Assembly (NCBI GenBank): GCA_024639325.1
Contig: JAHEIO010000025.1
Coordinates: 1-48,095 of the forward strand
Origin: Gammaproteobacteria bacterium
Lineage (GTDB): Bacteria; Pseudomonadota; Gammaproteobacteria; Arenicellales; JAANXG01
Reading direction: 5' to 3'
DNA length: 48,095 nt
Part shown: piece by piece, positions 1 through 48,095 of the stretch
How the letters are laid out: each line of letters opens with the position of its first letter
How positions within the stretch are numbered: position 1 is the stretch's first letter
Position numbers and translations under genes: made by a program
The notes under the pieces: model-generated
What the model was told of the DNA's origin: nothing
The model's database searches: none
Seen by the model: the letters and a program-made list of their open reading frames with translations, nothing else

Positions 1-1
1 G

Positions 2-382
2 ATGGGCATGCCGGGGATGGGCATGCCGGGGATGGGTTCGGGAAATCCGTTCGTTCCCATGACCAATCCAGGCAACTGGGTAAATCCCAACGCCTATGCA
101 CAGTTCATGCATCCCAACGCCTACATGTCAATGATGAACCCAATGTCCTACATGGCGTTTATGAATCCCGGCACCTACGGCGCCATGATGAATCCCGGTT
201 CGTATATGCAGTTCATGAATCCCTCCACTTACGGCCCCATGATGAATCCGAATACCTATCTTGCGATCATGACCCAGCTGCTGGGCATGACCCATGCCGG
301 TGATCAGAAGACCGCGGACAACTTCTGGGAGCAGTGGATGAAACTGGATAAGCAAGGCGGGCAGCGGGGTGCGCCACAATAG
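2..382 (+). CDS. Met/Asn/Pro/Tyr tandem-repeat protein, 5' end cut by window edge
   Basis: The reading frame is already open at the window edge, so the true N-terminus (and probably a signal peptide) is missing. The visible start is a run of MGMPG repeats. Residues 29-91 are seven perfectly phased 9-residue units of the form P-x-[AST]-Y-x-x-[FM]-M-[NH]. The C-terminal tail (THAGDQKTADNFWEQWMKLD) is not repetitive and resembles the end of the next gene's product. The downstream gene is a paralogue on the same strand 24 bp away, so the two are probably co-transcribed. I do not recognise a named family. The regular Tyr/Met spacing suggests a structural or metal-binding envelope protein, but that is inference. 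Confidence 0.8.
   Translation: MGMPGMGMPGMGSGNPFVPMTNPGNWVNPNAYAQFMHPNAYMSMMNPMSYMAFMNPGTYGAMMNPGSYMQFMNPSTYGPMMNPNTYLAIMTQLLGMTHAGDQKTADNFWEQWMKLDKQGGQRGAPQ
86..274 (+). repeat. Seven tandem 27-bp coding repeats
   Basis: Seven in-frame 27-bp units with no indels encode the P-x-x-Y-x-x-M-M-N repeat. The DNA copies have diverged at third positions while the Pro, Tyr, Met and Asn codons are kept. This points to selection on the protein pattern, not a very recent DNA expansion. Confidence 0.85.
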
Positions 383-406
383 ACCGACAAACTCGATGAG
401 GTAGAA

Positions 407-829
407 ATGATGAAAACCAACCTGATTTCCAACCTGCTCTGCGCTGTCTTGTTGTTGTTTTCGGTACAAGGTGTCGCCCAGGAAACCACCGCCACCGATC
501 CCCTGTCCTATTCCCTGAGCCACAGCGTCGATCCCCAGGTGTATTCCAATCTAATGAGCCAGATGATGACCAATCCCTATGGGGTCATGTTGAACCCGTT
601 CAGTACCTGCGCTCAGTGTCACAACGCGGAGGACATGGATCGCTACAACACTACGCTGGGCCCGATGCTCATGATGATCAATCCGGCCAACTGGATGAAT
701 CCGCAGGCGTACACGAAGATGATGACCGCGCCCATGGATCCCGCTGCGTACACGAACTGGTACGAGAGCTGGATGGAGAAATACGGTTCGATGTTTGGTC
801 AGCCGGCCCAGACTGAGCAACAACAATAA
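407..829 (+). CDS. Secreted NPxxY-repeat protein with one c-type haem motif
   Basis: This 140-residue protein has a clear signal peptide (MMKTNLISNLLCAVLLLFSV, cleaved near GVAQE). A single CAQCH motif at about residues 67-71 matches the CxxCH attachment site of c-type cytochromes. On both sides lie Met-rich segments related to the preceding gene (NPYGVMLNP, NPANWMNPQAY, DPAAYTNWYESW). A GAGG ribosome-binding site lies 5-8 bases before the double ATG. The protein is too short for a normal cytochrome c fold outside the motif, and the axial ligand could be one of many Met residues. Function is unknown; a periplasmic haem protein or a metal-binding partner of its paralogue is possible. The gene is followed 74 bp later by the DUF302 gene. 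Confidence 0.82.
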   Translation: MMKTNLISNLLCAVLLLFSVQGVAQETTATDPLSYSLSHSVDPQVYSNLMSQMMTNPYGVMLNPFSTCAQCHNAEDMDRYNTTLGPMLMMINPANWMNPQAYTKMMTAPMDPAAYTNWYESWMEKYGSMFGQPAQTEQQQ

Positions 830-903
830 GACTCGCGTCAGGATGTGGACCCGTGCACCGGGTAGACATCGAATAAAACACAAACTTTAATAACTCCAGA
901 ACC

Positions 904-1653
904 ATGATAAGCCAGTCCATACTTAGAAATTTGCAATGGCGTCTCCTGATCCTGATCCTGTTCTCGACCTCCACTGCGATCGCACAGCAGACCAGTCCGC
1001 AGGCAACGACGGATCTACCACCCCACATCCAGGAGGAACTGACGCCAAAGCCCGAACTTGGTCCCCGGTTGATGGATGTCCTTTCGGAAGAGGCCGAGGC
1101 GGTGCGCCGAAGGCAATTGCTCCAGAGCAGCAGACGGCCAATGCCGATTATCCCGCGGGAGCTGAAGCAGCACATGTTCAACATGATGGCCTCGGTAAGC
1201 GGCATGTCGATGCGTGAGCTGTTCAACTTCATGTCGCACAAAATGAAGGTGAACGAGGGAGTCGCGTTCGACGAAGTCATCGAATCGATGGAGATCAAGG
1301 CCAACGAGGTAAACTTCAAGAAAACCGGGCACAGCATGATCTGGCAGGATATCGGTGCGATCAGCGGTCTGCCCACCCTGCGCCTGGAGATCCTGCATTT
1401 TTGCGATGCGATCGTGGGCCGCCGCATGCTGGACTACAGTCCGGAGTTTTCCGTATTCATACCCTGCCGAATCTCGGTCATGGAAGACGCGACAGGCGAA
1501 ATCTGGATCATGACGCTGGACTGGGACGTGTCCTGGATGGCCATGGCCTGGCATCCTGAGTCGCAGCTGCCGGAAGACCTGAAGCAAGATGCAAGACGCA
1601 TTCGCGACGCAATGGACGATATCATGCGTGCGGGCGCCACCGGCGAGTGGTAG
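904..1653 (+). CDS. Secreted DUF302-domain protein
   Basis: The 249-residue product starts with a hydrophobic signal segment (RLLILILFSTSTAIA). It ends in a domain resembling DUF302 (about residues 105-215), seen in stretches such as GVAFDEVIESMEIKANEVNF, LEILHFCDA and FIPCRISVMEDATGEIWI. DUF302 proteins have no settled biochemical role; they recur near sulfur-oxidation and redox genes. Residues 30-100 are charged and probably helical. No strong Shine-Dalgarno precedes the ATG. The gene follows two Met-rich repeat proteins on the same strand and probably shares their operon, so all three may act together in the periplasm. Confidence 0.75.
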   Translation: MISQSILRNLQWRLLILILFSTSTAIAQQTSPQATTDLPPHIQEELTPKPELGPRLMDVLSEEAEAVRRRQLLQSSRRPMPIIPRELKQHMFNMMASVSGMSMRELFNFMSHKMKVNEGVAFDEVIESMEIKANEVNFKKTGHSMIWQDIGAISGLPTLRLEILHFCDAIVGRRMLDYSPEFSVFIPCRISVMEDATGEIWIMTLDWDVSWMAMAWHPESQLPEDLKQDARRIRDAMDDIMRAGATGEW

Positions 1654-1702
1654 GTGGCGAGTACCGCATTGTTCACGACGCCAATTTCTGGACTCGCTTG
1701 AA

Positions 1703-1775
1703 TCGGCGCGAGGAGCGCCTCCTACGAGTTAACCGAGATAGTAGCAATGTCGTAGGAGCGGCGCCCCGCCGCGAT
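1703..1775. repeat. REP-pair (REPIN-like) palindromic repeat
   Basis: Two inverted GC-rich palindromes (GGAGCGCCTCCTACGAG and CGTAGGAGCGGCGCCCCGC) are separated by about 25 bp. The second half recurs at 8007-8030 and, in reverse complement, inside the MITE-like element near 3164-3190. This is the usual look of gammaproteobacterial REP sequences. No RAYT (REP-associated transposase) gene is in the window. Confidence 0.7.
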
Positions 1776-1834
1776 CAAGTGGCGGGAGTTTTAATCACCG
1801 GGGTGAGTGAGACCAAGAAGGGGAACCAAACATC

Positions 1835-2230
1835 ATGTCTACCGTCACCCTGGTCGAATACGAGGATGCCAGCCCGGAAGTCATCGCTGTCTATGACGAC
1901 ATCCGCGCCGTTCGAAACACGGACTACATCAACAATTTCTGGAAGGCGCTGGCGCAGCACCCCGATACGCTGAAGCGCGTATGGTCATCGCTGAAGGCGG
2001 TAATGGCCGAGGGCGAAATCGACGCGCTTACCAAGGAAATGATCTACATCGCGGTGTCGGTGGCCAACAATTGCGACTATTGCATTCATTCACACACCGC
2101 GTCCGCTTTTTCCAAGGGAATGACGTCCGGGCAGTATGAGGAACTCATGGCCGTGATCGGCATGGCACACCAGACCAACGGGATCGGCTCGGGCCTCAAA
2201 GTGCCGGTCGATGAGTGCTATCTGAAGTAG
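1835..2230 (+). CDS. AhpD-like carboxymuconolactone decarboxylase family protein
   Basis: The 131-residue product carries the AhpD-type redox motif, CDYCIHSH (about residues 86-93), in which the two Cys and the following His form a peroxidase or disulfide-reductase site. The rest is helical, as expected for this all-alpha family (AVYDDIRAVR, LTKEMIYIAVSVANNCDYC). A likely role is alkylhydroperoxidase or general thiol-redox activity; family members vary and the substrate cannot be read. The start lies after AGGGGAACC. The gene stands alone between a REP element and a convergent GST gene. Confidence 0.85.
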   Translation: MSTVTLVEYEDASPEVIAVYDDIRAVRNTDYINNFWKALAQHPDTLKRVWSSLKAVMAEGEIDALTKEMIYIAVSVANNCDYCIHSHTASAFSKGMTSGQYEELMAVIGMAHQTNGIGSGLKVPVDECYLK

Positions 2231-2247
2231 GCCAAGTTATTTTCCGG

Positions 2248-2856
2248 TTATCCGGGATGGGGTAATCCGGGCATGGCCACGTAACCAGGCATCGATTCTA
2301 TTCGCTTGAACCATGCGCGGATCGACGGGAATGGATCGAGAGCAACGTTGCCTTCATGCACCAAGGCGGCATAGGGATAGCACGCCAGGTCGGCCAGGGT
2401 GAAGCGGTCGAGCGCAAGCCACGCATGGTCCTTCAACCTGAATTCCAGCATATCCAGGGCACTGTCGCTGAAGGTGTTCGCGGTTTTGAAGTCGAAATCC
2501 CGCTTGAAAATCACGATCGCCCGGACCATGGCAAGGCCGTTGAACACTTCGTTTACGGAAAACGACAACCATTGCTGTATCTCGGCCATCTCCCGTGCCG
2601 CCTCAGGGTACCACTCGGGCTTGCCGTAGGTGCGGGCGAGATAGATCAATATCGCGGCGCTGTCCCGCAGAGCGAGATCCCCGTCGACCAGAACGGGGAC
2701 TTTGTGCAACCGGTTCAACTCGATGAAATTCGGCTTCATCTGGTCTTTCTTGCGCAGGTCGACATCGACTTTCTCAAACTCCAGGCCGAGGAATGACAGC
2801 ATCATCCTGACCTTGTGGCAGTTTCCCGAAAGATCGAAGTCGTAGAGTTTCAACAT
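2248..2856 (-). CDS. Glutathione S-transferase family protein
   Basis: The 202-residue product has the two-domain GST layout. The N-terminal thioredoxin-like domain includes LSGNCHKVRMMLSFLGLEFE, the VPVL cis-proline motif and the glutathione-binding DSAAILIYLA. An all-alpha C-terminal domain follows (RFTLADLACYPYAAL). Such enzymes conjugate or reduce substrates with glutathione in the cytoplasm. The catalytic residue is probably Ser10 or Cys13. The start is set by AGGAGA upstream of the ATG. The gene converges on the AhpD-like gene with 17 bp between the stops. Confidence 0.9.
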   Translation of the reverse strand: MLKLYDFDLSGNCHKVRMMLSFLGLEFEKVDVDLRKKDQMKPNFIELNRLHKVPVLVDGDLALRDSAAILIYLARTYGKPEWYPEAAREMAEIQQWLSFSVNEVFNGLAMVRAIVIFKRDFDFKTANTFSDSALDMLEFRLKDHAWLALDRFTLADLACYPYAALVHEGNVALDPFPSIRAWFKRIESMPGYVAMPGLPHPG

Positions 2857-2963
2857 GGGTTCTCCTCTTTCTGCATGGGTCTAAAGGCGCCTTCCGCAAA
2901 GCCGCCGCACGACTTCATCGAGAATGATACGGGATTCGCCGGGCCAAACGTAGTCTGGTTGCG

Positions 2964-3238
2964 CTAGCCCGCATATTGCACCCGACCGGCCGTGATTGTT
3001 TTCTATGCCCTTGATCCATTTTCACCAATACACCGATTGGGATAGATTGATCCAAAGGACGGTTTGTCATCGGGGTCGGCCTATCCCGGTGCTGACTTGT
3101 CCAGCTTCGCCTGGGCTTGGTCTTCACTCGGACCGTAGCGACGGCTACGCTCCTCGCGCCGGTTCATCGCGGCGGGGGCGCCGCTCCTACAAAACCCGAC
3201 GCGGCGTCATCGCTCGCGATACGGGTGCAATATGCGGG
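2964..3238. mobile_element. MITE-like element, copy A
   Basis: About 275 bp of non-coding DNA bounded by inverted repeats: CTAGCCCGCATATTGCACC at the left and GGTGCAATATGCGGG at the right. The interior shares blocks with copy B at 35484-35733 (around TCTTCACTCGGACCGTAGC and TCATCGCTCG) and also holds a REP half-site. The right end abuts the stop codon of the tctA-like gene. The terminal CTAG is intact only on the left. With no transposase it would need one in trans. It fills most of the 385-bp gap between the GST and tctA-like genes. Confidence 0.8.
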
Positions 3239-3241
3239 CCG

Positions 3242-4735
3242 TCAGTGGTGATGTTTCTTGAAAAAAGCGGTGTAGGCGCTGCCTAGCGTGGTGAGGACAC
3301 CCGCAATGAGCAGCGTCAGGGCAATGGGACGATCGAAAAAGCCCAACCACTCGAAATGCAGCATCTGCATGGCCTGTGCAAAGGTCTGTTCACCGATCTT
3401 TCCCAGGATCAGGCCCAGCACGATGCCTGCGACGGAATATCCAGAGCGCCGCAGGAAAAATCCCATTGCGCCGGCCACGAACATGACGACCACGTCGATA
3501 ACCAGACCCCGGACAGCGTAAGCTCCGACGGTGGCCAGGAGCAGTATCATCGGCGCCAGGAACTGGAACGGAATGCGCAGCAGATTGATGATGGTCTTGG
3601 TTTCCAGGACACCGATGAACAGTATCGACAGGTTGGCGAAAAACATCGCGGCGAACACCACCCACACGAGATCCGGACTGTTGATGAACACCAGCGGGCC
3701 CGGCTCCATGTCATGCATCTGGAACACGCCGACCATCATTGCCGTCAGCGCGCCGCCGGGCAGGCCCAGCGCGAGCAGCGGGATCATGGCGGCGCCCGTG
3801 GCCGCATTGTTGGCTGTTTCCGACGAGATGACGCCCTCCAGCTTGCCCTTGCCGAACGCCTTACGGTCCTTCGACCAGCGCACCGCCTCGTTGTATCCCA
3901 TAAACGCGGCGAGTGTTGCCCCGATTCCGGGCAGAATACCGCAGAAAAACCCGATGACGATGGATCGAAGCACCGCGATCTTGTGTGCAATCAATTCGGA
4001 GAGGCTGGGGAAATCGACGTGCAGCTCGGGAGCCTCGTAGACGCCGGTCACCTTCTTTTCCGCCTGTACGAAGATCTCCGACACGGCGAAAAATCCCAGG
4101 ATGGTTGGAATGAAGTGAATGCCCGCGAGCAGATACGGCATGCCGAAATCGTAGCGTGCGATGCCCCCGACCGGGTCGAGCCCGACCACGGCAATCATCA
4201 AGCCAGCAAGTATCGACAACCAGCCCTTCCACAGGGTCTTCGCTCCAACCGAGGCCGCCACCGCCAGGCCAAAGAACACCAGGGCGAATATCTCGGGAGG
4301 CCCGAATGCCGAGATGGCCCAATCCGCGATGGGCGCCGTCGCCGCCATCATAATGACGGCCGATATGGTACCCCCCAGAGCCGAGCACATTACCGCGGCA
4401 CCGACGGCTTTTCCGGCCTGGCCATTTAGGGTCATCGGGTACCCGTCGAAAGCGGTGGGCGCATTCTCCGGCGCGCCTGGAATATTGAACAGGATAGCGG
4501 TGATCGCGCCGCCGTAGACACCGGTGCAGTAAATCACCGAAAAGAGCATGATGCCGTGCTCTGCGGACAGATGCGCGGTGAACGGCAAAAGAATTGCGGC
4601 CAGAGTCAGCATGCTCACGCCGGGTATGGCACCGAACAGCATGCCGCCGATCACCCCGCCCAGAAAGATCAAAATCCCGACGGGGTCGCTGAACAGGGCG
4701 ATCGTGCCGTTCAGAAAGTTGGTGAATGCGTCCAC
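3242..4735 (-). CDS. tctA: Tripartite tricarboxylate transporter, large permease (TctA)
   Basis: The 497-residue, very hydrophobic protein has about 10-12 membrane spans and the glycine-rich TctA signatures (FGAIPGVSMLTLAAILLPFT, CGILPGIGATLAAFMGY, LPGGALTAMM). Length is normal for the family. In TTT systems TctA is the large membrane channel and works with TctB and the periplasmic binder TctC, all encoded just upstream here. Substrates of the class include citrate, dicarboxylates, aromatic acids and sulfonates. The gene starts 7 bp after the tctB stop. Its 3' end lies against MITE copy A. Confidence 0.92.
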   Translation of the reverse strand: MDAFTNFLNGTIALFSDPVGILIFLGGVIGGMLFGAIPGVSMLTLAAILLPFTAHLSAEHGIMLFSVIYCTGVYGGAITAILFNIPGAPENAPTAFDGYPMTLNGQAGKAVGAAVMCSALGGTISAVIMMAATAPIADWAISAFGPPEIFALVFFGLAVAASVGAKTLWKGWLSILAGLMIAVVGLDPVGGIARYDFGMPYLLAGIHFIPTILGFFAVSEIFVQAEKKVTGVYEAPELHVDFPSLSELIAHKIAVLRSIVIGFFCGILPGIGATLAAFMGYNEAVRWSKDRKAFGKGKLEGVISSETANNAATGAAMIPLLALGLPGGALTAMMVGVFQMHDMEPGPLVFINSPDLVWVVFAAMFFANLSILFIGVLETKTIINLLRIPFQFLAPMILLLATVGAYAVRGLVIDVVVMFVAGAMGFFLRRSGYSVAGIVLGLILGKIGEQTFAQAMQMLHFEWLGFFDRPIALTLLIAGVLTTLGSAYTAFFKKHHH

Positions 4736-4742
4736 TCGCGCC

Positions 4743-5456
4743 CTACTGGATCAGCGTCACCAGCCAGTGGCTGAAATCATAGAAGGGGTGCACGTTCCCC
4801 GTGGGCAGGCCCACGTACAGCACGCTCACGAACAAAAAAAGTAGGATGCCCATAATCAGGGCCGCTACGATGGCCATCCACTTAGGCCTTCGCTCGCCCA
4901 TGAGGAACATCACGCCGACGATGAACAGCGGCGCGGTGGCGTAGAAACCCATGTCCTCGAGGAGGGCCGCGAAAAAGATCGGCAGGGCCAGTATGCCCCC
5001 GACATGGTTGCGCCACGTCAATGCGAGATAAACGAGAATCAGCACCGCGGCACATATTAGTTTTGCCGCATGCAGCCCGCCATCGTCCAGCGCAAATACT
5101 TCGGCCGCCCAGCCGGGCACACGCATGTAGGCAAACGGAATGACCAGTAGCGTGAGCGTGGACACATACCAGCGCAAGCTCGTGTGCCCGGTCCTCCGAG
5201 CCGCTTCCTCGGACCCGTCGTCGGAGGCCGCGCCCAGCGTACCCGAGGTCGCTTCGTCTCCGTCTTTCCAGTGATAGAGCAGTTGGCCCAGCGCCGCCAC
5301 CACCATCAACAGAATGATCGCCCGGGGCCATGCCGTGGCACCGAACTTGTAAATCTCGATGTTCCGCTCGAAGTCGAACGAATAAACATAGAGAACGGCA
5401 GCGAGCGCCAACCACAGGCCGACCTCGATGAAATGGCCGGGGCGCAGCTTACCCAT
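4743..5456 (-). CDS. tctB: Tripartite tricarboxylate transporter, small permease (TctB)
   Basis: The 237-residue protein has four or five predicted membrane helices (GLWLALAAVLYVYSF, AIILLMVVAALGQLLY, ALIMGILLFLFVSVLYVGLP). The loop of charged and small residues after the second helix is typical of the small DUF1468/TctB subunit but somewhat long here. It would pair with TctA in the inner membrane. It lies between tctC, from which it is separated by a strong hairpin, and tctA. Confidence 0.87.
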   Translation of the reverse strand: MGKLRPGHFIEVGLWLALAAVLYVYSFDFERNIEIYKFGATAWPRAIILLMVVAALGQLLYHWKDGDEATSGTLGAASDDGSEEAARRTGHTSLRWYVSTLTLLVIPFAYMRVPGWAAEVFALDDGGLHAAKLICAAVLILVYLALTWRNHVGGILALPIFFAALLEDMGFYATAPLFIVGVMFLMGERRPKWMAIVAALIMGILLFLFVSVLYVGLPTGNVHPFYDFSHWLVTLIQ

Positions 5457-5493
5457 GGGAGCCCGTCATACGATAGCTGCTCGCATGTGATCA

Positions 5494-5516
5494 GGCCCCG
5501 GTGGCTCGCCGGGGCC
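5494..5516 (-). terminator. Intercistronic hairpin between tctC and tctB
   Basis: Perfect 8-bp inverted repeat (GGCCCCGG, 7-base loop, CCGGGGCC) just after the tctC stop. No T tract follows on the minus strand, so it is probably not a full terminator. Hairpins here commonly protect the binding-protein message and lower permease expression; that role is inferred. Confidence 0.6.
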
Positions 5517-5534
5517 CGTCATGACGTGAGAGGA

Positions 5535-6563
5535 CTATTTGACCTCCAGCCCCATTTCCTTGTAAACATCCCGGTATTGCGAAATGGTGGAGGTAATGAG
5601 TTCCCTCGCCCCATCGGTATCCCGGAAGCTTTCGATCAGCGTCATGAACTTGCCTTCGTTGTAGTCCTGATAGCTTTTCTCGCAATACGCCTTCTGGAAG
5701 GCCCATTGCAGCCACTTGACCCGATCTTCCGGCGCGCCGGCGTGCGCGTAGAAACCGCGGAATCTGAACAGGGGTTCGAATTCCAGACCAACATCGGCGA
5801 GGCTCGGCACATCCGCAAATGCGGCGGGCGCCTCCTTCAGGATGGTGAGGATCGGCTTGAATTTTCCGGCGTCGAGAAATGAACGCACGTCGCCCGGCTG
5901 CTCGAACAGCGCATCGACCTGGCCACCGGCCAGCGCACCGTAGCGTGGGGCTCCCTTGTCGAAAGAAATCTGCTGGATCTTCATGCCGGTCGCATCCGTG
6001 ATGAACTTCATGGTGACGCGTTCCATCGAGCCTTCCTTGGAGACATTGGCGATGGTCGCCTTGCCGTCCTGTGCATTCACCCATTCGACAAATGAGTTCC
6101 AGTCGGTGAATCGATCTTCATCAGTGCGGATATAGATCTGTGAAAAGGTTATCTGCGAGATCACCAGCGGAATGAGATCCTTGGCGGGATTGGGCCGGGT
6201 CGAATCCAGCGCGTGGGCACTGGACGCATCGTCGATGTGCTCGAGTACGGTGTAGCCGTCCGCCGGGGTCGCCATGAAAGCGGTCATGCCCACGGTACCG
6301 GATCCACCGGGTTTGTGGTCCCGGTTTATCGAGACCCCGGTCAATTCGGTTACCGCCTGCGCCATGGCCTGGGCAACCTGACCGGAGCCCCCGGCGGGAC
6401 CATAGGGTACGATCATGGTCAGCGCGCGCTCCGGGAAGCCGCCCGGCATCTCCATGGAAGCGGGCAGCCCGTCGGTTGCGCAAGCCGCCATGGCGACACT
6501 TGCGGAAAACGCCATCGCGGCAACCGTGGTTCCGGTCGATGCAAGATATTTCTTATAATTCAT
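5535..6563 (-). CDS. tctC: TTT-system periplasmic solute-binding protein (TctC/Bug family)
   Basis: The 342-residue product has a signal peptide (MNYKKYLASTGTTVAAMAFS, cut after about SVAMA) and the Bug-family opening FPERALTMIVPYGPAGGSGQ. The domain end VSKEGSMERVTMKFI also fits. I chose the ATG at 6563 because AGGAGG lies 6-7 bases upstream and the signal peptide starts there; the open frame extends 55 codons further up without signal-peptide character. It should capture the substrate for TctAB. The substrate cannot be deduced from sequence, but the neighbouring aconitase X and CoA ligase genes suggest a carboxylated compound. Confidence 0.92.
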   Translation of the reverse strand: MNYKKYLASTGTTVAAMAFSASVAMAACATDGLPASMEMPGGFPERALTMIVPYGPAGGSGQVAQAMAQAVTELTGVSINRDHKPGGSGTVGMTAFMATPADGYTVLEHIDDASSAHALDSTRPNPAKDLIPLVISQITFSQIYIRTDEDRFTDWNSFVEWVNAQDGKATIANVSKEGSMERVTMKFITDATGMKIQQISFDKGAPRYGALAGGQVDALFEQPGDVRSFLDAGKFKPILTILKEAPAAFADVPSLADVGLEFEPLFRFRGFYAHAGAPEDRVKWLQWAFQKAYCEKSYQDYNEGKFMTLIESFRDTDGARELITSTISQYRDVYKEMGLEVK

Positions 6564-6696
6564 CTGGCCCTCCTGAGGTGAATTGTGACCGCTATCGTTT
6601 GGGTCATCAAAAAAATGGTATCCCAGCGCCCCGGGGGTGTCAAAGCAGGGGATATCGAAACCAAGGAATACAGCGGGCACGCGCCTCTTGCCAGTT

Positions 6697-7452
6697 TCAG
6701 GTAAATGCCCGCCACAGCATGGTTCCACCGGAGGCCATGAGGACGACCAGTATCAGGCGATTGAAGCGCTGGTCGCTAACACGGCCGCGCAGCCGTCGCC
6801 CGATGGCCAACCCGGCCGCGACCGGAACTGTGGCCGCCGCGGACATCAGCGCCAGAGGAACATCGAGGATCCCGAACCACAAGAGGATGATCGTCCACGG
6901 CACCACGCATGCCAGATAAAGAAAGCTGATCGAGGCGACGAAGCGCTCCTTGTCCAAATTCCTGATCGAGACCAGATAGATGATCAGCATCGGTCCAAAC
7001 ATTGACGACAAACCGCCGATCACGCCGCTGGCCAATCCGAAAACCACTCCGGCCGGCTTTTCCAGCGCCGCCGGCAGGTGCAGCTTGTAAGTCGAAGCCT
7101 GCAGCAGCGTAAACGCGATGACTACGAAGCCAACGAACAACAGCAACGATCGTTCATCAATGGCGGACAGGATCGCGACGCCGGCGTAGGTTCCGAACAA
7201 TATTGCAACAAAGGCCGGCCAGAATCGGCCCACGACCGTCCCGATCTGTTTTGCCTGTAAGGCCTGCCAGACGTTTGCGACAACCACCGGGATTGCCATC
7301 AGCGCGACGGCCGTTTGCACCGGTAGGACCAGCGCCATCAAGGGCACCGTGAGCAAAGGCGTGCCGACTCCCAGCGTTCCCTTGATCAGCCCGCCGCAAA
7401 ACAAGGCAAAACTGCACCAGGCAATGATCAGGGGATCGTACTCACTCAACAC
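6697..7452 (-). CDS. TauE/SafE-family membrane exporter
   Basis: The 251-residue protein has about eight membrane spans and family signatures (CGGLIKGTLGVGTPLLTVPLM, GLASGVIGGLSSMFGPMLIIYL). TauE/SafE proteins export sulfite, sulfoacetate or related anions, and several are found in sulfonate-degradation operons. It is 22 bp downstream of the aconitase X small-subunit gene and 134 bp upstream of tctC on the same strand. That position supports a role in removing a sulfur anion released by the pathway, but some family members are unrelated to sulfur. Confidence 0.88.
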   Translation of the reverse strand: MLSEYDPLIIAWCSFALFCGGLIKGTLGVGTPLLTVPLMALVLPVQTAVALMAIPVVVANVWQALQAKQIGTVVGRFWPAFVAILFGTYAGVAILSAIDERSLLLFVGFVVIAFTLLQASTYKLHLPAALEKPAGVVFGLASGVIGGLSSMFGPMLIIYLVSIRNLDKERFVASISFLYLACVVPWTIILLWFGILDVPLALMSAAATVPVAAGLAIGRRLRGRVSDQRFNRLILVVLMASGGTMLWRAFT

Positions 7453-7474
7453 GGTTTCACCGGTCGCACGCCGT

Positions 7475-7888
7475 TCAACGCATGACCGTGACCCGGCCCG
7501 CCTCCGGATCGACAGCCACGCGGTCCCCGGTCCTTACAAACGAGGTGATATCGCCATCGAATCGATCCATGAAGCAGAGGCCCGCAAACGCGGCACCCTG
7601 GGCCATGATTGGATTGGAAATGTTCAGCAGCAGCGCCGCCGGCGCCATCCCGCGGGACTTCATCTCTCGCAGCATCCAGGAGGTGGCAACGCCGCCCTTG
7701 GCGGTATTGAGGACGAGAATTCGCCCGACATAGTTTTCGCCGAACAGCGCGTGCGCCGGACGTGAAAACACGCCATTGACGCGATCGAGATCATACCGGG
7801 CGCTGAAGTTATCTTCGGCTACCAGTGCAATACCGGTGACGGATTCACCGATGCCCCGGTGACCCTTGATGGTGGTTTGTTCGGTCAT
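7475..7888 (-). CDS. Aconitase X small (swivel, DUF126) subunit
   Basis: The 137-residue protein matches the AcnX swivel domain: GRILVLNTAKGG, LREMKSRGMAPAALLLNISN, IMAQGAAFAGL and a C-terminal GDRVAVDPEAGRVTV. AcnX enzymes are iron-sulfur dehydratases; known activities include cis-3-hydroxyproline and phosphomevalonate dehydration. At the position where several AcnX members have a KGSS-type serine motif this protein has KGGVATS. This may mark a different substrate subgroup, though I recall that motif from memory only. The partner large subunit is encoded 159 bp upstream, across a REP pair. Confidence 0.85.
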   Translation of the reverse strand: MTEQTTIKGHRGIGESVTGIALVAEDNFSARYDLDRVNGVFSRPAHALFGENYVGRILVLNTAKGGVATSWMLREMKSRGMAPAALLLNISNPIMAQGAAFAGLCFMDRFDGDITSFVRTGDRVAVDPEAGRVTVMR

Positions 7889-7956
7889 GGGTGTGTCTCT
7901 CGGTCAACGTCGTCATTACAACTTCACGTCTATATTAATGGACATGCCGCTCGCAG

Positions 7957-8031
7957 GCGGCGCGAGGCGCGCCTCCTGCAAAGCGGCCGAGTGATCGCGC
8001 CAACGATGCGGGAGCGGCGCCCCGCGGCGAT
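7957..8031. repeat. REP-pair (REPIN-like) palindromic repeat
   Basis: Two inverted GC-rich halves (GCGAGGCGCGCCTCCTGCA and GCGGGAGCGGCGCCCCGCGG) match the pair at 1703-1775 in order and spacing. It lies in the 159-bp gap between the two aconitase X genes and might act as an mRNA hairpin between them. Confidence 0.7.
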
Positions 8032-8047
8032 GGAGTGCGCTTCATGA

Positions 8048-9295
8048 TTAGATTTTTCCGGCGACGGCGGCATCGACGCACTGCTCGGTGGTTGCCAGAA
8101 CGGGCACGTAGTCATATCCCTGAATGATGTTGACCAGCTTGGCCGAATTGCTAACCAGGGTCTTCCAGCGGTTGGCCCGCGCCGTTTCCTTTGCGTACAT
8201 CTGGTAGAAACAAACGCCTTCCAGCACAATCACCCCGGCTTCATCGAGTGCCACGGTAATGCCCATGCGGTCGCAACCCGCCTTGACCTCGGGTGCGGTG
8301 GCAATGACGAAGTCGGTGTCCCGGTGCACCCGTCTTCCTCTGATCAACGTTGCAATCATGTGCATTTCCAGGAGCGACAGCTGAGGGGCCGCCAGGACCA
8401 CCACATCCACCTTCCCCTTGTGGCGGCCCTGCTCGGAGTAGAAGTTTTTTATGTCCGCCGCGGTGATCCTCCCGCCGGGCAGTGACAGCAGACCGCCGGA
8501 AAGAACCCTACCGATGTCGGTTGCCTCGGGCGTCACACCGTCGATATGGAACAGCGGCACCGAACCATAGCTCGCCAGGGCGGCACCAAAATGTTTGAGC
8601 TGATCCGATGTCGGCGTTGACGTGATCCCGGTGAGCGCGGGTACGTTCCAGTAAGAACCGGTGCGCCGGCCGATGACCGCACCTAAGGCGCCCCAATCGG
8701 CCAGATCGCCGGGGGCGTAATCGACAGTGAACAAGTGCGTTGCCCGGCGATTTTTGCCCAGATGATAGCCATAACGAGGGGCCCTGCCGGTGAACGCCGC
8801 CGCCAGGGCCGCGGGGCCGCCCTCGAAATTGGATCGTGCACCGCAAACGCTGTTGGCGTAGATCACGGAGCCGGTATCCCCGAACGCGAGGTGCGCACCG
8901 AACACCGGGGCCTGAAAGATCTGGTAGTTGATACAGGTATTGGTCATCAGTATACCGAAGCTCTCGAACGCTGAAATCGCGCGCTGCTCGAGAAGCGCCC
9001 ACTCCTCATTCTGCTTGAGCGCGCGGTAGCGGCAAAGATCGATTCCGCGCGGATCGGTGATGGTTGGCACGCACACCGACCGCTCGAGGCGCGGGTAGCC
9101 GGCGAGCTCCTCCAGGTACCGCACCCCGGCCTCGCCGAGGGACTCGGTATCTGCCATCAGGTGGACCTGGCTGATTTCAACGAAATCAGCGGCATCAAAA
9201 AACCGCCCCACCTCGATCTGCTGTTGCAGAGCCTGTTGGCGCGGGTACCCGAAATCACCCGCGATCATGGATTCTTCGTATTTCGTCAGTTTCAT
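8048..9295 (-). CDS. Aconitase X large (catalytic, DUF521) subunit
   Basis: The 415-residue protein aligns with the AcnX catalytic domain from MKLTKYEESMIAGDFG onward: VEISQVHLMADTESLGEAG, TNTCINYQIFQAPVFG, GSVIYANSVCGARSNFEGG, and the C-terminal VKAGCDRMGITVAL. Cysteines in the NTC, SVCGA and AGC segments are the likely cluster ligands. I chose the ATG at 9295, which gives the normal family N-terminus; an upstream ATG at 9334 would add 13 residues. It forms a two-subunit dehydratase with the product of the next gene. The gene is divergent from the aldehyde dehydrogenase gene, so both probably share a control region at 9296-9399. Confidence 0.87.
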   Translation of the reverse strand: MKLTKYEESMIAGDFGYPRQQALQQQIEVGRFFDAADFVEISQVHLMADTESLGEAGVRYLEELAGYPRLERSVCVPTITDPRGIDLCRYRALKQNEEWALLEQRAISAFESFGILMTNTCINYQIFQAPVFGAHLAFGDTGSVIYANSVCGARSNFEGGPAALAAAFTGRAPRYGYHLGKNRRATHLFTVDYAPGDLADWGALGAVIGRRTGSYWNVPALTGITSTPTSDQLKHFGAALASYGSVPLFHIDGVTPEATDIGRVLSGGLLSLPGGRITAADIKNFYSEQGRHKGKVDVVVLAAPQLSLLEMHMIATLIRGRRVHRDTDFVIATAPEVKAGCDRMGITVALDEAGVIVLEGVCFYQMYAKETARANRWKTLVSNSAKLVNIIQGYDYVPVLATTEQCVDAAVAGKI

Positions 9296-9399
9296 CCGGA
9301 TCCAGTTTACCAAAACTGAAAACAACGATTTCACACGACTTGACGCGGTCAGAACAGGGGCTTAGTCTGCCGCGTCCTTACAGACTGCATCAAATCAAT
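9296..9399. promoter_or_regulatory. Divergent intergenic region of the catabolic locus
   Basis: About 100 bp separate the divergent start codons of the AcnX large subunit and the SauS-like gene. Both transcription units must start here or within the first codons. No regulator gene flanks it and I see no clear operator, so the controlling factor is probably encoded elsewhere. Confidence 0.45.
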
Positions 9400-10839
9400 A
9401 TGTCAAATCCGACACACAGTGCCGCCGGTGCCGGGACCCTCGACGACGAATCAACCCTGGTCGATCAGCTGGTATCACGCGGGCGCCGAGCCATGAAGGA
9501 GTTCCCCCGGGCTGAGCAGGGGCGAGTGGACGAGGTCGTGACGGCAATTGCGTGGTCGCTGTATCAACCCGAACGTGCCCGCCGACTGGCGGAGATTGCG
9601 GTTGCCGACACCGGGATCGGGAATGTACACGACAAGATTACCAAGAATCAGCGCAAGACCTTCGGCACTTTGCGCGATCTGATGCGTGTCCGCACGGTGG
9701 GAATCATCGAGAGCGACAGCGAGCGTGGTATCGTCAAGTACGGCAAGCCGGTAGGTGTGGTAGCGGCGATTACGCCCTCGACAAATCCTTCCGCCACACC
9801 CGTAAACAAGACCATGATGGCACTCAAGGGAGGCAACGCAATCATCATTGCGCCTTCTCCAAGCGGCTGGAACAGCACGAATGCTACGGTGGATATGATG
9901 AGGGAAGCTCTGCAAAGAGTGGAAGCGCCCGTGGACCTCGTTCAGATCCTGCCGCAGCCCGTTTCCCGTTCATTGACCCGTCTTCTAATGCAGAAGTGCG
10001 ATCTGGTCGTGGCTACCGGTTCGCAAAACAATGTCCGTGGAGCCTACAGCAGCGGCACTCCCGCTATCGGCGTCGGCGCCGGAAATGTTCCCGTGGTCAT
10101 CGACAGCAGCGCGGACCTGGACGATGCCGCTCAAAAAATTTGCGCCTCCAAGATCTTCGACAATTCCACTTCGTGTTCATCGGAAAACGCCCTGGTCATA
10201 CTCGACGATATCTACGAAGACGCCGTCGACGCGTTGAAGCGTGCCGGGGGATATTTGACCCATACCGACGAACGGGATCGAATAGCACGGCAACTCTGGA
10301 CCGACGGCAAGCTCAACCGCAATCTCATCGCGACCGACGCCGATGTGTTCGCCGGTAAAGTCGGGCTTGGCGACGGCTCGGGGTCCGCCAGGTTCTTCAT
10401 GGTGGAGGAAGAATCATTCGATCCGGAATCGTCCTTTGCCGACGAGAAACTATCCCTGGTGTTAACCGTGTATCGTGCGCGCGATTTCAGACACGCCGTT
10501 GAGCTGGTTGCCCGGATACTCGCTGTTCAGGGCCTCGGTCACTCCTGCGGAATTCACACCGCAAACATGGCGCATGCCCGAAAATTGGCGGAGGATATCG
10601 ACGTGGTGCGGGTGCTGGTCAATCAGGCGCACACTTTCGGCAACGGCGGCAGCTTCGACAACGCGTTAAATTTCACGCTGAGCATGGGCTGCGGCACATG
10701 GGGCGGCAACAGTATTTCAGAAAATCTCAACTATCGTCACTTCATCAACATCACCCATCTCGTCACGACTTTCGCTGAAGACAAGCCGACGGAAGAAGAT
10801 TTGTTCGGGGCGTATATCGCGAAGTACGGGCGCGATTGA
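9400..10839 (+). CDS. SauS-like acylating (CoA-dependent) aldehyde dehydrogenase
   Basis: The 479-residue protein belongs to the acylating aldehyde dehydrogenases. It closely resembles sulfoacetaldehyde dehydrogenase SauS as I remember it: KITKNQRKTFGTLRDL, PVGVVAAITPSTNPSATP, GVGAGNVPVVI, the catalytic-Cys motif STSCSSENALV (Cys259) and the long match NQAHTFGNGGSFDNALNF. SauS interconverts sulfoacetyl-CoA and sulfoacetaldehyde with NADP(H). I start at the ATG at 9400; a further in-frame ATG at 9340 adds 20 unconserved residues. The stop overlaps the start of the CoA ligase gene (TGATG), so the two are translationally coupled, as expected for consecutive steps. The aldehyde substrate could be a different small acid. 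Confidence 0.85.
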   Translation: MSNPTHSAAGAGTLDDESTLVDQLVSRGRRAMKEFPRAEQGRVDEVVTAIAWSLYQPERARRLAEIAVADTGIGNVHDKITKNQRKTFGTLRDLMRVRTVGIIESDSERGIVKYGKPVGVVAAITPSTNPSATPVNKTMMALKGGNAIIIAPSPSGWNSTNATVDMMREALQRVEAPVDLVQILPQPVSRSLTRLLMQKCDLVVATGSQNNVRGAYSSGTPAIGVGAGNVPVVIDSSADLDDAAQKICASKIFDNSTSCSSENALVILDDIYEDAVDALKRAGGYLTHTDERDRIARQLWTDGKLNRNLIATDADVFAGKVGLGDGSGSARFFMVEEESFDPESSFADEKLSLVLTVYRARDFRHAVELVARILAVQGLGHSCGIHTANMAHARKLAEDIDVVRVLVNQAHTFGNGGSFDNALNFTLSMGCGTWGGNSISENLNYRHFINITHLVTTFAEDKPTEEDLFGAYIAKYGRD

Positions 10840-12398
10840 TGGACACCGTCCGGCGGTACATCGACGCATTTGGTGCTGCTCGCGCGGATGACGTCTGGCT
10901 GATCGCACCGGAAACATCCGCCAGCTTCACCTACGCCGACCTCCGTCGAACAGCCCATCAGATCAAGCACCGGCTCGATGAAATGGGCGTCGCCAACGCA
11001 GCCAAGGTAGGCTTTCTTGCGGACAACGGGGGCTGGACCGCGCTGCTGTATCTTGGAGTAATGGCCGCCGGTCGCGTAATCGTACCCCTGAACGCCGTCG
11101 CCGGCGACGTGCAGCTGGCGCACGTGCTGAATCACTCCGATACCGGGATCGTCTTCGTTTCCCCGCACTACCGGGGCAAGCTCACCAAGCTGCTCGAGCA
11201 GATACCACGTGAAATCAACGTCATCGAACTCGACGCCTTGGACGGTCCGGTTTGGCACTCGGAATCACAAGACGGATCATCGCGGGATGCAGACAGGGGC
11301 CCGCAGCCGGAAGCTGACGATCCCGCGCTATTGCTCTACACATCCGGATCAACCGGACTGCCCAAAGGTGCGGTACTGAGCCACCGGGCCATCGTCAGCG
11401 GCGGACGTAACGTAGTCGAAGGACACCAGCTCAGCAGTGCTGATCGCGCACTGTGCGTGCTGCCGATCTATCACATCAACGGCGCGATGGTCACGGTCGC
11501 GGCACCGCTGATCAGCGGCGGCAGCGTGGTGATGCCGACCCGCTTCAGCGCCAGCACATTCTGGCCGCTGATCGCGGAGTACCGCTGCACCTGGGCTAGC
11601 ATCGTCCCGACCATCATCAAGTACCTTCTGGATCGCGCTGAGCAGGAGCCGTTCGATTTTGGCCGCGATGAGAGATTGCGCTGTTTTCGATTCGGGCGTT
11701 CCGCATCGGCACCGTTACCGGTTGCCGTGCTGGCTCAGTGGGAGAAGGTGTTCGGCGTGCCCATGATCGAGACCCTGGGCCTGACGGAAACCGCGGGAAC
11801 CGTGGCGACCAATCCTATGCCGCCCGGCAAGTGCAAACCCGGCTCCGTCGGTCTGGCGTTCGGCAATCAGATCAAGATCATCGATGAAAATGGGTGCGAA
11901 TGTCCGACCGGCGCTGCCGGGGAAATTGCCATTCGCGGCAACAACCTGCTCGATCACTACTACAAGAACCCTGAGGCCACAGCGGCGGCCTTCGTACAAG
12001 GTTGGTTCAGGACCGGTGATCTGGGCATGCTGGACGATGACGGCTACCTGTTCATCACGGGCCGCCTCAAGGAGCTGATCATCCGCGGCGGGGAAAACAT
12101 CGCACCCCGGGAGATCGACGATGTACTTTACAGGCACGATGCCGTCCTGGAAGCGGCTGCGGTCGGCGTGAATGATGAGAACTACGGTCAGGAAGTGGTG
12201 GCGTGCGTGGTCCGGCGGGAGGGATTCCGGTGCAGTGAACAGGAGCTCAAGACCCTGTGCGAAAATGCGGTCGGAAAATACAAGGCTCCGAAACGCATCT
12301 ATTTCATGAACGACCTCCCCAAGGGCCCGTCCGGAAAGATCCTGAGGTTGAAACTGCCGGAGCTGATCTCGTCGGGCGAATCACGCGAGGCGAAATGA
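10839..12398 (+). CDS. SauT-like AMP-forming acyl-CoA ligase
   Basis: The 519-residue protein has the ANL-superfamily motifs in order. The phosphate loop LLYTSGSTGLPKGAV lies near residue 165. LGLTETAG is in the middle, then FRTGDLGMLDDDGYLFITGR and the hinge KELIIRGGENIAPREID. The catalytic lysine is in GPSGKILR near residue 501. Such enzymes activate a carboxylic acid with ATP and CoA. Coupling to the SauS-like dehydrogenase parallels sauT-sauS of sulfoacetate degradation, where SauT makes sulfoacetyl-CoA. The ATG at 10839 overlaps the upstream stop; a TTG one codon earlier is less likely. The acid it activates is unproven. Confidence 0.85.
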   Translation: MDTVRRYIDAFGAARADDVWLIAPETSASFTYADLRRTAHQIKHRLDEMGVANAAKVGFLADNGGWTALLYLGVMAAGRVIVPLNAVAGDVQLAHVLNHSDTGIVFVSPHYRGKLTKLLEQIPREINVIELDALDGPVWHSESQDGSSRDADRGPQPEADDPALLLYTSGSTGLPKGAVLSHRAIVSGGRNVVEGHQLSSADRALCVLPIYHINGAMVTVAAPLISGGSVVMPTRFSASTFWPLIAEYRCTWASIVPTIIKYLLDRAEQEPFDFGRDERLRCFRFGRSASAPLPVAVLAQWEKVFGVPMIETLGLTETAGTVATNPMPPGKCKPGSVGLAFGNQIKIIDENGCECPTGAAGEIAIRGNNLLDHYYKNPEATAAAFVQGWFRTGDLGMLDDDGYLFITGRLKELIIRGGENIAPREIDDVLYRHDAVLEAAAVGVNDENYGQEVVACVVRREGFRCSEQELKTLCENAVGKYKAPKRIYFMNDLPKGPSGKILRLKLPELISSGESREAK

Positions 12399-12535
12399 AC
12401 GGTATTCAAGGTATGAATACTTACGAATCGGTATGCACTGATACCACCCCCTTAAATTTGGGTTCAGAATCGGACTTTTTCTAGATTTACGCAAAGGTTA
12501 TGCTGCAAACACTACACACAACAAGGAACTAAAAA

Positions 12536-13234
12536 ATGCGTATCGTCTATATTCTTCTTTGCTGCTTCGTGGTCGCCGGGTCCGCGGCCGCCGCCGAGAC
12601 GCAACCCGCCTATGATCGGGTTACATTGTCCGTTACCGAGGAGGAGCGGGTCGGCAACGACACGCTTGTTGCCGCTCTCTACAGCGAGCGGGAAGGCGAG
12701 CGGGCACCGGATATTGCATCTGAGGTCAACGAGAATATTTCCTGGGCCATCGACGAAGCCCGGAAAGTGGATGGAGTAACCGCGCAGACTACTGGATATA
12801 ACTCACAACCCGTTTATCGAGACCGGACGGTGATCGGCTGGCGGGTGAGGCAATCTATCCGGCTCGAAAGCCAGGATGCGGCCGGTTTGAGCGAACTCAT
12901 AGGCAAGCTGCAGAAACGTCTGGCCATGAGTTCCATCAGCTACGAAATTTCTCCGCAACGTCGGGCACAGGCGGAGCATGGACTGATCGCGCTGGCGCTG
13001 GCCTCGTTCGACAAACGCGCTCGACTGATTACCGACGAACTGGGGCGCCCCGGCTACCGGATCGTGAATCTCAATGTGGCGACCTCCGGCACGTTAGTGC
13101 GTCCCATACCGGTTCAGCGCATGGCCATGGCCATGGAAGCCGACGGGGCGGGTATCGCGCCTCCGGCGCTGGAAAGCGGCGTACAGAGTGTACGGGTCGA
13201 GGTCAATGGGACGATCGAACTGAAGCTGAATTGA
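12536..13234 (+). CDS. Secreted SIMPL-domain (DUF541) protein
   Basis: The 232-residue protein has a signal peptide (MRIVYILLCCFVVAGSAAAA) followed by a SIMPL/DUF541 domain. Seen are VTLSVTEEERV, a central TTGYNSQPVYRDRTVIGWRVRQSI and a C-terminal VRVEVNGTIELKLN. Proteins of this family lie in the periplasm or outer membrane and have no general biochemical role; some bind kinases or aid oxidative-stress tolerance. The gene stands alone, convergent with the yhcB-like gene. Confidence 0.83.
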   Translation: MRIVYILLCCFVVAGSAAAAETQPAYDRVTLSVTEEERVGNDTLVAALYSEREGERAPDIASEVNENISWAIDEARKVDGVTAQTTGYNSQPVYRDRTVIGWRVRQSIRLESQDAAGLSELIGKLQKRLAMSSISYEISPQRRAQAEHGLIALALASFDKRARLITDELGRPGYRIVNLNVATSGTLVRPIPVQRMAMAMEADGAGIAPPALESGVQSVRVEVNGTIELKLN

Positions 13235-13381
13235 GATCGAAAATCACGTGATGGTCCCGGCAGGGCGCCGCGCACCAAAATGATGGTTCGGTGTGTCGCA
13301 ACGAAGCTGTTGGGGGGCGCGCCATGCGCCGATTTCGACCAATTCTGGTCAGCCCTGGGGGCAATATACGGCTTAATGTTT

Positions 13382-13942
13382 CTATTTCTGAGCAGGCTCG
13401 GCCCGGTCACCTATTTTATCTGCGATGTCCGCGGCTTCCCTGATGGTTTCGGAAATATATTCCCTGGAAGTTTCTTCGATAGGCTCCGCCCCTTCTTTAG
13501 AGGCGCCGCGTGCGTCTGCTGACGACCCGATGTTTTCCGTCGACCCCACAGGGACGGCCGCATCCCGGGTCGCGTCATGTTCCGCGGTTTCCGGGGCCTT
13601 AGTTACATCGGGCAGGGTGATTAACACCCTGCCCTTTTGCTGTTCCAATAGTCTCATGTCGCCCGCGGAATCGCCCAGCCTATGGGCGCCCTCGGAAAGA
13701 TGTTTGTAGACCTTGACGTAGTCCTGGGTCAGGTCGTTGACTAGTTCTGACGTCGTATTGAAGTGGTCGGCCACGCTGGATTTGTAGGCCTCGAACTTCT
13801 GCTCTGCTTTCTCGAGTTCAGCCTTAAGCTTCCTGGCGTCTTTGCCGCCCCGGGATATGACGCCGAACAATACCGCGCCCAACGCGCAACCGGCGGCGAA
13901 TGCCGCAATGACGGCGGGCCAAAATGAGTTGGAGAATTCCAC
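13382..13942 (-). CDS. YhcB-family (DUF1043) inner-membrane protein
   Basis: The GTG at 13942, preceded by GGGAGA, gives a 186-residue protein that begins with a single membrane helix (WPAVIAAFAAGCALGAVLF). A coiled coil follows (LKAELEKAEQKFEAYKSSVADHF), then the DUF1043-type stretch SELVNDLTQDYVKVYKHLSEGA. The tail is long, acidic and probably disordered (residues about 110-186). YhcB/LapD-like proteins link cell-envelope growth, division and lipopolysaccharide control. The open frame extends 56 codons further upstream, but that part is not conserved-looking. Confidence 0.85.
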   Translation of the reverse strand: MEFSNSFWPAVIAAFAAGCALGAVLFGVISRGGKDARKLKAELEKAEQKFEAYKSSVADHFNTTSELVNDLTQDYVKVYKHLSEGAHRLGDSAGDMRLLEQQKGRVLITLPDVTKAPETAEHDATRDAAVPVGSTENIGSSADARGASKEGAEPIEETSREYISETIREAADIADKIGDRAEPAQK

Positions 13943-14131
13943 AAGATCTCCCGGGCTTTTGTATGAATAAAAACGGCGCGTCGAATTATACGTCACCCGG
14001 GGTTGTATTGACACGCCAAACGAGGCCCGTGGCGACCAAATGCTCGGCCATTGGACTCGCGAACGGGTTGCCGGGGTTTCGGAAAACCGATTGTCCGTTA
14101 TCATTACCATCAGACAACAGGGCAGATTTTC

Positions 14132-14287
14132 ATGTTACCGAGATCAATCGCCCACGGCGGCGTGTGGGATATGGACAACGTGCAGGGATGGATGGACGAC
14201 CATGGTGGAGTCCAGCGCGCGGTCAATGCGGGCGCACTGCCTGACTCGGAAAACCTCTGCTATTTTGCCAACCTCGGTAGTCGCTGA
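14132..14287 (+). CDS. Small protein of unknown function, possibly coupled to the YcaQ-like gene
   Basis: The 51-residue frame MLPRSIAHGGVWDMDNVQGW through FANLGSR ends exactly one base before the TTG start of the next gene. I do not recognise a family. The reading frame is tight against the downstream gene, which suggests translational coupling. It could instead be a chance frame with the downstream gene starting later. Confidence 0.4.
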   Translation: MLPRSIAHGGVWDMDNVQGWMDDHGGVQRAVNAGALPDSENLCYFANLGSR

Positions 14288-15490
14288 TTGAAAAATCCCG
14301 CGGATATTTCCATCGGCGAAGCCCGAAAACTGGCGCTGCTCAGCCAGCAGCTGCCGTCGTCGACATTCCGGCGTGGGCAGCGGGGCACACGGGATGCTAT
14401 TGCACGCCTCGGATACGTACAGATCGACACCATTTCCGTGGTAGAGCGTTCACACCACCTCACCTTGTGGAATCGCGTACCGCACTATCGCCGGCACTAT
14501 CTCGACAGGCTGGTTCTTGACCGTTCGATACTGGAGTATTGGGCGCACGCCGCGGCCTACCTGCCGATGTCGGATTACCGGTTTACGCTGCCCCGCATGC
14601 GCGCCATCTCGAATGGTCAGCGCCACTGGTACGAAAAAAACCCAAAGCTTATGAAAGAGATCCTCGCACAGGTGCGTTCGAACGGGCCGACCCGGGCGAA
14701 GGATATCGAGTCGCACCGCAGCGCAGACGACGGGATGTGGGAATGGGGACCGGTGAAACAGTCGCTCGAGATGTTGTTCATGGAGGGCAGACTCCTGGTG
14801 ACCCGGCGACACGGTTTTCAGAAAGTATTCGATTTGGCGGAGCGTGTGGTGCCGCCGGGAATAGACACCTCGGAACCCACGAAAAGTGAATATGCCCACT
14901 GGCTCATCGAACGCCATCTGGAGGCACACGGACTCGGGCGGCTGGTGGAGTTCAGCTACCTGAGGCGCGGAATGGGCGCCGCGGTAAAGACCGCGCTTCT
15001 GCAAAAAGTCGAGCAAGGAGATGTGATACCGCTGCGAATGAAGCGGTCCGGGGCGATCTACTATGCGGACAGAAAGTTCGAGCACGTGCTCTCGCAACGC
15101 CTTTCACGAAACCGCGTGAAGTTCCTTTCGCCCTTCGACAACCTGGTTATCCAGCGTAAACGCGTGGAACAGTTGTTCGATTTCGACTTTCAGCTGGAAT
15201 GCTACGTTCCGGCGGAAAAAAGACGATGGGGTTACTTCTGCCTGCCCGTACTGTGGCGCGGCAGGCTCGTCGCCAGGATGGACGCCAAAGCGGATCGCAG
15301 GCACGGGGTGTTCAGGATACATTCCTTCACGATGGAAGCGGGGATCAACGATCTCGATGAATTTGCACGGCAGGTTGCCCGAGAACTCGAGAGACTGACG
15401 GAGTTCCACGGCTGCGAGCGGATCACGATTGGATCGGTATCGCCCGGCTCGTTGAAAAGCCTGCTTCGCAAAGCGACAGCCTGGCAATAA
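14288..15490 (+). CDS. YcaQ/AlkX-family DNA glycosylase-like winged-helix protein
   Basis: The 400-residue protein fits the YcaQ (HTH_42) family of interstrand-crosslink glycosylases: ARLGYVQIDTISVVERSHH near the N-terminus, then WEWGPVKQSLEMLFMEGRL, LSPFDNLVIQRKRVEQLFDF and WRGRLVARMDAKADRR. The QID tripeptide (about residues 45-47) corresponds to the Q-x-D catalytic motif described for E. coli YcaQ. It would unhook alkylated bases from DNA. The start is uncertain: the TTG at 14288 follows directly on an upstream stop and has no strong ribosome-binding site. Confidence 0.82.
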   Translation: MKNPADISIGEARKLALLSQQLPSSTFRRGQRGTRDAIARLGYVQIDTISVVERSHHLTLWNRVPHYRRHYLDRLVLDRSILEYWAHAAAYLPMSDYRFTLPRMRAISNGQRHWYEKNPKLMKEILAQVRSNGPTRAKDIESHRSADDGMWEWGPVKQSLEMLFMEGRLLVTRRHGFQKVFDLAERVVPPGIDTSEPTKSEYAHWLIERHLEAHGLGRLVEFSYLRRGMGAAVKTALLQKVEQGDVIPLRMKRSGAIYYADRKFEHVLSQRLSRNRVKFLSPFDNLVIQRKRVEQLFDFDFQLECYVPAEKRRWGYFCLPVLWRGRLVARMDAKADRRHGVFRIHSFTMEAGINDLDEFARQVARELERLTEFHGCERITIGSVSPGSLKSLLRKATAWQ

Positions 15491-15502
15491 TTTGACTCGA
15501 CC

Positions 15503-16432
15503 ATGATTTTACGAACCGCCAGGACCTATGCCCGCAGGATGATGCTGTCGACCGGGATCGGCTTTTCTCAGCATGCGTGCAAGGCGTGGATCCTGTCCGG
15601 CGCTGACCCGGAGCGGGTCGTCGAAGGACTGAAAAAAAGTCGGAATCGACGAACTTTCGAACGACGCATGCGGCTGGCCGGCCTCATCCTAGCCCACGTT
15701 GGCGATGAGGAAGGTGCGCGTCGTATTTTCACAGAACTGCTCGAGCACAATCCTGCTCAGCCGCTATGGTTGAAGTATTCGGCAGGCGTACCAGCGCACG
15801 ACGTGATCGTGCTCGATCGGTACGGCATAGCTTACTGCCCCATGCCAAAGAACGCGTCCTCGAGTATCAAGGCCCGTATGAACTATCTGATGCGCGGCAC
15901 GAACGACGTCTATGCGCACCGCTTTTTTACGAATGTGTATGAAACCTCCCAGACCACCGATCTTCCCGACCTGGCCGATTACTTCAGTTTTACCGTGATA
16001 AGGGACCCTGTCGAGAGGCTGCTCTCCTACTATCAGAAAAATATCATCGAGGAAGATTCCCTCGCCCGTGAACTCGAAAACAGCCGGGCTCGCGAGGTAA
16101 TGTCAACACACCCATCGATCGACGAATTCGTAGGGCAACTCGAGTCGTATATTTTCTATTTCGATGACGCTCATCACCATACCTTGCCGCAGTCGGCATA
16201 CATCGGCACCGCGCTGCCGCATCTATCGCGCGTTTACCGGATTTCCGAAACCGATTCGATATTCTCGGAGCTGAGCAGCCGCACCCGGACCGACCTCACG
16301 CCGACCTATCTATTGAAATCCAATGTCAATGTAGAAAAACTTTTACCCGAACTCAGCAAGACGGCGCGTGACAAACTTAGGGCGTTCTACCGCGCGGACT
16401 ATGAGCTGCTGGGCCGGTGGTTGGATCCGTAG
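15503..16432 (+). CDS. Sulfotransferase family 2 protein
   Basis: The 309-residue protein carries the PAPS-binding signatures of carbohydrate-type sulfotransferases. The 5'-phosphosulfate loop CPMPKNASSSI lies near residues 112-122, and the 3'-phosphate motif VIRDPVERLLSYY near 164-176. Residues 45-95 resemble a TPR-like helix pair (LILAHVGDEEGARRIFTELL). It would transfer sulfate from PAPS to a cell-surface glycan or secreted molecule. There is no signal peptide and no glycan biosynthesis cluster beside it, so the acceptor is unknown. The start follows 12 bp after the YcaQ-like stop. Confidence 0.86.
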   Translation: MILRTARTYARRMMLSTGIGFSQHACKAWILSGADPERVVEGLKKSRNRRTFERRMRLAGLILAHVGDEEGARRIFTELLEHNPAQPLWLKYSAGVPAHDVIVLDRYGIAYCPMPKNASSSIKARMNYLMRGTNDVYAHRFFTNVYETSQTTDLPDLADYFSFTVIRDPVERLLSYYQKNIIEEDSLARELENSRAREVMSTHPSIDEFVGQLESYIFYFDDAHHHTLPQSAYIGTALPHLSRVYRISETDSIFSELSSRTRTDLTPTYLLKSNVNVEKLLPELSKTARDKLRAFYRADYELLGRWLDP

Positions 16433-16569
16433 ATCGCCTGCAGCCGGCAGCTCGAATACCTCGGGCACATCTTTCCGCAGTTGTTTTGCGATGTGAAATC
16501 CATCGACCAGCACGGACATGAAGTTTGGTCTATAATTAAGATGAAAGCTGAATGATGCGGGGGTGTCAT

Positions 16570-16755
16570 GTGAACAACGCTGATAATCAAGACCGAGAGG
16601 CTTGGTATATCTGTTGCGATTGCCAAACAATCCTGGGATTTCTCGGAACCAAAAATCCACCGCTGACGTGTGCCTCATGCGGATCAGCGCATATTATTTT
16701 CGTCGTTCCGCCCGACATCAAATGGTCAAAAGCGGACACCCTTGAAAGGGTCTAG
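16570..16755 (+). CDS. Small zinc-ribbon-like protein
   Basis: This short protein (61 residues from the GTG at 16570; an ATG at 16552 would add six) has two Cys pairs, CCDC and CASC, spaced 20 residues apart, as in a zinc ribbon or rubredoxin-like knuckle. A GGGGGTG sequence precedes the GTG and a TATAAT box lies at 16532-16537. No named family is recognised. It could bind zinc or act as a small nucleic-acid-associated protein. Confidence 0.6.
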   Translation: MNNADNQDREAWYICCDCQTILGFLGTKNPPLTCASCGSAHIIFVVPPDIKWSKADTLERV

Positions 16756-16934
16756 ACTACTCGCGACGCTTCTCGACCCACGATACCGCTTTGATTTGAT
16801 CGGTCGTCCTCCGCACACCGTGGAGCCCATTTGAACAAAACCCAACTGTGAACAACGATGAAATAGCACAGAAATTCCCCAGTGGTGTGATGCAGTTCAC
16901 AGTTTTTTTAGCTAGACCTGCCTATACTGTAATC

Positions 16935-17064
16935 TAATGTGCACTATAGATTGGGGTATAGTCGTAAGGAAGCATAGTCTGGAGGTCTGAAGGGATCGAT
17001 TAGACTACCGTGTCACCTAGGGGTATACCGGGAAACCCTGCCAGGAACGGCGGGGTTTTCTTTT
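16935..17064 (+). ncRNA. Candidate GGA-rich small RNA with intrinsic terminator
   Basis: In the 525-bp gap between genes a TATACT box at 16923-16928 is followed by about 130 bases that end in a textbook terminator. The region has at least five GGA triplets (16968, 16981, 16993, 17031 and 17044). The last lies in the hexaloop AGGAAC of the terminator stem, as in CsrB/RsmY-type RNAs that sequester CsrA. Short inverted repeats (ACTATA/TATAGT, TAGTCT/AGACTA) suggest further hairpins. No coding frame fits. The match is only of pattern; I recognise no specific RNA family. Confidence 0.4.
17033..17064 (+). terminator. Strong intrinsic terminator
   Basis: A 10-bp stem (AAACCCTGCC pairing with GGCGGGGTTT, one G-T wobble) closes a six-base loop and is followed by TTTTCTTTT. 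Nothing coding lies directly upstream for about 280 bp, so it probably ends a non-coding transcript or a long untranslated leader. Confidence 0.8.
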
Positions 17065-17067
17065 GCT

Positions 17068-17213
17068 CTAGCCCGCATTTCTCACCAGGCGGCTATAGAA
17101 TCTCGTCAAGCATGGCAAACATCGAGGTCTATGGATTTGTCCAAAAAACAGTGTGTCTTGGAAACGCCTGTCCTGCGCCATCGCTCGGAATCCTGGTGAG
17201 AAACACGGGCTAG
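17068..17213. mobile_element. MITE-like element, copy C
   Basis: 146 bp bounded by CTAGCCCGCATTTCTCACCAGG and its imperfect inverse CCTGGTGAGAAACACGGGCTAG. The right half shares the block CGCCTGTCCTGCGCCATCG with copies B and D. It has the TTTCTCACC subtype of inverted repeat, where A and B have ATATTGCACC. The element sits between the small-RNA terminator and the DUF1127 gene. Confidence 0.82.
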
Positions 17214-17279
17214 AAGAGTTGAATCGATTGTCAACGAAGCGGAATCGTCTTGTGCAAACGTGTTGGCGGTGTCCACAAG

Positions 17280-17399
17280 GTGCTCACCAGGATAGCCGAC
17301 ACCCTGAATTCCTGGTTCCAGTGGAGCCGCCAGCGCAAACAGCTGGCACATTTGGATGAGCGCATGCTGTGCGATATGGGCGTAACGCATGGGCCCTAA
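17280..17399 (+). CDS. Small DUF1127 (YjiS-like) protein overlapping pth2
   Basis: With a GTG start, this frame encodes 39 residues, VLTRIADTLNSWFQWSRQRK followed by QLAHLDERMLCDMGVTHGP. It matches the DUF1127 pattern: a Trp-rich helix, an Arg cluster, then L-x-x-L-D-x-R-M-L-x-D-[IM]-G. A TTG at 17250 would give 49 residues. Family members are small basic proteins linked to phosphate, carbon or RNA metabolism; some bind RNA. The last 11 bases overlap the start of pth2 in another frame, suggesting coupling. MITE copy C ends 66 bp upstream and may have displaced the original promoter or N-terminus. Confidence 0.65.
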   Translation: MLTRIADTLNSWFQWSRQRKQLAHLDERMLCDMGVTHGP

Positions 17400-17781
17400 C
17401 AAGCAGGTTATCCTGATCCGCAAGGATCTGAAAATGCGGCGCGGAAAGGAGATCGCTCAAGGCTCGCACGCCTCCATGGAATTTTTGGTTTCCCGGATCC
17501 GGCATCAGCCGGAGCGGGGAACCGGCGCAGTTATCGACCTCAGCGAAGGCGAATGGACGTGGATCGCCGCTGGAATGGGGAAGGTATGTCTGCAGGTGAA
17601 CTCGGAAGAGGAACTACTCTCACATCACCACAAGGCGCGTCAGCTGGGATTGTCGAGTCACCTGATCCGGGACAGCGGTCGTACGGAATTCGGAGGCGTC
17701 CCGACGCTCACGGCGTGCGCGATCGGCCCGGATGAAGCTGATAAGATCGATGCGGTGACGGGGGATCTCAAACTTTATTAG
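17389..17781 (+). CDS. Peptidyl-tRNA hydrolase type 2 (Pth2 family)
   Basis: The 130-residue protein fits the Pth2 fold: KQVILIRKDLKMRRGKEIAQ, HAS at 27-29, a central strand GKVCLQVNSEEELL, then GLSSHLIRDSGRTEFGGVPT and ACAIGPDEADKIDAVTGDL. Pth2 recycles peptidyl-tRNA released from stalled ribosomes; it is best known from archaea and eukaryotes, with scattered bacterial copies. It need not replace bacterial Pth. The TAG stop lies inside TTAGCCCGCAT, the end sequence of the local MITE family. Confidence 0.85.
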   Translation: MGPNKQVILIRKDLKMRRGKEIAQGSHASMEFLVSRIRHQPERGTGAVIDLSEGEWTWIAAGMGKVCLQVNSEEELLSHHHKARQLGLSSHLIRDSGRTEFGGVPTLTACAIGPDEADKIDAVTGDLKLY

Positions 17782-17788
17782 CCCGCAT
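17778..17788. repeat. Isolated MITE-type end at the pth2 stop codon
   Basis: TTAGCCCGCAT matches the outer end of the MITE-like family (YTAR-CCCGCAT), and its TAG is the pth2 stop. No partner end is seen in the 50 bp before the next gene, so this may be a remnant or a chance 11-base match. Confidence 0.4.
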
Positions 17789-17831
17789 CGAGTGAACGGC
17801 GCTCCCGACCTTGCTTTCAGGATTGCCGAAG

Positions 17832-18446
17832 TTAAGAAAAGAGCTTATCCGCCGCCCGAATCGTGCGCCGCCGTATTCTAGGCGAGAGCAGCACCTCCTT
17901 GTCGGTGATCAAACCGATCTTGATGACGTCCACAACCCGGGCGCCGATGGAGCGGGCAAAAAATTTCAGCGTGTGCACGGCATTCATACCGAACACCGGG
18001 CTGTTCATGAGTCCCGGCGCCGTACTGCTCGATATCAGTACCGCTCTTCGGGACGGCTCCTTGACTCTCAATTCAGGCCCCCCGCGCGTCCCCCACGGCC
18101 AGTAATAAAAACCTGCGCACCTCTCGACAAAGCGCTGGGTCAGGGCGTTGGCGTTGCCGGCATTGACCGGTGCCCCGGCGACCACCGCATCGGACGCCGC
18201 CACCTCAGACAGTACATCCTTCATGCCATCGTGATGAACGATGCAGTCGACGTGCGACGCACCGGGCTCCTGCATACATTCCCGACAATTCGTACAGAAT
18301 CCGATGTCAAAATCGGCAAGGTAGATCTTTCTTGTCTCCGCGCCGCGCGATTCGGACGCCGCCAGTACCGCGTCGACCGCGCCGTCGATATAACCATTCC
18401 TGCGGTAGCTGCCGACTATACCCAGAACTTTCGTCGATGATTTCAT
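17832..18446 (-). CDS. Flavodoxin-like NAD(P)H-dependent FMN reductase family protein
   Basis: The 204-residue protein starts with the FMN-phosphate loop GIVGSYRRNGYIDGAVDAVL. It has the CxxCxxC-type motif FCTNCRECM followed by DCIVHHDGMKDVL, a pattern seen in iron-sulfur flavoproteins and related reductases. SDAVVAGAPVNAGNANALTQRF is the second flavin-binding loop. It probably reduces quinones or flavins, or acts as a small electron carrier in the cytoplasm. The ATG at 18446 begins the family's N-terminus; the open frame runs 18 codons further upstream. It is divergent from the RND adaptor gene. Confidence 0.82.
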   Translation of the reverse strand: MKSSTKVLGIVGSYRRNGYIDGAVDAVLAASESRGAETRKIYLADFDIGFCTNCRECMQEPGASHVDCIVHHDGMKDVLSEVAASDAVVAGAPVNAGNANALTQRFVERCAGFYYWPWGTRGGPELRVKEPSRRAVLISSSTAPGLMNSPVFGMNAVHTLKFFARSIGARVVDVIKIGLITDKEVLLSPRIRRRTIRAADKLFS

Positions 18447-18592
18447 GACACATTCTTTTTTCGGAACTGGGAAATATACATCAACCCGCTGGCTACACAT
18501 TGACGGGTATCAATAACGGCCGGATCCGCATATTGCATCGGCTTAGCCAGTCTGGTCTCATACCACCTGGTCCCGACGACGAACGTACCATT

Positions 18593-19408
18593 TTGACAGT
18601 CTCTATCGACAAAAAAGATCGCGAGGATTTTCGGCCGTATCCGGCGTTGATAACTTTTTTATTAATGCTGTTGATTACTCCCGCAGCGCCGGCCCTCGAT
18701 GCCGTCCGCGTGCCGACCTCTACTGGTGTCGTCATCCCCAATCGATCAGTCGTCCTGGCCGCAAAGGTCATCGGCAGGGTTGTGGCGGTCAACGCGGAGG
18801 AAGCCGACAGGGTCGATAAGGACGATGTTCTTATCGACATCGGCGATGCGGAGTTGCGCGCCGACCTTGCTGCCGCCGAGGCCAGATTGAACAAAGAGCG
18901 GATCAATCATGCACACATGGACAAACTGGCGGAAAGGGTGAAAAGCCTGTACGAGCAGAATGCGGCATCCGCGGAAAACCTGGACGATGCCAGCTTTCGT
19001 TTCGCCGCTGCCCGGGAGCTGGTCGCGACGGCACAGGCGGCGGTGGCCCGATCTCGCGCCATGCTGGACGAAACCAAGATCAGGGCGCCGTTTTCGGGGA
19101 TCATAATCCGGAAAGACGTCGAGATAGGCGACGTCACATCACCAGGGGAACCTCTTCTAGAGCTGGAGGACCACAGCGTCCTGAAATTCAGGACCAGTGT
19201 GAAAGAACGTGACATACCATTGATAGACACCGGACAGCGAGTCACCGTCACCATCGATGCACTCGATGACCTCGAGCTGGACGCTACCGTGAGCAAGATA
19301 ATCCCGTCCGGCGATGCGAACACCCATGAATTCGTGATCGAAGCGGTGTTGCCCTCCACGAACAGACTCTATCCCGGAATGTTCGGTAAGGCGAAATTCA
19401 TTCAGTAG
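18593..19408 (+). CDS. RND efflux periplasmic adaptor (HlyD/AcrA family)
   Basis: The conserved part starts at the signal-like segment ALITFLLMLLITPAAPALDA. Barrel-sandwich hybrid halves follow (RVDKDDVLIDIGDAEL; IRAPFSGIIIRKDVEIGDVTSPGEPLLEL), enclosing a coiled coil (AAAEARLNKERINH to VARSRAMLDETK). The beta barrel is FRTSVKERDIPLIDTGQRVTV. The exact start is unclear: I use the TTG at 18593. The open frame begins at 18500, but 18526-18537 resembles a MITE end and is unlikely to be coding. At about 270 residues it is short for the family. It precedes its RND pump by 42 bp. Confidence 0.85.
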   Translation: MTVSIDKKDREDFRPYPALITFLLMLLITPAAPALDAVRVPTSTGVVIPNRSVVLAAKVIGRVVAVNAEEADRVDKDDVLIDIGDAELRADLAAAEARLNKERINHAHMDKLAERVKSLYEQNAASAENLDDASFRFAAARELVATAQAAVARSRAMLDETKIRAPFSGIIIRKDVEIGDVTSPGEPLLELEDHSVLKFRTSVKERDIPLIDTGQRVTVTIDALDDLELDATVSKIIPSGDANTHEFVIEAVLPSTNRLYPGMFGKAKFIQ

Positions 19409-19450
19409 CGCCGGCCCGTCGTCCGTACCGCCACTGGCCGAAAGACCCCG

Positions 19451-22400
19451 ATGAAAAGCATCATCCGCTTTTTTGCCGACCAGCCCACGCTTGCCAACGT
19501 ACTCACGTTTCTGATCGTGTTTCTAGGATTGAGTTCGCTGAGCGTCATCCAGCGGGACAACTTTCCCAGCGTCGACCTGCTCGAGATGACCATTACGACC
19601 CGCTATCCCGGCGCGTCTCCGGAGGACGTCGAACTCAATGTGACCAACAAGATCGAGGAAGAACTGAAGGAGGTGGACGGCATTGACAAATTCACTTCCT
19701 TCTCGATGGAAAATATTTCCATCGTCCACCTCTGGATCGACCGTGAAGTCCGCGACGCCAAAGTCGTCAAAACCGATATTCGCGATGCCGTTTCCCGCGC
19801 CTCCGATCTGCCGCCCGAAGTCGATGAAGATCCGCTGATCGAGGAAATCACGACTTCCAAGGCCATCCCCATCATCGAGGTCGGACTCACCGGCGAGGTG
19901 CCGTATTCGCAGCTCCGGGGCGCAGCCAAACGCGCGGAAAAGGACCTGCTGGCCGTAGCGGGTGTCGGCAGCGTCACCAAATACGGTTACCTCGACCGCG
20001 AGATAAAGCTGGAGTTGGCGCAGGACGCCCTGGAAAAGTACCGGATGCCCGCCCACGAAGTCGTCAACGCCATCAGAAACCGGAACATACGGGCAACCGG
20101 AGGTTCATTCGAGTCCTATACCAGCGAGCGGAACATCGTGACGCTGGCCGAATTCAGCGCCCCCGGGGAAGCCGCCGAGGTCATCGTTCGCATCACCGAG
20201 GGCGGGGCCACCATCCGAGTGAACGACATCGCCGTCCTTCTCGACGACTTCGAGCCCGCTAAGGTGCTGTCGCGAATGAACGGCACACCCGCGATCTCGT
20301 TCCTGGTCTTCAAGAAAGAATCGGCGGATATCATCCGTACCGTAGATGCGATCAAGAAACTGGTCGAGGAGAACCAGCATCGGCTCCCTCCCGGGGTGAG
20401 TATCGACTACTCAAATGATAAATCCCGACTGGTGAGCAACCGCCTCAACATCGTGATATCAAACGGCCTGCTCGGGCTGGCGCTGGTGATGCTGATGCTC
20501 ACCCTGTTTCTGAACTGGCATTCCGCATTCTGGGTTGCCCTAAGCATCCCGGTGGTCCTGCTCGGCACGCTGTTCATGCTGCCCGTCTTCGGGTCATACC
20601 TGGACACAATCGCCATGGGAGCGATGATTCTGGTGATTGGCATCATCGTGGATGACGGCATCGTTGTTGCCGAAAACATCTGGCGCTACCGGGAAGCGGG
20701 ATGGTCGCCCCTTGACGCGGCGGTAGAGGGGACCTACACCGTGTTCAAGCCCGTGGTTACCACTATTGTCACCACCGCGCTTGCATTCATGCCGATGTTC
20801 TTCATGACCGGCACCCTGGGAGACTTCATCTTCGTCATTCCGCTGGTGGTGGTCATTGCGTTGACAATATCCCTGCTCGACACGCTTTTCATCATGCCCG
20901 CTCACCTGATATCCAGGGTAAAACACGAGGACAAAGACTCCGCGCGGAAGACAAACCAGTGGTTTTTAACATTTCAGCAAAGTTTCGCGGCACTGCTCGG
21001 CAAGCTGCTGCGCATACGATACATGGTTGTCGCGGCGTTCGTGGCACTGCTGATCAGCGCTTTCTGGTATGCGGCGGAATACATGGATTTCGTGCTGTTT
21101 CCGACGCAGTCCGCGGACGAACTATACATTCTGGCCGAGTTACCCAGCGGCTCGTCTCTCGAACACACCTCCGAAAAAATCGGCCAGGTGGAAAAAATCG
21201 TTGCCGCTCTGCCCGCGGACGAATTGAATTCCTACATTACCCGGGTCGGAACACACGGACAGTTCAATCTCGGAGAAAATGAAAACTGGGCGTTGATCGG
21301 CGTATATCTGACGCCTTTCGCAAAGCGTGTGCGAAACGCGGACGAGGTCGTCGAGTCGCTCCGGGAACAGACGGCCAAACTGGGGGGTTTCAAGAAGTTC
21401 ACATACGTCATTGACAGCGGAGGGCCTCCGGTTGGCCGGCCGATAACCCTGCGAATCGTCGGCAGCGACGACGAGCGAAGAGAGTCCCTGGCGGTGCTGG
21501 TCTCGGAAATGCTCGAGGGGATTGCAGGTGTGAAGGATGTCGAGCGGGACGACAAACGAGGCAAGGAGCAGATCAAGGTGGAGCTGGACTACGTACGCCT
21601 TGCGGAGCAGGAACTGAGCGTGGCGGATGTGGCCAGAAACATCCGCCTGGCATACGACGGTGAGATCGTAACCTCGGTGCGTTACGGTGACGAGGACGTG
21701 GATTTTCGCGTCATTCTCGAAGAAGAGGCGCGGACGTCCGCCGACATTCTTGGCAACCTGATCATCCCCAATCGAAACAACCGGTTCGTATATCTCAGGG
21801 ACATAGCGGATTTTAGCGCGGAGCCCGGGCCCTCCAACGTATACCACTATGACAATGAGCGGGCGATTACCGTCACGGCCGATATCGAGAAGGGGGTCAC
21901 GACACCCGTGGCAGCCACACAATCGATTCTCGGTCAAATAGATATCGATAGCGATTGGCCGGGCATGCGCATCGTCGCGGGGGGCGAAGCCGAGGAAACC
22001 CAGAAGTCGATGGGAAGTCTGATCATTGCATTTCTGGCTGCTGCCGTGGGCATCTACCTGGTTTTGCTGCTTCTCTTCAACTCGCTCATGCAGCCCGTGA
22101 TGGTAATGCTCGCCCTTCCATTCGGACTGATCGGCGTCATTTTCGCATTCGCGCTTCATGGCCAGGCGCCGGGCTTTCTAGCCATGCTCGGGGTGATCGG
22201 TTTGACCGGAATCGTCGTGAACGATTCATTGCTTCTCGTTAATCTCGCCAACCGAATGTTGGCGGAAAACAAAAATGTTTCGGCCGAAGAAGCCATCGTC
22301 GAAGCAACGCGCAACCGGCTCCGCCCGATTCTGCTGACCTCGATAACAACCGTCGTTGGCCTGTTGCCCATGGCCTACGGGGTGGGAGGTTCAGATCCGT

Positions 22401-22543
22401 TCTCCGCTCCGATGGCGCTGGCCATGGGATATGGTATCATTTTCGCCACGCCTCTGACCCTCGTGCTGCTGCCGTGCCTGTTGCTCATCCAGAACGACCT
22501 GACCGGTTTCTTCGCGAAGAAAAAATGGAGAATGCGCCGATAG
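19451..22543 (+). CDS. RND-family inner-membrane efflux pump
   Basis: The 1030-residue protein has normal length for an RND transporter, with two sets of membrane spans and two large periplasmic loops. MILVIGIIVDDGIVVAENI carries the paired aspartates of transmembrane helix 4 (near residues 400-401). The second half has the matching GVIGLTGIVVNDSLLLVN. PGASPEDVELNVTNKIEEEL is a typical porter-domain start. The Asp pair with hydrophobic-substrate-type sequence suggests drug, solvent or lipid export, not metal efflux. No outer-membrane TolC-like gene is nearby, so the pump probably borrows one. Confidence 0.92.
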   Translation: MKSIIRFFADQPTLANVLTFLIVFLGLSSLSVIQRDNFPSVDLLEMTITTRYPGASPEDVELNVTNKIEEELKEVDGIDKFTSFSMENISIVHLWIDREVRDAKVVKTDIRDAVSRASDLPPEVDEDPLIEEITTSKAIPIIEVGLTGEVPYSQLRGAAKRAEKDLLAVAGVGSVTKYGYLDREIKLELAQDALEKYRMPAHEVVNAIRNRNIRATGGSFESYTSERNIVTLAEFSAPGEAAEVIVRITEGGATIRVNDIAVLLDDFEPAKVLSRMNGTPAISFLVFKKESADIIRTVDAIKKLVEENQHRLPPGVSIDYSNDKSRLVSNRLNIVISNGLLGLALVMLMLTLFLNWHSAFWVALSIPVVLLGTLFMLPVFGSYLDTIAMGAMILVIGIIVDDGIVVAENIWRYREAGWSPLDAAVEGTYTVFKPVVTTIVTTALAFMPMFFMTGTLGDFIFVIPLVVVIALTISLLDTLFIMPAHLISRVKHEDKDSARKTNQWFLTFQQSFAALLGKLLRIRYMVVAAFVALLISAFWYAAEYMDFVLFPTQSADELYILAELPSGSSLEHTSEKIGQVEKIVAALPADELNSYITRVGTHGQFNLGENENWALIGVYLTPFAKRVRNADEVVESLREQTAKLGGFKKFTYVIDSGGPPVGRPITLRIVGSDDERRESLAVLVSEMLEGIAGVKDVERDDKRGKEQIKVELDYVRLAEQELSVADVARNIRLAYDGEIVTSVRYGDEDVDFRVILEEEARTSADILGNLIIPNRNNRFVYLRDIADFSAEPGPSNVYHYDNERAITVTADIEKGVTTPVAATQSILGQIDIDSDWPGMRIVAGGEAEETQKSMGSLIIAFLAAAVGIYLVLLLLFNSLMQPVMVMLALPFGLIGVIFAFALHGQAPGFLAMLGVIGLTGIVVNDSLLLVNLANRMLAENKNVSAEEAIVEATRNRLRPILLTSITTVVGLLPMAYGVGGSDPFSAPMALAMGYGIIFATPLTLVLLPCLLLIQNDLTGFFAKKKWRMRR

Positions 22544-22578
22544 TACACCGTCATTTCGCGCGGGTTTTAAGTTGTGAT

Positions 22579-22603
22579 AAGCGGGTCGGAAATTGACCCG
22601 CTT
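22579..22603 (+). terminator. Perfect stem-loop after the RND pump gene
   Basis: AAGCGGGTC and GACCCGCTT form a perfect 9-bp stem around a seven-base loop, 36 bp after the pump stop. A strong T tract is lacking, so it may be a weak terminator or an mRNA 3' stabiliser. Confidence 0.5.
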
Positions 22604-22663
22604 AATTGGCCCTCAGGCGGGCAATAGCCGAAGCTAATAGTCAAACCAACTGGATGGGAAAAC

Positions 22664-23191
22664 ATGTTCAATAAAATACTGGTCGCGACTGACGGTTCGT
22701 CGCATGCCCACAAGGCACTGGATCTGGCAGGCAATCTGACAAAGATCCATGAAGCTTCGCTGATCATCGTGCACGTCATTCAGCATGGCCGTGTGCCGGA
22801 AGGCATCCGCAGGATGGTGGAAAACGAACATCTCGTCGAGCAGACCAGACAAAGCACACCTCGGCTGTCAGAGTCCGCTCGCAGTCTCGTCGCCGTGATG
22901 GGAAAAAGCGCTGACGATATGGACTCGTCACAGAGAGCTTTTCAGGCCTATGGTGAACACCTGCTTGCGCGATCCGAACACGACGCCCACTCGATGGGCA
23001 TCCACGACGTCAAAACCGTGCTCGAGAACGGTGACCCGGTCCACTGCCTTCTCGACTGCGCGAAAAGATACGGCGTGGACCTGATCGTTCTGGGCACACG
23101 CGGTCTGAGCGACCTCAAGGGCATATTGATGGGCAGCGTGTCGCACAAGGTAATCCAACTCGCGCCCTGTACGTGTATTTCCGTCAAGTAA
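22664..23191 (+). CDS. Universal stress protein (UspA family)
   Basis: The 175-residue protein has the Usp start KILVATDGSSHAHKALDLAG. The ATP-binding motif G-x2-G-x9-G-S near the end is seen as GTRGLSDLKGILMGSVS. The insertion of about 50 residues between strand 2 and the second half (RQSTPRLSESARSLVAVMGK) is longer than in typical UspA. It probably binds ATP and helps survival in growth arrest. Single gene, start set by GGATGGGA. Confidence 0.9.
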   Translation: MFNKILVATDGSSHAHKALDLAGNLTKIHEASLIIVHVIQHGRVPEGIRRMVENEHLVEQTRQSTPRLSESARSLVAVMGKSADDMDSSQRAFQAYGEHLLARSEHDAHSMGIHDVKTVLENGDPVHCLLDCAKRYGVDLIVLGTRGLSDLKGILMGSVSHKVIQLAPCTCISVK

Positions 23192-23209
23192 GGCGCCTAA
23201 TCTCACAAT

Positions 23210-23758
23210 TTGGACTCAGAGCCGGGGTTTCTGTTGACGGAGCTGGGCCGCGTAGAGAAATGTTTTGGGCCTCAGTTGGCCGAGTTGTGGAGGACGACCT
23301 TTGAACAGGCATACCGAGCCGAACACCACGAAGATGACATTCGCGCCTACTGTGAGTCGAACTTCTGCGTTGATGCTGCCGAAGCCGCTCTTTGCGACCC
23401 AAGAATCATCTGCAAGGTAGCGTTCAGGGACAAAACGGCGGTCGGTTTCTATCTGGTCAAACACAACGATTGCCCCGTGCCGCTTGGCGGCAGTTCGTCT
23501 GAACTGAAACAGATCTACGTTCTGGCCAGCGATTATGGATCAGGTGTTGGAAAGTTAATGTTCGATGACGCCGTCCAGTGCATCCAAGACTCCGGCCGAT
23601 CGTGGGTGTGGCTTGTCGTTTCAGACCGAAACCAACGTGCTCAAGCCTTCTACCGAAAACTGGCGTTCAAACCATTGGGCATCGGCCCGGTTATCGAAAT
23701 CGGTACTGACCCACTTACGTCGACGATCATGGGGCGCGAAATCCAGCGGTCGAATTGA
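23210..23758 (+). CDS. GNAT-family N-acetyltransferase
   Basis: The 182-residue protein has GNAT motifs: the acetyl-CoA loop SELKQIYVLASDYGSGVGKLM, then SWVWLVVSDRNQRAQAFYRKLAFKPLG. The acceptor cannot be read from sequence; the type resembles acetyltransferases for amino-acid or antibiotic amines. There is no ATG near the start; TTG at 23210 (used here) and TTG at 23234 are candidates. The gene follows usp by 18 bp and may be co-transcribed. Confidence 0.82.
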   Translation: MDSEPGFLLTELGRVEKCFGPQLAELWRTTFEQAYRAEHHEDDIRAYCESNFCVDAAEAALCDPRIICKVAFRDKTAVGFYLVKHNDCPVPLGGSSSELKQIYVLASDYGSGVGKLMFDDAVQCIQDSGRSWVWLVVSDRNQRAQAFYRKLAFKPLGIGPVIEIGTDPLTSTIMGREIQRSN

Positions 23759-23890
23759 ATCGTGGTTCATGACTTCGATTATATGCCGTGAACTGCGTGC
23801 TATAGTCTGAAAGCACAGATTCGGTATTGGCAGCCAAGCCCGGCCGTTAGAACTGGTGGTTATATTTCGAATTTCTAAATATCTTGTACC

Positions 23891-24397
23891 ATGAAGACTG
23901 TACGAATCATCAAATTTATCCTGCTCGGCTTGCTCATCGTCGTGGCCGGTTTGTTTTTGCACTACAACCTTCCCCGGACCGAGGTCGTCCAGATCACCGG
24001 CACGGATGTAAAACGGCTGGACCGCCAGGGCCAAAGTAAGAGTCCGCAAACCCGCGACGTACGCTATATCAACACCGTTACCCGCTCCGGCAAAGTCAGG
24101 GTATTCAGAAACGAAGACACGGGGTGGGGTTGGCCGCCCTACCTCAAATTCGACAGCGCGGACCAGACCGCCAAGGCACAAACGATCCTTCAAAAACCCG
24201 ACAATCCCTGGGTGCGGGTGCGCTACTACGGTTGGCGCATTCAGGTCTTTTCTCTTTTTCCCAACGCTATCAGTATTAAGGTCGTCGACAAGGACTACAC
24301 ACATATTCCCGTGTTCAACATCGTGTTCCTCGCATTACTGTCAATAGGCTTATTTTTTTTGGCACGGCTCATCCGCTCCCTGATTCGGAGAATATAG
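23891..24397 (+). CDS. DUF1523-like membrane protein
   Basis: The 168-residue protein has one N-terminal membrane helix (IIKFILLGLLIVVAGLFLHY) and one near the C-terminus (VFNIVFLALLSIGLFFLARL). A periplasmic region of mixed strands lies between, including the conserved-looking RDVRYINTVTRSGKVRVFRN and VRYYGWRIQVFSLFPNAISI. This matches the uncharacterised DUF1523 family as I recall it. Nothing shows its role. Its stop overlaps the remnant of a permease gene. Confidence 0.7.
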   Translation: MKTVRIIKFILLGLLIVVAGLFLHYNLPRTEVVQITGTDVKRLDRQGQSKSPQTRDVRYINTVTRSGKVRVFRNEDTGWGWPPYLKFDSADQTAKAQTILQKPDNPWVRVRYYGWRIQVFSLFPNAISIKVVDKDYTHIPVFNIVFLALLSIGLFFLARLIRSLIRRI

Positions 24398-24525
24398 GCA
24401 AAGCGCTTGCTGAGGGTGTCATCGGGCTTGGGCTCCCGGAATATCGCTTCCGGCAGGTCTTCTTCGTTGCGATACTGATGCTCGGCGCCTATATCGTTGT
24501 GAACTCGACAAACAGCCCCGTGTAG
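24394..24525 (+). pseudogene. C-terminal remnant of a TauE/SafE-like permease
   Basis: A frame with no usable start encodes GKALAEGVIGLGLPEYRFRQ then VFFVAILMLGAYIVVNSTN and a stop. The arginine-rich turn followed by one hydrophobic helix resembles the extreme C-terminus of TauE/SafE-type or related permeases. It begins inside the last codons of the DUF1523 gene, so the body of the ancestor is gone. It is only about 40 residues long and could be a chance frame. Confidence 0.4.
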
Positions 24526-24556
24526 CGGCCACTGCGCTCTCGCACACCTGGCCCCA

Positions 24557-24997
24557 TTAGAAGCGTTCACCCATACGATCGAGCATTCGTTGTTTGAACG
24601 CTCGTTGTATGCACGATGTTTCCCACCGGGAGCAGCAGGGGTTGCCAAAAGAGCACGCGCCGGACGGCGAGAAACGCTCGTCTACAGGTGGCCCTTCGAA
24701 CCGGTCGTTTCCTATTGCCCGTTGATCCGGCGTGATCCGGGGAGAGGAGCCGCTATCGTCACGCTGAATTGTGATGTCGCTGCTGCTGCCGTTCCGGGTA
24801 ATAACCCTTTGCTCGCCCCCGCCCCGGGTTACCCGTGTTTCGCTCTGGTCGCCGCCGTGCTGCTCGATACTCGTCGTGGAGTCGCCCCACCGGTAGGATT
24901 CCGCAACGGCCGACCCTGTTCCAATGAACATCGTTATCAGCATCATGCCAATCAACCCGTTCAGCGACTTGCTCGATTCATCTGTCAATGTCTTCAT
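24557..24997 (-). CDS. Secreted protein of unknown function with Cys-rich end
   Basis: Starting at the ATG at 24997 (GGAGA nine bases upstream) gives 146 residues with a signal peptide (LNGLIGMMLITMFIGTGSAVA). The mature protein begins with Gln/Ser/Thr/Gly-rich repeats (STTSIEQHGGDQSETRVTRG, GSSSDITIQRDDSGSS). It ends in a segment with four cysteines, CSFGNPCCSRWETSC, and a basic helix. The gene lies 57 bp after the last curlin-like gene on the same strand and is probably in that operon. No family is recognised; it may be an accessory or capping protein of the curlin-like proteins. Confidence 0.7.
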   Translation of the reverse strand: MKTLTDESSKSLNGLIGMMLITMFIGTGSAVAESYRWGDSTTSIEQHGGDQSETRVTRGGGEQRVITRNGSSSDITIQRDDSGSSPRITPDQRAIGNDRFEGPPVDERFSPSGACSFGNPCCSRWETSCIQRAFKQRMLDRMGERF

Positions 24998-25054
24998 GTT
25001 TTTATGTCTCCTTTTCCCAGGTGCGGATATACTGTTTCGCAATGATTTACAGGA

Positions 25055-25432
25055 TCAGTCATCGTCGCTGTCATCATCCTGGCTTCGGTGGATGCTCCTA
25101 ATATTGCCGCTATTGTGCTTGCGGCTGCGTTTTCGCTTGCCACCGAGTTTCGAGTCTCGGCCCTGGTGCGTTGCGTTGTAATTGACGCGTCCAAACTGGC
25201 CGGTTTGATTGCTGTTGTTGCCGCGGCAGACTTGGATCGTGCGGTTGATGTTGATTTCCCCGCTTTGATAGGTCGCGTTGTCGTTGCTCGCACCGCATTG
25301 AAAAGTGCGGTTGATGTTGACCCGACCCTCCTGGATCGTGGTATTCACGTTCGACGCCGATACCGGGCCGATCACGACCGCCAGCACGGCGGCCGATGCA
25401 AACTTGATAAGTTTCAATGTCGAGAGGTTCAT
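25055..25432 (-). CDS. Curlin-repeat secreted protein (third of the operon)
   Basis: The 125-residue protein has a signal peptide (IKFASAAVLAVVIGPVSA). At least three curlin-like repeats follow, of the form N-x3-Q-x-G-x2-N-x5-Q: TTIQEGRVNINRTFQCG, ATYQSGEININRTIQVC, QTGQFGRVNYNATHQG. Curlin repeats stack into the amyloid fold of CsgA/CsgB. The C-terminus is basic and then acidic (KRKRSRKH ... SQDDDSDDD), unlike CsgA. Two cysteines within the repeats are also unusual. No csgG, csgE or csgF secretion gene is in the window, so export would depend on genes elsewhere. Confidence 0.75.
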   Translation of the reverse strand: MNLSTLKLIKFASAAVLAVVIGPVSASNVNTTIQEGRVNINRTFQCGASNDNATYQSGEININRTIQVCRGNNSNQTGQFGRVNYNATHQGRDSKLGGKRKRSRKHNSGNIRSIHRSQDDDSDDD

Positions 25433-25508
25433 TCTGATTATCCTCGATTAGCTGTAATAGTGAACGGAACGGTCAAACACCGCGGCAAATGCCCGCTACC
25501 GAGTTGGG

Positions 25509-25536
25509 TCAGCGTGCCGGGAGCCGGGCACGCTGA
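25509..25536. repeat. Inverted repeat between curlin-like genes
   Basis: TCAGCGTGCC and GGCACGCTGA form a perfect 10-bp stem with an eight-base loop in the 182-bp gap between the second and third curlin-like genes. There is no T tract, so it is probably an mRNA-stability hairpin that separates expression levels of the two genes. Confidence 0.55.
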
Positions 25537-25614
25537 TCCAAGCTGGTTGATGCACGCTTAGCCGCCATCATCGGGTCGATGCGGGCCGTTGAATGATCGA
25601 GCGTCCGTTTGATT

Positions 25615-25908
25615 TCATTCGCCCCGGATACGGCCAAGGTACTCCATCCGGTCATACCAGTACTGCCTGACCTTGTTGTCGTTGACTTTGCCCGATTGCA
25701 CCGTGTGCGCCACGTTTCGGCTTCCAGCCTGCACCGTCCTGCTGAAGTTACGATCACAATTCTGCCGCACGTTCGAAGTGTTCACGACATCGTTCTGGAC
25801 GTTGACCGAAAAGCAGGGTTTATCGAATTGACCGCGCCCGGAATCGCCATTGACGATGAAAGACGATCCCAATAGGGCGATGCCAAGGAAAATAATCGTT
25901 GGTTTCAT
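25615..25908 (-). CDS. Curlin-repeat-like secreted protein (second of the operon)
   Basis: The ATG at 25908, preceded by CAGGAGAT, gives 97 residues with a signal peptide (PTIIFLGIALLGSSFIVNG). Degenerate curlin-type spacing follows: VQNDVVNTSNVRQN, FSRTVQAGSRNVAHTVQSG, KVNDNKVRQYW. Two cysteines (PCFSV, QNCDRN) may form a disulfide. It is shorter and less regular than its neighbours and could be a nucleator (CsgB-like) rather than the main subunit; that is inference. It lies 64 bp after the first curlin gene, across a strong palindrome. Confidence 0.68.
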   Translation of the reverse strand: MKPTIIFLGIALLGSSFIVNGDSGRGQFDKPCFSVNVQNDVVNTSNVRQNCDRNFSRTVQAGSRNVAHTVQSGKVNDNKVRQYWYDRMEYLGRIRGE

Positions 25909-25939
25909 TTGTCTTGATCTCCTGTTGCAGTGAGAAAGA

Positions 25940-25965
25940 GCCGATGCCCGAATTCGGGCATCGGC
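25940..25965 (-). terminator. Perfect palindrome, likely attenuator after the first curlin gene
   Basis: A 26-bp perfect palindrome built on GCCGATGCCC-GAATTC-GGGCATCGGC is followed on the minus strand by TCTTTCTC. This is a plausible intrinsic terminator or attenuator that would make the first curlin gene the most expressed, as is usual for a major fibre subunit. Confidence 0.7.
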
Positions 25966-25972
25966 CCGCCAC

Positions 25973-26284
25973 TCAATTTCGCGAACGCTTGCGCTTGGCA
26001 ATGCGGCGCTGATCCGTCTTGTTGAAATTCACCCTGCCGAACTGACCCGTTTCGTTCCAGTTCGTTGTCCCGCGCTGAAGGGTCCGGTTGGCGTTGTCGA
26101 GTCCCTGCTGATAAGTAGCGTTGTCATTGCCGTCTCCGAGCTGAAAAGTGTCGTTGGTATTGATCTCTCCTTCCTGAATTGTTGTGTTGGTGTTCTGACC
26201 CACCGCGGATGCCGGACCCGAAAACGCTACGAGCATGGCGGCAACGGTGAAAGCCGACAGTATCTTTGAAGATGCAATTGCCAT
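25973..26284 (-). CDS. Curlin-repeat secreted protein (first of the operon)
   Basis: The ATG at 26284 has GAGGTA upstream and gives 103 residues with a signal peptide (ILSAFTVAAMLVAFSGPASA). Four curlin-type units follow: NTTIQEGEINTNDTFQLG, NATYQQGLDNANRTLQRG, NETGQFGRVNFNKTDQ. The C-terminus is short and basic (IAKRKRSRN). It closely parallels the third gene of the operon, so they are paralogues. It would be secreted and may assemble on the surface. A possible response-regulator site lies about 190 bp upstream. Confidence 0.76.
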   Translation of the reverse strand: MAIASSKILSAFTVAAMLVAFSGPASAVGQNTNTTIQEGEINTNDTFQLGDGNDNATYQQGLDNANRTLQRGTTNWNETGQFGRVNFNKTDQRRIAKRKRSRN

Positions 26285-26470
26285 TTTGAAATACCTCACT
26301 GGTTGATAAGTCGAAAAATGATAAGCTCGATGCACCTGGATTTCGGCTGCCCGGTCACTGAGACATCGCGCTCTCCGCGACGCGCGGAAATGGCATTCCC
26401 GCGGTCGAGAGCATGGTAACGAAGAGAAAATGAATCCGAGCTGAACGGGAAGCACATTCGATCGGTGCTT

Positions 26471-26487
26471 GTTCAGCGAAGGTTCAG
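26471..26487 (+). promoter_or_regulatory. GTTCAG direct repeat, candidate PhoP-type response-regulator site
   Basis: GTTCAG-CGAAG-GTTCAG has an 11-bp period, the architecture bound by OmpR/PhoP-type regulators. It lies between the curlin operon and the PepSY-phoPQ operon, and the same repeat with the same spacing occurs at 29086-29102. A reverse half-site CTGAAC lies at 26441. It could control either direction or autoregulate the two-component genes. Confidence 0.55.
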
Positions 26488-26642
26488 GCTTCCGTAGGTA
26501 CCCTTCAGAGCCCGCTCGCAAGCAACGAGTCGATGCAATGAGTCGAATAGAGACGAGGTCGAGAATCGACCCGACGATGCCGGAAAACGGGCAAGTGGTC
26601 CGCGAAAGTCGCTGGAGCAGTTATAATCAACGGAGCAATAAT

Positions 26643-26885
26643 TTGTTTGGTAACAACGTGAAAAAACTTATTTTCGTTCTGTCACTGTCTTTGTGCTCCG
26701 TGTTTGCGGCGGCTCAGGACAACGTCCAAAATCTGCAGCAGGCCGTCGCAAAGGTCAAGAAGGATACCGGCGGTCAGGTTTTGTCCACGACTGAAAAAAA
26801 CGCAGACGGCCAGCGCGTCTTTCGCATCAAGGTGCTGGACAAGAAAGGCGTGGTTCGATACATCGAAGTCAAGACCAAACCTTAG
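26643..26885 (+). CDS. Small secreted PepSY-domain protein
   Basis: The TTG at 26643 has GGAG seven bases upstream; a GTG at 26658 is the alternative. The 80-residue product has a signal peptide (KKLIFVLSLSLCSVFAAAQ) and a single PepSY domain (NLQQAVAKVKKDTGGQVLST, RVFRIKVLDKKGVVRYIEV). PepSY proteins inhibit proteases or modulate two-component sensors. It sits directly before a PhoP/PhoQ-type pair, a common arrangement in which it may tune the sensor. A TATAAT box lies at 26622-26627. Confidence 0.82.
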   Translation: MFGNNVKKLIFVLSLSLCSVFAAAQDNVQNLQQAVAKVKKDTGGQVLSTTEKNADGQRVFRIKVLDKKGVVRYIEVKTKP

Positions 26886-26924
26886 TTCGCACTGATTCGG
26901 CAACCGTTTGATAGGTTTTGACGA

Positions 26925-27605
26925 ATGCGCATTTTAGTAGTCGAAGACGAGGCGGCGATTCGCGACCGTATTGTGGACCGCCTTCGTACTGACGGCTTTG
27001 TCGTCGACGCGGCGCCGGATGGTAAAGAGGGCTTGTACCGCGCCACGGAGTTCCCCCTTGATCTCGCGATCGTCGACCTTGGCCTGCCGCGGCTAGACGG
27101 CATCGAGCTGATAACCAGATTGCGGCAGCGCGGGATTTCATTTCCCATCCTTATCCTTACCGCGCGGACGCGGTGGCAGGAGAAAGTCGAAGGTCTGGAA
27201 GCGGGCGCCGACGACTACCTGGGCAAACCGTTCCACCTCGAGGAAATGATTGCCCGTGTTCGAGCGCTGATTCGCCGTTCCGCGGGCCTGGCACACGCGG
27301 AGTTGATATGTGATCCGCTCTCGCTCAACACCTCAACGCAGAACGTTACCGTATCCGGGCTGCCGGTGGATCTGACCGCTTTTGAGTATCGGGTATTGCA
27401 GTACCTGATGCTTCATACCGGCAAGGTCGTCTCTAAGACCGAACTGACGGAACACATTTACGAGGAAGACCAGGATCGTGACAGTAATGTCATCGAGGTG
27501 TTTATCGGACGGCTGCGCAAAAAGATAGACCCGGGCGATAAGTTAAAACCGATAGAAACCTTACGCGGACGTGGTTATCGATTCAACTTGCCGCGCCGCG
27601 AGTGA
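26925..27605 (+). CDS. PhoP-like OmpR-family response regulator
   Basis: The 226-residue protein has a receiver domain with the phosphorylated Asp51 (AIVDLGLP) and Lys101 (LGKPF). Its winged-helix DNA-binding domain shows LTAFEYRVLQYLMLHTGKVV, VFIGRLRKKI and TLRGRGYRF. The sequence is closest, from memory, to enterobacterial PhoP, including IVDLGLPRLDG and TAFEY. It should bind tandem 6-bp repeats with 11-bp spacing; two such sites are seen nearby. Its stop overlaps the GTG of the sensor gene. Confidence 0.92.
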   Translation: MRILVVEDEAAIRDRIVDRLRTDGFVVDAAPDGKEGLYRATEFPLDLAIVDLGLPRLDGIELITRLRQRGISFPILILTARTRWQEKVEGLEAGADDYLGKPFHLEEMIARVRALIRRSAGLAHAELICDPLSLNTSTQNVTVSGLPVDLTAFEYRVLQYLMLHTGKVVSKTELTEHIYEEDQDRDSNVIEVFIGRLRKKIDPGDKLKPIETLRGRGYRFNLPRRE

Positions 27606-28954
27606 GAAAGTCGCTCCACACGAGGCTGCTGCTGGCGGCTTCTGCTGCATTGCTGGCCTTTCTCGGTCTTGCTGGAATCGCTCTCGACAAGGCATTCCAG
27701 AACCGGACGGAGGTGGCGGTCGAGGATCGTCTCAAGGGACAGGTTTTCAATCTGCTCACCGCGGCGGACCTGGATCGGGACGGCCGACTGCGGATGCTGG
27801 AGGAACCACCGGAACCCCGCTTCGGGCGGATCGATTCTGGACTGTACGGCGAAATCGTCAACGCGCCGGGCCAAATCGTTTGGCAGTCGAAATCATTGCT
27901 CGACAAACGCCTGCCTGATGCCGTAATGCTCTCCCCCGGGCAGGTTTCATTCGGGTGGAGTCAGATGGAGAACAGAGATCCCGTGTTCTTGTATCGCTTC
28001 GGGGTGGGCTGGGAAATCCCAGGAGGCGACATCAGCGCGTTCATGTTTTCGGTAGCAGAAGATACCCGCAGGTACAATAATGAAATCGGCGCGTTCCGCA
28101 GGACGCTTTGGGCGTGGCTGGGAGGCGCCGCGTTGGTTTTGCTGTTAGTCCAAGTTTTCGTGTTGCGCTGGAGTCTCAAACCGCTCGCCGAGGTTGCGGC
28201 GGAAATCAGAGAAGTGGAAAAAGGAGAGCGCGAATATCTGGAAAACAATCATCCCCGTGAAATCAGCAGATTGACCGAGAGCGTCAACAAATTGCTGGGT
28301 AGCGAACGCGATCGTCAGCGACGTTATCGAAACAACATGGACGATCTTGCGCACAGCCTCAAGACACCTATCGCGGTGTTGAAGGGCTGGCTGGATTCAC
28401 AATCCGGACACGACGGGCGACAGGAAGCCGAACAGCAAATCGAACGGATCGGCCAAAGCGTGGAATATCATCTTCGGCGCACCGCGTCTGGAGCTGCGAT
28501 ATTTTCCAGGCCAGTGGAGGTGGGGCCAATCGTATCGGAGTTGGTTTCGGCGCTGCACAAGGTATATGCCGACAGAAACGTCGAGACGTCGGCCGACCTT
28601 CCGGCGAACCTCGTTTTCTTTGGCGACAACGGCGACATCATGGAAATCCTTGGAAACGTGCTAGACAACGCATTCAAGTATTGCACGACATCGGTTTGCA
28701 TCAAGGGGGCATCCGTTGGTGAAACGTCTCGACCGGGTTTACGAATCGAGGTCAGCGACGACGGCGCGGGATTTCCTGACAGCGTGGGGAGCCGGGTCCT
28801 GAACCGGGGCGTCCGCGCCGACACGCGCACCAAAGGCTACGGCATAGGACTGGCGTCCACCCGGGATATCGTCGGCATTTATGGCGGTACACTCGACATC
28901 GGCAACCAAAAACCTCACGGCGCGATTGTCACCATAACGCTACCTGGCGGCTGA
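27602..28954 (+). CDS. PhoQ-like sensor histidine kinase
   Basis: The 450-residue protein has two membrane helices (about 8-26 and 172-190) flanking a periplasmic sensor of some 140 residues. The sensor contains ADLDRDGRLRML and SGLYGEIVN, and an acidic run (LEEPPEPRFG). After the HAMP-like linker come His251 (DDLAHSLKTPIAVL), the N box (LGNVLDNAFKY) and the glycine-rich VSDDGAGFPDS. The start is a GTG that overlaps the upstream stop. It pairs with the PhoP-like regulator and probably senses cations or envelope stress; the signal is not shown by sequence. Confidence 0.9.
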   Translation: MRKSLHTRLLLAASAALLAFLGLAGIALDKAFQNRTEVAVEDRLKGQVFNLLTAADLDRDGRLRMLEEPPEPRFGRIDSGLYGEIVNAPGQIVWQSKSLLDKRLPDAVMLSPGQVSFGWSQMENRDPVFLYRFGVGWEIPGGDISAFMFSVAEDTRRYNNEIGAFRRTLWAWLGGAALVLLLVQVFVLRWSLKPLAEVAAEIREVEKGEREYLENNHPREISRLTESVNKLLGSERDRQRRYRNNMDDLAHSLKTPIAVLKGWLDSQSGHDGRQEAEQQIERIGQSVEYHLRRTASGAAIFSRPVEVGPIVSELVSALHKVYADRNVETSADLPANLVFFGDNGDIMEILGNVLDNAFKYCTTSVCIKGASVGETSRPGLRIEVSDDGAGFPDSVGSRVLNRGVRADTRTKGYGIGLASTRDIVGIYGGTLDIGNQKPHGAIVTITLPGG

Positions 28955-29085
28955 TCGACTGCATATCTGCCTTGCACGGTCTGTGGTTATGCCCCGGGCA
29001 TTCGACGGTTGTTCCATTTTTCCTCGCCGAGGATATACAAGTAGTGAAACGGGTTACGCCGAGGTTGTCAGATTTCGACGGTGTC

Positions 29086-29102
29086 GTTCAGTTCACGTTC
29101 AG
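29086..29102 (+). promoter_or_regulatory. GTTCAG direct repeat upstream of the SH3 gene
   Basis: GTTCAG-TTCAC-GTTCAG has the same hexamer and five-base spacing as 26471-26487. CAAAAT, a possible -10 box, starts about 11 bases after it, the distance seen in promoters where a PhoP-type activator takes over the -35 position. This makes the downstream envelope genes likely members of the regulon. Confidence 0.55.
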
Positions 29103-29158
29103 GAGCCGTCGGGCAAAATGCCGGTCACCATGAAAATTGACAAATGGGAGACATGAGA

Positions 29159-29977
29159 ATGAAGACCGGACATCTGACTATCGGATTCCTCGGAGCGCTG
29201 CTAATCGCAGGCCCAATCAGCGCCGAACAGCGCGGAGATTCCGTGGCGACGACCGTTGATCGATACGCCACCAAGGAAAACATCGGCAGGGCCATCGGAA
29301 CCGCTGCGGGCGCCTTTGTCGGATCTCAGTTCGCCGATGGAGGCACCGCGGTCCTCACCGCGGCTTTGGGCGGCCTGGCGGGATATCTGATCGGTGGCCA
29401 TATCGGCAGGGAGCTGTCAGGCAAAGATCAGGCAGGTCTCGCCGATGCCACGCAGACCGCACTCAATACGGGTCGCAACCAGGGTTGGGAAAACCCGGAG
29501 ACCGGCGTCACCGCACGGGTGGCGGTTCAAGACGATGGCTACGTCGGAAGGCAGCTCATCGGGCGCGTCGCCGAACTTCCCGCACTCGAGCTCATCAACG
29601 ATTACTACGTCACCGGATCCAATACGAACGTGCGTGGAGGTCCTGGCACGGAGTATGCCATCCTCCACCGTGTCGCGAAAAACCAGCGCTTGCCGGTCAT
29701 TGGTCGCGTGGTCGGGGAGAGCTGGTACATGGTCGCCGAGCGGGGCTCGGGCAGTGGCTTCATATACGCGCCCCTGATGTCCAGAGCCTCCGCCCAGCCC
29801 CTTTCACAAAATGCCATTCGAGACGCGCAAATCATCGACGAGCCTGTCCGCAGCTATGCTGTAGAACAAAGAGCCTGCCGGGTAATCGATCAGGAAGTCC
29901 GGTTGCCCGGTGGCGACACCAAAACGCACAGCTTCCGAGCCTGCCAGCAGAAAGATGGAAGCTGGTTGGAGGTCTGA
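29159..29977 (+). CDS. Envelope protein with glycine-zipper and bacterial SH3 domain
   Basis: The ATG at 29159 (GGGAG eight bases upstream) gives 272 residues with a signal peptide (IGFLGALLIAGPISA). A glycine-zipper segment follows (IGRAIGTAAGAFVGSQFADG ... LGGLAGYLIGGHIG), of the type found in outer-membrane or cell-wall-associated proteins. A bacterial SH3 domain starts near TGSNTNVRGGPGTEYAILHR. A C-terminal domain has a Cys pair (QRACRVI, SFRACQQ). SH3b domains bind peptidoglycan peptides. The gene is followed by its neighbour after 2 bp and preceded by a GTTCAG repeat. Confidence 0.8.
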   Translation: MKTGHLTIGFLGALLIAGPISAEQRGDSVATTVDRYATKENIGRAIGTAAGAFVGSQFADGGTAVLTAALGGLAGYLIGGHIGRELSGKDQAGLADATQTALNTGRNQGWENPETGVTARVAVQDDGYVGRQLIGRVAELPALELINDYYVTGSNTNVRGGPGTEYAILHRVAKNQRLPVIGRVVGESWYMVAERGSGSGFIYAPLMSRASAQPLSQNAIRDAQIIDEPVRSYAVEQRACRVIDQEVRLPGGDTKTHSFRACQQKDGSWLEV

Positions 29978-29979
29978 GT

Positions 29980-30939
29980 ATGAAAATCCTCTCTAAAACG
30001 ATACTACTGGCCACCTTGATCGTCGCGCCGCTTGCGTCCATGGCGGCGGAACGCCTCCTTGCGCAGGGCACGGAATATCAGGTTACCCACAACACCGCCG
30101 GCGCCTGCGGCAGGTCGGCAGCGATTACCATTCGTTCGGAAGATTTCGAATTCTTCACCAGGAATTCCAGCCAGTTGCAAAACATCCTGGACGGGGCGCG
30201 CGCCATGATGGAGTTTCAGTGCGGCCGCATCGAGGCGATTGCGGTCGTGGGCGAACTCAGGGGTTTACATGATCCTGTTTACTCAGGCAAAGCGCAGCGC
30301 GATAACGACTGGATACTGATGGCGAACCGGTCCATTCGGGAAGCCCGGAAACTCGACTACCGGCCCGGGCCTGCGCCTGTCGATGCGTCATCCAGACAAC
30401 AGGGTTACACGGTGGCGAACCTCAAGACCGGCATGTCCGTTCGCGAATCAGAAAATGCGATACGCAAGGCGTTCGACGCCGCACCTCACTATGATCCGGA
30501 ACTCAGGCTGATGACTCTGCAACTAAACGGCTGCCCGGATGACTATTCGTGGAACAGACCGGACTCTCACCCTGTTTCCGGTTGGAAGTGCCTCAAAGTC
30601 TGGTTCAGCGACCAGCACGTACCCGAACTCGAGCGACTGGAGCTCGTGCAGGTCATTGACGGGACGGACATGGATGTAGCGGAATCTTCCCTAAATGCGC
30701 ACTTCGGGCAACCGGACGACAGACAAGTTGAAATCAACGACAACCGATGGCAAAGGTCCGGCAATATGGTAAGGATGTCCTGGGGTGAGCATATAGATGA
30801 TGACAGCGGGAATCGTGAACTCGAGGCAAATCTGACGCGTCTGGGTGGCCGTATAGTTACCGTCATCGAGCTCAACGAAGCCGGGCTTGCGGCGAATTGG
30901 GCCGCGCGAAACGAGCTGATGACAGGGCTCGTATTGTAG
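29980..30939 (+). CDS. Secreted protein of unknown function downstream of the SH3 gene
   Basis: The 319-residue frame starts at the ATG at 29980, seven bases after GGAGG; the open frame extends 165 codons further upstream, but that part is a shadow of the SH3 gene. A signal peptide (MKILSKTILLATLIVAPLASMA) is clear. The region after it (residues about 30-130) contains CGRSAAITIR, MEFQCGRIEAIAVVG; the rest has a Cys pair (NGCPDDYSW, GWKCLKVWF). No family is recognised. It is probably co-expressed with the SH3 protein and works in the envelope. Confidence 0.7.
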   Translation: MKILSKTILLATLIVAPLASMAAERLLAQGTEYQVTHNTAGACGRSAAITIRSEDFEFFTRNSSQLQNILDGARAMMEFQCGRIEAIAVVGELRGLHDPVYSGKAQRDNDWILMANRSIREARKLDYRPGPAPVDASSRQQGYTVANLKTGMSVRESENAIRKAFDAAPHYDPELRLMTLQLNGCPDDYSWNRPDSHPVSGWKCLKVWFSDQHVPELERLELVQVIDGTDMDVAESSLNAHFGQPDDRQVEINDNRWQRSGNMVRMSWGEHIDDDSGNRELEANLTRLGGRIVTVIELNEAGLAANWAARNELMTGLVL

Positions 30940-30953
30940 CGATCTTCAGCGTC

Positions 30954-30985
30954 GGCCGGCGCGATCGGCAACCGACGCGCCGGCC
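30954..30985 (+). terminator. Long GC-rich stem-loop after the SH3 operon
   Basis: GGCCGGCGCG and CGCGCCGGCC form a perfect 10-bp stem, extended inward by TCGG/CCGA with one bulged base. It begins 14 bp after the stop. A T tract is missing, so termination strength is uncertain. Confidence 0.6.
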
Positions 30986-31064
30986 CGCATTGATCGAAAG
31001 GCCGCTAACCCTGTACTACTCGTAATCTGGTGTATATTTCCGGGAAACAATAGGGGAATTTTCG

Positions 31065-31499
31065 ATGACGGTACTCGATTTGACTGATGAATCCAGTTTC
31101 ACCTACTGGTGCGAAGACAAGATCCGCTTCGCTGATCTGGATACCTACGGCCACCTGAATAATGTTGCATATGCCACCTTTGCCGAGAGCGGCAGGGTGG
31201 ACTTTTTATCCGAGGTCATCGAAGGTTCTCTGGACGGCGAAGGAGAGGGCTGGGTAATCGCCAAGCTCACCATCAATTTCCTGACATCGGCGTATTACCC
31301 CGGAAACGTCAAGATCGGGAACGTGATCCGCCGAATCGGCAACTCATCGGTCATTTGTGAGCAGGGCCTGTTCACCAACGGCAAGTGTTTCGGCACCTGC
31401 GAGAGCGTGCTGGTCTGGGCGGATTCCAAAAACGAAGTCTCCCGCCCGATGCCCGAACATATCAAGGCAATCCTCAGAAAATACATGAAGAACTATTAG
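31065..31499 (+). CDS. Hotdog-fold acyl-CoA thioesterase
   Basis: The 144-residue protein fits the 4HBT/YbgC-FadM type, with the signature FADLDTYGHLNNVAYATFAE in which an Asp near residue 25 is the likely catalytic residue. The long helix VAYATFAESGRVDFL and the strands AKLTINFLTSAYYPGNVKI are typical. It would hydrolyse acyl-CoA or acyl-ACP thioesters; chain length is unknown. AGGGGAA precedes the start by nine bases. The gene converges on the porin gene. Confidence 0.87.
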   Translation: MTVLDLTDESSFTYWCEDKIRFADLDTYGHLNNVAYATFAESGRVDFLSEVIEGSLDGEGEGWVIAKLTINFLTSAYYPGNVKIGNVIRRIGNSSVICEQGLFTNGKCFGTCESVLVWADSKNEVSRPMPEHIKAILRKYMKNY

Positions 31500-31525
31500 C
31501 CTCAGCTCGATCTTAACTCGAGCCG

Positions 31526-32653
31526 TTACCAGTACATTCGGATGCCCGTGTTTATACCAAAGCCTTTGTATTCGCCAAGGTCTCCGGCGTCATCTTTCAT
31601 CCGCCCGTACTCGACGCCGGTCTGCCATTTCAATTTGTGGCCGTAAAAGTAGACGTTGAATCCGAGGTATATCTCGTTGTACTCATCTCCTCTGCCGTCG
31701 ACGATCCTGCCCGCATATCTCGGCAGCCTTACCCCGTTTTCGCCCTCGCTGGTGGCGAACGTATAGCGAAGGACCGCCTGGTAGCGTGGGCTGAAATCAT
31801 AAATAGGCATGATGACCAGGCCCCACACGTTACTTTGACCGGCGTATCCCTTGCCGCCGGACAGGTCCGACCAGATACCCCATCGTCCGGCCTGCCACTT
31901 TGTGACCAGCGACAGTACCTGCGAGAAATCCCGGGTACCCGAATTAATATGCTCCTGGTTGTAGACGTAATCGACACGGATCATGCCGCGGTCAAGCTTT
32001 GGTATCTCCTTAAACTTGTAACCCAGAGAAACGAGGCCGAAATAGCTTGCATCGAAGCGGCTGATTTCATCATGGTCCTCCGATGAAAAGATACCGACGT
32101 TGTAGCTCCAGTGCTCGTCCGCCTTACCTTTAGCGCCGATTCCGGTAAAGTATTCTGTGGTGAACCACAGGTTGTTGGTCAAGTCGTTGCGCTGCATGGT
32201 CAGCAGGCTCTTCGACGAGGTCGCGCCGTCCAGGGTAAACCCGACCGACTGCTTGAGAAACTTGAGGCTGAGGTTCTTGTTTGGAGACCAGCCGATATAC
32301 GCATCGGTCAGCCGGACATACATATCCCCCGACGACTCATTGAGATCGAAGTCGCCCTCGATATGCAGCGCCCATTTGCGGAAAACGTCAGCCTTGAAAC
32401 CGAATCGAAAACGCCGCCACAGGAACTCGTCGGTGAACTCCCCCTGATCGGCGTCGAACCAGGCTGCTTCAGGCTGGATACGACCACTCAATGCGAATTT
32501 TTGCAGGAAGCGGTTGTCCTCGTTCTCGTAAAGCTTGGCGTGGCTCCAGATCCTGTCAAAGGTAGAGGCTTCCTGTTCCCCGGCCGCCGCGGCTAACGGC
32601 GCCTGGCCCGGGATTGAAGCAAGGGCGGCAATGCAATACCACAGGCATCTCAT
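31526..32653 (-). CDS. Phosphate-selective porin O/P-like outer-membrane protein
   Basis: The 375-residue protein has a signal peptide (CIAALASIPGQAPLAAAA) and the OprO/OprP family pattern: FALSGRIQPEAAWFDADQ, EFLWRRFRFGFKADVFRKWA, FLKQSVGFTLDGATSSKSLLTMQR and GIGAKGKADEHWSYNVGIF. Alternating strands end in an aromatic residue, IRMYW, as outer-membrane barrels do. It could pass phosphate or polyphosphate; related porins take other anions. No Pho box was recognised upstream and no phosphate transporter lies nearby. Confidence 0.86.
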   Translation of the reverse strand: MRCLWYCIAALASIPGQAPLAAAAGEQEASTFDRIWSHAKLYENEDNRFLQKFALSGRIQPEAAWFDADQGEFTDEFLWRRFRFGFKADVFRKWALHIEGDFDLNESSGDMYVRLTDAYIGWSPNKNLSLKFLKQSVGFTLDGATSSKSLLTMQRNDLTNNLWFTTEYFTGIGAKGKADEHWSYNVGIFSSEDHDEISRFDASYFGLVSLGYKFKEIPKLDRGMIRVDYVYNQEHINSGTRDFSQVLSLVTKWQAGRWGIWSDLSGGKGYAGQSNVWGLVIMPIYDFSPRYQAVLRYTFATSEGENGVRLPRYAGRIVDGRGDEYNEIYLGFNVYFYGHKLKWQTGVEYGRMKDDAGDLGEYKGFGINTGIRMYW

Positions 32654-32919
32654 GTGACTTTCGGGGTGTCGATACCAATTCCGGCGCTGTGCTAGCGCAC
32701 TATGGTGGCAAACACAGCATGGTTAACCGTTTCAAGCCATAGTAAAACCATCGACACAGCCGTTGTGATTCGATGCATTTCCAAATTGTACACGTTATTT
32801 ATCGGAAAACGGTGATGCTCGGGCGCTTTACCTCAACGCTTGGCGATGATTATCAGGCGATTCGAACTGCTCTTCGTCATCTAGGCAAAAGCTGCGGCAA
32901 CCGTCAGTTTTCTCTCTTT

Positions 32920-33774
32920 CTATTCTGCTTCCCGGTTATTTTCGTTCAGCAATCGGGCCTCTTTGGTGTCGACTTGATGCATATGTACATCCTGCTGTGG
33001 AAAGGGAATGGAAATGCCGTTGGCGTCGAATGCCAGTTTTGTGTTTTCCAACAGGCCCGCGCGTACGCTCCAAAAGTCTTTGTTCTTGACCCAGGGCCGC
33101 ACATTGATATTGACACTGCTGTCCGCCAGTTCACCCACGGCCACAGTGGCTGCCGGGTCCTTGAGGATGCGTTCATCTTCTGCGATGACGGTTTCGATCA
33201 GTGCGCGCGCTCTTTTGATGTCGTCCTGATAGCTTATGCCGAACACCAAGTCCACACGCCTGTTTTCCTCCGCCGAATAGTTGACTATCGTGTCGTTGTA
33301 CACCAGACGGTTGGGCACTATGATCCGCTTGTTGTCCGGCGTCAGCAGCGTGGTGTTGAACATCTCCACTTCGAGCACCGTACCCGCGGTACCGGCGGCC
33401 TCGATATAGTGCCCCAGCTTGAAGGGTTGAAAGAAAGCGATCATGACGCCGGCAGCGAAGTTGGACAGGGAATCCTTGACTGCCAGGCCGACGGCCAAGC
33501 CAGCCGCACCAAAAACAGCCAGCGCGGACGTCGTGTCGATGCCGAGTTGATCCAGGGCCGCCAGTACAACCAGCGCCATCAGTGCGACATATGCGGTGTT
33601 TCCCGCCAGCTTAACAAGCAAATCATCCAGGCCATGCCTGGTCAGCTGTTTGGCCAGGTAGTTACTCATCCACCTCGCGACTTTTCGGCCGATATAAAAA
33701 ATTACCAGCGCCCAAAAGATATGCAGCACCCAGGGCCCCGCAGCGCTCCACAGATTATCAGCAGTTAACTCCAT
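32920..33774 (-). CDS. MscS-family mechanosensitive channel
   Basis: The 284-residue protein has three N-terminal membrane helices ending in the pore helix GAAGLAVGLAVKDSLSNFAAG. The conserved beta domain contains GTVLEVEMFNTTLLTPDNKRIIVPN and the C-terminal domain runs from RVDLVFGISYQDD. Length matches E. coli MscS. It opens on membrane tension to release solutes in hypo-osmotic shock. Single gene. Confidence 0.93.
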   Translation of the reverse strand: MELTADNLWSAAGPWVLHIFWALVIFYIGRKVARWMSNYLAKQLTRHGLDDLLVKLAGNTAYVALMALVVLAALDQLGIDTTSALAVFGAAGLAVGLAVKDSLSNFAAGVMIAFFQPFKLGHYIEAAGTAGTVLEVEMFNTTLLTPDNKRIIVPNRLVYNDTIVNYSAEENRRVDLVFGISYQDDIKRARALIETVIAEDERILKDPAATVAVGELADSSVNINVRPWVKNKDFWSVRAGLLENTKLAFDANGISIPFPQQDVHMHQVDTKEARLLNENNREAE

Positions 33775-34084
33775 TGGTCAGATCTCTCGATGTTTGATTG
33801 TCGTTGCCAGTTTAGGCCGGCGGCCCGACTGGTGGCGATTTACCCGCGGTGAAGACAGGCTATATGTTGAATCGCTCCCGCTCATTGGGCGGCCGTAGTA
33901 TACAGAACCTTGACTGCATTCTCTCCAACATTCCGCTGCAACGGCATGATCGATTGGACGCGGGGAGCGACCGATTAAGGCTATAATCAAAGTGGAGACT
34001 TGTATGGCGCAGCCGCATTACCGCCCCGCGATCGATAGCAAGCAGGGCTGCGCGAACAACATTGAGGTGGCTCAGGAGACAAGA

Positions 34085-34393
34085 GTGAAACTGTTTCTGA
34101 TTCTGGTTGGTATCGCTATTGTCGTCATAGGCTCTCAATACTATTTCGATTCTCCGCCCGCCAACGAGAGTTGTGCGGCAGATCCGTTACCGTCTTGTGC
34201 GGCCCTCAGCCGCACCGGAAGCCACGTGACGGTCATTAATAATTGCGAGTACGACATCACGCTTCAGTGGGAATTTTTGGCTGGATCAAACCAGGTCCAT
34301 AACCTGTCCCCCGGGGGGACCAAAAGAGTGTCGTCATATCCCATCAAGGTTGACTCGGTCTCCTGTTGTCCTGAACACAACCGATGCTGGTGA
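34085..34393 (+). CDS. Small membrane-anchored Cys-rich protein of unknown function
   Basis: A GTG at 34085 with GGAGAC six bases upstream gives 102 residues; an ATG at 33992 would add 31 with no signal character. The product has one membrane helix (VKLFLILVGIAIVVIGSQYY). A Cys-rich periplasmic part follows (SCAADPLPSCAAL, NNCEYDITLQWEF, SVSCCPEHNRCW). TATAAT occurs at 33982-33987. The end overlaps the next gene by 10 bp in another frame. No family is recognised; the NNCxYDITLQW segment resembles short beta-sandwich domains. Confidence 0.65.
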   Translation: MKLFLILVGIAIVVIGSQYYFDSPPANESCAADPLPSCAALSRTGSHVTVINNCEYDITLQWEFLAGSNQVHNLSPGGTKRVSSYPIKVDSVSCCPEHNRCW

Positions 34394-35487
34394 GCCGTCC
34401 GATTGTCGGGGGTATGCAGCGCAGCCTGATCCGCAACAGTCTGATCATGTGCATTGCGGTCGGCGTAACGGACTGCACCAGCATCGGCCCCAAAACCATA
34501 CCCCGGGATCGCTCGAACTATATCAACAGCGTTGCCACATCCTGGAAATCCCAAACATTGCTCAATATCGTCAAACTACGGTACGCCGATACCCCCGTGT
34601 TTCTGGAAGTGGCGCAGATCGTCAGCGGCTATACGGTGGAAAGCCAGCTCGCGGCCGAGGCCAATCTTTCTAACATTCAGGACAGTCTGACGCTGGGCGG
34701 CGAAGGCAAGTTCATCGACCGGCCCACGATAACGTATTCGCCGTTGACCGGCGACAATTTCGTACGCAAATTGCTTGCGCCCATACCACCCAGTGCAGTG
34801 TTGTCACTCATCCAGTCCGGATGGCCGGCGGACCTGGTCATGAGAACTACGGTTCAGGCCGTCAACGGTCGGCGTAACCAGTCGGGGACCGAACCTCGCC
34901 GGAGTCCCGCCGACAAGGATTTCTACCACCTGATCGATCTGTTGCGGGAGATCCAGCAATCGGGCGCATTCGGCATGCGCATCGAACAGCGGGCCCAGGA
35001 AAAAGATACTACCGTACTGTTTTTCTATCACGAAACGCTGGATCCAAACGTTGCGGTAATTATCGAGTCATTGAAGGAACTTCTTGGCCTGGACCGGAAC
35101 TCCCTTCGTTACAAGATCGCGTATGGCGCGATTCCGAGCGGGGATGACGAAATCGCCATCCTTACTCGCTCGGTCATCCAGATCATGCTGGAAATCGCCT
35201 CTTACATCGAGGTTCCGAAAAAACACATCGAGAGCAACCGGACGCAGCAGACCGCTTCGGTCAAGACCGAAGTCGAGGCGGATATCCCCCCGCTCATTCG
35301 CATCAAAAGCGGTAAGGAACGACCCACAGATCCCTTTGTCGAAATCGAGTACGAAGACTACTGGTTCTGGATCAACGCCGACGATTTCGATTCGAAGAGG
35401 GTCTTCACCTTTCTCATGCTGATACTGATGCTGTCGGAGACCGGTGATAGCGGAAAGCTGCCCGTACTGACCATACCCGCGGGCTAG
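34384..35487 (+). CDS. Envelope protein of uncharacterised conserved type
   Basis: The 367-residue product has a short hydrophobic N-terminus (LIMCIAVGVTDCTS) and then the striking stretch RSNYINSVATSWKSQTLLNI followed by VKLRYADTPVFLEVAQIVSG. I have a memory of similar sequences in uncharacterised pseudomonad and other gammaproteobacterial proteins, but no named family. The Cys after VTD could carry lipid, though the site is not a canonical lipobox. A second ATG at 34414 would remove 10 residues. The TAG stop is part of the left CTAG of MITE copy B. Confidence 0.75.
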   Translation: MLVSRPIVGGMQRSLIRNSLIMCIAVGVTDCTSIGPKTIPRDRSNYINSVATSWKSQTLLNIVKLRYADTPVFLEVAQIVSGYTVESQLAAEANLSNIQDSLTLGGEGKFIDRPTITYSPLTGDNFVRKLLAPIPPSAVLSLIQSGWPADLVMRTTVQAVNGRRNQSGTEPRRSPADKDFYHLIDLLREIQQSGAFGMRIEQRAQEKDTTVLFFYHETLDPNVAVIIESLKELLGLDRNSLRYKIAYGAIPSGDDEIAILTRSVIQIMLEIASYIEVPKKHIESNRTQQTASVKTEVEADIPPLIRIKSGKERPTDPFVEIEYEDYWFWINADDFDSKRVFTFLMLILMLSETGDSGKLPVLTIPAG

Positions 35488-35733
35488 CCCGCATATTGCA
35501 CCAGTACGGTCGTGATTGTTCTATAGCGTATTGATCTTGCAATTGAATATGCTTGGCAGACGTACAGTTTAGAATGGAGGGCCGACCTCTCCCGGTCACT
35601 GACTCGTCCAGCTTTGTCTGCGCTTGATCTTCACTCGGACCGTAGCTACGGCTACGCTCCTCCCTCCAGACCGGCGCTCAATCAAACCTGTCCTGCGTCA
35701 TCGCTCGGGACACTGGTGCAATATGCGGGCTAG
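35484..35733. mobile_element. MITE-like element, copy B (gives stop codons to both neighbours)
   Basis: 250 bp bounded by perfect inverted repeats: CTAGCCCGCATATTGCACC at the left and GGTGCAATATGCGGGCTAG at the right. The left CTAG supplies the TAG stop of the gene ending at 35487; the right CTAG, read on the minus strand, supplies the TAG stop of the AsmA-like gene ending at 35730. The interior shares blocks with copy A and contains the palindrome CCGTAGCTACGG. It has no coding capacity and would need a transposase in trans. Confidence 0.88.
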
Positions 35734-36458
35734 TCCAAAAGCTTTTCAAGTTTCTTGCCGAGCTTGTCCTTGAGCGCGTCCTGCTTTTCCCCCATGTACT
35801 CTTGCGCCTTTTTCTTCAGCGTTCGCCTAGCCGTCTCCGCCAGGACCTGCGCGACGAACTGACCCAGCATTACGCGGGCGATCTGTTGCGGCGAGCCCTT
35901 CAGGTTTCCGAAGCGCAGCCGATCGATGGTCAGCTCCACGGGCTCCCCGCCATCATCCCAAGTGACCGTGGCTTTCGCTTTCTCGACTTCGACCTCGTCG
36001 ATCTGGATTTGAACCGGATCTCTGTCCGGGTCTTTTTCCTTTTCTTCCTCCTGTTTTGCATTTTCTTCACCGCTCGTGGCCGAGGCCTGTATATTCCGGT
36101 TCAAAACCTCGAAATTGGATCTGTCGCCCTTGAATTCGACGCGAATCTGCGGCTCGCTGGTGTGGATACGCTTAACCACACCTGAAACAATGTCAACGAC
36201 CGCGGTAATTTCGCTGAAACGAAACGCCGGTTGATCACTGAAACCCGGCGGATTCGCAACAGAGAGATTACTGATAGCCGCGCTGCCCTGCCTCAATCTG
36301 ATGCTGACGGACTCGGCACTGACTCTTGTTCCCAACACCTCGGACCCGGTATCTTCGATTATGTTTCTGGCAATTGAATCCAAGTTGCCTAGAAGAAAAT
36401 AGGCGGCCGCTGCAAGCACAGCCAAAACAATGAAAACCGTAACAAGGATTTTTTTCAT
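35730..36458 (-). CDS. AsmA/DUF748-like inner-membrane-anchored protein
   Basis: The 242-residue protein has an N-terminal membrane helix (ILVTVFIVLAVLAAAAYFLL). An AsmA-type periplasmic region follows: VRIRL-like VSIRLRQGSAAISNLSVANP, then SEPQIRVEFKGDRSNFEVLN. A highly charged linker (about 125-145) and a C-terminal amphipathic helix (KKAQEYMGEKQDALKDKLGK) complete it. AsmA-like proteins shape lipid transport or outer-membrane assembly; this is a short member. The stop codon lies in the end of MITE copy B. Confidence 0.75.
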   Translation of the reverse strand: MKKILVTVFIVLAVLAAAAYFLLGNLDSIARNIIEDTGSEVLGTRVSAESVSIRLRQGSAAISNLSVANPPGFSDQPAFRFSEITAVVDIVSGVVKRIHTSEPQIRVEFKGDRSNFEVLNRNIQASATSGEENAKQEEEKEKDPDRDPVQIQIDEVEVEKAKATVTWDDGGEPVELTIDRLRFGNLKGSPQQIARVMLGQFVAQVLAETARRTLKKKAQEYMGEKQDALKDKLGKKLEKLLD

Positions 36459-36667
36459 TTCTGTATGTCGCTATTAATGAGGTTCACACATAACTTGTAC
36501 CGACCGGTAAACTGAATACCGGAACTGCGCAAATGGATTCAGGGCGAATTATATGCGCAAGCCCGTATCAGGGATCAAAGAAACGGCACATAAACCGAGC
36601 AGATCGAATTTATTTAGAACACCGGGTCTCTTGCCGCACGTCGATTGCTGGTAACATCGACACTGGG

Positions 36668-37405
36668 ATGCGAATACTGTGCTGGAATATTCACAAAGGC
36701 ATCGGGGGAGTGGACCGTCGTTACGATCTTCACCGGATCCTGCGGGTTATCGACCACTACGACCCCGACGTGTTGATACTGCAGGAAGTCGACCAGGGTG
36801 TGCCGCGTACTCGACGACACGACCAGGTCGGTCTTATCGCGGACGTCCTGGAGTATCCCCATGTCGAATATGGTCCAAACGTCCGACTGCGCCGGGGGCG
36901 CTACGGCAATGCAACCCTGTCACGGTTCCCCATCGTCAACGCCCGCAACATCGATCTCAGCTTTGGAATCAAGAAGTCACGGGGAGCACTCTACACGGAA
37001 ATACGCACCAGGGTTGACGAGCACACGTACAGACTGCATCTGGTCAACGTGCATTTGGGTCTGTCGGGCATGGAAAGGCGCTGGCAGGTCAAACGGCTTA
37101 TGGACTCTAACGAACTGAGTCGCCTGGACACGGCGAGCCGAATCGTGGTGGCCGGAGATACCAATGACTGGAACGGTGCGTTGGGCAGAGGACCCTTCAA
37201 AAAATCTGGATTCCTCTGTGCGACAGGCACGGGACGTCGCGCATCACTGACTTTTCCAGCATGGCAGCCCGTTAGCGCCTTGGACCGGGTCTTCTACCGT
37301 GGCGCGATCGAAAGTGAACATCACTATCGCGGGCGTCTTCGAATCACCCGGCAAGCCTCCGACCACCTGCCCGTCATCGTTGATTTTCGAATTACGGAAC
37401 GCTAG
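36668..37405 (+). CDS. Endonuclease/exonuclease/phosphatase-family hydrolase
   Basis: The 245-residue protein has the EEP motifs in order: RILCWNIHKGIGG, DVLILQEVD, NATLSRFPIVNARNIDL, LVNVHLGLSGMERRWQ, VVAGDTNDW and a final ASDHLPVIVDF. These carry the metal-binding Asn, Glu, Asp and His of the DNase-I-like fold. The substrate is unknown; related bacterial proteins cleave phosphodiesters of lipids or nucleic acids. The ATG at 36668 fits the family N-terminus; the open frame begins 45 codons earlier. It converges with the ACT-domain gene, only five bases apart. Confidence 0.85.
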   Translation: MRILCWNIHKGIGGVDRRYDLHRILRVIDHYDPDVLILQEVDQGVPRTRRHDQVGLIADVLEYPHVEYGPNVRLRRGRYGNATLSRFPIVNARNIDLSFGIKKSRGALYTEIRTRVDEHTYRLHLVNVHLGLSGMERRWQVKRLMDSNELSRLDTASRIVVAGDTNDWNGALGRGPFKKSGFLCATGTGRRASLTFPAWQPVSALDRVFYRGAIESEHHYRGRLRITRQASDHLPVIVDFRITER

Positions 37406-37410
37406 CCTAC

Positions 37411-37947
37411 TCACGGGTTTTCGAACGCTGCCAGTTCCATCGTCGAATCCAGGTTCAACTCGTCGCAAAAATCCTGAAAATCGTGCCTCAATTCCGCGAT
37501 GGGGGAATCCGCGTCCACAGCGATGGTGAGATGCATGGAAAACACGGGAGTTCCGGTGTGGGCCGCGGCGTAAGTTGCGGTCGACATGTCCTCGATGTTT
37601 ATCCGCCGGTGTGCGAAAAAGTCGGCTACATCATGGACGATCCCCGGATGGTCCATCGAAACCACGTCGATCCGGTAGGGCAAAAGAGATGCATCGCGCT
37701 GTCGGGGCTTCGTCTTCTTGACCACGATGGTCATCGCCAGTTTCCGCTCCATGGCTGGAATCTGGGTGATCAATTCTTCGATCGCATCCGGCTCTCCCAC
37801 CACCAGCATGATGATTGTAAAGGCACCGCCGAGCACGGCCATTCGACTGTCTTCGATGTTTCCGCCATCCTTGAAAATTTCTTCCGACAGTTCATTTACG
37901 ATGCCGGTCCGGTCATCGCCCACGGCCGTGATCACAACATATTTCAT
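37411..37947 (-). CDS. GcvR-like ACT-domain regulatory protein
   Basis: The 178-residue protein has two ACT domains. The first is YVVITAVGDDRTGIVNELSE with GGNIEDSRMAVLGGAFTI, and the second is RIDVVSMDHPGIVHDVADFF with RRINIEDMST. This two-ACT layout matches GcvR, which antagonises the glycine-cleavage activator GcvA when glycine is low. gcvA and the gcvTHP genes are not nearby, so the assignment is by structure only. Confidence 0.82.
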   Translation of the reverse strand: MKYVVITAVGDDRTGIVNELSEEIFKDGGNIEDSRMAVLGGAFTIIMLVVGEPDAIEELITQIPAMERKLAMTIVVKKTKPRQRDASLLPYRIDVVSMDHPGIVHDVADFFAHRRINIEDMSTATYAAAHTGTPVFSMHLTIAVDADSPIAELRHDFQDFCDELNLDSTMELAAFENP

Positions 37948-38037
37948 TTTTGTTTCCCGACTTGCTTAGATGCGGAACACTGTACATCTATCCGAGCGGC
38001 AGTAAAAGCTCAAGCGTCCGGAACGGTCAGCGGATGA

Positions 38038-38850
38038 TCACGTGCGGCATCTGTGCAATATGGTCAGTATTAGGTAGGCCAGCGCCGTGACCAGGATGAT
38101 GGTAGCCCCCGAGGGAACGTCGAGCGAATAGGATACACCCAGCCCGGTGAGGCAGAACAAGGTACCCAATATCACGGCAAGGCCCATCATGGATTTCATG
38201 GTCTGCGTGTAATGCTGGGATATCGCGGCCGGCAACGTAAGCAATGCAATCACCAGTATCAGGCCAACCACCTGTATCATTAGTACGATGGATACCGCTG
38301 TCAGGCAGAGCAGGATCAGATATAGCGCGGTAACCGGGAGACCCCGGAGCCGGGCAAACTCCTCGTCGAACGTAATTGCCGTGAATTGTTTATAGAAAAG
38401 AATGATCGTAACCACCAGGACAACATTCAATATGAGCATCATCAGCAACTGCTGCTTCGATACCAGAAGCACATTTCCGAAAAGGTAGGTCATGAGATCG
38501 ACCTGGTACCCCGGTGTCTGCGAAATGAACAGGATTCCGACAGCCATACCGGCAGCCCAGAACGCGCTGATCAGGATGTCCTCCTGTTCCCTCGCATGGA
38601 GCTTCACCAATCCCAGAACCAGCGCCGCTATAACCGCTGTTACCAGCGCACCTAACATGGGTAAAAAGCCGAAGAACAATGCGGCGCCCATGCCGCCCAG
38701 CACCGCATGGGCAATGCCCCCCGCCAGGAACCCGATCCGCTTGACGACCACGTAGGTACCGACCATACCGCAAGCCGAGCTGGCGAGCACGCTCGCAAGT
38801 ACCGCGTTTTGAAGGAAGCCGTGCTGCGTCAGTGCCTGGAAGAAGTCCAT
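38038..38850 (-). CDS. znuB: Zinc ABC transporter permease (ZnuB-like)
   Basis: The 270-residue protein has about eight membrane helices and ZnuB/TroC features: ASVLASSACGMVGTYVVVKR, FLAGGIAHAVLGGMGAALFF, and the ATPase-contact region around EEFARLRGLPVTALYL. It is downstream of the ATPase gene by 15 bp and convergent-side to the GcvR-like gene. The Zur-like operator upstream of the pair supports zinc, not manganese, as substrate. Confidence 0.88.
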   Translation of the reverse strand: MDFFQALTQHGFLQNAVLASVLASSACGMVGTYVVVKRIGFLAGGIAHAVLGGMGAALFFGFLPMLGALVTAVIAALVLGLVKLHAREQEDILISAFWAAGMAVGILFISQTPGYQVDLMTYLFGNVLLVSKQQLLMMLILNVVLVVTIILFYKQFTAITFDEEFARLRGLPVTALYLILLCLTAVSIVLMIQVVGLILVIALLTLPAAISQHYTQTMKSMMGLAVILGTLFCLTGLGVSYSLDVPSGATIILVTALAYLILTILHRCRT

Positions 38851-38865
38851 CCCGTTTTCTGCCGA

Positions 38866-39594
38866 TCAGGAATGCCGGTGAGCCACCATGTGGACGTCGG
38901 ATCCATAGAGTTGCTGCAGCGTCCGTCCATCTATGGTCTCGGTCTTATGGCACACCAGGGTGCGATTCAGGCAAGCCACCCTTTCGACGTATTTGGATAT
39001 GAATCCGACATCGTGGGACACCACTACGATAGCCATCCGTTTGTTCAACTCTTTGAGCAGATCGAAAATTTCCGACTCCAGTCGCGTATCGATATTCGAG
39101 GTGGGCTCATCCAGTAGCATGAGTTCGGGCTGGCTGACCAGTGCACGGGCGAGCATTACCCGCTGCAATTGGCCTCCGGACAGGGTATTCAACCGCCTCG
39201 AGGCAAGGTGCTGGATTTCCGTCTCGGTCATTGCCTGTTCGGCAACGCTGATATCGCTGGTTGCGTAACCCGCGAACGGCTTGGTGACGCCCAACCGGCC
39301 CATCAGAACGGTCTGGCCAACGGTTATTGGGAAGTCTCTCGGGAACGTTGGATATTGTGGAACATATCCCAGCTTTTTTCTCGCCTTCGACGGAGTGGTC
39401 CCCAGCACCGTGACCTTTCCCCGGTCGGGCTGCAACAGGCCCAGCACGATCTTCAACAGCGTGCTCTTGCCGCCCGCGTTGGGACCTACCACCCCGATGA
39501 ACTCGTTTAGTTCAACTTCGATATCGATGGCATCCAGGACCAGCAGGTCCCCATACCGGAATGTCAGATCGACGATCTCTATTGCTTTGCTCAT
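38866..39594 (-). CDS. znuC: Zinc ABC transporter ATPase (ZnuC-like)
   Basis: The 242-residue ATPase has a Walker A GPNAGGKST at 37-45, signature LSGGQ at 138-142 and Walker B ELMLLDEP at 157-164. The sequence type is that of metal-importer ATPases. It forms an operon with znuB. A Zur-like palindrome lies about 50 bp upstream. The periplasmic zinc-binding gene (znuA) is not in the window, so it must be elsewhere. Confidence 0.9.
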   Translation of the reverse strand: MSKAIEIVDLTFRYGDLLVLDAIDIEVELNEFIGVVGPNAGGKSTLLKIVLGLLQPDRGKVTVLGTTPSKARKKLGYVPQYPTFPRDFPITVGQTVLMGRLGVTKPFAGYATSDISVAEQAMTETEIQHLASRRLNTLSGGQLQRVMLARALVSQPELMLLDEPTSNIDTRLESEIFDLLKELNKRMAIVVVSHDVGFISKYVERVACLNRTLVCHKTETIDGRTLQQLYGSDVHMVAHRHS

Positions 39595-39635
39595 CAGTGA
39601 ACCGGCCGTGGCAGCTGCATCAAATGCACTGCGAA

Positions 39636-39654
39636 AACGTTACATGGTAACATT
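39636..39654 (-). promoter_or_regulatory. Candidate Zur operator upstream of znuCB
   Basis: AACGTTACATGGTAACATT is a near-perfect palindrome (AAnGTTAC-ATG-GTAACnTT) 42 bp before the znuC start. It matches the gammaproteobacterial Zur-box pattern GAAATGTTATANTATAACATTTC in core and spacing. It implies repression of znuCB when zinc is plentiful. It might also affect the divergent MFS gene. Confidence 0.65.
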
Positions 39655-39884
39655 GCCGATTTCCTGATAATACCGGGCTCAAGCTTGTTATCTGCCGCCA
39701 AGCCTATAAACTGCGGAGCCGACAGCAATCTGCCACCCATTGTCGAGCAGCAAATTGCCTCAATCCAGTCAAAATGAATAGCCAGCAAGTTGCACCGGAA
39801 CGACCGCGACGGGTTTGCCCGCCGAAACTGTATACCCGGACGATTGCCTTGCCCAAACAAGGTTACACAGCCGCCCGGTAACAA

Positions 39885-41153
39885 ATGCTGGCCGGCGTTC
39901 AGAACAAAGGGCAGGTATTTGCCTGGGCCTTCTATGACTGGGCCAACTCTGCGTTCGCAACCGTGGTTATTGCTGGGTTCTTCCCGATTTTTTTCAATGA
40001 ATTCTGGTCAATCGGCGAAGAAACCACCAAAACTACTTTTAGACTGGGAGTTGCCAATTCCATTGCAAGTCTGATCGTTCTGGTGATGGCACCGGTTCTT
40101 GGCGCCATCGCCGATCAGGGTGCCCTGAAAAAGCGTTTCCTGTTGATTTTCGCCATGCTCGGAATCCTGGCCACGGCATGGCTTGGCGGCATCGGCCAGG
40201 GTTTGTGGCTGTATGCAGCCATAGTCTACGTCATGGCCACCATCGGGTTTTCCGGCGCCAACGTTTTGTACGACGCCCTGTTGGTCGATATCGCCCCAAA
40301 AAACAAGCTCGACGCCGTCTCCGGTATCGGATTCAGCCTCGGCTACCTCGGCGGCGGTCTTCTGTTCACCCTGTGCGTCGTCATGAGCCTGAAACCGGCC
40401 TGGTTCGGGCTCGTGGACGCGACGCAAGCGGTACGGGTCAGCTTTTTCGTTACTGCGATCTGGTGGGCCGTGTTCAGCCTGCCGCTGTGGTGGCATGTGC
40501 ACGAGAAGAAAACGGAATCATCAAATTTTTGGGCGGCATTTTTCGGGGGAATCGACCAGCTCACCCAGACCTTCAGGAATATAAGGAAATACAGACCCGT
40601 TCTCATTTTCCTGGTGGCATACTGGCTGTATATCGATGGCGTGGACACCATCATAAAGATGGCGGTGGACTACGGCTTGGCCCTGGGTTTCACGTCGCAG
40701 GACTTGGTCACCGCATTGCTGCTTGTTCAGTTCGTGGGGTTTCCGTCCGCGCTTTTATTCGGTTGGCTCGGCGAAAGGATCGGACCCAAGATCGGTATCA
40801 TTACCGGGCTGGTAGTTTACGCCGGCATCACGGTATGGGCCTATTTCATCACCGAAACGTGGGAATTCTACGGGATAGCGGTCTCCATCGGACTGGTGCA
40901 AGGGGGTGTGCAGGCGCTGAGCCGTTCGCTGTACGCGCGTCTTATCCCGCAGGATTCAGCCGCGGAATTTTTTGGTTTCTACAACTTTCTCGGAAAGTTT
41001 GCCGCGGTGATTGGACCCGTCATGATGGGTTGGGTGGCGGTGGCCACGGGGAGCTCCCGTATATCGATCCTGTCGATTCTCATCTTGTTCATCGCCGGCG
41101 GCCTGATACTGACGAAGGTCGACGTCAGCCGGGATAACAATCGCTCGCCGTGA
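39885..41153 (+). CDS. Atg22/UMF1-type major facilitator transporter
   Basis: The 422-residue protein has 12 likely membrane helices and the UMF1 signature QVFAWAFYDWANSAFATVVI. Further marks are VLGAIADQGALKKRFL, LLVDIAPKNKLDAVSGIGFS and QGGVQALSRSLYARLIPQ. The yeast homologue Atg22 exports amino acids from the vacuole; bacterial substrates are unknown. The gene is 290 bp from divergent znuC and overlaps an open frame leading into lpxD. Regulation by the Zur-like site is possible. Confidence 0.87.
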   Translation: MLAGVQNKGQVFAWAFYDWANSAFATVVIAGFFPIFFNEFWSIGEETTKTTFRLGVANSIASLIVLVMAPVLGAIADQGALKKRFLLIFAMLGILATAWLGGIGQGLWLYAAIVYVMATIGFSGANVLYDALLVDIAPKNKLDAVSGIGFSLGYLGGGLLFTLCVVMSLKPAWFGLVDATQAVRVSFFVTAIWWAVFSLPLWWHVHEKKTESSNFWAAFFGGIDQLTQTFRNIRKYRPVLIFLVAYWLYIDGVDTIIKMAVDYGLALGFTSQDLVTALLLVQFVGFPSALLFGWLGERIGPKIGIITGLVVYAGITVWAYFITETWEFYGIAVSIGLVQGGVQALSRSLYARLIPQDSAAEFFGFYNFLGKFAAVIGPVMMGWVAVATGSSRISILSILILFIAGGLILTKVDVSRDNNRSP

Positions 41154-41209
41154 AGCCCGCGTTACGCGGCGGTGGTATGATGGAACCGACCGTATTCAGA
41201 GAGTACAAC

Positions 41210-42313
41210 ATGAAACCGATTAGCCTGTCCGCGCTGAAGGAAGAATTCAAGGATATCATTTCAGATTGCAGCGGCGGCGAGACCAGGATTAGCGGTTTCG
41301 CATCTCTCGAGAATTACCAACCGGGAGACCTGATTTTCTGCGAAGACCGAAGCTTACTGGGTGAACTCTATGAACCACTGCCAACCGCGATCGTGACCAC
41401 GTCCGAATCGGCGCAAACCGTAGATCGGGAAAAAATCGGCGTACTCGTCGCGACGGACGTAAAACTCGCACAGGCATTCATACGACAGCGCTACGACGAC
41501 GTGGATCTGCATGAAACTGAATGGCCACGCGTACACGAATCCGCTGTCATTCACGAATCCGTGTCTGTACCCGATTCTGTCAGTGTAGGACCCGGGGTGG
41601 TAATCGGCCGTAATGCCGCCATTGGTGAACGCGTCGTCGTTCAGGCGAACTCGGTTATCGAGGAGGGCGCCGTCATCGGCGACGACAGCGTGCTCCATGC
41701 TCGCGTATTCGTCGGCCGCTATTGCAGGATCGGCAAGCGGGTCCGGTTGAAACCGGGGGCCGTTATCGGCGCCGAGGGATTCGGATTTGCGAGAGATCCG
41801 GAAATGAGATTTCATCGAGTGCCACAAAAGGGCGTGGTAGTCGTCGAAGATGATGTCGTGGTCAGTTCCAACAGCACCATCGACCGCGCCACCTACGACG
41901 AAACGAGGATTGCACGGGGCACGAAGATCGATGCACTTTGCCATATCGCTCACAACGTTTTCATAGACGAAGACTGCGTACTGGTAGCGCAGACGGGAAT
42001 CGCCGGCTCCACCCGTTTCGGCAAGCGCGTCCTGGCCAGCGGACAGACCGGCGTCCTCGACCATATCACCATCGGGGACGACGTCGTCCTGGTGCACCGC
42101 GCCGGGATACCCGAGGACATTCTGGAACCCGGCATGTATGCCGGCGGACCGGCACAGCCTTTCAGGGAATACCGAAGGAACATATCCGTGTTCAAACGGC
42201 TGTCCACCCTGCGCCAACGAGTGATGCGGCTGGAAAAACAGTTCAAGGAGCTACTCGGCGGGAAGGAGAACAAGCCCGATGAAGGGCTCCCGGACGGCGA
42301 GAATTGCAGATAG
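41210..42313 (+). CDS. LpxD-like UDP-3-O-acylglucosamine N-acyltransferase
   Basis: The 367-residue protein has the LpxD uridine-binding N-terminal domain and a left-handed beta-helix of hexapeptide repeats (residues about 100-310). The catalytic His is in ALCHIAHNVFI near residue 248. STIDRATYDETRIARGTKID is the conserved loop, and a C-terminal helix has MRLEKQFKELL. It adds the second acyl chain in lipid A synthesis. It stands apart from a lpxA-fabZ-bamA group, so it may be a second copy. I start at the ATG at 41210; a GTG at 41150 overlaps the MFS stop. Confidence 0.85.
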   Translation: MKPISLSALKEEFKDIISDCSGGETRISGFASLENYQPGDLIFCEDRSLLGELYEPLPTAIVTTSESAQTVDREKIGVLVATDVKLAQAFIRQRYDDVDLHETEWPRVHESAVIHESVSVPDSVSVGPGVVIGRNAAIGERVVVQANSVIEEGAVIGDDSVLHARVFVGRYCRIGKRVRLKPGAVIGAEGFGFARDPEMRFHRVPQKGVVVVEDDVVVSSNSTIDRATYDETRIARGTKIDALCHIAHNVFIDEDCVLVAQTGIAGSTRFGKRVLASGQTGVLDHITIGDDVVLVHRAGIPEDILEPGMYAGGPAQPFREYRRNISVFKRLSTLRQRVMRLEKQFKELLGGKENKPDEGLPDGENCR

Positions 42314-42407
42314 TGTCCGCGGATGCTGCCGACCAAACCGGCCGCTTTTGTGTGTATAAATCCAACCCGGTCCGACGATCAATTTGCAGACTCAATTAAG
42401 AGCTTGC

Positions 42408-42585
42408 CTAACCCGCATTTCTCACCAGGATCCCGAGCGATGGCGAAGGACAGGCGCCGATGAACACCGGTGCTGGACCGCTTCACTTCGTTCGGAATGA
42501 CGAAATTCTGAATTAATCAGAGTGCCCCAATCACTGTAAGTCCCCGGCAGGAAGTCGAAGCCGCCTGCTGAGAAATGCTGGTTAG
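42408..42585. mobile_element. MITE-like element, copy D
   Basis: 178 bp bounded by CTAACCCGCATTTCTCACC at the left and the imperfect inverse CTGAGAAATGCTGGTTAG at the right. Its left half carries, in reverse orientation, the block CGCCATCGCTCG shared with copies B and C. The right end lies three bases from the argB stop codon. With copy C it belongs to the TTTCTCACC subtype. It fills most of the 275-bp gap between the lpxD-like gene and argB. Confidence 0.8.
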
Positions 42586-42588
42586 AGC

Positions 42589-43500
<912 letters not shown>

Positions 43501-43605
43501 TCAAGCGGGCTATGGGGATTGATGCAACGTGCACATTAAACCCTACTATAGCGAATAGTCGGCTGCAGCGGGAGCTTCGCCGTCAATACAAACATAACGA
43601 GTTTC

Positions 43606-43636
43606 CGACAAAAAAGGGCCGCATGGAGCGGCCCTT
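43606..43636 (-). terminator. Intrinsic terminator of hsp20
   Basis: On the minus strand AAGGGCCGC, loop TCCAT, GCGGCCCTT is followed by a T run. This is a textbook Rho-independent terminator 22 bp after the hsp20 stop. Confidence 0.9.
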
Positions 43637-43657
43637 GTATTACTGCGCCTGTCGGCC

Positions 43658-44110
43658 TCAGTTCACGTCAATTGCGATCTTCTTCGGCTTTACTTCTTCG
43701 ATCTTTGGCAGTGTTAGTTCCAGCACCCCGTCCTTGTATTCGGCTTTTACGTCCGTGGTATCGACGTCCTTGCCAAGCCGCATCGACCGCGAATACTTGC
43801 CGTATCGCCGTTCCTGGCGAATCACCCTGCCATCTTTCTTCTCCTCGTCTTCATATCTGGCCTCCGCATTGATGGTCAGGATACCGTCCTGCACGCTGAC
43901 GTTGAGGTCCTCCTTCTTCACGCCGGGGATGTCCGCCTTGATCCGGTACTCGTTTTCGTTTTCCGACACATCCACCGCCGGTACGAAGGCTTTGCTGTCG
44001 ACATCCTGAATAGCCCAGGGTGACTCGAAAAAACGCCCGAACAGTTCATCAAAATCACCGGTCGACCGCAGGCGCGGCCAACGGTCACCTACATTTGCTA
44101 AATCTCTCAT
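43658..44110 (-). CDS. Small heat-shock protein (Hsp20 family)
   Basis: The 150-residue protein has an alpha-crystallin domain: VDVSENENEYRIKADIPGVK, DLNVSVQDGILTINAEARYE, YSRSMRLGKDVDTTDVKAEY and the terminal VLELTLPK. The C-terminal I-x-I/V anchor is seen as KKIAIDV. It holds unfolded proteins for refolding by DnaK/ClpB. A sigma-32 type promoter (44165-44191) and a strong GGAGGT site precede it, and a terminator follows, so it is a heat-shock-controlled monocistronic gene. Confidence 0.93.
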   Translation of the reverse strand: MRDLANVGDRWPRLRSTGDFDELFGRFFESPWAIQDVDSKAFVPAVDVSENENEYRIKADIPGVKKEDLNVSVQDGILTINAEARYEDEEKKDGRVIRQERRYGKYSRSMRLGKDVDTTDVKAEYKDGVLELTLPKIEEVKPKKIAIDVN

Positions 44111-44164
44111 TTTCTACCTCCGTAATTGTTCACAGTAAAGATCCGCAGTGCGTTATTGCGGTAT

Positions 44165-44191
44165 ATATGGAGGCGGTAAAAACAGTTTCAA
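44165..44191 (-). promoter_or_regulatory. Sigma-32 promoter of hsp20
   Basis: On the minus strand TTGAAA (44191-44186) and CTCCATAT (44172-44165) are spaced 13 bp apart. They match the heat-shock consensus CTTGAAA-N13/14-CCCCATNT with one mismatch in the -10 box. The position 55 bp before the start fits. Confidence 0.8.
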
Positions 44192-44223
44192 TAGCTGCAA
44201 ATTAGATCGGAGAGAACCCGCGG

Positions 44224-44239
44224 GAGAAATGCGGGTTAG
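44224..44239. repeat. Isolated MITE-type end containing the hslU stop codon
   Basis: GAGAAATGCGGGTTAG is the same sequence as the outer end of copies C and D; its TTA, read on the minus strand, is the hslU TAA stop. A partial partner (AACCCGC) lies just beyond, so this may be a nearly complete deletion of an element. Confidence 0.65.
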
Positions 44240-45588
44240 AGAATGTATCTTGCCAGATCCTCGTTGCCGAGAACCTCTTTCAAGTTTTCGTCGACATACT
44301 CCGCATCAACGACGTACTCCTCACCGCTGCGATCGGAGGCCTCGAAAGAGACATTCTCCAGCAGCCTTTCCATCATGGTATGCAGTCGGCGAGCACCGAT
44401 GTTTTCAGTTTGCTCGTTGACCTGATAGGCGATCTCGGCAATCCGCTCGACCCCGTTTTCGGCAAAAGTGAGCGCAATTCCCTCGGTGCCCAGCAGTTCG
44501 CTGTACTGCTCTGTCAGCGAGGCGTCCGGTTCAGTCAGAATGCGGCAGAAGTCCTCCGCGGTCAACGCGCCTAGTTCCACCCTGATCGGCAAGCGGCCCT
44601 GCAGTTCCGGAATCAGATCCGAAGGTTTGGTAAGTTGAAATGCTCCGGACGCGATAAACAGGATATGGTCGCTCTTGACCATGCCGTATTTGGTGGAAAC
44701 GGTGCTTCCCTCAACCAGGGGCAGCAGATCGCGCTGGACGCCTTCACGCGAGACATCGGGACCGTGTGATTCAGAGCGCCCGACGATCTTGTCCAGTTCA
44801 TCGAGAAACACGATGCCGTCCTGCTCGACGCGCTCCAGTGCGGTAATCTTGATATCTTCGTCGTTGATGAGCCGGCCCGCTTCCTCCTCCGTCAGCAGCT
44901 TGAGAGCCTGCTTAATGGGCAGCTTGCGTTTGCGAGTCTTTCTTCCGCCCATGTTCTGCATCAGATTTTGCAGTTGACCCGTCATTTCCTCCATGCCCGG
45001 GGGCCCGAAGATCTCGACGCCCATGGAAGGAGACGTCATCTCGATCTCGATTTCCTTGTCATCCAGCTTTCCCTCCCGTAAAAGTTTACGAAAACGCTGC
45101 CGTGCGGCACTGTCGCCTTCACTATGTCGCTCATCATTGGTGTCATCGTCCCACTCGGAGGCTCCGCCGCGAGCGGGAGGAAGGAGTATATCGAGCACCC
45201 GCTCTTCAGCCGCGTCTTCCGCACGCGGCTGTACCTTCTCGATCTCCTCCTCGCGGGTCATTTTCACGGCCATATCCACCAGATCCCTAATGATGGAATC
45301 CACTTCTCTTCCGACATAGCCGACCTCGGTAAACTTGGTTGCCTCGACCTTTATAAAAGGCGCCTTGGCAAGTTTTGCCAATCGACGGGCGATCTCGGTC
45401 TTACCCACCCCGGTAGGGCCGATCATGAGGATGTTCTTGGGTGTTATTTCGTTTCGCAGTTCCTCCCTGACCTGACGTCGGCGCCAACGGTTGCGCAGTG
45501 CGATAGCCACAGCCCGCTTGGCATCGTCCTGTCCTACGATGTGTTTGTCCAGCTCCTCTACGATCTCTCGGGGTGTCATTGACGACAT
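44236..45588 (-). CDS. hslU: ATP-dependent protease ATPase subunit HslU
   Basis: The 450-residue protein has the HslU start [23 protein letters not shown]. Walker A GPTGVGKT is at 57-64, an I-domain lies between about 110 and 240, and Walker B is [11 protein letters not shown]. The tail ends in EDLARYIL, which docks into HslV. It unfolds substrates for the HslV peptidase. It is 70 bp downstream of hslV. Its stop codon lies within a MITE-type end. Confidence 0.97.
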
Positions 45589-45643
45589 TTCAACGGGTAC
45601 TCCTTCAAAGCATTAGTCATGGGTTCGGCCGGCCGGCCACATT

Positions 45644-45662
45644 GGTGCAATATGCAGGCTAG
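45644..45662. repeat. Isolated MITE-type end containing the hslV stop codon
   Basis: GGTGCAATATGCAGGCTAG differs from the right end of copy B by one base. Its terminal CTAG, read on the minus strand, gives the hslV TAG stop. The partner end is not seen in the 55 bp to the hslU start, so the element is truncated. Confidence 0.75.
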
Positions 45663-46201
45663 CTCAATGACTCGATGGTGAAATTCCGATTGGTGTATAC
45701 GCAGATATCCGCAGCGATACCCAGACTCTTCTCAACGATCTCCCGCGGTCCCAGCTCCGTGTTCTCAATCAGAGCCCGTGCCGCAGCCTGTGCATACGGC
45801 CCGCCGGAACCAATCGCCATGACCCCCTGCTCAGGTTCGATGACGTCTCCGAGCCCGGAAATTATCAGCGACGCCTCGCGGTCCGCCACGGCGAGGAGCG
45901 CCTCGAGCCGCCGGAGTAGACGGTCCGTGCGCCAGTCCTTGGCCAGCTCGACGGCGGCCCGAGTCAGGTTGCCCTGATGTTTTTCCAGTTTCCCCTCGAA
46001 TCGCTCGAACAGGGTGAATGCGTCAGCCGTTCCGCCGGCAAACCCGGCGATCACCTTGTCCTTGTAGAGACGCCGGACCTTGCGGGCATTGCCCTTCATG
46101 ATCGTCGCGCCCATCGACACCTGCCCGTCGCTGCCGATAACAACCTCGTTTCCGCGACGAACCGAAATAACGGTAGTACCGTGTAGCTCCAATTTCTTCA
46201 T
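45659..46201 (-). CDS. hslV: ATP-dependent protease proteolytic subunit HslV
   Basis: The 180-residue protein has a prosegment MKKLELHG and then the catalytic Thr9 ([19 protein letters not shown]), freed by autocleavage. Further proteasome-type marks are [20 protein letters not shown] and [20 protein letters not shown]. It forms the double-ring peptidase capped by HslU. A sigma-32 promoter lies at 46241-46269. The last codons run into a MITE-type end. Confidence 0.97.
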
Positions 46202-46240
46202 TTGCCTGGGGGAAAACGCACGTTGGTTGCGACCGCTTGG

Positions 46241-46269
46241 TAATGAGGGCGCTGTTTCAGTTTTTCAAG
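46241..46269 (-). promoter_or_regulatory. Sigma-32 promoter of hslVU
   Basis: On the minus strand CTTGAAA (46269-46263), a 14-bp spacer and CCTCATTA (46248-46241) match the heat-shock promoter consensus. It begins 68 bp before the hslV start and explains heat induction of hslVU. Confidence 0.82.
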
Positions 46270-46417
46270 AAATACTTGGACCTATCTCAACACGGGTGAT
46301 TTCAGCCACGGGCAGTGTCGGATGGCCGCGAGACGCGCAGTGTACATCACAGTACATGATCATTTGAGCGACCTAACGACGCTGCCTGCGCGAAAAAGAT
46401 CCATTTTGAGTCAGGCT

Positions 46418-46804
46418 CTACTTAACCAGGGTGAGATGGGGTTTCGTCCGGGTTGATTTTTCACCGGTTTCGGTATCGGATTCGGACTGACCTTCGGCTT
46501 CCTTGAAGAATATCCCCTGCCCGTTTTCCCGGGCGTAGATGGCCAGGATCGCCGTCACGGGAACATTGACTTCGAAAGGGGCGCCACGAAACCGGGCTGA
46601 GAACCTGAGCCGGTCGTTGGTAATCTCGTGCATCTGAACAGCCTGACCGCCGATATTGAGGATGATCTGGCTGTCCGTGACGAACTGCTGCGGGACCTGC
46701 ACGTCTCTGGCCGACGCATCCACCAGAATTTGCGGAGTCAGTCCGTTGTCAACGGCCCATTCTCGAATCGCTCGGATTAGATAGGGTTTGGTCGTCGTGG
46801 TCAT
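46418..46804 (-). CDS. sspB: ClpXP specificity-enhancing factor SspB
   Basis: The 128-residue protein has the SspB substrate-binding domain (KPYLIRAIREWAVDNGLTPQ, QIILNIGGQAVQMHEI, FSARFRGAPFEVNVPVTAIL, YARENGQGIFF). A flexible acidic linker and the ClpX-binding tail PHLTLVK follow. It delivers ssrA-tagged proteins to ClpXP. It is 9 bp downstream of sspA, as is standard in this class. Confidence 0.95.
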   Translation of the reverse strand: MTTTTKPYLIRAIREWAVDNGLTPQILVDASARDVQVPQQFVTDSQIILNIGGQAVQMHEITNDRLRFSARFRGAPFEVNVPVTAILAIYARENGQGIFFKEAEGQSESDTETGEKSTRTKPHLTLVK

Positions 46805-46813
46805 CGCTCGCGC

Positions 46814-47395
46814 TCAGCGCATCTCCCGCTCGATTTCACTGAGGCTCGAGATGAAAGCGGGCCGCTCAAACAGCCGTTCCGCGTATGCGATTATCGGCTT
46901 CGCTTGTCGAGGCAGGCTGATCTTCAACACGCCGAGGCGCCACAACAGCGGTGACAGAAAACTGTCCACCAAACTGTATTCATCGCCCAGCATATACGGT
47001 TGCTCCGTCAACACCGGCGACATTGAGATCAGGCCGTCACGAATGGCCTGCCGCACTCCGGGCTCCTCCAGCCGATTTTCGTGCAGCGGATTGAGCCACT
47101 CCCTGTAGAACCGCATCATCATCAAACGGGCACGGCCGCGATTTACGGGATCAACGGGCATCAAGGGGGGGTGGGGCAATCTTTCGTCCAGATATTCATT
47201 GATGATCTGCGCGCCGTAAAGTACCAGGTCACGGTCGAGCAGCGTAGGAGTCTCGTTGTAGGGATTAAGTTCGGCCAGCCCGTCGCAAGCCTCATCCTCA
47301 TCCAGGTAAATAATCTGACACTCCACTTCCTTTTCAAAAACAACGATCCGACAACCATGGCTGAAAACGCACTCCGCTCCGGAATACAAGGCCAT
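46814..47395 (-). CDS. sspA: Stringent starvation protein A (SspA)
   Basis: The 193-residue GST-fold protein (ATG at 47395, preceded by GGGAGA) has MALYSGAECVFSHGCRIVVF, NPYNETPTLLDRDLVLYGAQ, IINEYLDERLPHPPLMPVDP and a C-terminal helical domain. SspA binds RNA polymerase and alters transcription in starvation. The upstream open frame adds 22 unconserved residues. It lies between petC and sspB, the classic gammaproteobacterial order. Confidence 0.94.
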   Translation of the reverse strand: MALYSGAECVFSHGCRIVVFEKEVECQIIYLDEDEACDGLAELNPYNETPTLLDRDLVLYGAQIINEYLDERLPHPPLMPVDPVNRGRARLMMMRFYREWLNPLHENRLEEPGVRQAIRDGLISMSPVLTEQPYMLGDEYSLVDSFLSPLLWRLGVLKISLPRQAKPIIAYAERLFERPAFISSLSEIEREMR

Positions 47396-47489
47396 GATTG
47401 GTCTTCTCCCGGTCTGGGCTAACATGTCTCCTCTTGAATCCGTTTGTCGTCCAATATGCAAAACGTTCTCCGCTATAGGTGACAGCGGT

Positions 47490-48095
47490 TTAATGGACGT
47501 CCCTCCAGTACTCCTTTTTCAAAAGATAAGCGAAGATAAACAGGACCATGAGGAACGCTATCACGAATACACCAACCGTCTGACGGCTTAGTCTTGCGGG
47601 CTCCGCCAGGTAAACCAAGAAGTTGGTCAGATCGCGCATGGCCTCATCGTACTCCTGCGGGGTCATCGAGCCCTGTTTGACCAGTTCGAATTCCGGTTTG
47701 CCGGTGTCGTGGTCGGTGCCGACGAGACGTTGACTGCCTTGCAGGCCAAATAGCACATGCGGCATGGCGACGTTTTCGAACAGCGTGTTGTTCCATCCGC
47801 TGACCGTGTTGTCGTCAACATAGAAGCTTCGCAAATAGGTGTATATCCAGTCCGGTTTACGCAGCCTCGCTTCTAGAGTCAGATCAGGTGGTGCGACGCC
47901 AAACCAATTCTTGCCGTCTTGCGGGGACATATTGGAAAGCATCAGACTCCCCGGTTTGTCGGCAGCGAACATGAAGTTTTCCTTGAGCACGGCATCGCTG
48001 ATGTCGAGATCTTTCCCCATCCGGTTGTAGCGCATGTAGCCGGCACTGTGGCAGGACAAGCAATAGCTGACGAACAGGGCGGCGCCCCTTTGCAG
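47490..48095 (-). CDS. petC: Cytochrome c1 of the bc1 complex, N-terminal part outside window
   Basis: The 201 visible residues contain the haem site CLSCH at 12-16, the conserved MRYNRMGKD after it and AMPHVLFGLQG further on. The C-terminal membrane anchor is VGVFVIAFLMVLFIFAYLL, followed by the basic end KKEYWRDVH. Cytochrome c1 passes electrons from the Rieske protein to soluble cytochrome c. The start lies beyond the window edge, where petA and petB would be expected. It is followed by sspA. Confidence 0.95.
   Translation of the reverse strand: MQRGAALFVSYCLSCHSAGYMRYNRMGKDLDISDAVLKENFMFAADKPGSLMLSNMSPQDGKNWFGVAPPDLTLEARLRKPDWIYTYLRSFYVDDNTVSGWNNTLFENVAMPHVLFGLQGSQRLVGTDHDTGKPEFELVKQGSMTPQEYDEAMRDLTNFLVYLAEPARLSRQTVGVFVIAFLMVLFIFAYLLKKEYWRDVH

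Follow-up and report, generated by a model that had tools for sequence, protein, structure and literature searches.

The first three genes of a 48,095-nucleotide gammaproteobacterial contig very probably belong to a sulfur-oxidation module, and we put at about even the chance, reasoning by analogy, that this module is a coat or scaffold for stored zero-valent sulfur, built on a previously undescribed family that resembles the sulfur globule proteins. The stretch analysed here (the window) is that complete contig (C11), from a 4.69 Mb draft genome that is 95.6% complete. Its first three plus-strand genes are tightly packed. They are the 3′ part of a gene for a protein of 9-residue repeats with Met and Tyr, here called MY (positions 2–382, 126 residues visible), a gene for an exported protein of 140 residues with one CAQCH c-type haem motif (407–829), and a gene for an exported DUF302 protein of 249 residues that falls in a distinct subfamily (904–1653). 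The first was delineated from its open reading frame, periodicity, dN/dS, family alignments and a structure model of a homologue, the second from its open reading frame, homologue alignments and dN/dS, and the third from its match to PF03625, a 10-member alignment and a search of relatives. Because the contig begins at base 1, the repeat gene is truncated at its 5′ end, and the ATG at position 2 is not its true start. Compared with the copies in a same-genus genome (G001), dN/dS is 0.08 for the repeat gene and 0.20 for the haem gene; this purifying selection supports both as real genes.

The rest of the window offers several observations of its own. A possible intrinsic terminator (1765–1786, plus strand) lies 110 bases 3′ of the DUF302 gene, a weak call at two such sites versus 1.2 expected by chance. 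A short element, GTAGGAGCGGCGCC..., is found as exact copies in opposite orientation in intergenic DNA at 1752–1765 (plus strand) and 3177–3190 (minus strand), and its four matches at two or fewer mismatches are above chance (0.5 expected). An acylating sulfoacetaldehyde dehydrogenase, SauS, is encoded at 9400–10839 on the plus strand (NF047625, 762.6 bits against a cut-off of 600), with an acyl-CoA-ligase-like gene directly 3′ of it (10839–12398, plus strand). Next to SauS on the opposite strand, at 3242–9334, we recognised by eye lookalikes of a tripartite tricarboxylate transporter, a TauE-like exporter and an aconitase-X pair. The SauS region may be a cluster for the use of organosulfonates (sulfoacetate).

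Clusters were found by searching relatives with the haem protein and then reading the loci. Across these relatives the trio, or two of its three members, lies among or next to soxXYZAB, dsrE2 and genes for sulfur transport and for flavocytochrome c sulfide dehydrogenase; the conserved neighbourhood, which the sequence-only reading had named in advance as a point on which it could fail, was thus found. In G018 (locus L015) the order is SoxX, SoxY, SoxZ, SoxA, thioredoxin-like, repeat, haem and DUF302, with the Sox calls over NCBIfam cut-offs and dsrA on the same contig 8 kb further on. G032 has SoxY, SoxZ, SoxA, repeat and haem genes and then the contig end, G017 has repeat, haem, DUF302 and repeat, and in G049 and G063 thioredoxin, repeat and DUF302 genes come after a sox cluster that includes SoxB (family tested in G049). 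Repeat proteins and DUF302 share one contig with sox genes in G046, G076 and G091. The association extends to genomes of other orders: repeat, DUF302 and haem genes beside SoxB in G312; DsrE2, DUF302 (with a Met-rich N-terminus), haem and Sulf_transp in G143 and G283 (families tested in the former, assigned by resemblance in the latter); and Sulf_transp, two repeat genes, haem, DUF302, SoxZ and SoxY in G113. Repeat proteins adjoin flavocytochrome c sulfide dehydrogenase in G003, and in G005 one DUF302 copy lies beside that enzyme and another by sirohaem synthase. Elsewhere in G018 (L177:7700–8813, on C14), a repeat gene stands between Calvin-cycle-like genes, which precede it, and a short DUF302-like gene; the contig also has sox genes and dsrA.

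We scored a fixed sample of 100 related genomes, counting dsrA, SoxY and SoxC when over cut-off. The repeat profile was found in 22 genomes, the DUF302 subfamily in 20, the haem protein in eight, dsrA in 56, SoxY in 58 and SoxC in eight. All 22 MY genomes have dsrA and MY is absent from all 44 genomes that lack dsrA (p = 3e-7), while MY and DUF302 occur together in 19 of the 22 MY genomes (p = 2e-16), kinship inflating the significance in both cases. All eight genomes with the haem protein have MY. A class-level sample of 369 genomes shows the same tendency (dsrA in 8/8 MY genomes versus 118 genomes overall; p = 9e-5, likewise inflated by kinship). Half of the MY genomes (11/22) belong to the host's family; in all, MY was seen in five families of the order (f1, f2, f6, f7 and f8) and in five elsewhere in the class (f26, f56, f99, f105 and f122). 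In a phylum-level sample of 279 genomes the host itself was the sole repeat match; the genomes listed in it are all of the same class, so that a wider spread is limited, not excluded. Dsr-type sulfur oxidation does not require MY, which is missing from 34 of the 56 dsrA-positive relatives.

The host genome encodes SoxX, SoxY, SoxA (L095), a sulfur-transport gene and DsrA, the last taken as the oxidative type from the sox context. A search for SoxC gave no match in this 95.6% complete genome. Absence of SoxCD together with dsrAB (rDsr plus Sox) goes with sulfur deposits (PMC2702494), and by that analogy the host's set of SoxXYA and DsrA without SoxC is the one seen in bacteria that deposit zero-valent sulfur. 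SoxC absence does not by itself set MY genomes apart (p = 0.68), since SoxC is rare across the whole set, and one DUF302/MY genome, G036, has SoxC.

The window's repeat protein has seven consecutive P-x-x-Y units (PNAYAQFMH, PNAYMSMMN, PMSYMAFMN, PGTYGAMMN, PGSYMQFMN, PSTYGPMMN and PNTYLAIMT), which take the form NPxxYxx(M/F/I)M and are followed by a LLGMTHAGDQKTADNFWEQW tail. None of 100,000 composition shuffles reached seven units, the maximum being two. The sequence-only reading had counted seven exact 9-residue units; the P-x-x-Y spacing is exact in all seven, but PxxYxxMMN is matched exactly in just three, positions five to nine being variable. A near-orthologue in a same-genus genome (L012:368–1120, apparently contig CAMYOI010000497.1 from an uncultured gammaproteobacterium) has about 250 residues, of which a signal peptide and extended Met-rich stretches precede the repeats; a tblastn-confirmed scan of genome contigs returned the near-orthologue L011 as its sole result. 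Homologues have up to 15 copies of the motif, genomes have up to five MY matches, and the host has two further repeat genes, on C253 and C306. At their N-termini, complete homologues show a short basic part, then a hydrophobic stretch and an A-x-A-like site, signal peptides having been judged by eye. MY proteins contain 1%–13% charged residues, are free of cysteine in 27 of 28 cases and have a slightly negative mean hydropathy (−0.02 to −0.66). Met makes up 15%–34% of several members and merely 3%–5% of several others, which retain Pro and Tyr, so Met is not a constant feature of the family.

No Pfam or NCBIfam model matches the repeat proteins. In a structure model of an MY homologue each unit is one 8-residue helix (pLDDT about 73–80), at a low overall pTM of 0.31; Foldseek gave no match to this model, and a PDB profile search with the repeat alignment returned nothing useful. 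The family was likewise undescribed in a literature search for Met-rich sulfur proteins, whose coverage left out most subscription journals. A second, related exported family has a CSTEPVMWDTW-type segment before NPxxYxxWM-like units (L180:3153–3869, L115:5088–5774, L166:632–1339 and L164:8123–8707); its members in L180 and L115 lie near repeat genes, and the L180 member is without a Pfam match.

The window's haem protein has a signal-peptide-like N-terminus, a single CAQCH, an NPANWMNPxAY segment and an MDPxxYxxWY tail, in agreement with the signal peptide and lone CxxCH of the sequence-only reading. The motif, on which that reading could likewise have failed, is conserved: C68, C71 and H72 are unchanged in all 12 homologues, drawn from several families and with signal-like N-termini. 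The mature part contains exactly two cysteines. The claim that the haem motif is set among the same repeats calls for correction, with no exact copy of the motif and two loose matches that form no periodic chain and are equalled by 45% of shuffles. To call the two proteins paralogues was an overstatement, as their match is weak (E = 0.1, 50% over 22 residues), though they have NPANWMNPxAY-type sequence in common and the MDPxxYxxWY tail is shared in other family members; within the window, paralogy is weakly supported.

No cytochrome c family scored over threshold for the haem protein. Its match to SoxX is sub-threshold (E = 0.04, 14.6 bits against a cut-off of 61), and Foldseek with a low-confidence model (pTM 0.33) gave six matches, none below E = 4. 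A PDB profile search with one haem alignment produced a weak match to the photosynthetic reaction centre cytochrome around one haem site (E = 0.05–0.2, below significance); that subunit has several haem sites as against one here, the match was gone with a smaller alignment and each stretch alone was chance-like, so that we keep it as a lead only. Matches to the Pfam families JmjN and DUF2206, far under cut-off, were rejected, as was a collagen match of one haem-protein member that is presumably due to an MPGMPGM stretch. In G004 the haem protein (L014:7370–8017) has a long MPGMPGM run fused at its N-terminus and no adjoining repeat or DUF302 genes.

The product of 904–1653 is a DUF302 protein, as had been proposed (PF03625, E = 1.1e-9, 38.4 bits against a Pfam gathering score of 23). 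Its subfamily, of about 240–420 residues, has an extra N-terminal region that is Met-rich in some genomes, and two cysteines, C167 and C188, are invariant in the 10-member alignment. In two DUF302 proteins (L113:8686–9783 and L114:10342–11598) a long MNPMMG-type Met-rich N-terminal extension places both parts in one protein. A PDB profile search with the DUF302 alignment returned nothing useful, and comparison with plasmids found distant DUF302 genes only. In Acidithiobacillia and Thiohalorhabdus, which have no soxCD, soxA and soxB are reported to flank a DUF302 gene, for which a part in trithionate oxidation was proposed (PMC5037610). The subfamily here is similarly sox-linked in bacteria without soxCD; the earlier protein is, however, shorter at 191 residues, and it is not reported with MY or haem partners.

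Sulfur globule proteins are exported and repetitive, with prolines at regular spacing, and number one to six per genome (PMC10386293). Judged from the description of SgpA/B/C/D in Allochromatium vinosum and relatives (PMC10386293), MY is alike in its export signal, repeats, regular prolines and multiple copies, and its host, like Sgp bacteria, has Dsr and Sox with SoxC not found. It differs in the 9-residue NPxxYxxMM repeat, the frequent position in sox clusters, the member with a haem motif and the accompanying DUF302 gene. We found no Pfam or NCBIfam model common to the two. Sgp are very hydrophobic in composition, and MY combines low charge with a slightly negative mean hydropathy. The haem protein, exported and with a single CxxCH, is comparable to SoxX, the small c-type cytochrome of Sox clusters, except that its CxxCH is flanked by MY-type motifs and the true SoxX is a separate gene of the host. 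By this descriptive resemblance, MY may work as sulfur globule proteins do.

Because the trio travels with sulfur-oxidation genes in probable sulfur-storing bacteria, because MY is exported, low in charge, cysteine-free and multi-copy, and because the CxxCH and the DUF302 cysteine pair are invariant, we read the module as a probable coat or scaffold for stored sulfur. With Sox lacking SoxC and with Dsr present, the sulfane sulfur of thiosulfate or sulfide would accumulate as zero-valent sulfur outside the cytoplasm, presumably in the periplasm, where exported MY proteins would line or nucleate it. Each 9-residue unit would fold into two helical turns with NP as the N-cap, and together the units would expose Tyr, Phe and Trp rings along with Met thioethers, giving an almost uncharged surface that could accommodate S8 or polysulfane. 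The haem protein shares the NPANWMNPxAY and MDPxxYxxWY elements and would therefore dock in the coat. What it and the DUF302 protein do there is speculation: the former, with haem attached, might pass electrons during sulfur deposition or remobilisation, and the latter, given its two invariant cysteines and the thioredoxin-family genes nearby in relatives, might pick up or release persulfide sulfur. That the coat is electroactive, the embedded haem protein wiring sulfur to the respiratory chain so that oxidation or activation happens at the coat and not only after import into the cytoplasm, seems to us improbable. The "matrix for redox chemistry" of the sequence-only reading comes close to our coat-or-scaffold reading, without the sox and dsr link.

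Three other functions were weighed. The first, which we regard as rather unlikely, is that MY forms a matrix at the cell surface or outside the cell, serving to anchor cells to external sulfur or to export sulfur, instead of coating internal globules. Some dsrAB bacteria do deposit sulfur outside the cell (PMC2702494), and TolC- and/or HlyD-like genes are near the module in G017, G046, G076 and G091; however, we recognised none adjoining the module in G018, G049 or the window, the N-termini resemble ordinary Sec signals, and the sequences read contain no surface anchor. The genes directly adjoin soxXYZAB in G018, G032, G049 and G063, as would suit proteins that assist the Sox enzymes structurally or as chaperones; on this reading MY would hold SoxYZ and SoxAX, or the DUF302 protein, together without bulk sulfur and the haem protein could accept electrons from SoxAX. 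We consider this unlikely, as many of the up to five MY matches per genome are distant from sox, including some beside sulfide dehydrogenase, and 39 of the 58 SoxY-positive genomes lack MY. Met-rich stretches of known periplasmic copper proteins bind Cu(I), and the Met-richest MY members would suit a sulfur-independent copper (or haem) scaffold whose haem protein handles electrons, yet this metal- or haem-handling role, proposed from sequence, is very unlikely given the members with little Met, the dsrA in every MY genome of two samples, and neighbours examined that point to sulfur oxidation (sox, dsrE2, Sulf_transp and flavocytochrome c), with no metal transport or metal resistance genes identified among them.

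The enclosure of stored sulfur and its re-mobilisation across the periplasm have long been poorly understood, and the coat proteins known so far come from few lineages. If MY proteins do coat stored sulfur, their presence in ten bacterial families here would provide gene targets, and their sequence could flag uncultured bacteria as probable sulfur storers. The DUF302 proteins of sox loci would, in turn, gain a testable context.

Follow-up and report, generated by a model that had tools for sequence, protein, structure and literature searches.

A probable sulfoacetate uptake and activation locus carrying an inserted aconitase X in an Arenicellales gammaproteobacterium

We analysed a 48,095-nucleotide stretch of DNA from an Arenicellales gammaproteobacterium (hereafter the window) and focused on a divergent eight-gene locus at 3242-12398. 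Our preferred explanation, to which we assign a probability of about 0.68, is that the locus serves to take up and activate sulfoacetate and that the two-subunit aconitase X (AcnX) within it is an accessory insertion. In the proposed route, TctABC would import sulfoacetate, SauT would convert it to sulfoacetyl-CoA, and SauS would reduce this product to sulfoacetaldehyde. The sulfoacetaldehyde would then be split into acetyl phosphate and sulfite by Xsc, whose gene lies on a different contig of this genome, and TauE would export the sulfite. In the lineage of this genome, AcnX appears to have entered the locus between sauS and tauE, and it probably shares a transcript with TauE-TctCBA. Its most likely substrate would be a different small acid, perhaps a further sulfonate or a phosphonate analogue, outside the sulfoacetate route.

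Layout and recurrence of the locus

The first-pass annotation had described a two-subunit AcnX, a TauE/SafE exporter and a TctABC system facing SauS-like and SauT-like genes. All eight open reading frames are found at these places, intact and free of internal stops, and Pfam agrees with the gene set. The left arm, on the reverse strand, begins with the AcnX large (catalytic) subunit (8048-9295; PF04412, 354.7 bits) and small (swivel) subunit (7475-7888; PF01989, 72 bits), which are followed by a TauE/SafE-type exporter, probably for sulfite (6697-7452; PF01925, 105.7 bits, cut-off 32.6). The three TTT transporter genes complete this arm: the periplasmic solute-binding protein TctC (5535-6563; PF03401, 60.5 bits), the small permease TctB (4743-5456; PF07331, 46.7 bits) and the large permease TctA (3242-4735; PF01970, 429 bits), SauXYZ-like by context. 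The right arm, on the forward strand, consists of SauS, an acylating sulfoacetaldehyde dehydrogenase of the Aldedh type (9400-10839), and then an AMP-forming CoA ligase assigned by context as SauT, a sulfoacetate-CoA ligase (10839-12398; PF00501, AMP-binding, 251.7 bits), whose start overlaps the sauS stop codon by one base. Within the gap of approximately 100 bases between the arms (9296-9399), comparison by eye revealed a candidate sigma-70-like promoter, TTGACG-N17-TAGTCT, directed toward sauS; it is also seen in L034 and L035, and toward sauT in L029.

The same gene order is found in L033, an independently assembled close relative whose genes are 94-99% identical to those of the window, as well as in L034 (Arenicellales) and L035, gammaproteobacteria at a greater distance with about 70-93% identity. 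Its recurrence in these three loci rules out an artefact of assembly, and conservation in relatives, on which the first-pass annotation had made its proposal depend, is borne out.

Elsewhere in the window, two small open reading frames at 2-829 are rich in repeated Met-Asn-Pro units (e.g. MNPGTYGAMMNPGSYMQFMNPSTY), the second carrying a CAQCH motif, and an open reading frame at 15503-16432 with a PKNASSS motif resembles a carbohydrate sulfotransferase. In L035, too, there is a Sulfotransfer_1 gene, placed after TctA (16127-17047), and genes of the Asp/Glu racemase and arylmalonate decarboxylase families lie on either side of the module in L034 (4663-5328 and 16657-17454).

Evidence for a sulfoacetate module

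To call the dehydrogenase SauS-like, as had been done, was an understatement: it scores 762.4 bits against NF047625, for which the curated cut-off is 600. Its nearest relatives among plasmid records (63-65% identity) belong to TTT-SauS-SauCD loci, and the two such loci that we read have a pta-like gene, IclR and xsc close by. The identity of the ligase as SauT is less certain than that of SauS. The designation SauT-like is reasonable by context, but no SauT family model matched the window CoA ligase in the family-model search, and among solved structures those of oxalate-CoA ligases come nearest. The ligase is 51.6% identical to that of an xsc-sauT-sauS-TTT cluster and 42.5% identical to that of an IclR-sauST-MFS cluster; with the ligases of clearer sau loci it shares 42-52% identity, no less than they share with one member of their own set. 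The window lacks xsc, as the first-pass annotation had noted, and a genome search located one true xsc on contig C128 (TIGR03457, 1055.9 bits, cut-off 676.4). In another genome, G055, a single cluster contains xsc, sauT, sauS, TTT and IclR.

Because SauS exceeds its cut-off, the ligase, TctABC and TauE lie beside sauS as in other sulfoacetate loci, and a true xsc is present in the genome, the SauST/TTT/TauE part is well supported, at the level of sequence, as a module of an already known kind for taking up and activating sulfoacetate. The earlier claim of a sulfoacetate-type sulfonate locus, with a TTT system for uptake and TauE as exporter, is supported. We infer the substrates of the TTT transporter and of the ligase, as well as the direction of TauE.

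A sauRSTU sulfoacetate pathway was reportedly described in Cupriavidus necator H16 by Weinitschke et al. in 2010. The window genome resembles that system in that SauS exceeds the family cut-off, the putative sauT directly follows sauS and xsc is present; however, it has a TTT transporter where C. necator has the MFS carrier SauU, and its locus contains TauE and the AcnX insertion but no regulator gene. Clusters of sauST with TTT genes also occur on Sulfitobacter, Ruegeria and Tateyamaria plasmids (L104-L106). A published study reports them from sponge symbionts and names the TTT transporter SauXYZ (PMC12625764). In gene content, these hybrid clusters are like the window locus in SauS, the putative SauT and the TTT genes proposed as SauXYZ, whereas AcnX is unmentioned in that study. 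The SauS-SauCD-SauXYZ system of Bilophila wadsworthia (PMC12625764, PMC12890257) shares SauS and TTT, but it uses an ADP-forming SauCD in place of the AMP-forming SauT, and reduction to isethionate with IseG in place of the Xsc route of the window genome. The divergent TctABC-TauE and SauST arrangement, present in many genomes of one gammaproteobacterial order, extends the known sulfoacetate loci.

No IclR-type regulator (SauR) is encoded in the window locus. On C128, xsc adjoins an IclR-like gene whose product is 38% identical to the IclR of the IclR-sauST-MFS locus. Between xsc and this gene lies a perfect palindrome (ATGAGATNNNTNATCTCAT; ATGAGATAAATAATCTCAT) at G000:C128:29596-29614 (L002, L133), and a similar site is found at xsc in relatives (L125, L121); it is possibly an IclR operator. 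We considered a regulator common to xsc and the window locus and set this idea aside, as the genome has a single copy of the palindrome and the window has none. Co-regulation of the two loci is therefore unproven.

Aconitase X with and without the module

We searched 108 genomes of the order of genome G370 for AcnX, SauS and xsc, and read sau loci among them. AcnX of this subclass was found in 22 genomes, SauS in 73 and xsc in 81; AcnX was called absent at a threshold of E 1e-80, and since the genomes are drafts or metagenome assemblies, a few absences may be assembly gaps. Genes at neighbouring loci were called as naive ORF picks, and the neighbours cited here are those backed by Pfam, NCBIfam or homology. 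The divergent TctABC(-TauE) and SauST arrangement occurs without AcnX in G425, G429, G431, G433, G434, G435 and G439, and partly (SauS and TTT) in G438, and TauE is part of the module in relatives. Three genomes (G437, G440, G441) carry AcnX on other contigs. In G438 and G439, an IclR-like match lies between sauS and the TTT genes, where the window lineage has AcnX; elsewhere, the site between sauS and tauE is empty or holds an IclR gene.

The transport proteins are similar in both settings. In AcnX-less genomes, TctA and TctC are 85-90% and 79-85% identical to the window proteins, respectively; TctA is 85-93% identical across relatives with and without AcnX, and TctC 79-88% in seven relatives. 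Since TctC similarity falls in the same 79-88% range with or without AcnX, its ligand seems independent of AcnX. Furthermore, because the module is kept in genomes without AcnX, AcnX is an optional insertion rather than a required step, and we rejected the latter role on the sau loci of this one order. The first-pass annotation had proposed a new pathway of hydroxylated substrate uptake, dehydration by AcnX and subsequent CoA activation. This proposal is not upheld, given that the module and a similar TctC persist without AcnX, that AcnX occurs in many genomes without adjoining sauST, and that sauST with TTT had already been described (PMC12625764). What remains of it is a recurrent but optional physical link between AcnX and the module, and the AcnX insertion represents a new accessory gene in a known pathway module.

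Neighbourhood analysis of the AcnX subgroup, which had been suggested, revealed this link as recurrent proximity to sauS or sauT in several lineages, alongside many genomes without it. On the AcnX large-subunit tree, the sauST-linked rows need two changes. One group comprises the window lineage, L033, L034, L035 and G214, in the last of which AcnX is divergent to sauT and no sauS lies beside sauT; the other comprises G361/G265, where 3-5 kb separate AcnX from sauST. In G430, G401 and G402, the distance between AcnX and sauS is 13-15 kb. The gene beside sauT and AcnX in G214 (L029, 1-1395) encodes a TPP enzyme that scores 562.9 bits for the 5-guanidino-2-oxopentanoate decarboxylase subfamily, above the cut-off of 500. 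The linkage probabilities assume random gene placement and independent lineages, and are overstated by the clustering of catabolic genes; the AcnX-sau placement is rare under random placement, but catabolic genes cluster and the lineages are related, and it is thus suggestive.

At the genome level, xsc is present in each of the five genomes with AcnX in the class sample, against 18 of 339 overall, and every AcnX genome found there also has SauS. Within the order of G370, SauS is present in 20 of the 22 AcnX genomes versus 53 of the 86 others (p 0.006, uncorrected for relatedness), and AcnX enrichment is not significant for xsc (p 0.13) or module type (p 0.07). Being strong across the class but weak inside the order, co-occurrence was not accepted as proof of an AcnX-sau link. 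A TauD-like dioxygenase lies beside sauT in L034, L035 and the AcnX-less G439, and beside AcnX in L031 and L161. It was discarded as an essential AcnX partner, as a search at E 1e-30 found no TauD-like gene in this genome.

Other AcnX neighbours are diverse. In L038 and L200, AcnX belongs to TRAP operons near a transporter gene of the SulP or TauE family, a PrpB-like lyase gene lies directly upstream of AcnX in L048 and L055, and AcnX in L026 is accompanied by fumarase and fumarate-reductase-like genes. In a sister lineage (L036, L157; same-sized pairs in L158 and L160), an OCD/mu-crystallin-family reductase gene is followed by an oligoribonuclease gene and then AcnX. In the L040 locus (1309-8729), the genes for the AcnX large and small subunits come after one for an enolase-superfamily dehydratase and before those for a ComA-like protein of the phosphosulfolactate synthase family, a TauD-like dioxygenase and, in addition, a CoA transferase of the CaiB type. 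In L054 (Rhodobacteraceae; 11338-17577), and also in L047, L056 and L066, AcnX adjoins an aminotransferase gene, a type I phosphodiesterase-family gene, possibly for a phosphonoacetate hydrolase, and a phosphonoacetaldehyde dehydrogenase gene (TIGR03250, 760.2 bits in L054, cut-off 635.65), a combination that probably represents an aminoethylphosphonate route. We looked for a single theme among the neighbours (TRAP, TTT binding proteins, PrpB-, fumarase/fumarate-reductase-, PdxA- and ComA-like genes, phosphonate genes) and found them too mixed for naming a substrate. Nevertheless, these gene contexts suggest small anionic acids, some of them sulfonated or phosphonated, and the proximity to sulfonate genes, together with the phosphonoacetaldehyde dehydrogenase locus of one Rhodobacteraceae lineage, provides a short list of candidate substrates.

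Active site and competing readings of aconitase X

The Pfam matches to the large and swivel domains confirm the AcnX fold, and the AlphaFold model of the large subunit (pLDDT 91.4) aligns with Thermococcus kodakarensis AcnX (7cnr_A) at Z 51.1 over 383 residues. We aligned the large subunit with about 50 relatives of at least 49% identity, and the small subunit with archaeal small subunits and the Agrobacterium tumefaciens enzyme. Like the type II AcnX of T. kodakarensis (mevalonate-5-phosphate dehydratase type, 7cnr/7cns), the window enzyme has two subunits and retains two cluster cysteines, but the identity is 30%. Compared with the A. tumefaciens enzyme, it shares the fold (Z 39) and the equivalents of Cys273, Cys508 and Lys530, but it has two subunits where that enzyme is a single chain. 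The catalytic serine (A. tumefaciens Ser70, T. kodakarensis Ser62) is replaced by glycine, and the KGGVA motif (KGGVATSW in the window small subunit) is kept across the aligned small subunits. Almost every member of the clade has Met, Ile and Asp-Thr-Gly at the equivalents of Asp203, Tyr534 and Glu292-Ser293-Asn294; the third archaeal cluster cysteine (Cys283) of the large subunit is Ala, and the archaeal phosphate-site residues Gly48, Val49, Ser50, Asn53 and Asn79 are Ala, Asp, Thr, Ser and Asp. With Ser62, Cys283 and the phosphate site all changed, we rejected an archaeal type IIb mevalonate-5-phosphate dehydratase.

Work on residue roles found Ser70 essential in the A. tumefaciens enzyme and a Glu-Ser pair in contact with the substrate, and reported that the landmark residues of the two known activities are missing from subclasses IIc to IIf, which are still to be characterised (PMC8184944). 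We infer from the alignment that the window enzyme belongs to one of these subclasses. It apparently represents an uncharacterised two-subunit subclass with a changed catalytic site and with substrate-site residues unlike those of both characterised AcnX types; among its roughly 50 aligned members, we found no characterised one. The gene pair is under purifying selection, as dN is low relative to dS against L033 (large subunit, 0.010 and 0.050; small subunit, 0.003 and 0.029; dN/dS about 0.1-0.2).

Among the possible roles of this enzyme, the one that we prefer is that of an accessory lyase with a second substrate. The conserved position of AcnX inside the operon would be unexpected for an enzyme unrelated to the module substrate and counts against this reading. 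AcnX might instead be integral to a new sulfonate route, in which TctABC imports a hydroxylated or larger sulfonate and AcnX, with the TauD-like dioxygenase in some relatives, yields sulfoacetate or an unsaturated sulfonate to be finished by SauT/SauS and Xsc. The closeness of AcnX to sauST in several lineages, the dioxygenase beside sauT (L034/L035), beside AcnX (L031, L161) or with AcnX and a ComA-like gene (L040), the xsc and SauS genes of all AcnX genomes in the class sample, and TauE near the TRAP-AcnX operon of L200 all agree with such a route. However, the retention of the module with a similar TctC in genomes without AcnX, and the weak within-order enrichment for SauS, xsc and module type, make it unlikely. 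Rather doubtful, too, is a role for the subclass as a new iron-sulfur lyase for sulfonate- or phosphonate-type acids, which would work without the usual serine base and, in this locus, channel a further sulfonate into pyruvate or the sulfoacetate module, with TauE exporting sulfite; water or sulfite elimination from a hydroxysulfonate would be a possible reaction.

We weighed two further explanations. The ligase and dehydrogenase might use a different short acid, for instance oxalate or malonate, in a locus unrelated to sulfonates, as the oxalate-CoA ligase structures could suggest, along with the AcnX-linked ligase of G214, which adjoins the TPP decarboxylase-type enzyme and not sauS. We regard this as improbable, because SauS lies far above its curated cut-off, TauE is within the module, xsc accompanies AcnX throughout the class sample, and relatives have xsc in the same cluster. 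Hydroxyproline dehydration is the activity of characterised bacterial AcnX enzymes (PMC8184944), and the ornithine-cyclodeaminase/mu-crystallin-family reductase two genes upstream of AcnX in the sister lineage (L036, L157) would fit it. Yet the window enzyme scores 196.6 bits against NF051439 (cut-off 700), with Gly, Met and Ile at the Ser70, Asp203 and Tyr534 equivalents and the Glu292-Ser293-Asn294 triad replaced. The L157 reductase is also below the pyrroline-carboxylate reductase cut-offs and is separated from AcnX by the oligoribonuclease gene. We therefore rejected this activity, which we consider very improbable.

Members of the AcnX subclass were also observed on rhizobial plasmids, namely L025 and NZ_FO082821.1 of Pseudorhizobium banfieldiae. 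In L025, from an arsenite-oxidising strain, AcnX is followed by an SSADH-type dehydrogenase gene and lies among insertion sequences.

Follow-up and report, generated by a model that had tools for sequence, protein, structure and literature searches.

The window analysed here (the whole stretch of 48,095 nucleotides of contig JAHEIO010000025.1) carries at positions 35484-35733 a sequence formed by a CTAG, 242 bp and a second CTAG, in which the element takes up the whole intergenic gap between two convergent genes. In what follows, A designates the TIR type of this element and B a second TIR type, CCCGCATTTCTCACC. The features of the locus are these:

34384-35487, plus strand: gene 1, 367 aa; the ORF closes with GGC TAG, its stop lying in the left CTAG; orthologs in 3/3 other genomes of the genus
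35484-35487, no strand: left CTAG copy of the target-site duplication; TAG at 35485-35487 is the stop of the plus-strand gene
35488-35729, no strand: MITE-like element, A-type, 242 bp, non-autonomous, without transposase; 18-bp TIRs; homologous copies aligned
35488-35505, plus strand: left TIR, CCCGCATATTGCACCAGT, an 18-bp perfect repeat
35641-35656, no strand: hairpin CGTAGC-TACG-GCTACG in the interior; it is conserved, and A- and B-type elements differ in it by compensatory changes
35712-35729, minus strand: right TIR, 18 nt, the reverse complement of CCCGCATATTGCACCAGT
35730-35733, no strand: right CTAG copy of the target-site duplication; its minus-strand TAG (CTA at 35730-35732) is the stop of the minus-strand gene
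35730-36458, minus strand: gene 2, 242 aa; the ORF closes with GAC TAG, its stop lying in the right CTAG; 95% ortholog in the sister genome

The coordinates and reading frames proposed for this locus in an earlier note are correct, and the in-frame TAG of both convergent genes sits in the CTAGs. The locus was compared with its own genome (G000, 4.69 Mb), the sister genome (G003) and two congeners (G001 and G002). Gene 1 gave no Pfam match, and its orthologs in the three remaining genomes of the genus showed 75-98% identity. Gene 2 displayed a weak DUF748/YhdP (AsmA-like) match, below the cut-off, and among the 13 family genomes searched its ortholog (95%) was present only in G003. The ends of the element formed an inverted repeat of 25 nt, 96% complementary, with 206 nt separating the arms. 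Since the window is poor in CTAG (27 occurrences versus 71 expected), the CTAG pair at the locus is not explained by chance CTAG density. The window also contained further sequences of the same family at 2968-3238, 17072-17209, 42412-42581 and 45644-45658, corresponding to three elements (one A-type and two B-type) and one unpaired TIR.

The description of the element as MITE-like was borne out by its repetition. The full 242-bp sequence had 42 matches in G000, and the A-type TIR (up to two mismatches) matched 130 times, far above the seven matches of a reversed control pattern; for the B-type TIR the figures were 236 and 0. As each intact element has two TIRs, this amounts to roughly 100 or more copies in G000. 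A and B elements were homologous over the right half, and element lengths were mostly 77 and 237-257 bp. The family thus combines TIRs and a target duplication of fixed length (4 bp, YTAR) with small, dispersed, multi-copy elements that carry no transposase. In these respects it resembles other bacterial MITEs, such as the QMITEs of Coxiella, which are likewise short, multi-copy, noncoding and mostly extragenic, with TIRs and target duplication (PMC5896051). We also considered REP/REPIN sequences and rejected them, since these are tetranucleotide plus local hairpin units without duplication, whereas our element has ends that pair with each other over a distance of 206 nt and is flanked by a 4-bp target duplication.

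Exact B-type TIRs numbered 140 in G000 and 72 in G003; five genomes from a second genus of this bacterial family had 13-76, and the congeners G001 and G002 had none, so that the distribution of the MITE family is patchy and in bursts. The TIR was also present, around interiors that differed, in MAGs bearing labels such as Acidobacteria, Planctomycetota, Myxococcales and Nitrospira, and the MITE family therefore extends over several phyla. It seems undescribed in the literature searched, as a search with the TIR letters retrieved unrelated papers only. Comparison of the TIR with plasmids and phages yielded just short chance matches, and no element-like TIR pair was found in 11 stretches of viral contigs. 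In three of the viral contigs (L368, L370 and L374) we observed a recurrent TIR-like match with a weaker one 2456 bp away, the flanks of which were unlike a target duplication.

Because CTAG is palindromic, the window locus alone cannot separate a target-site duplication from the terminal bases of an element, and the earlier note had taken it for the terminus. We examined the tetramers lying outside the CCC of 329 TIRs, and found CTAG in 141, TTAG in 35, CTAA in 31 and TTAA in 26, i.e. YTAR. In the 69 elements flanked on each side by YTAR, the left and right tetramers were the same in 57, while 37.7 would be expected if the sides were independent. Moreover, among the 13 pairs that were not palindromic, 11 were direct and two inverted (p 0.02). 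Direct repeats mark a target duplication, whereas a terminal sequence would be inverted, and this identifies CTAG as the target and not as the end of the element. The same was apparent at two orthologous sites that are empty in G003. For the G000 element at L313:9238-9314, the arrangement CTTAG-element-CTAG corresponded to TTTAG in G003, and for that at L317:11794-11870, CTAG-element-CTAG corresponded to CTAA, with one YTAR in each case. These results show that the CTAGs are a 4-bp target-site duplication made by a MITE family that targets YTAR, and that the boundary of the element is 35488-35729, 4 bp inward on each side of the first reading.

The empty sites also bear on the origin of the stops. 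At both of them, the minus-strand gene that ends in the right-hand tetramer has the same end codon without the element: one protein ends ...KVGQP*, with a TAA stop in G003 and TAG in G000, and the other ...FAGLSLI*, with TAG in both genomes. Accordingly, and contrary to what had been proposed, the element does not supply the stops; at these sites the neighbouring gene already ended there. Gene 1 ends ...KLPVLTIPAG* in G000, in G001 (TGA) and in G002 (TAA), and in the last two, where its neighbours differ from those of the window locus, no element follows; the element did not reshape this C-terminus. The C-terminus of gene 2 could be compared only with G003, which also carries an element there. 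The suggested reshaping of both C-termini is consequently not supported. In Coxiella, QMITE2 extends the C-terminus of a protein, enhC, in one strain (PMC5896051), whereas here the C-terminus is preserved. A true CTAG terminus, bringing its own bidirectional stops and truncating or extending both genes, would be compatible with the CTAG/CTAG flanks of the window locus and of 45 of the 69 elements with YTAR on both sides. However, the variation of the flanks within YTAR and their agreement as direct repeats (e.g. CTAA..CTAA), empty sites with one YTAR and a gene already ending in it, and a gene 1 C-terminus that is unchanged without the element make this explanation highly improbable. The comparison with element-free relatives thus gave a single YTAR and the same gene end at two other loci; for the window locus, no element-free genome with both genes convergent was found (13 family genomes searched for gene 2).

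The search for a transposase centred on the loci of G000 and G003 with PF13701 (absent in G000), PF13546, PF01609 and PF05598, and the TIR was beside none of them, these being draft assemblies in which multi-copy IS may be lost. Likewise, the 59 ORFs beside unpaired TIRs in 118 GTDB stretches displayed no recurring protein and no listed transposase family in Pfam. The sequence bounding a full autonomous element of the family would be CCCGCATWTYKCACCAG. By analogy only, YTAR would point to an IS5- or IS701-like enzyme. IS5 generates the same 4-bp YTAR target duplication (PMC10359306) with a TIR different from that of the element, and even though YTAR is shared, derivation from the IS5 family was not borne out in G000 and G003, where the TIR was absent beside the IS5-like, DDE_Tnp_1 and DUF772 loci. 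In IS701 the duplication is exactly 4 bp long (PMC2266710), as it is here. The IS701-type domain had no match in G000 and a single one in G003, without the TIR of the element. The IS1380 family is characterized by C-rich ends. Derivation from it was not borne out either, as the G003 IS1380 copy (L328), whose ends by eye are apparently CCTGCCGGTTGCATAAATT, lacked this TIR.

We believe it very likely that a MITE inserted into one CTAG that both genes shared as stop, and that this CTAG was then duplicated. A single CTAG would have held the overlapping stops (4 bp) of the two convergent genes, and a non-autonomous MITE with 4-bp YTAR specificity, presumably mobilised by a transposase, would have entered it. 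Gap repair would then have doubled the CTAG. Each gene would thereby have retained its in-frame TAG, one on either side of the element, without any change in the two proteins. Copies at such sites would be retained, and most insertions within genes purged. The shared ancestral CTAG of the window locus is reconstructed rather than observed. The idea of an insertion at two stop codons was right in essence, although the economical version involves a single CTAG, used by both genes and duplicated by the insertion.

It is known that the tetramers that permit 4-bp overlaps of convergent genes are CTAA, TTAA, CTAG and TTAG (PMC2174442). YTAR is exactly this set, and insertion in such a tetramer therefore duplicates both stops, which makes these sites harmless landing places. 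The state reconstructed for the window locus is one of these overlaps, which the element has divided while duplicating the tetramer that the genes shared. In 1.33 Mb of G000 and G003 sampled, five element-free YTAR sites served as stop for two convergent genes, which indicates that targets of this kind exist. We found three independent double-stop insertions: that of the window, one at L177:5410-5485 between genes of 166 and 566 aa, and one at L191:2897-3134 between genes of 542 and 281 aa. A further candidate, L300, was rejected as its left end was spurious. The duplicated tetramers had drifted in two cases, the right copy in L191 to CTAT and the left copy of the window site in G003 to GTAG, with the stop triplet kept in both. 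Mechanistically, the case is one of ordinary transposition, the target being unusually forgiving, and the point of interest is the equivalence between YTAR and the double stop. It provides a testable rule, namely that insertion at the end of a gene leaves the protein unaffected when the duplicated target acts as a stop on either strand, and it makes 4-bp convergent overlaps natural safe harbours for the entry of transposons into gene-dense bacterial DNA. It also calls for caution in annotation, as shared stops at flush junctions of gene, element and gene do not necessarily imply new C-termini.

At the exact window site, G003 carries a B-type element of 240 bp (G003:C45:13018-13257, equivalent to L061:1258-1497), within flanks that are 96-97% identical. 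A second A/B swap was found at L288:12249-12485 versus L096, with a B-type element in G000 and an A-type one with a rearranged right end in G003. Two other pairs examined as swaps (L312/L124 and L252/L049) were rejected because they look like internal deletions, and L315/L079 (77 versus 254 bp) was ambiguous. Among the sequences compared, neither the window element nor that of G003 had a full-length near-identical copy (best, 83% and 88%). The replacement would be explained if a new element entered the duplication left by an earlier one and one copy was then lost, and equally if the two insertions occurred independently at this safe CTAG. Elements in tandem with a single tetramer in common, the second having inserted at the duplication of the older, were observed at L080:1501, L281:8329 (G003:C107; A followed by B) and L253:10562.

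The presence of an element at this site in both G000 and G003, albeit of different subfamilies, is also what would be seen if it had been co-opted, and was kept because it provides both genes with a 3' structure or a bidirectional terminator. The element strand folds better than shuffles (z -6.1), and 32 full-size copies shared interior helices with compensatory changes separating A from B; the TIR helix was 96% paired across these copies, and in the helix cells, 96% paired, 112 were changed on both sides versus 47 in shuffles. The interior hairpin has a stem of 6 and, among the aligned elements, TACG, ACCG or GACG loops. However, the stability of the fold comes largely from the TIRs, as in any MITE, the compensations separate just two subfamilies, and copies of 77 bp that lack the interior are likewise found at stops. 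Given so few evolutionary events and these short copies, we regard the compensations as a feature of the element and not as a proof of function. Furthermore, the element contained no terminator-like site, no Rfam match above chance was obtained, and there was no bias in the orientation of elements relative to the abutting gene. Such a co-option is thus unlikely.

Finally, we analyzed the position of the elements relative to genes, using a home-made codon-model caller with identical settings for elements and control CTAG sites. Of 54 elements in the genus, 25 were on a stop codon, 28 were extragenic and one was inside a gene, while the 563 control sites were distributed as 62, 184 and 317. The near absence inside genes (1/54 versus 317/563) is as purifying selection predicts. 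Three of the 25 stop-codon elements were double, including one orthologous duplicate and one spurious case (L300). When only positions outside genes were considered, 47% of the elements (25/53) and 25% of the CTAG sites (62/246) were exactly on a stop (p 0.002), a difference that persisted after removal of duplicates (22/49 elements on a stop, p 0.009), and 22/53 elements versus 45/246 sites lay between convergent genes (p 0.0005). These excesses may reflect selection against insertion in promoters and operons, or a real preference. The latter would mean that, beyond mere survival, the family targets stop codons or gene 3' ends through context beyond YTAR or a transcription-dependent choice, and it would fit the apparent re-use of sites, since different subfamilies occupied two of about 10 orthologous occupied sites in G000 and G003. 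Nevertheless, selection against promoter and operon insertions would give the same skew, the stop excess within convergent gaps was not significant (p 0.12), and the gene calls come from a home-made codon model, so that we consider such a preference rather unlikely. Only tentatively can it be suggested that an apparently undescribed and widespread family preferentially settles on stops, duplicates them and re-uses the sites, its subfamilies replacing each other with the proteins untouched. Two elements (L006:1501-1754 and L131:5215-5431) were chimeric, in that one of their ends had an A-type TIR and the opposite end a B-type TIR, which suggests recombination between subfamilies.
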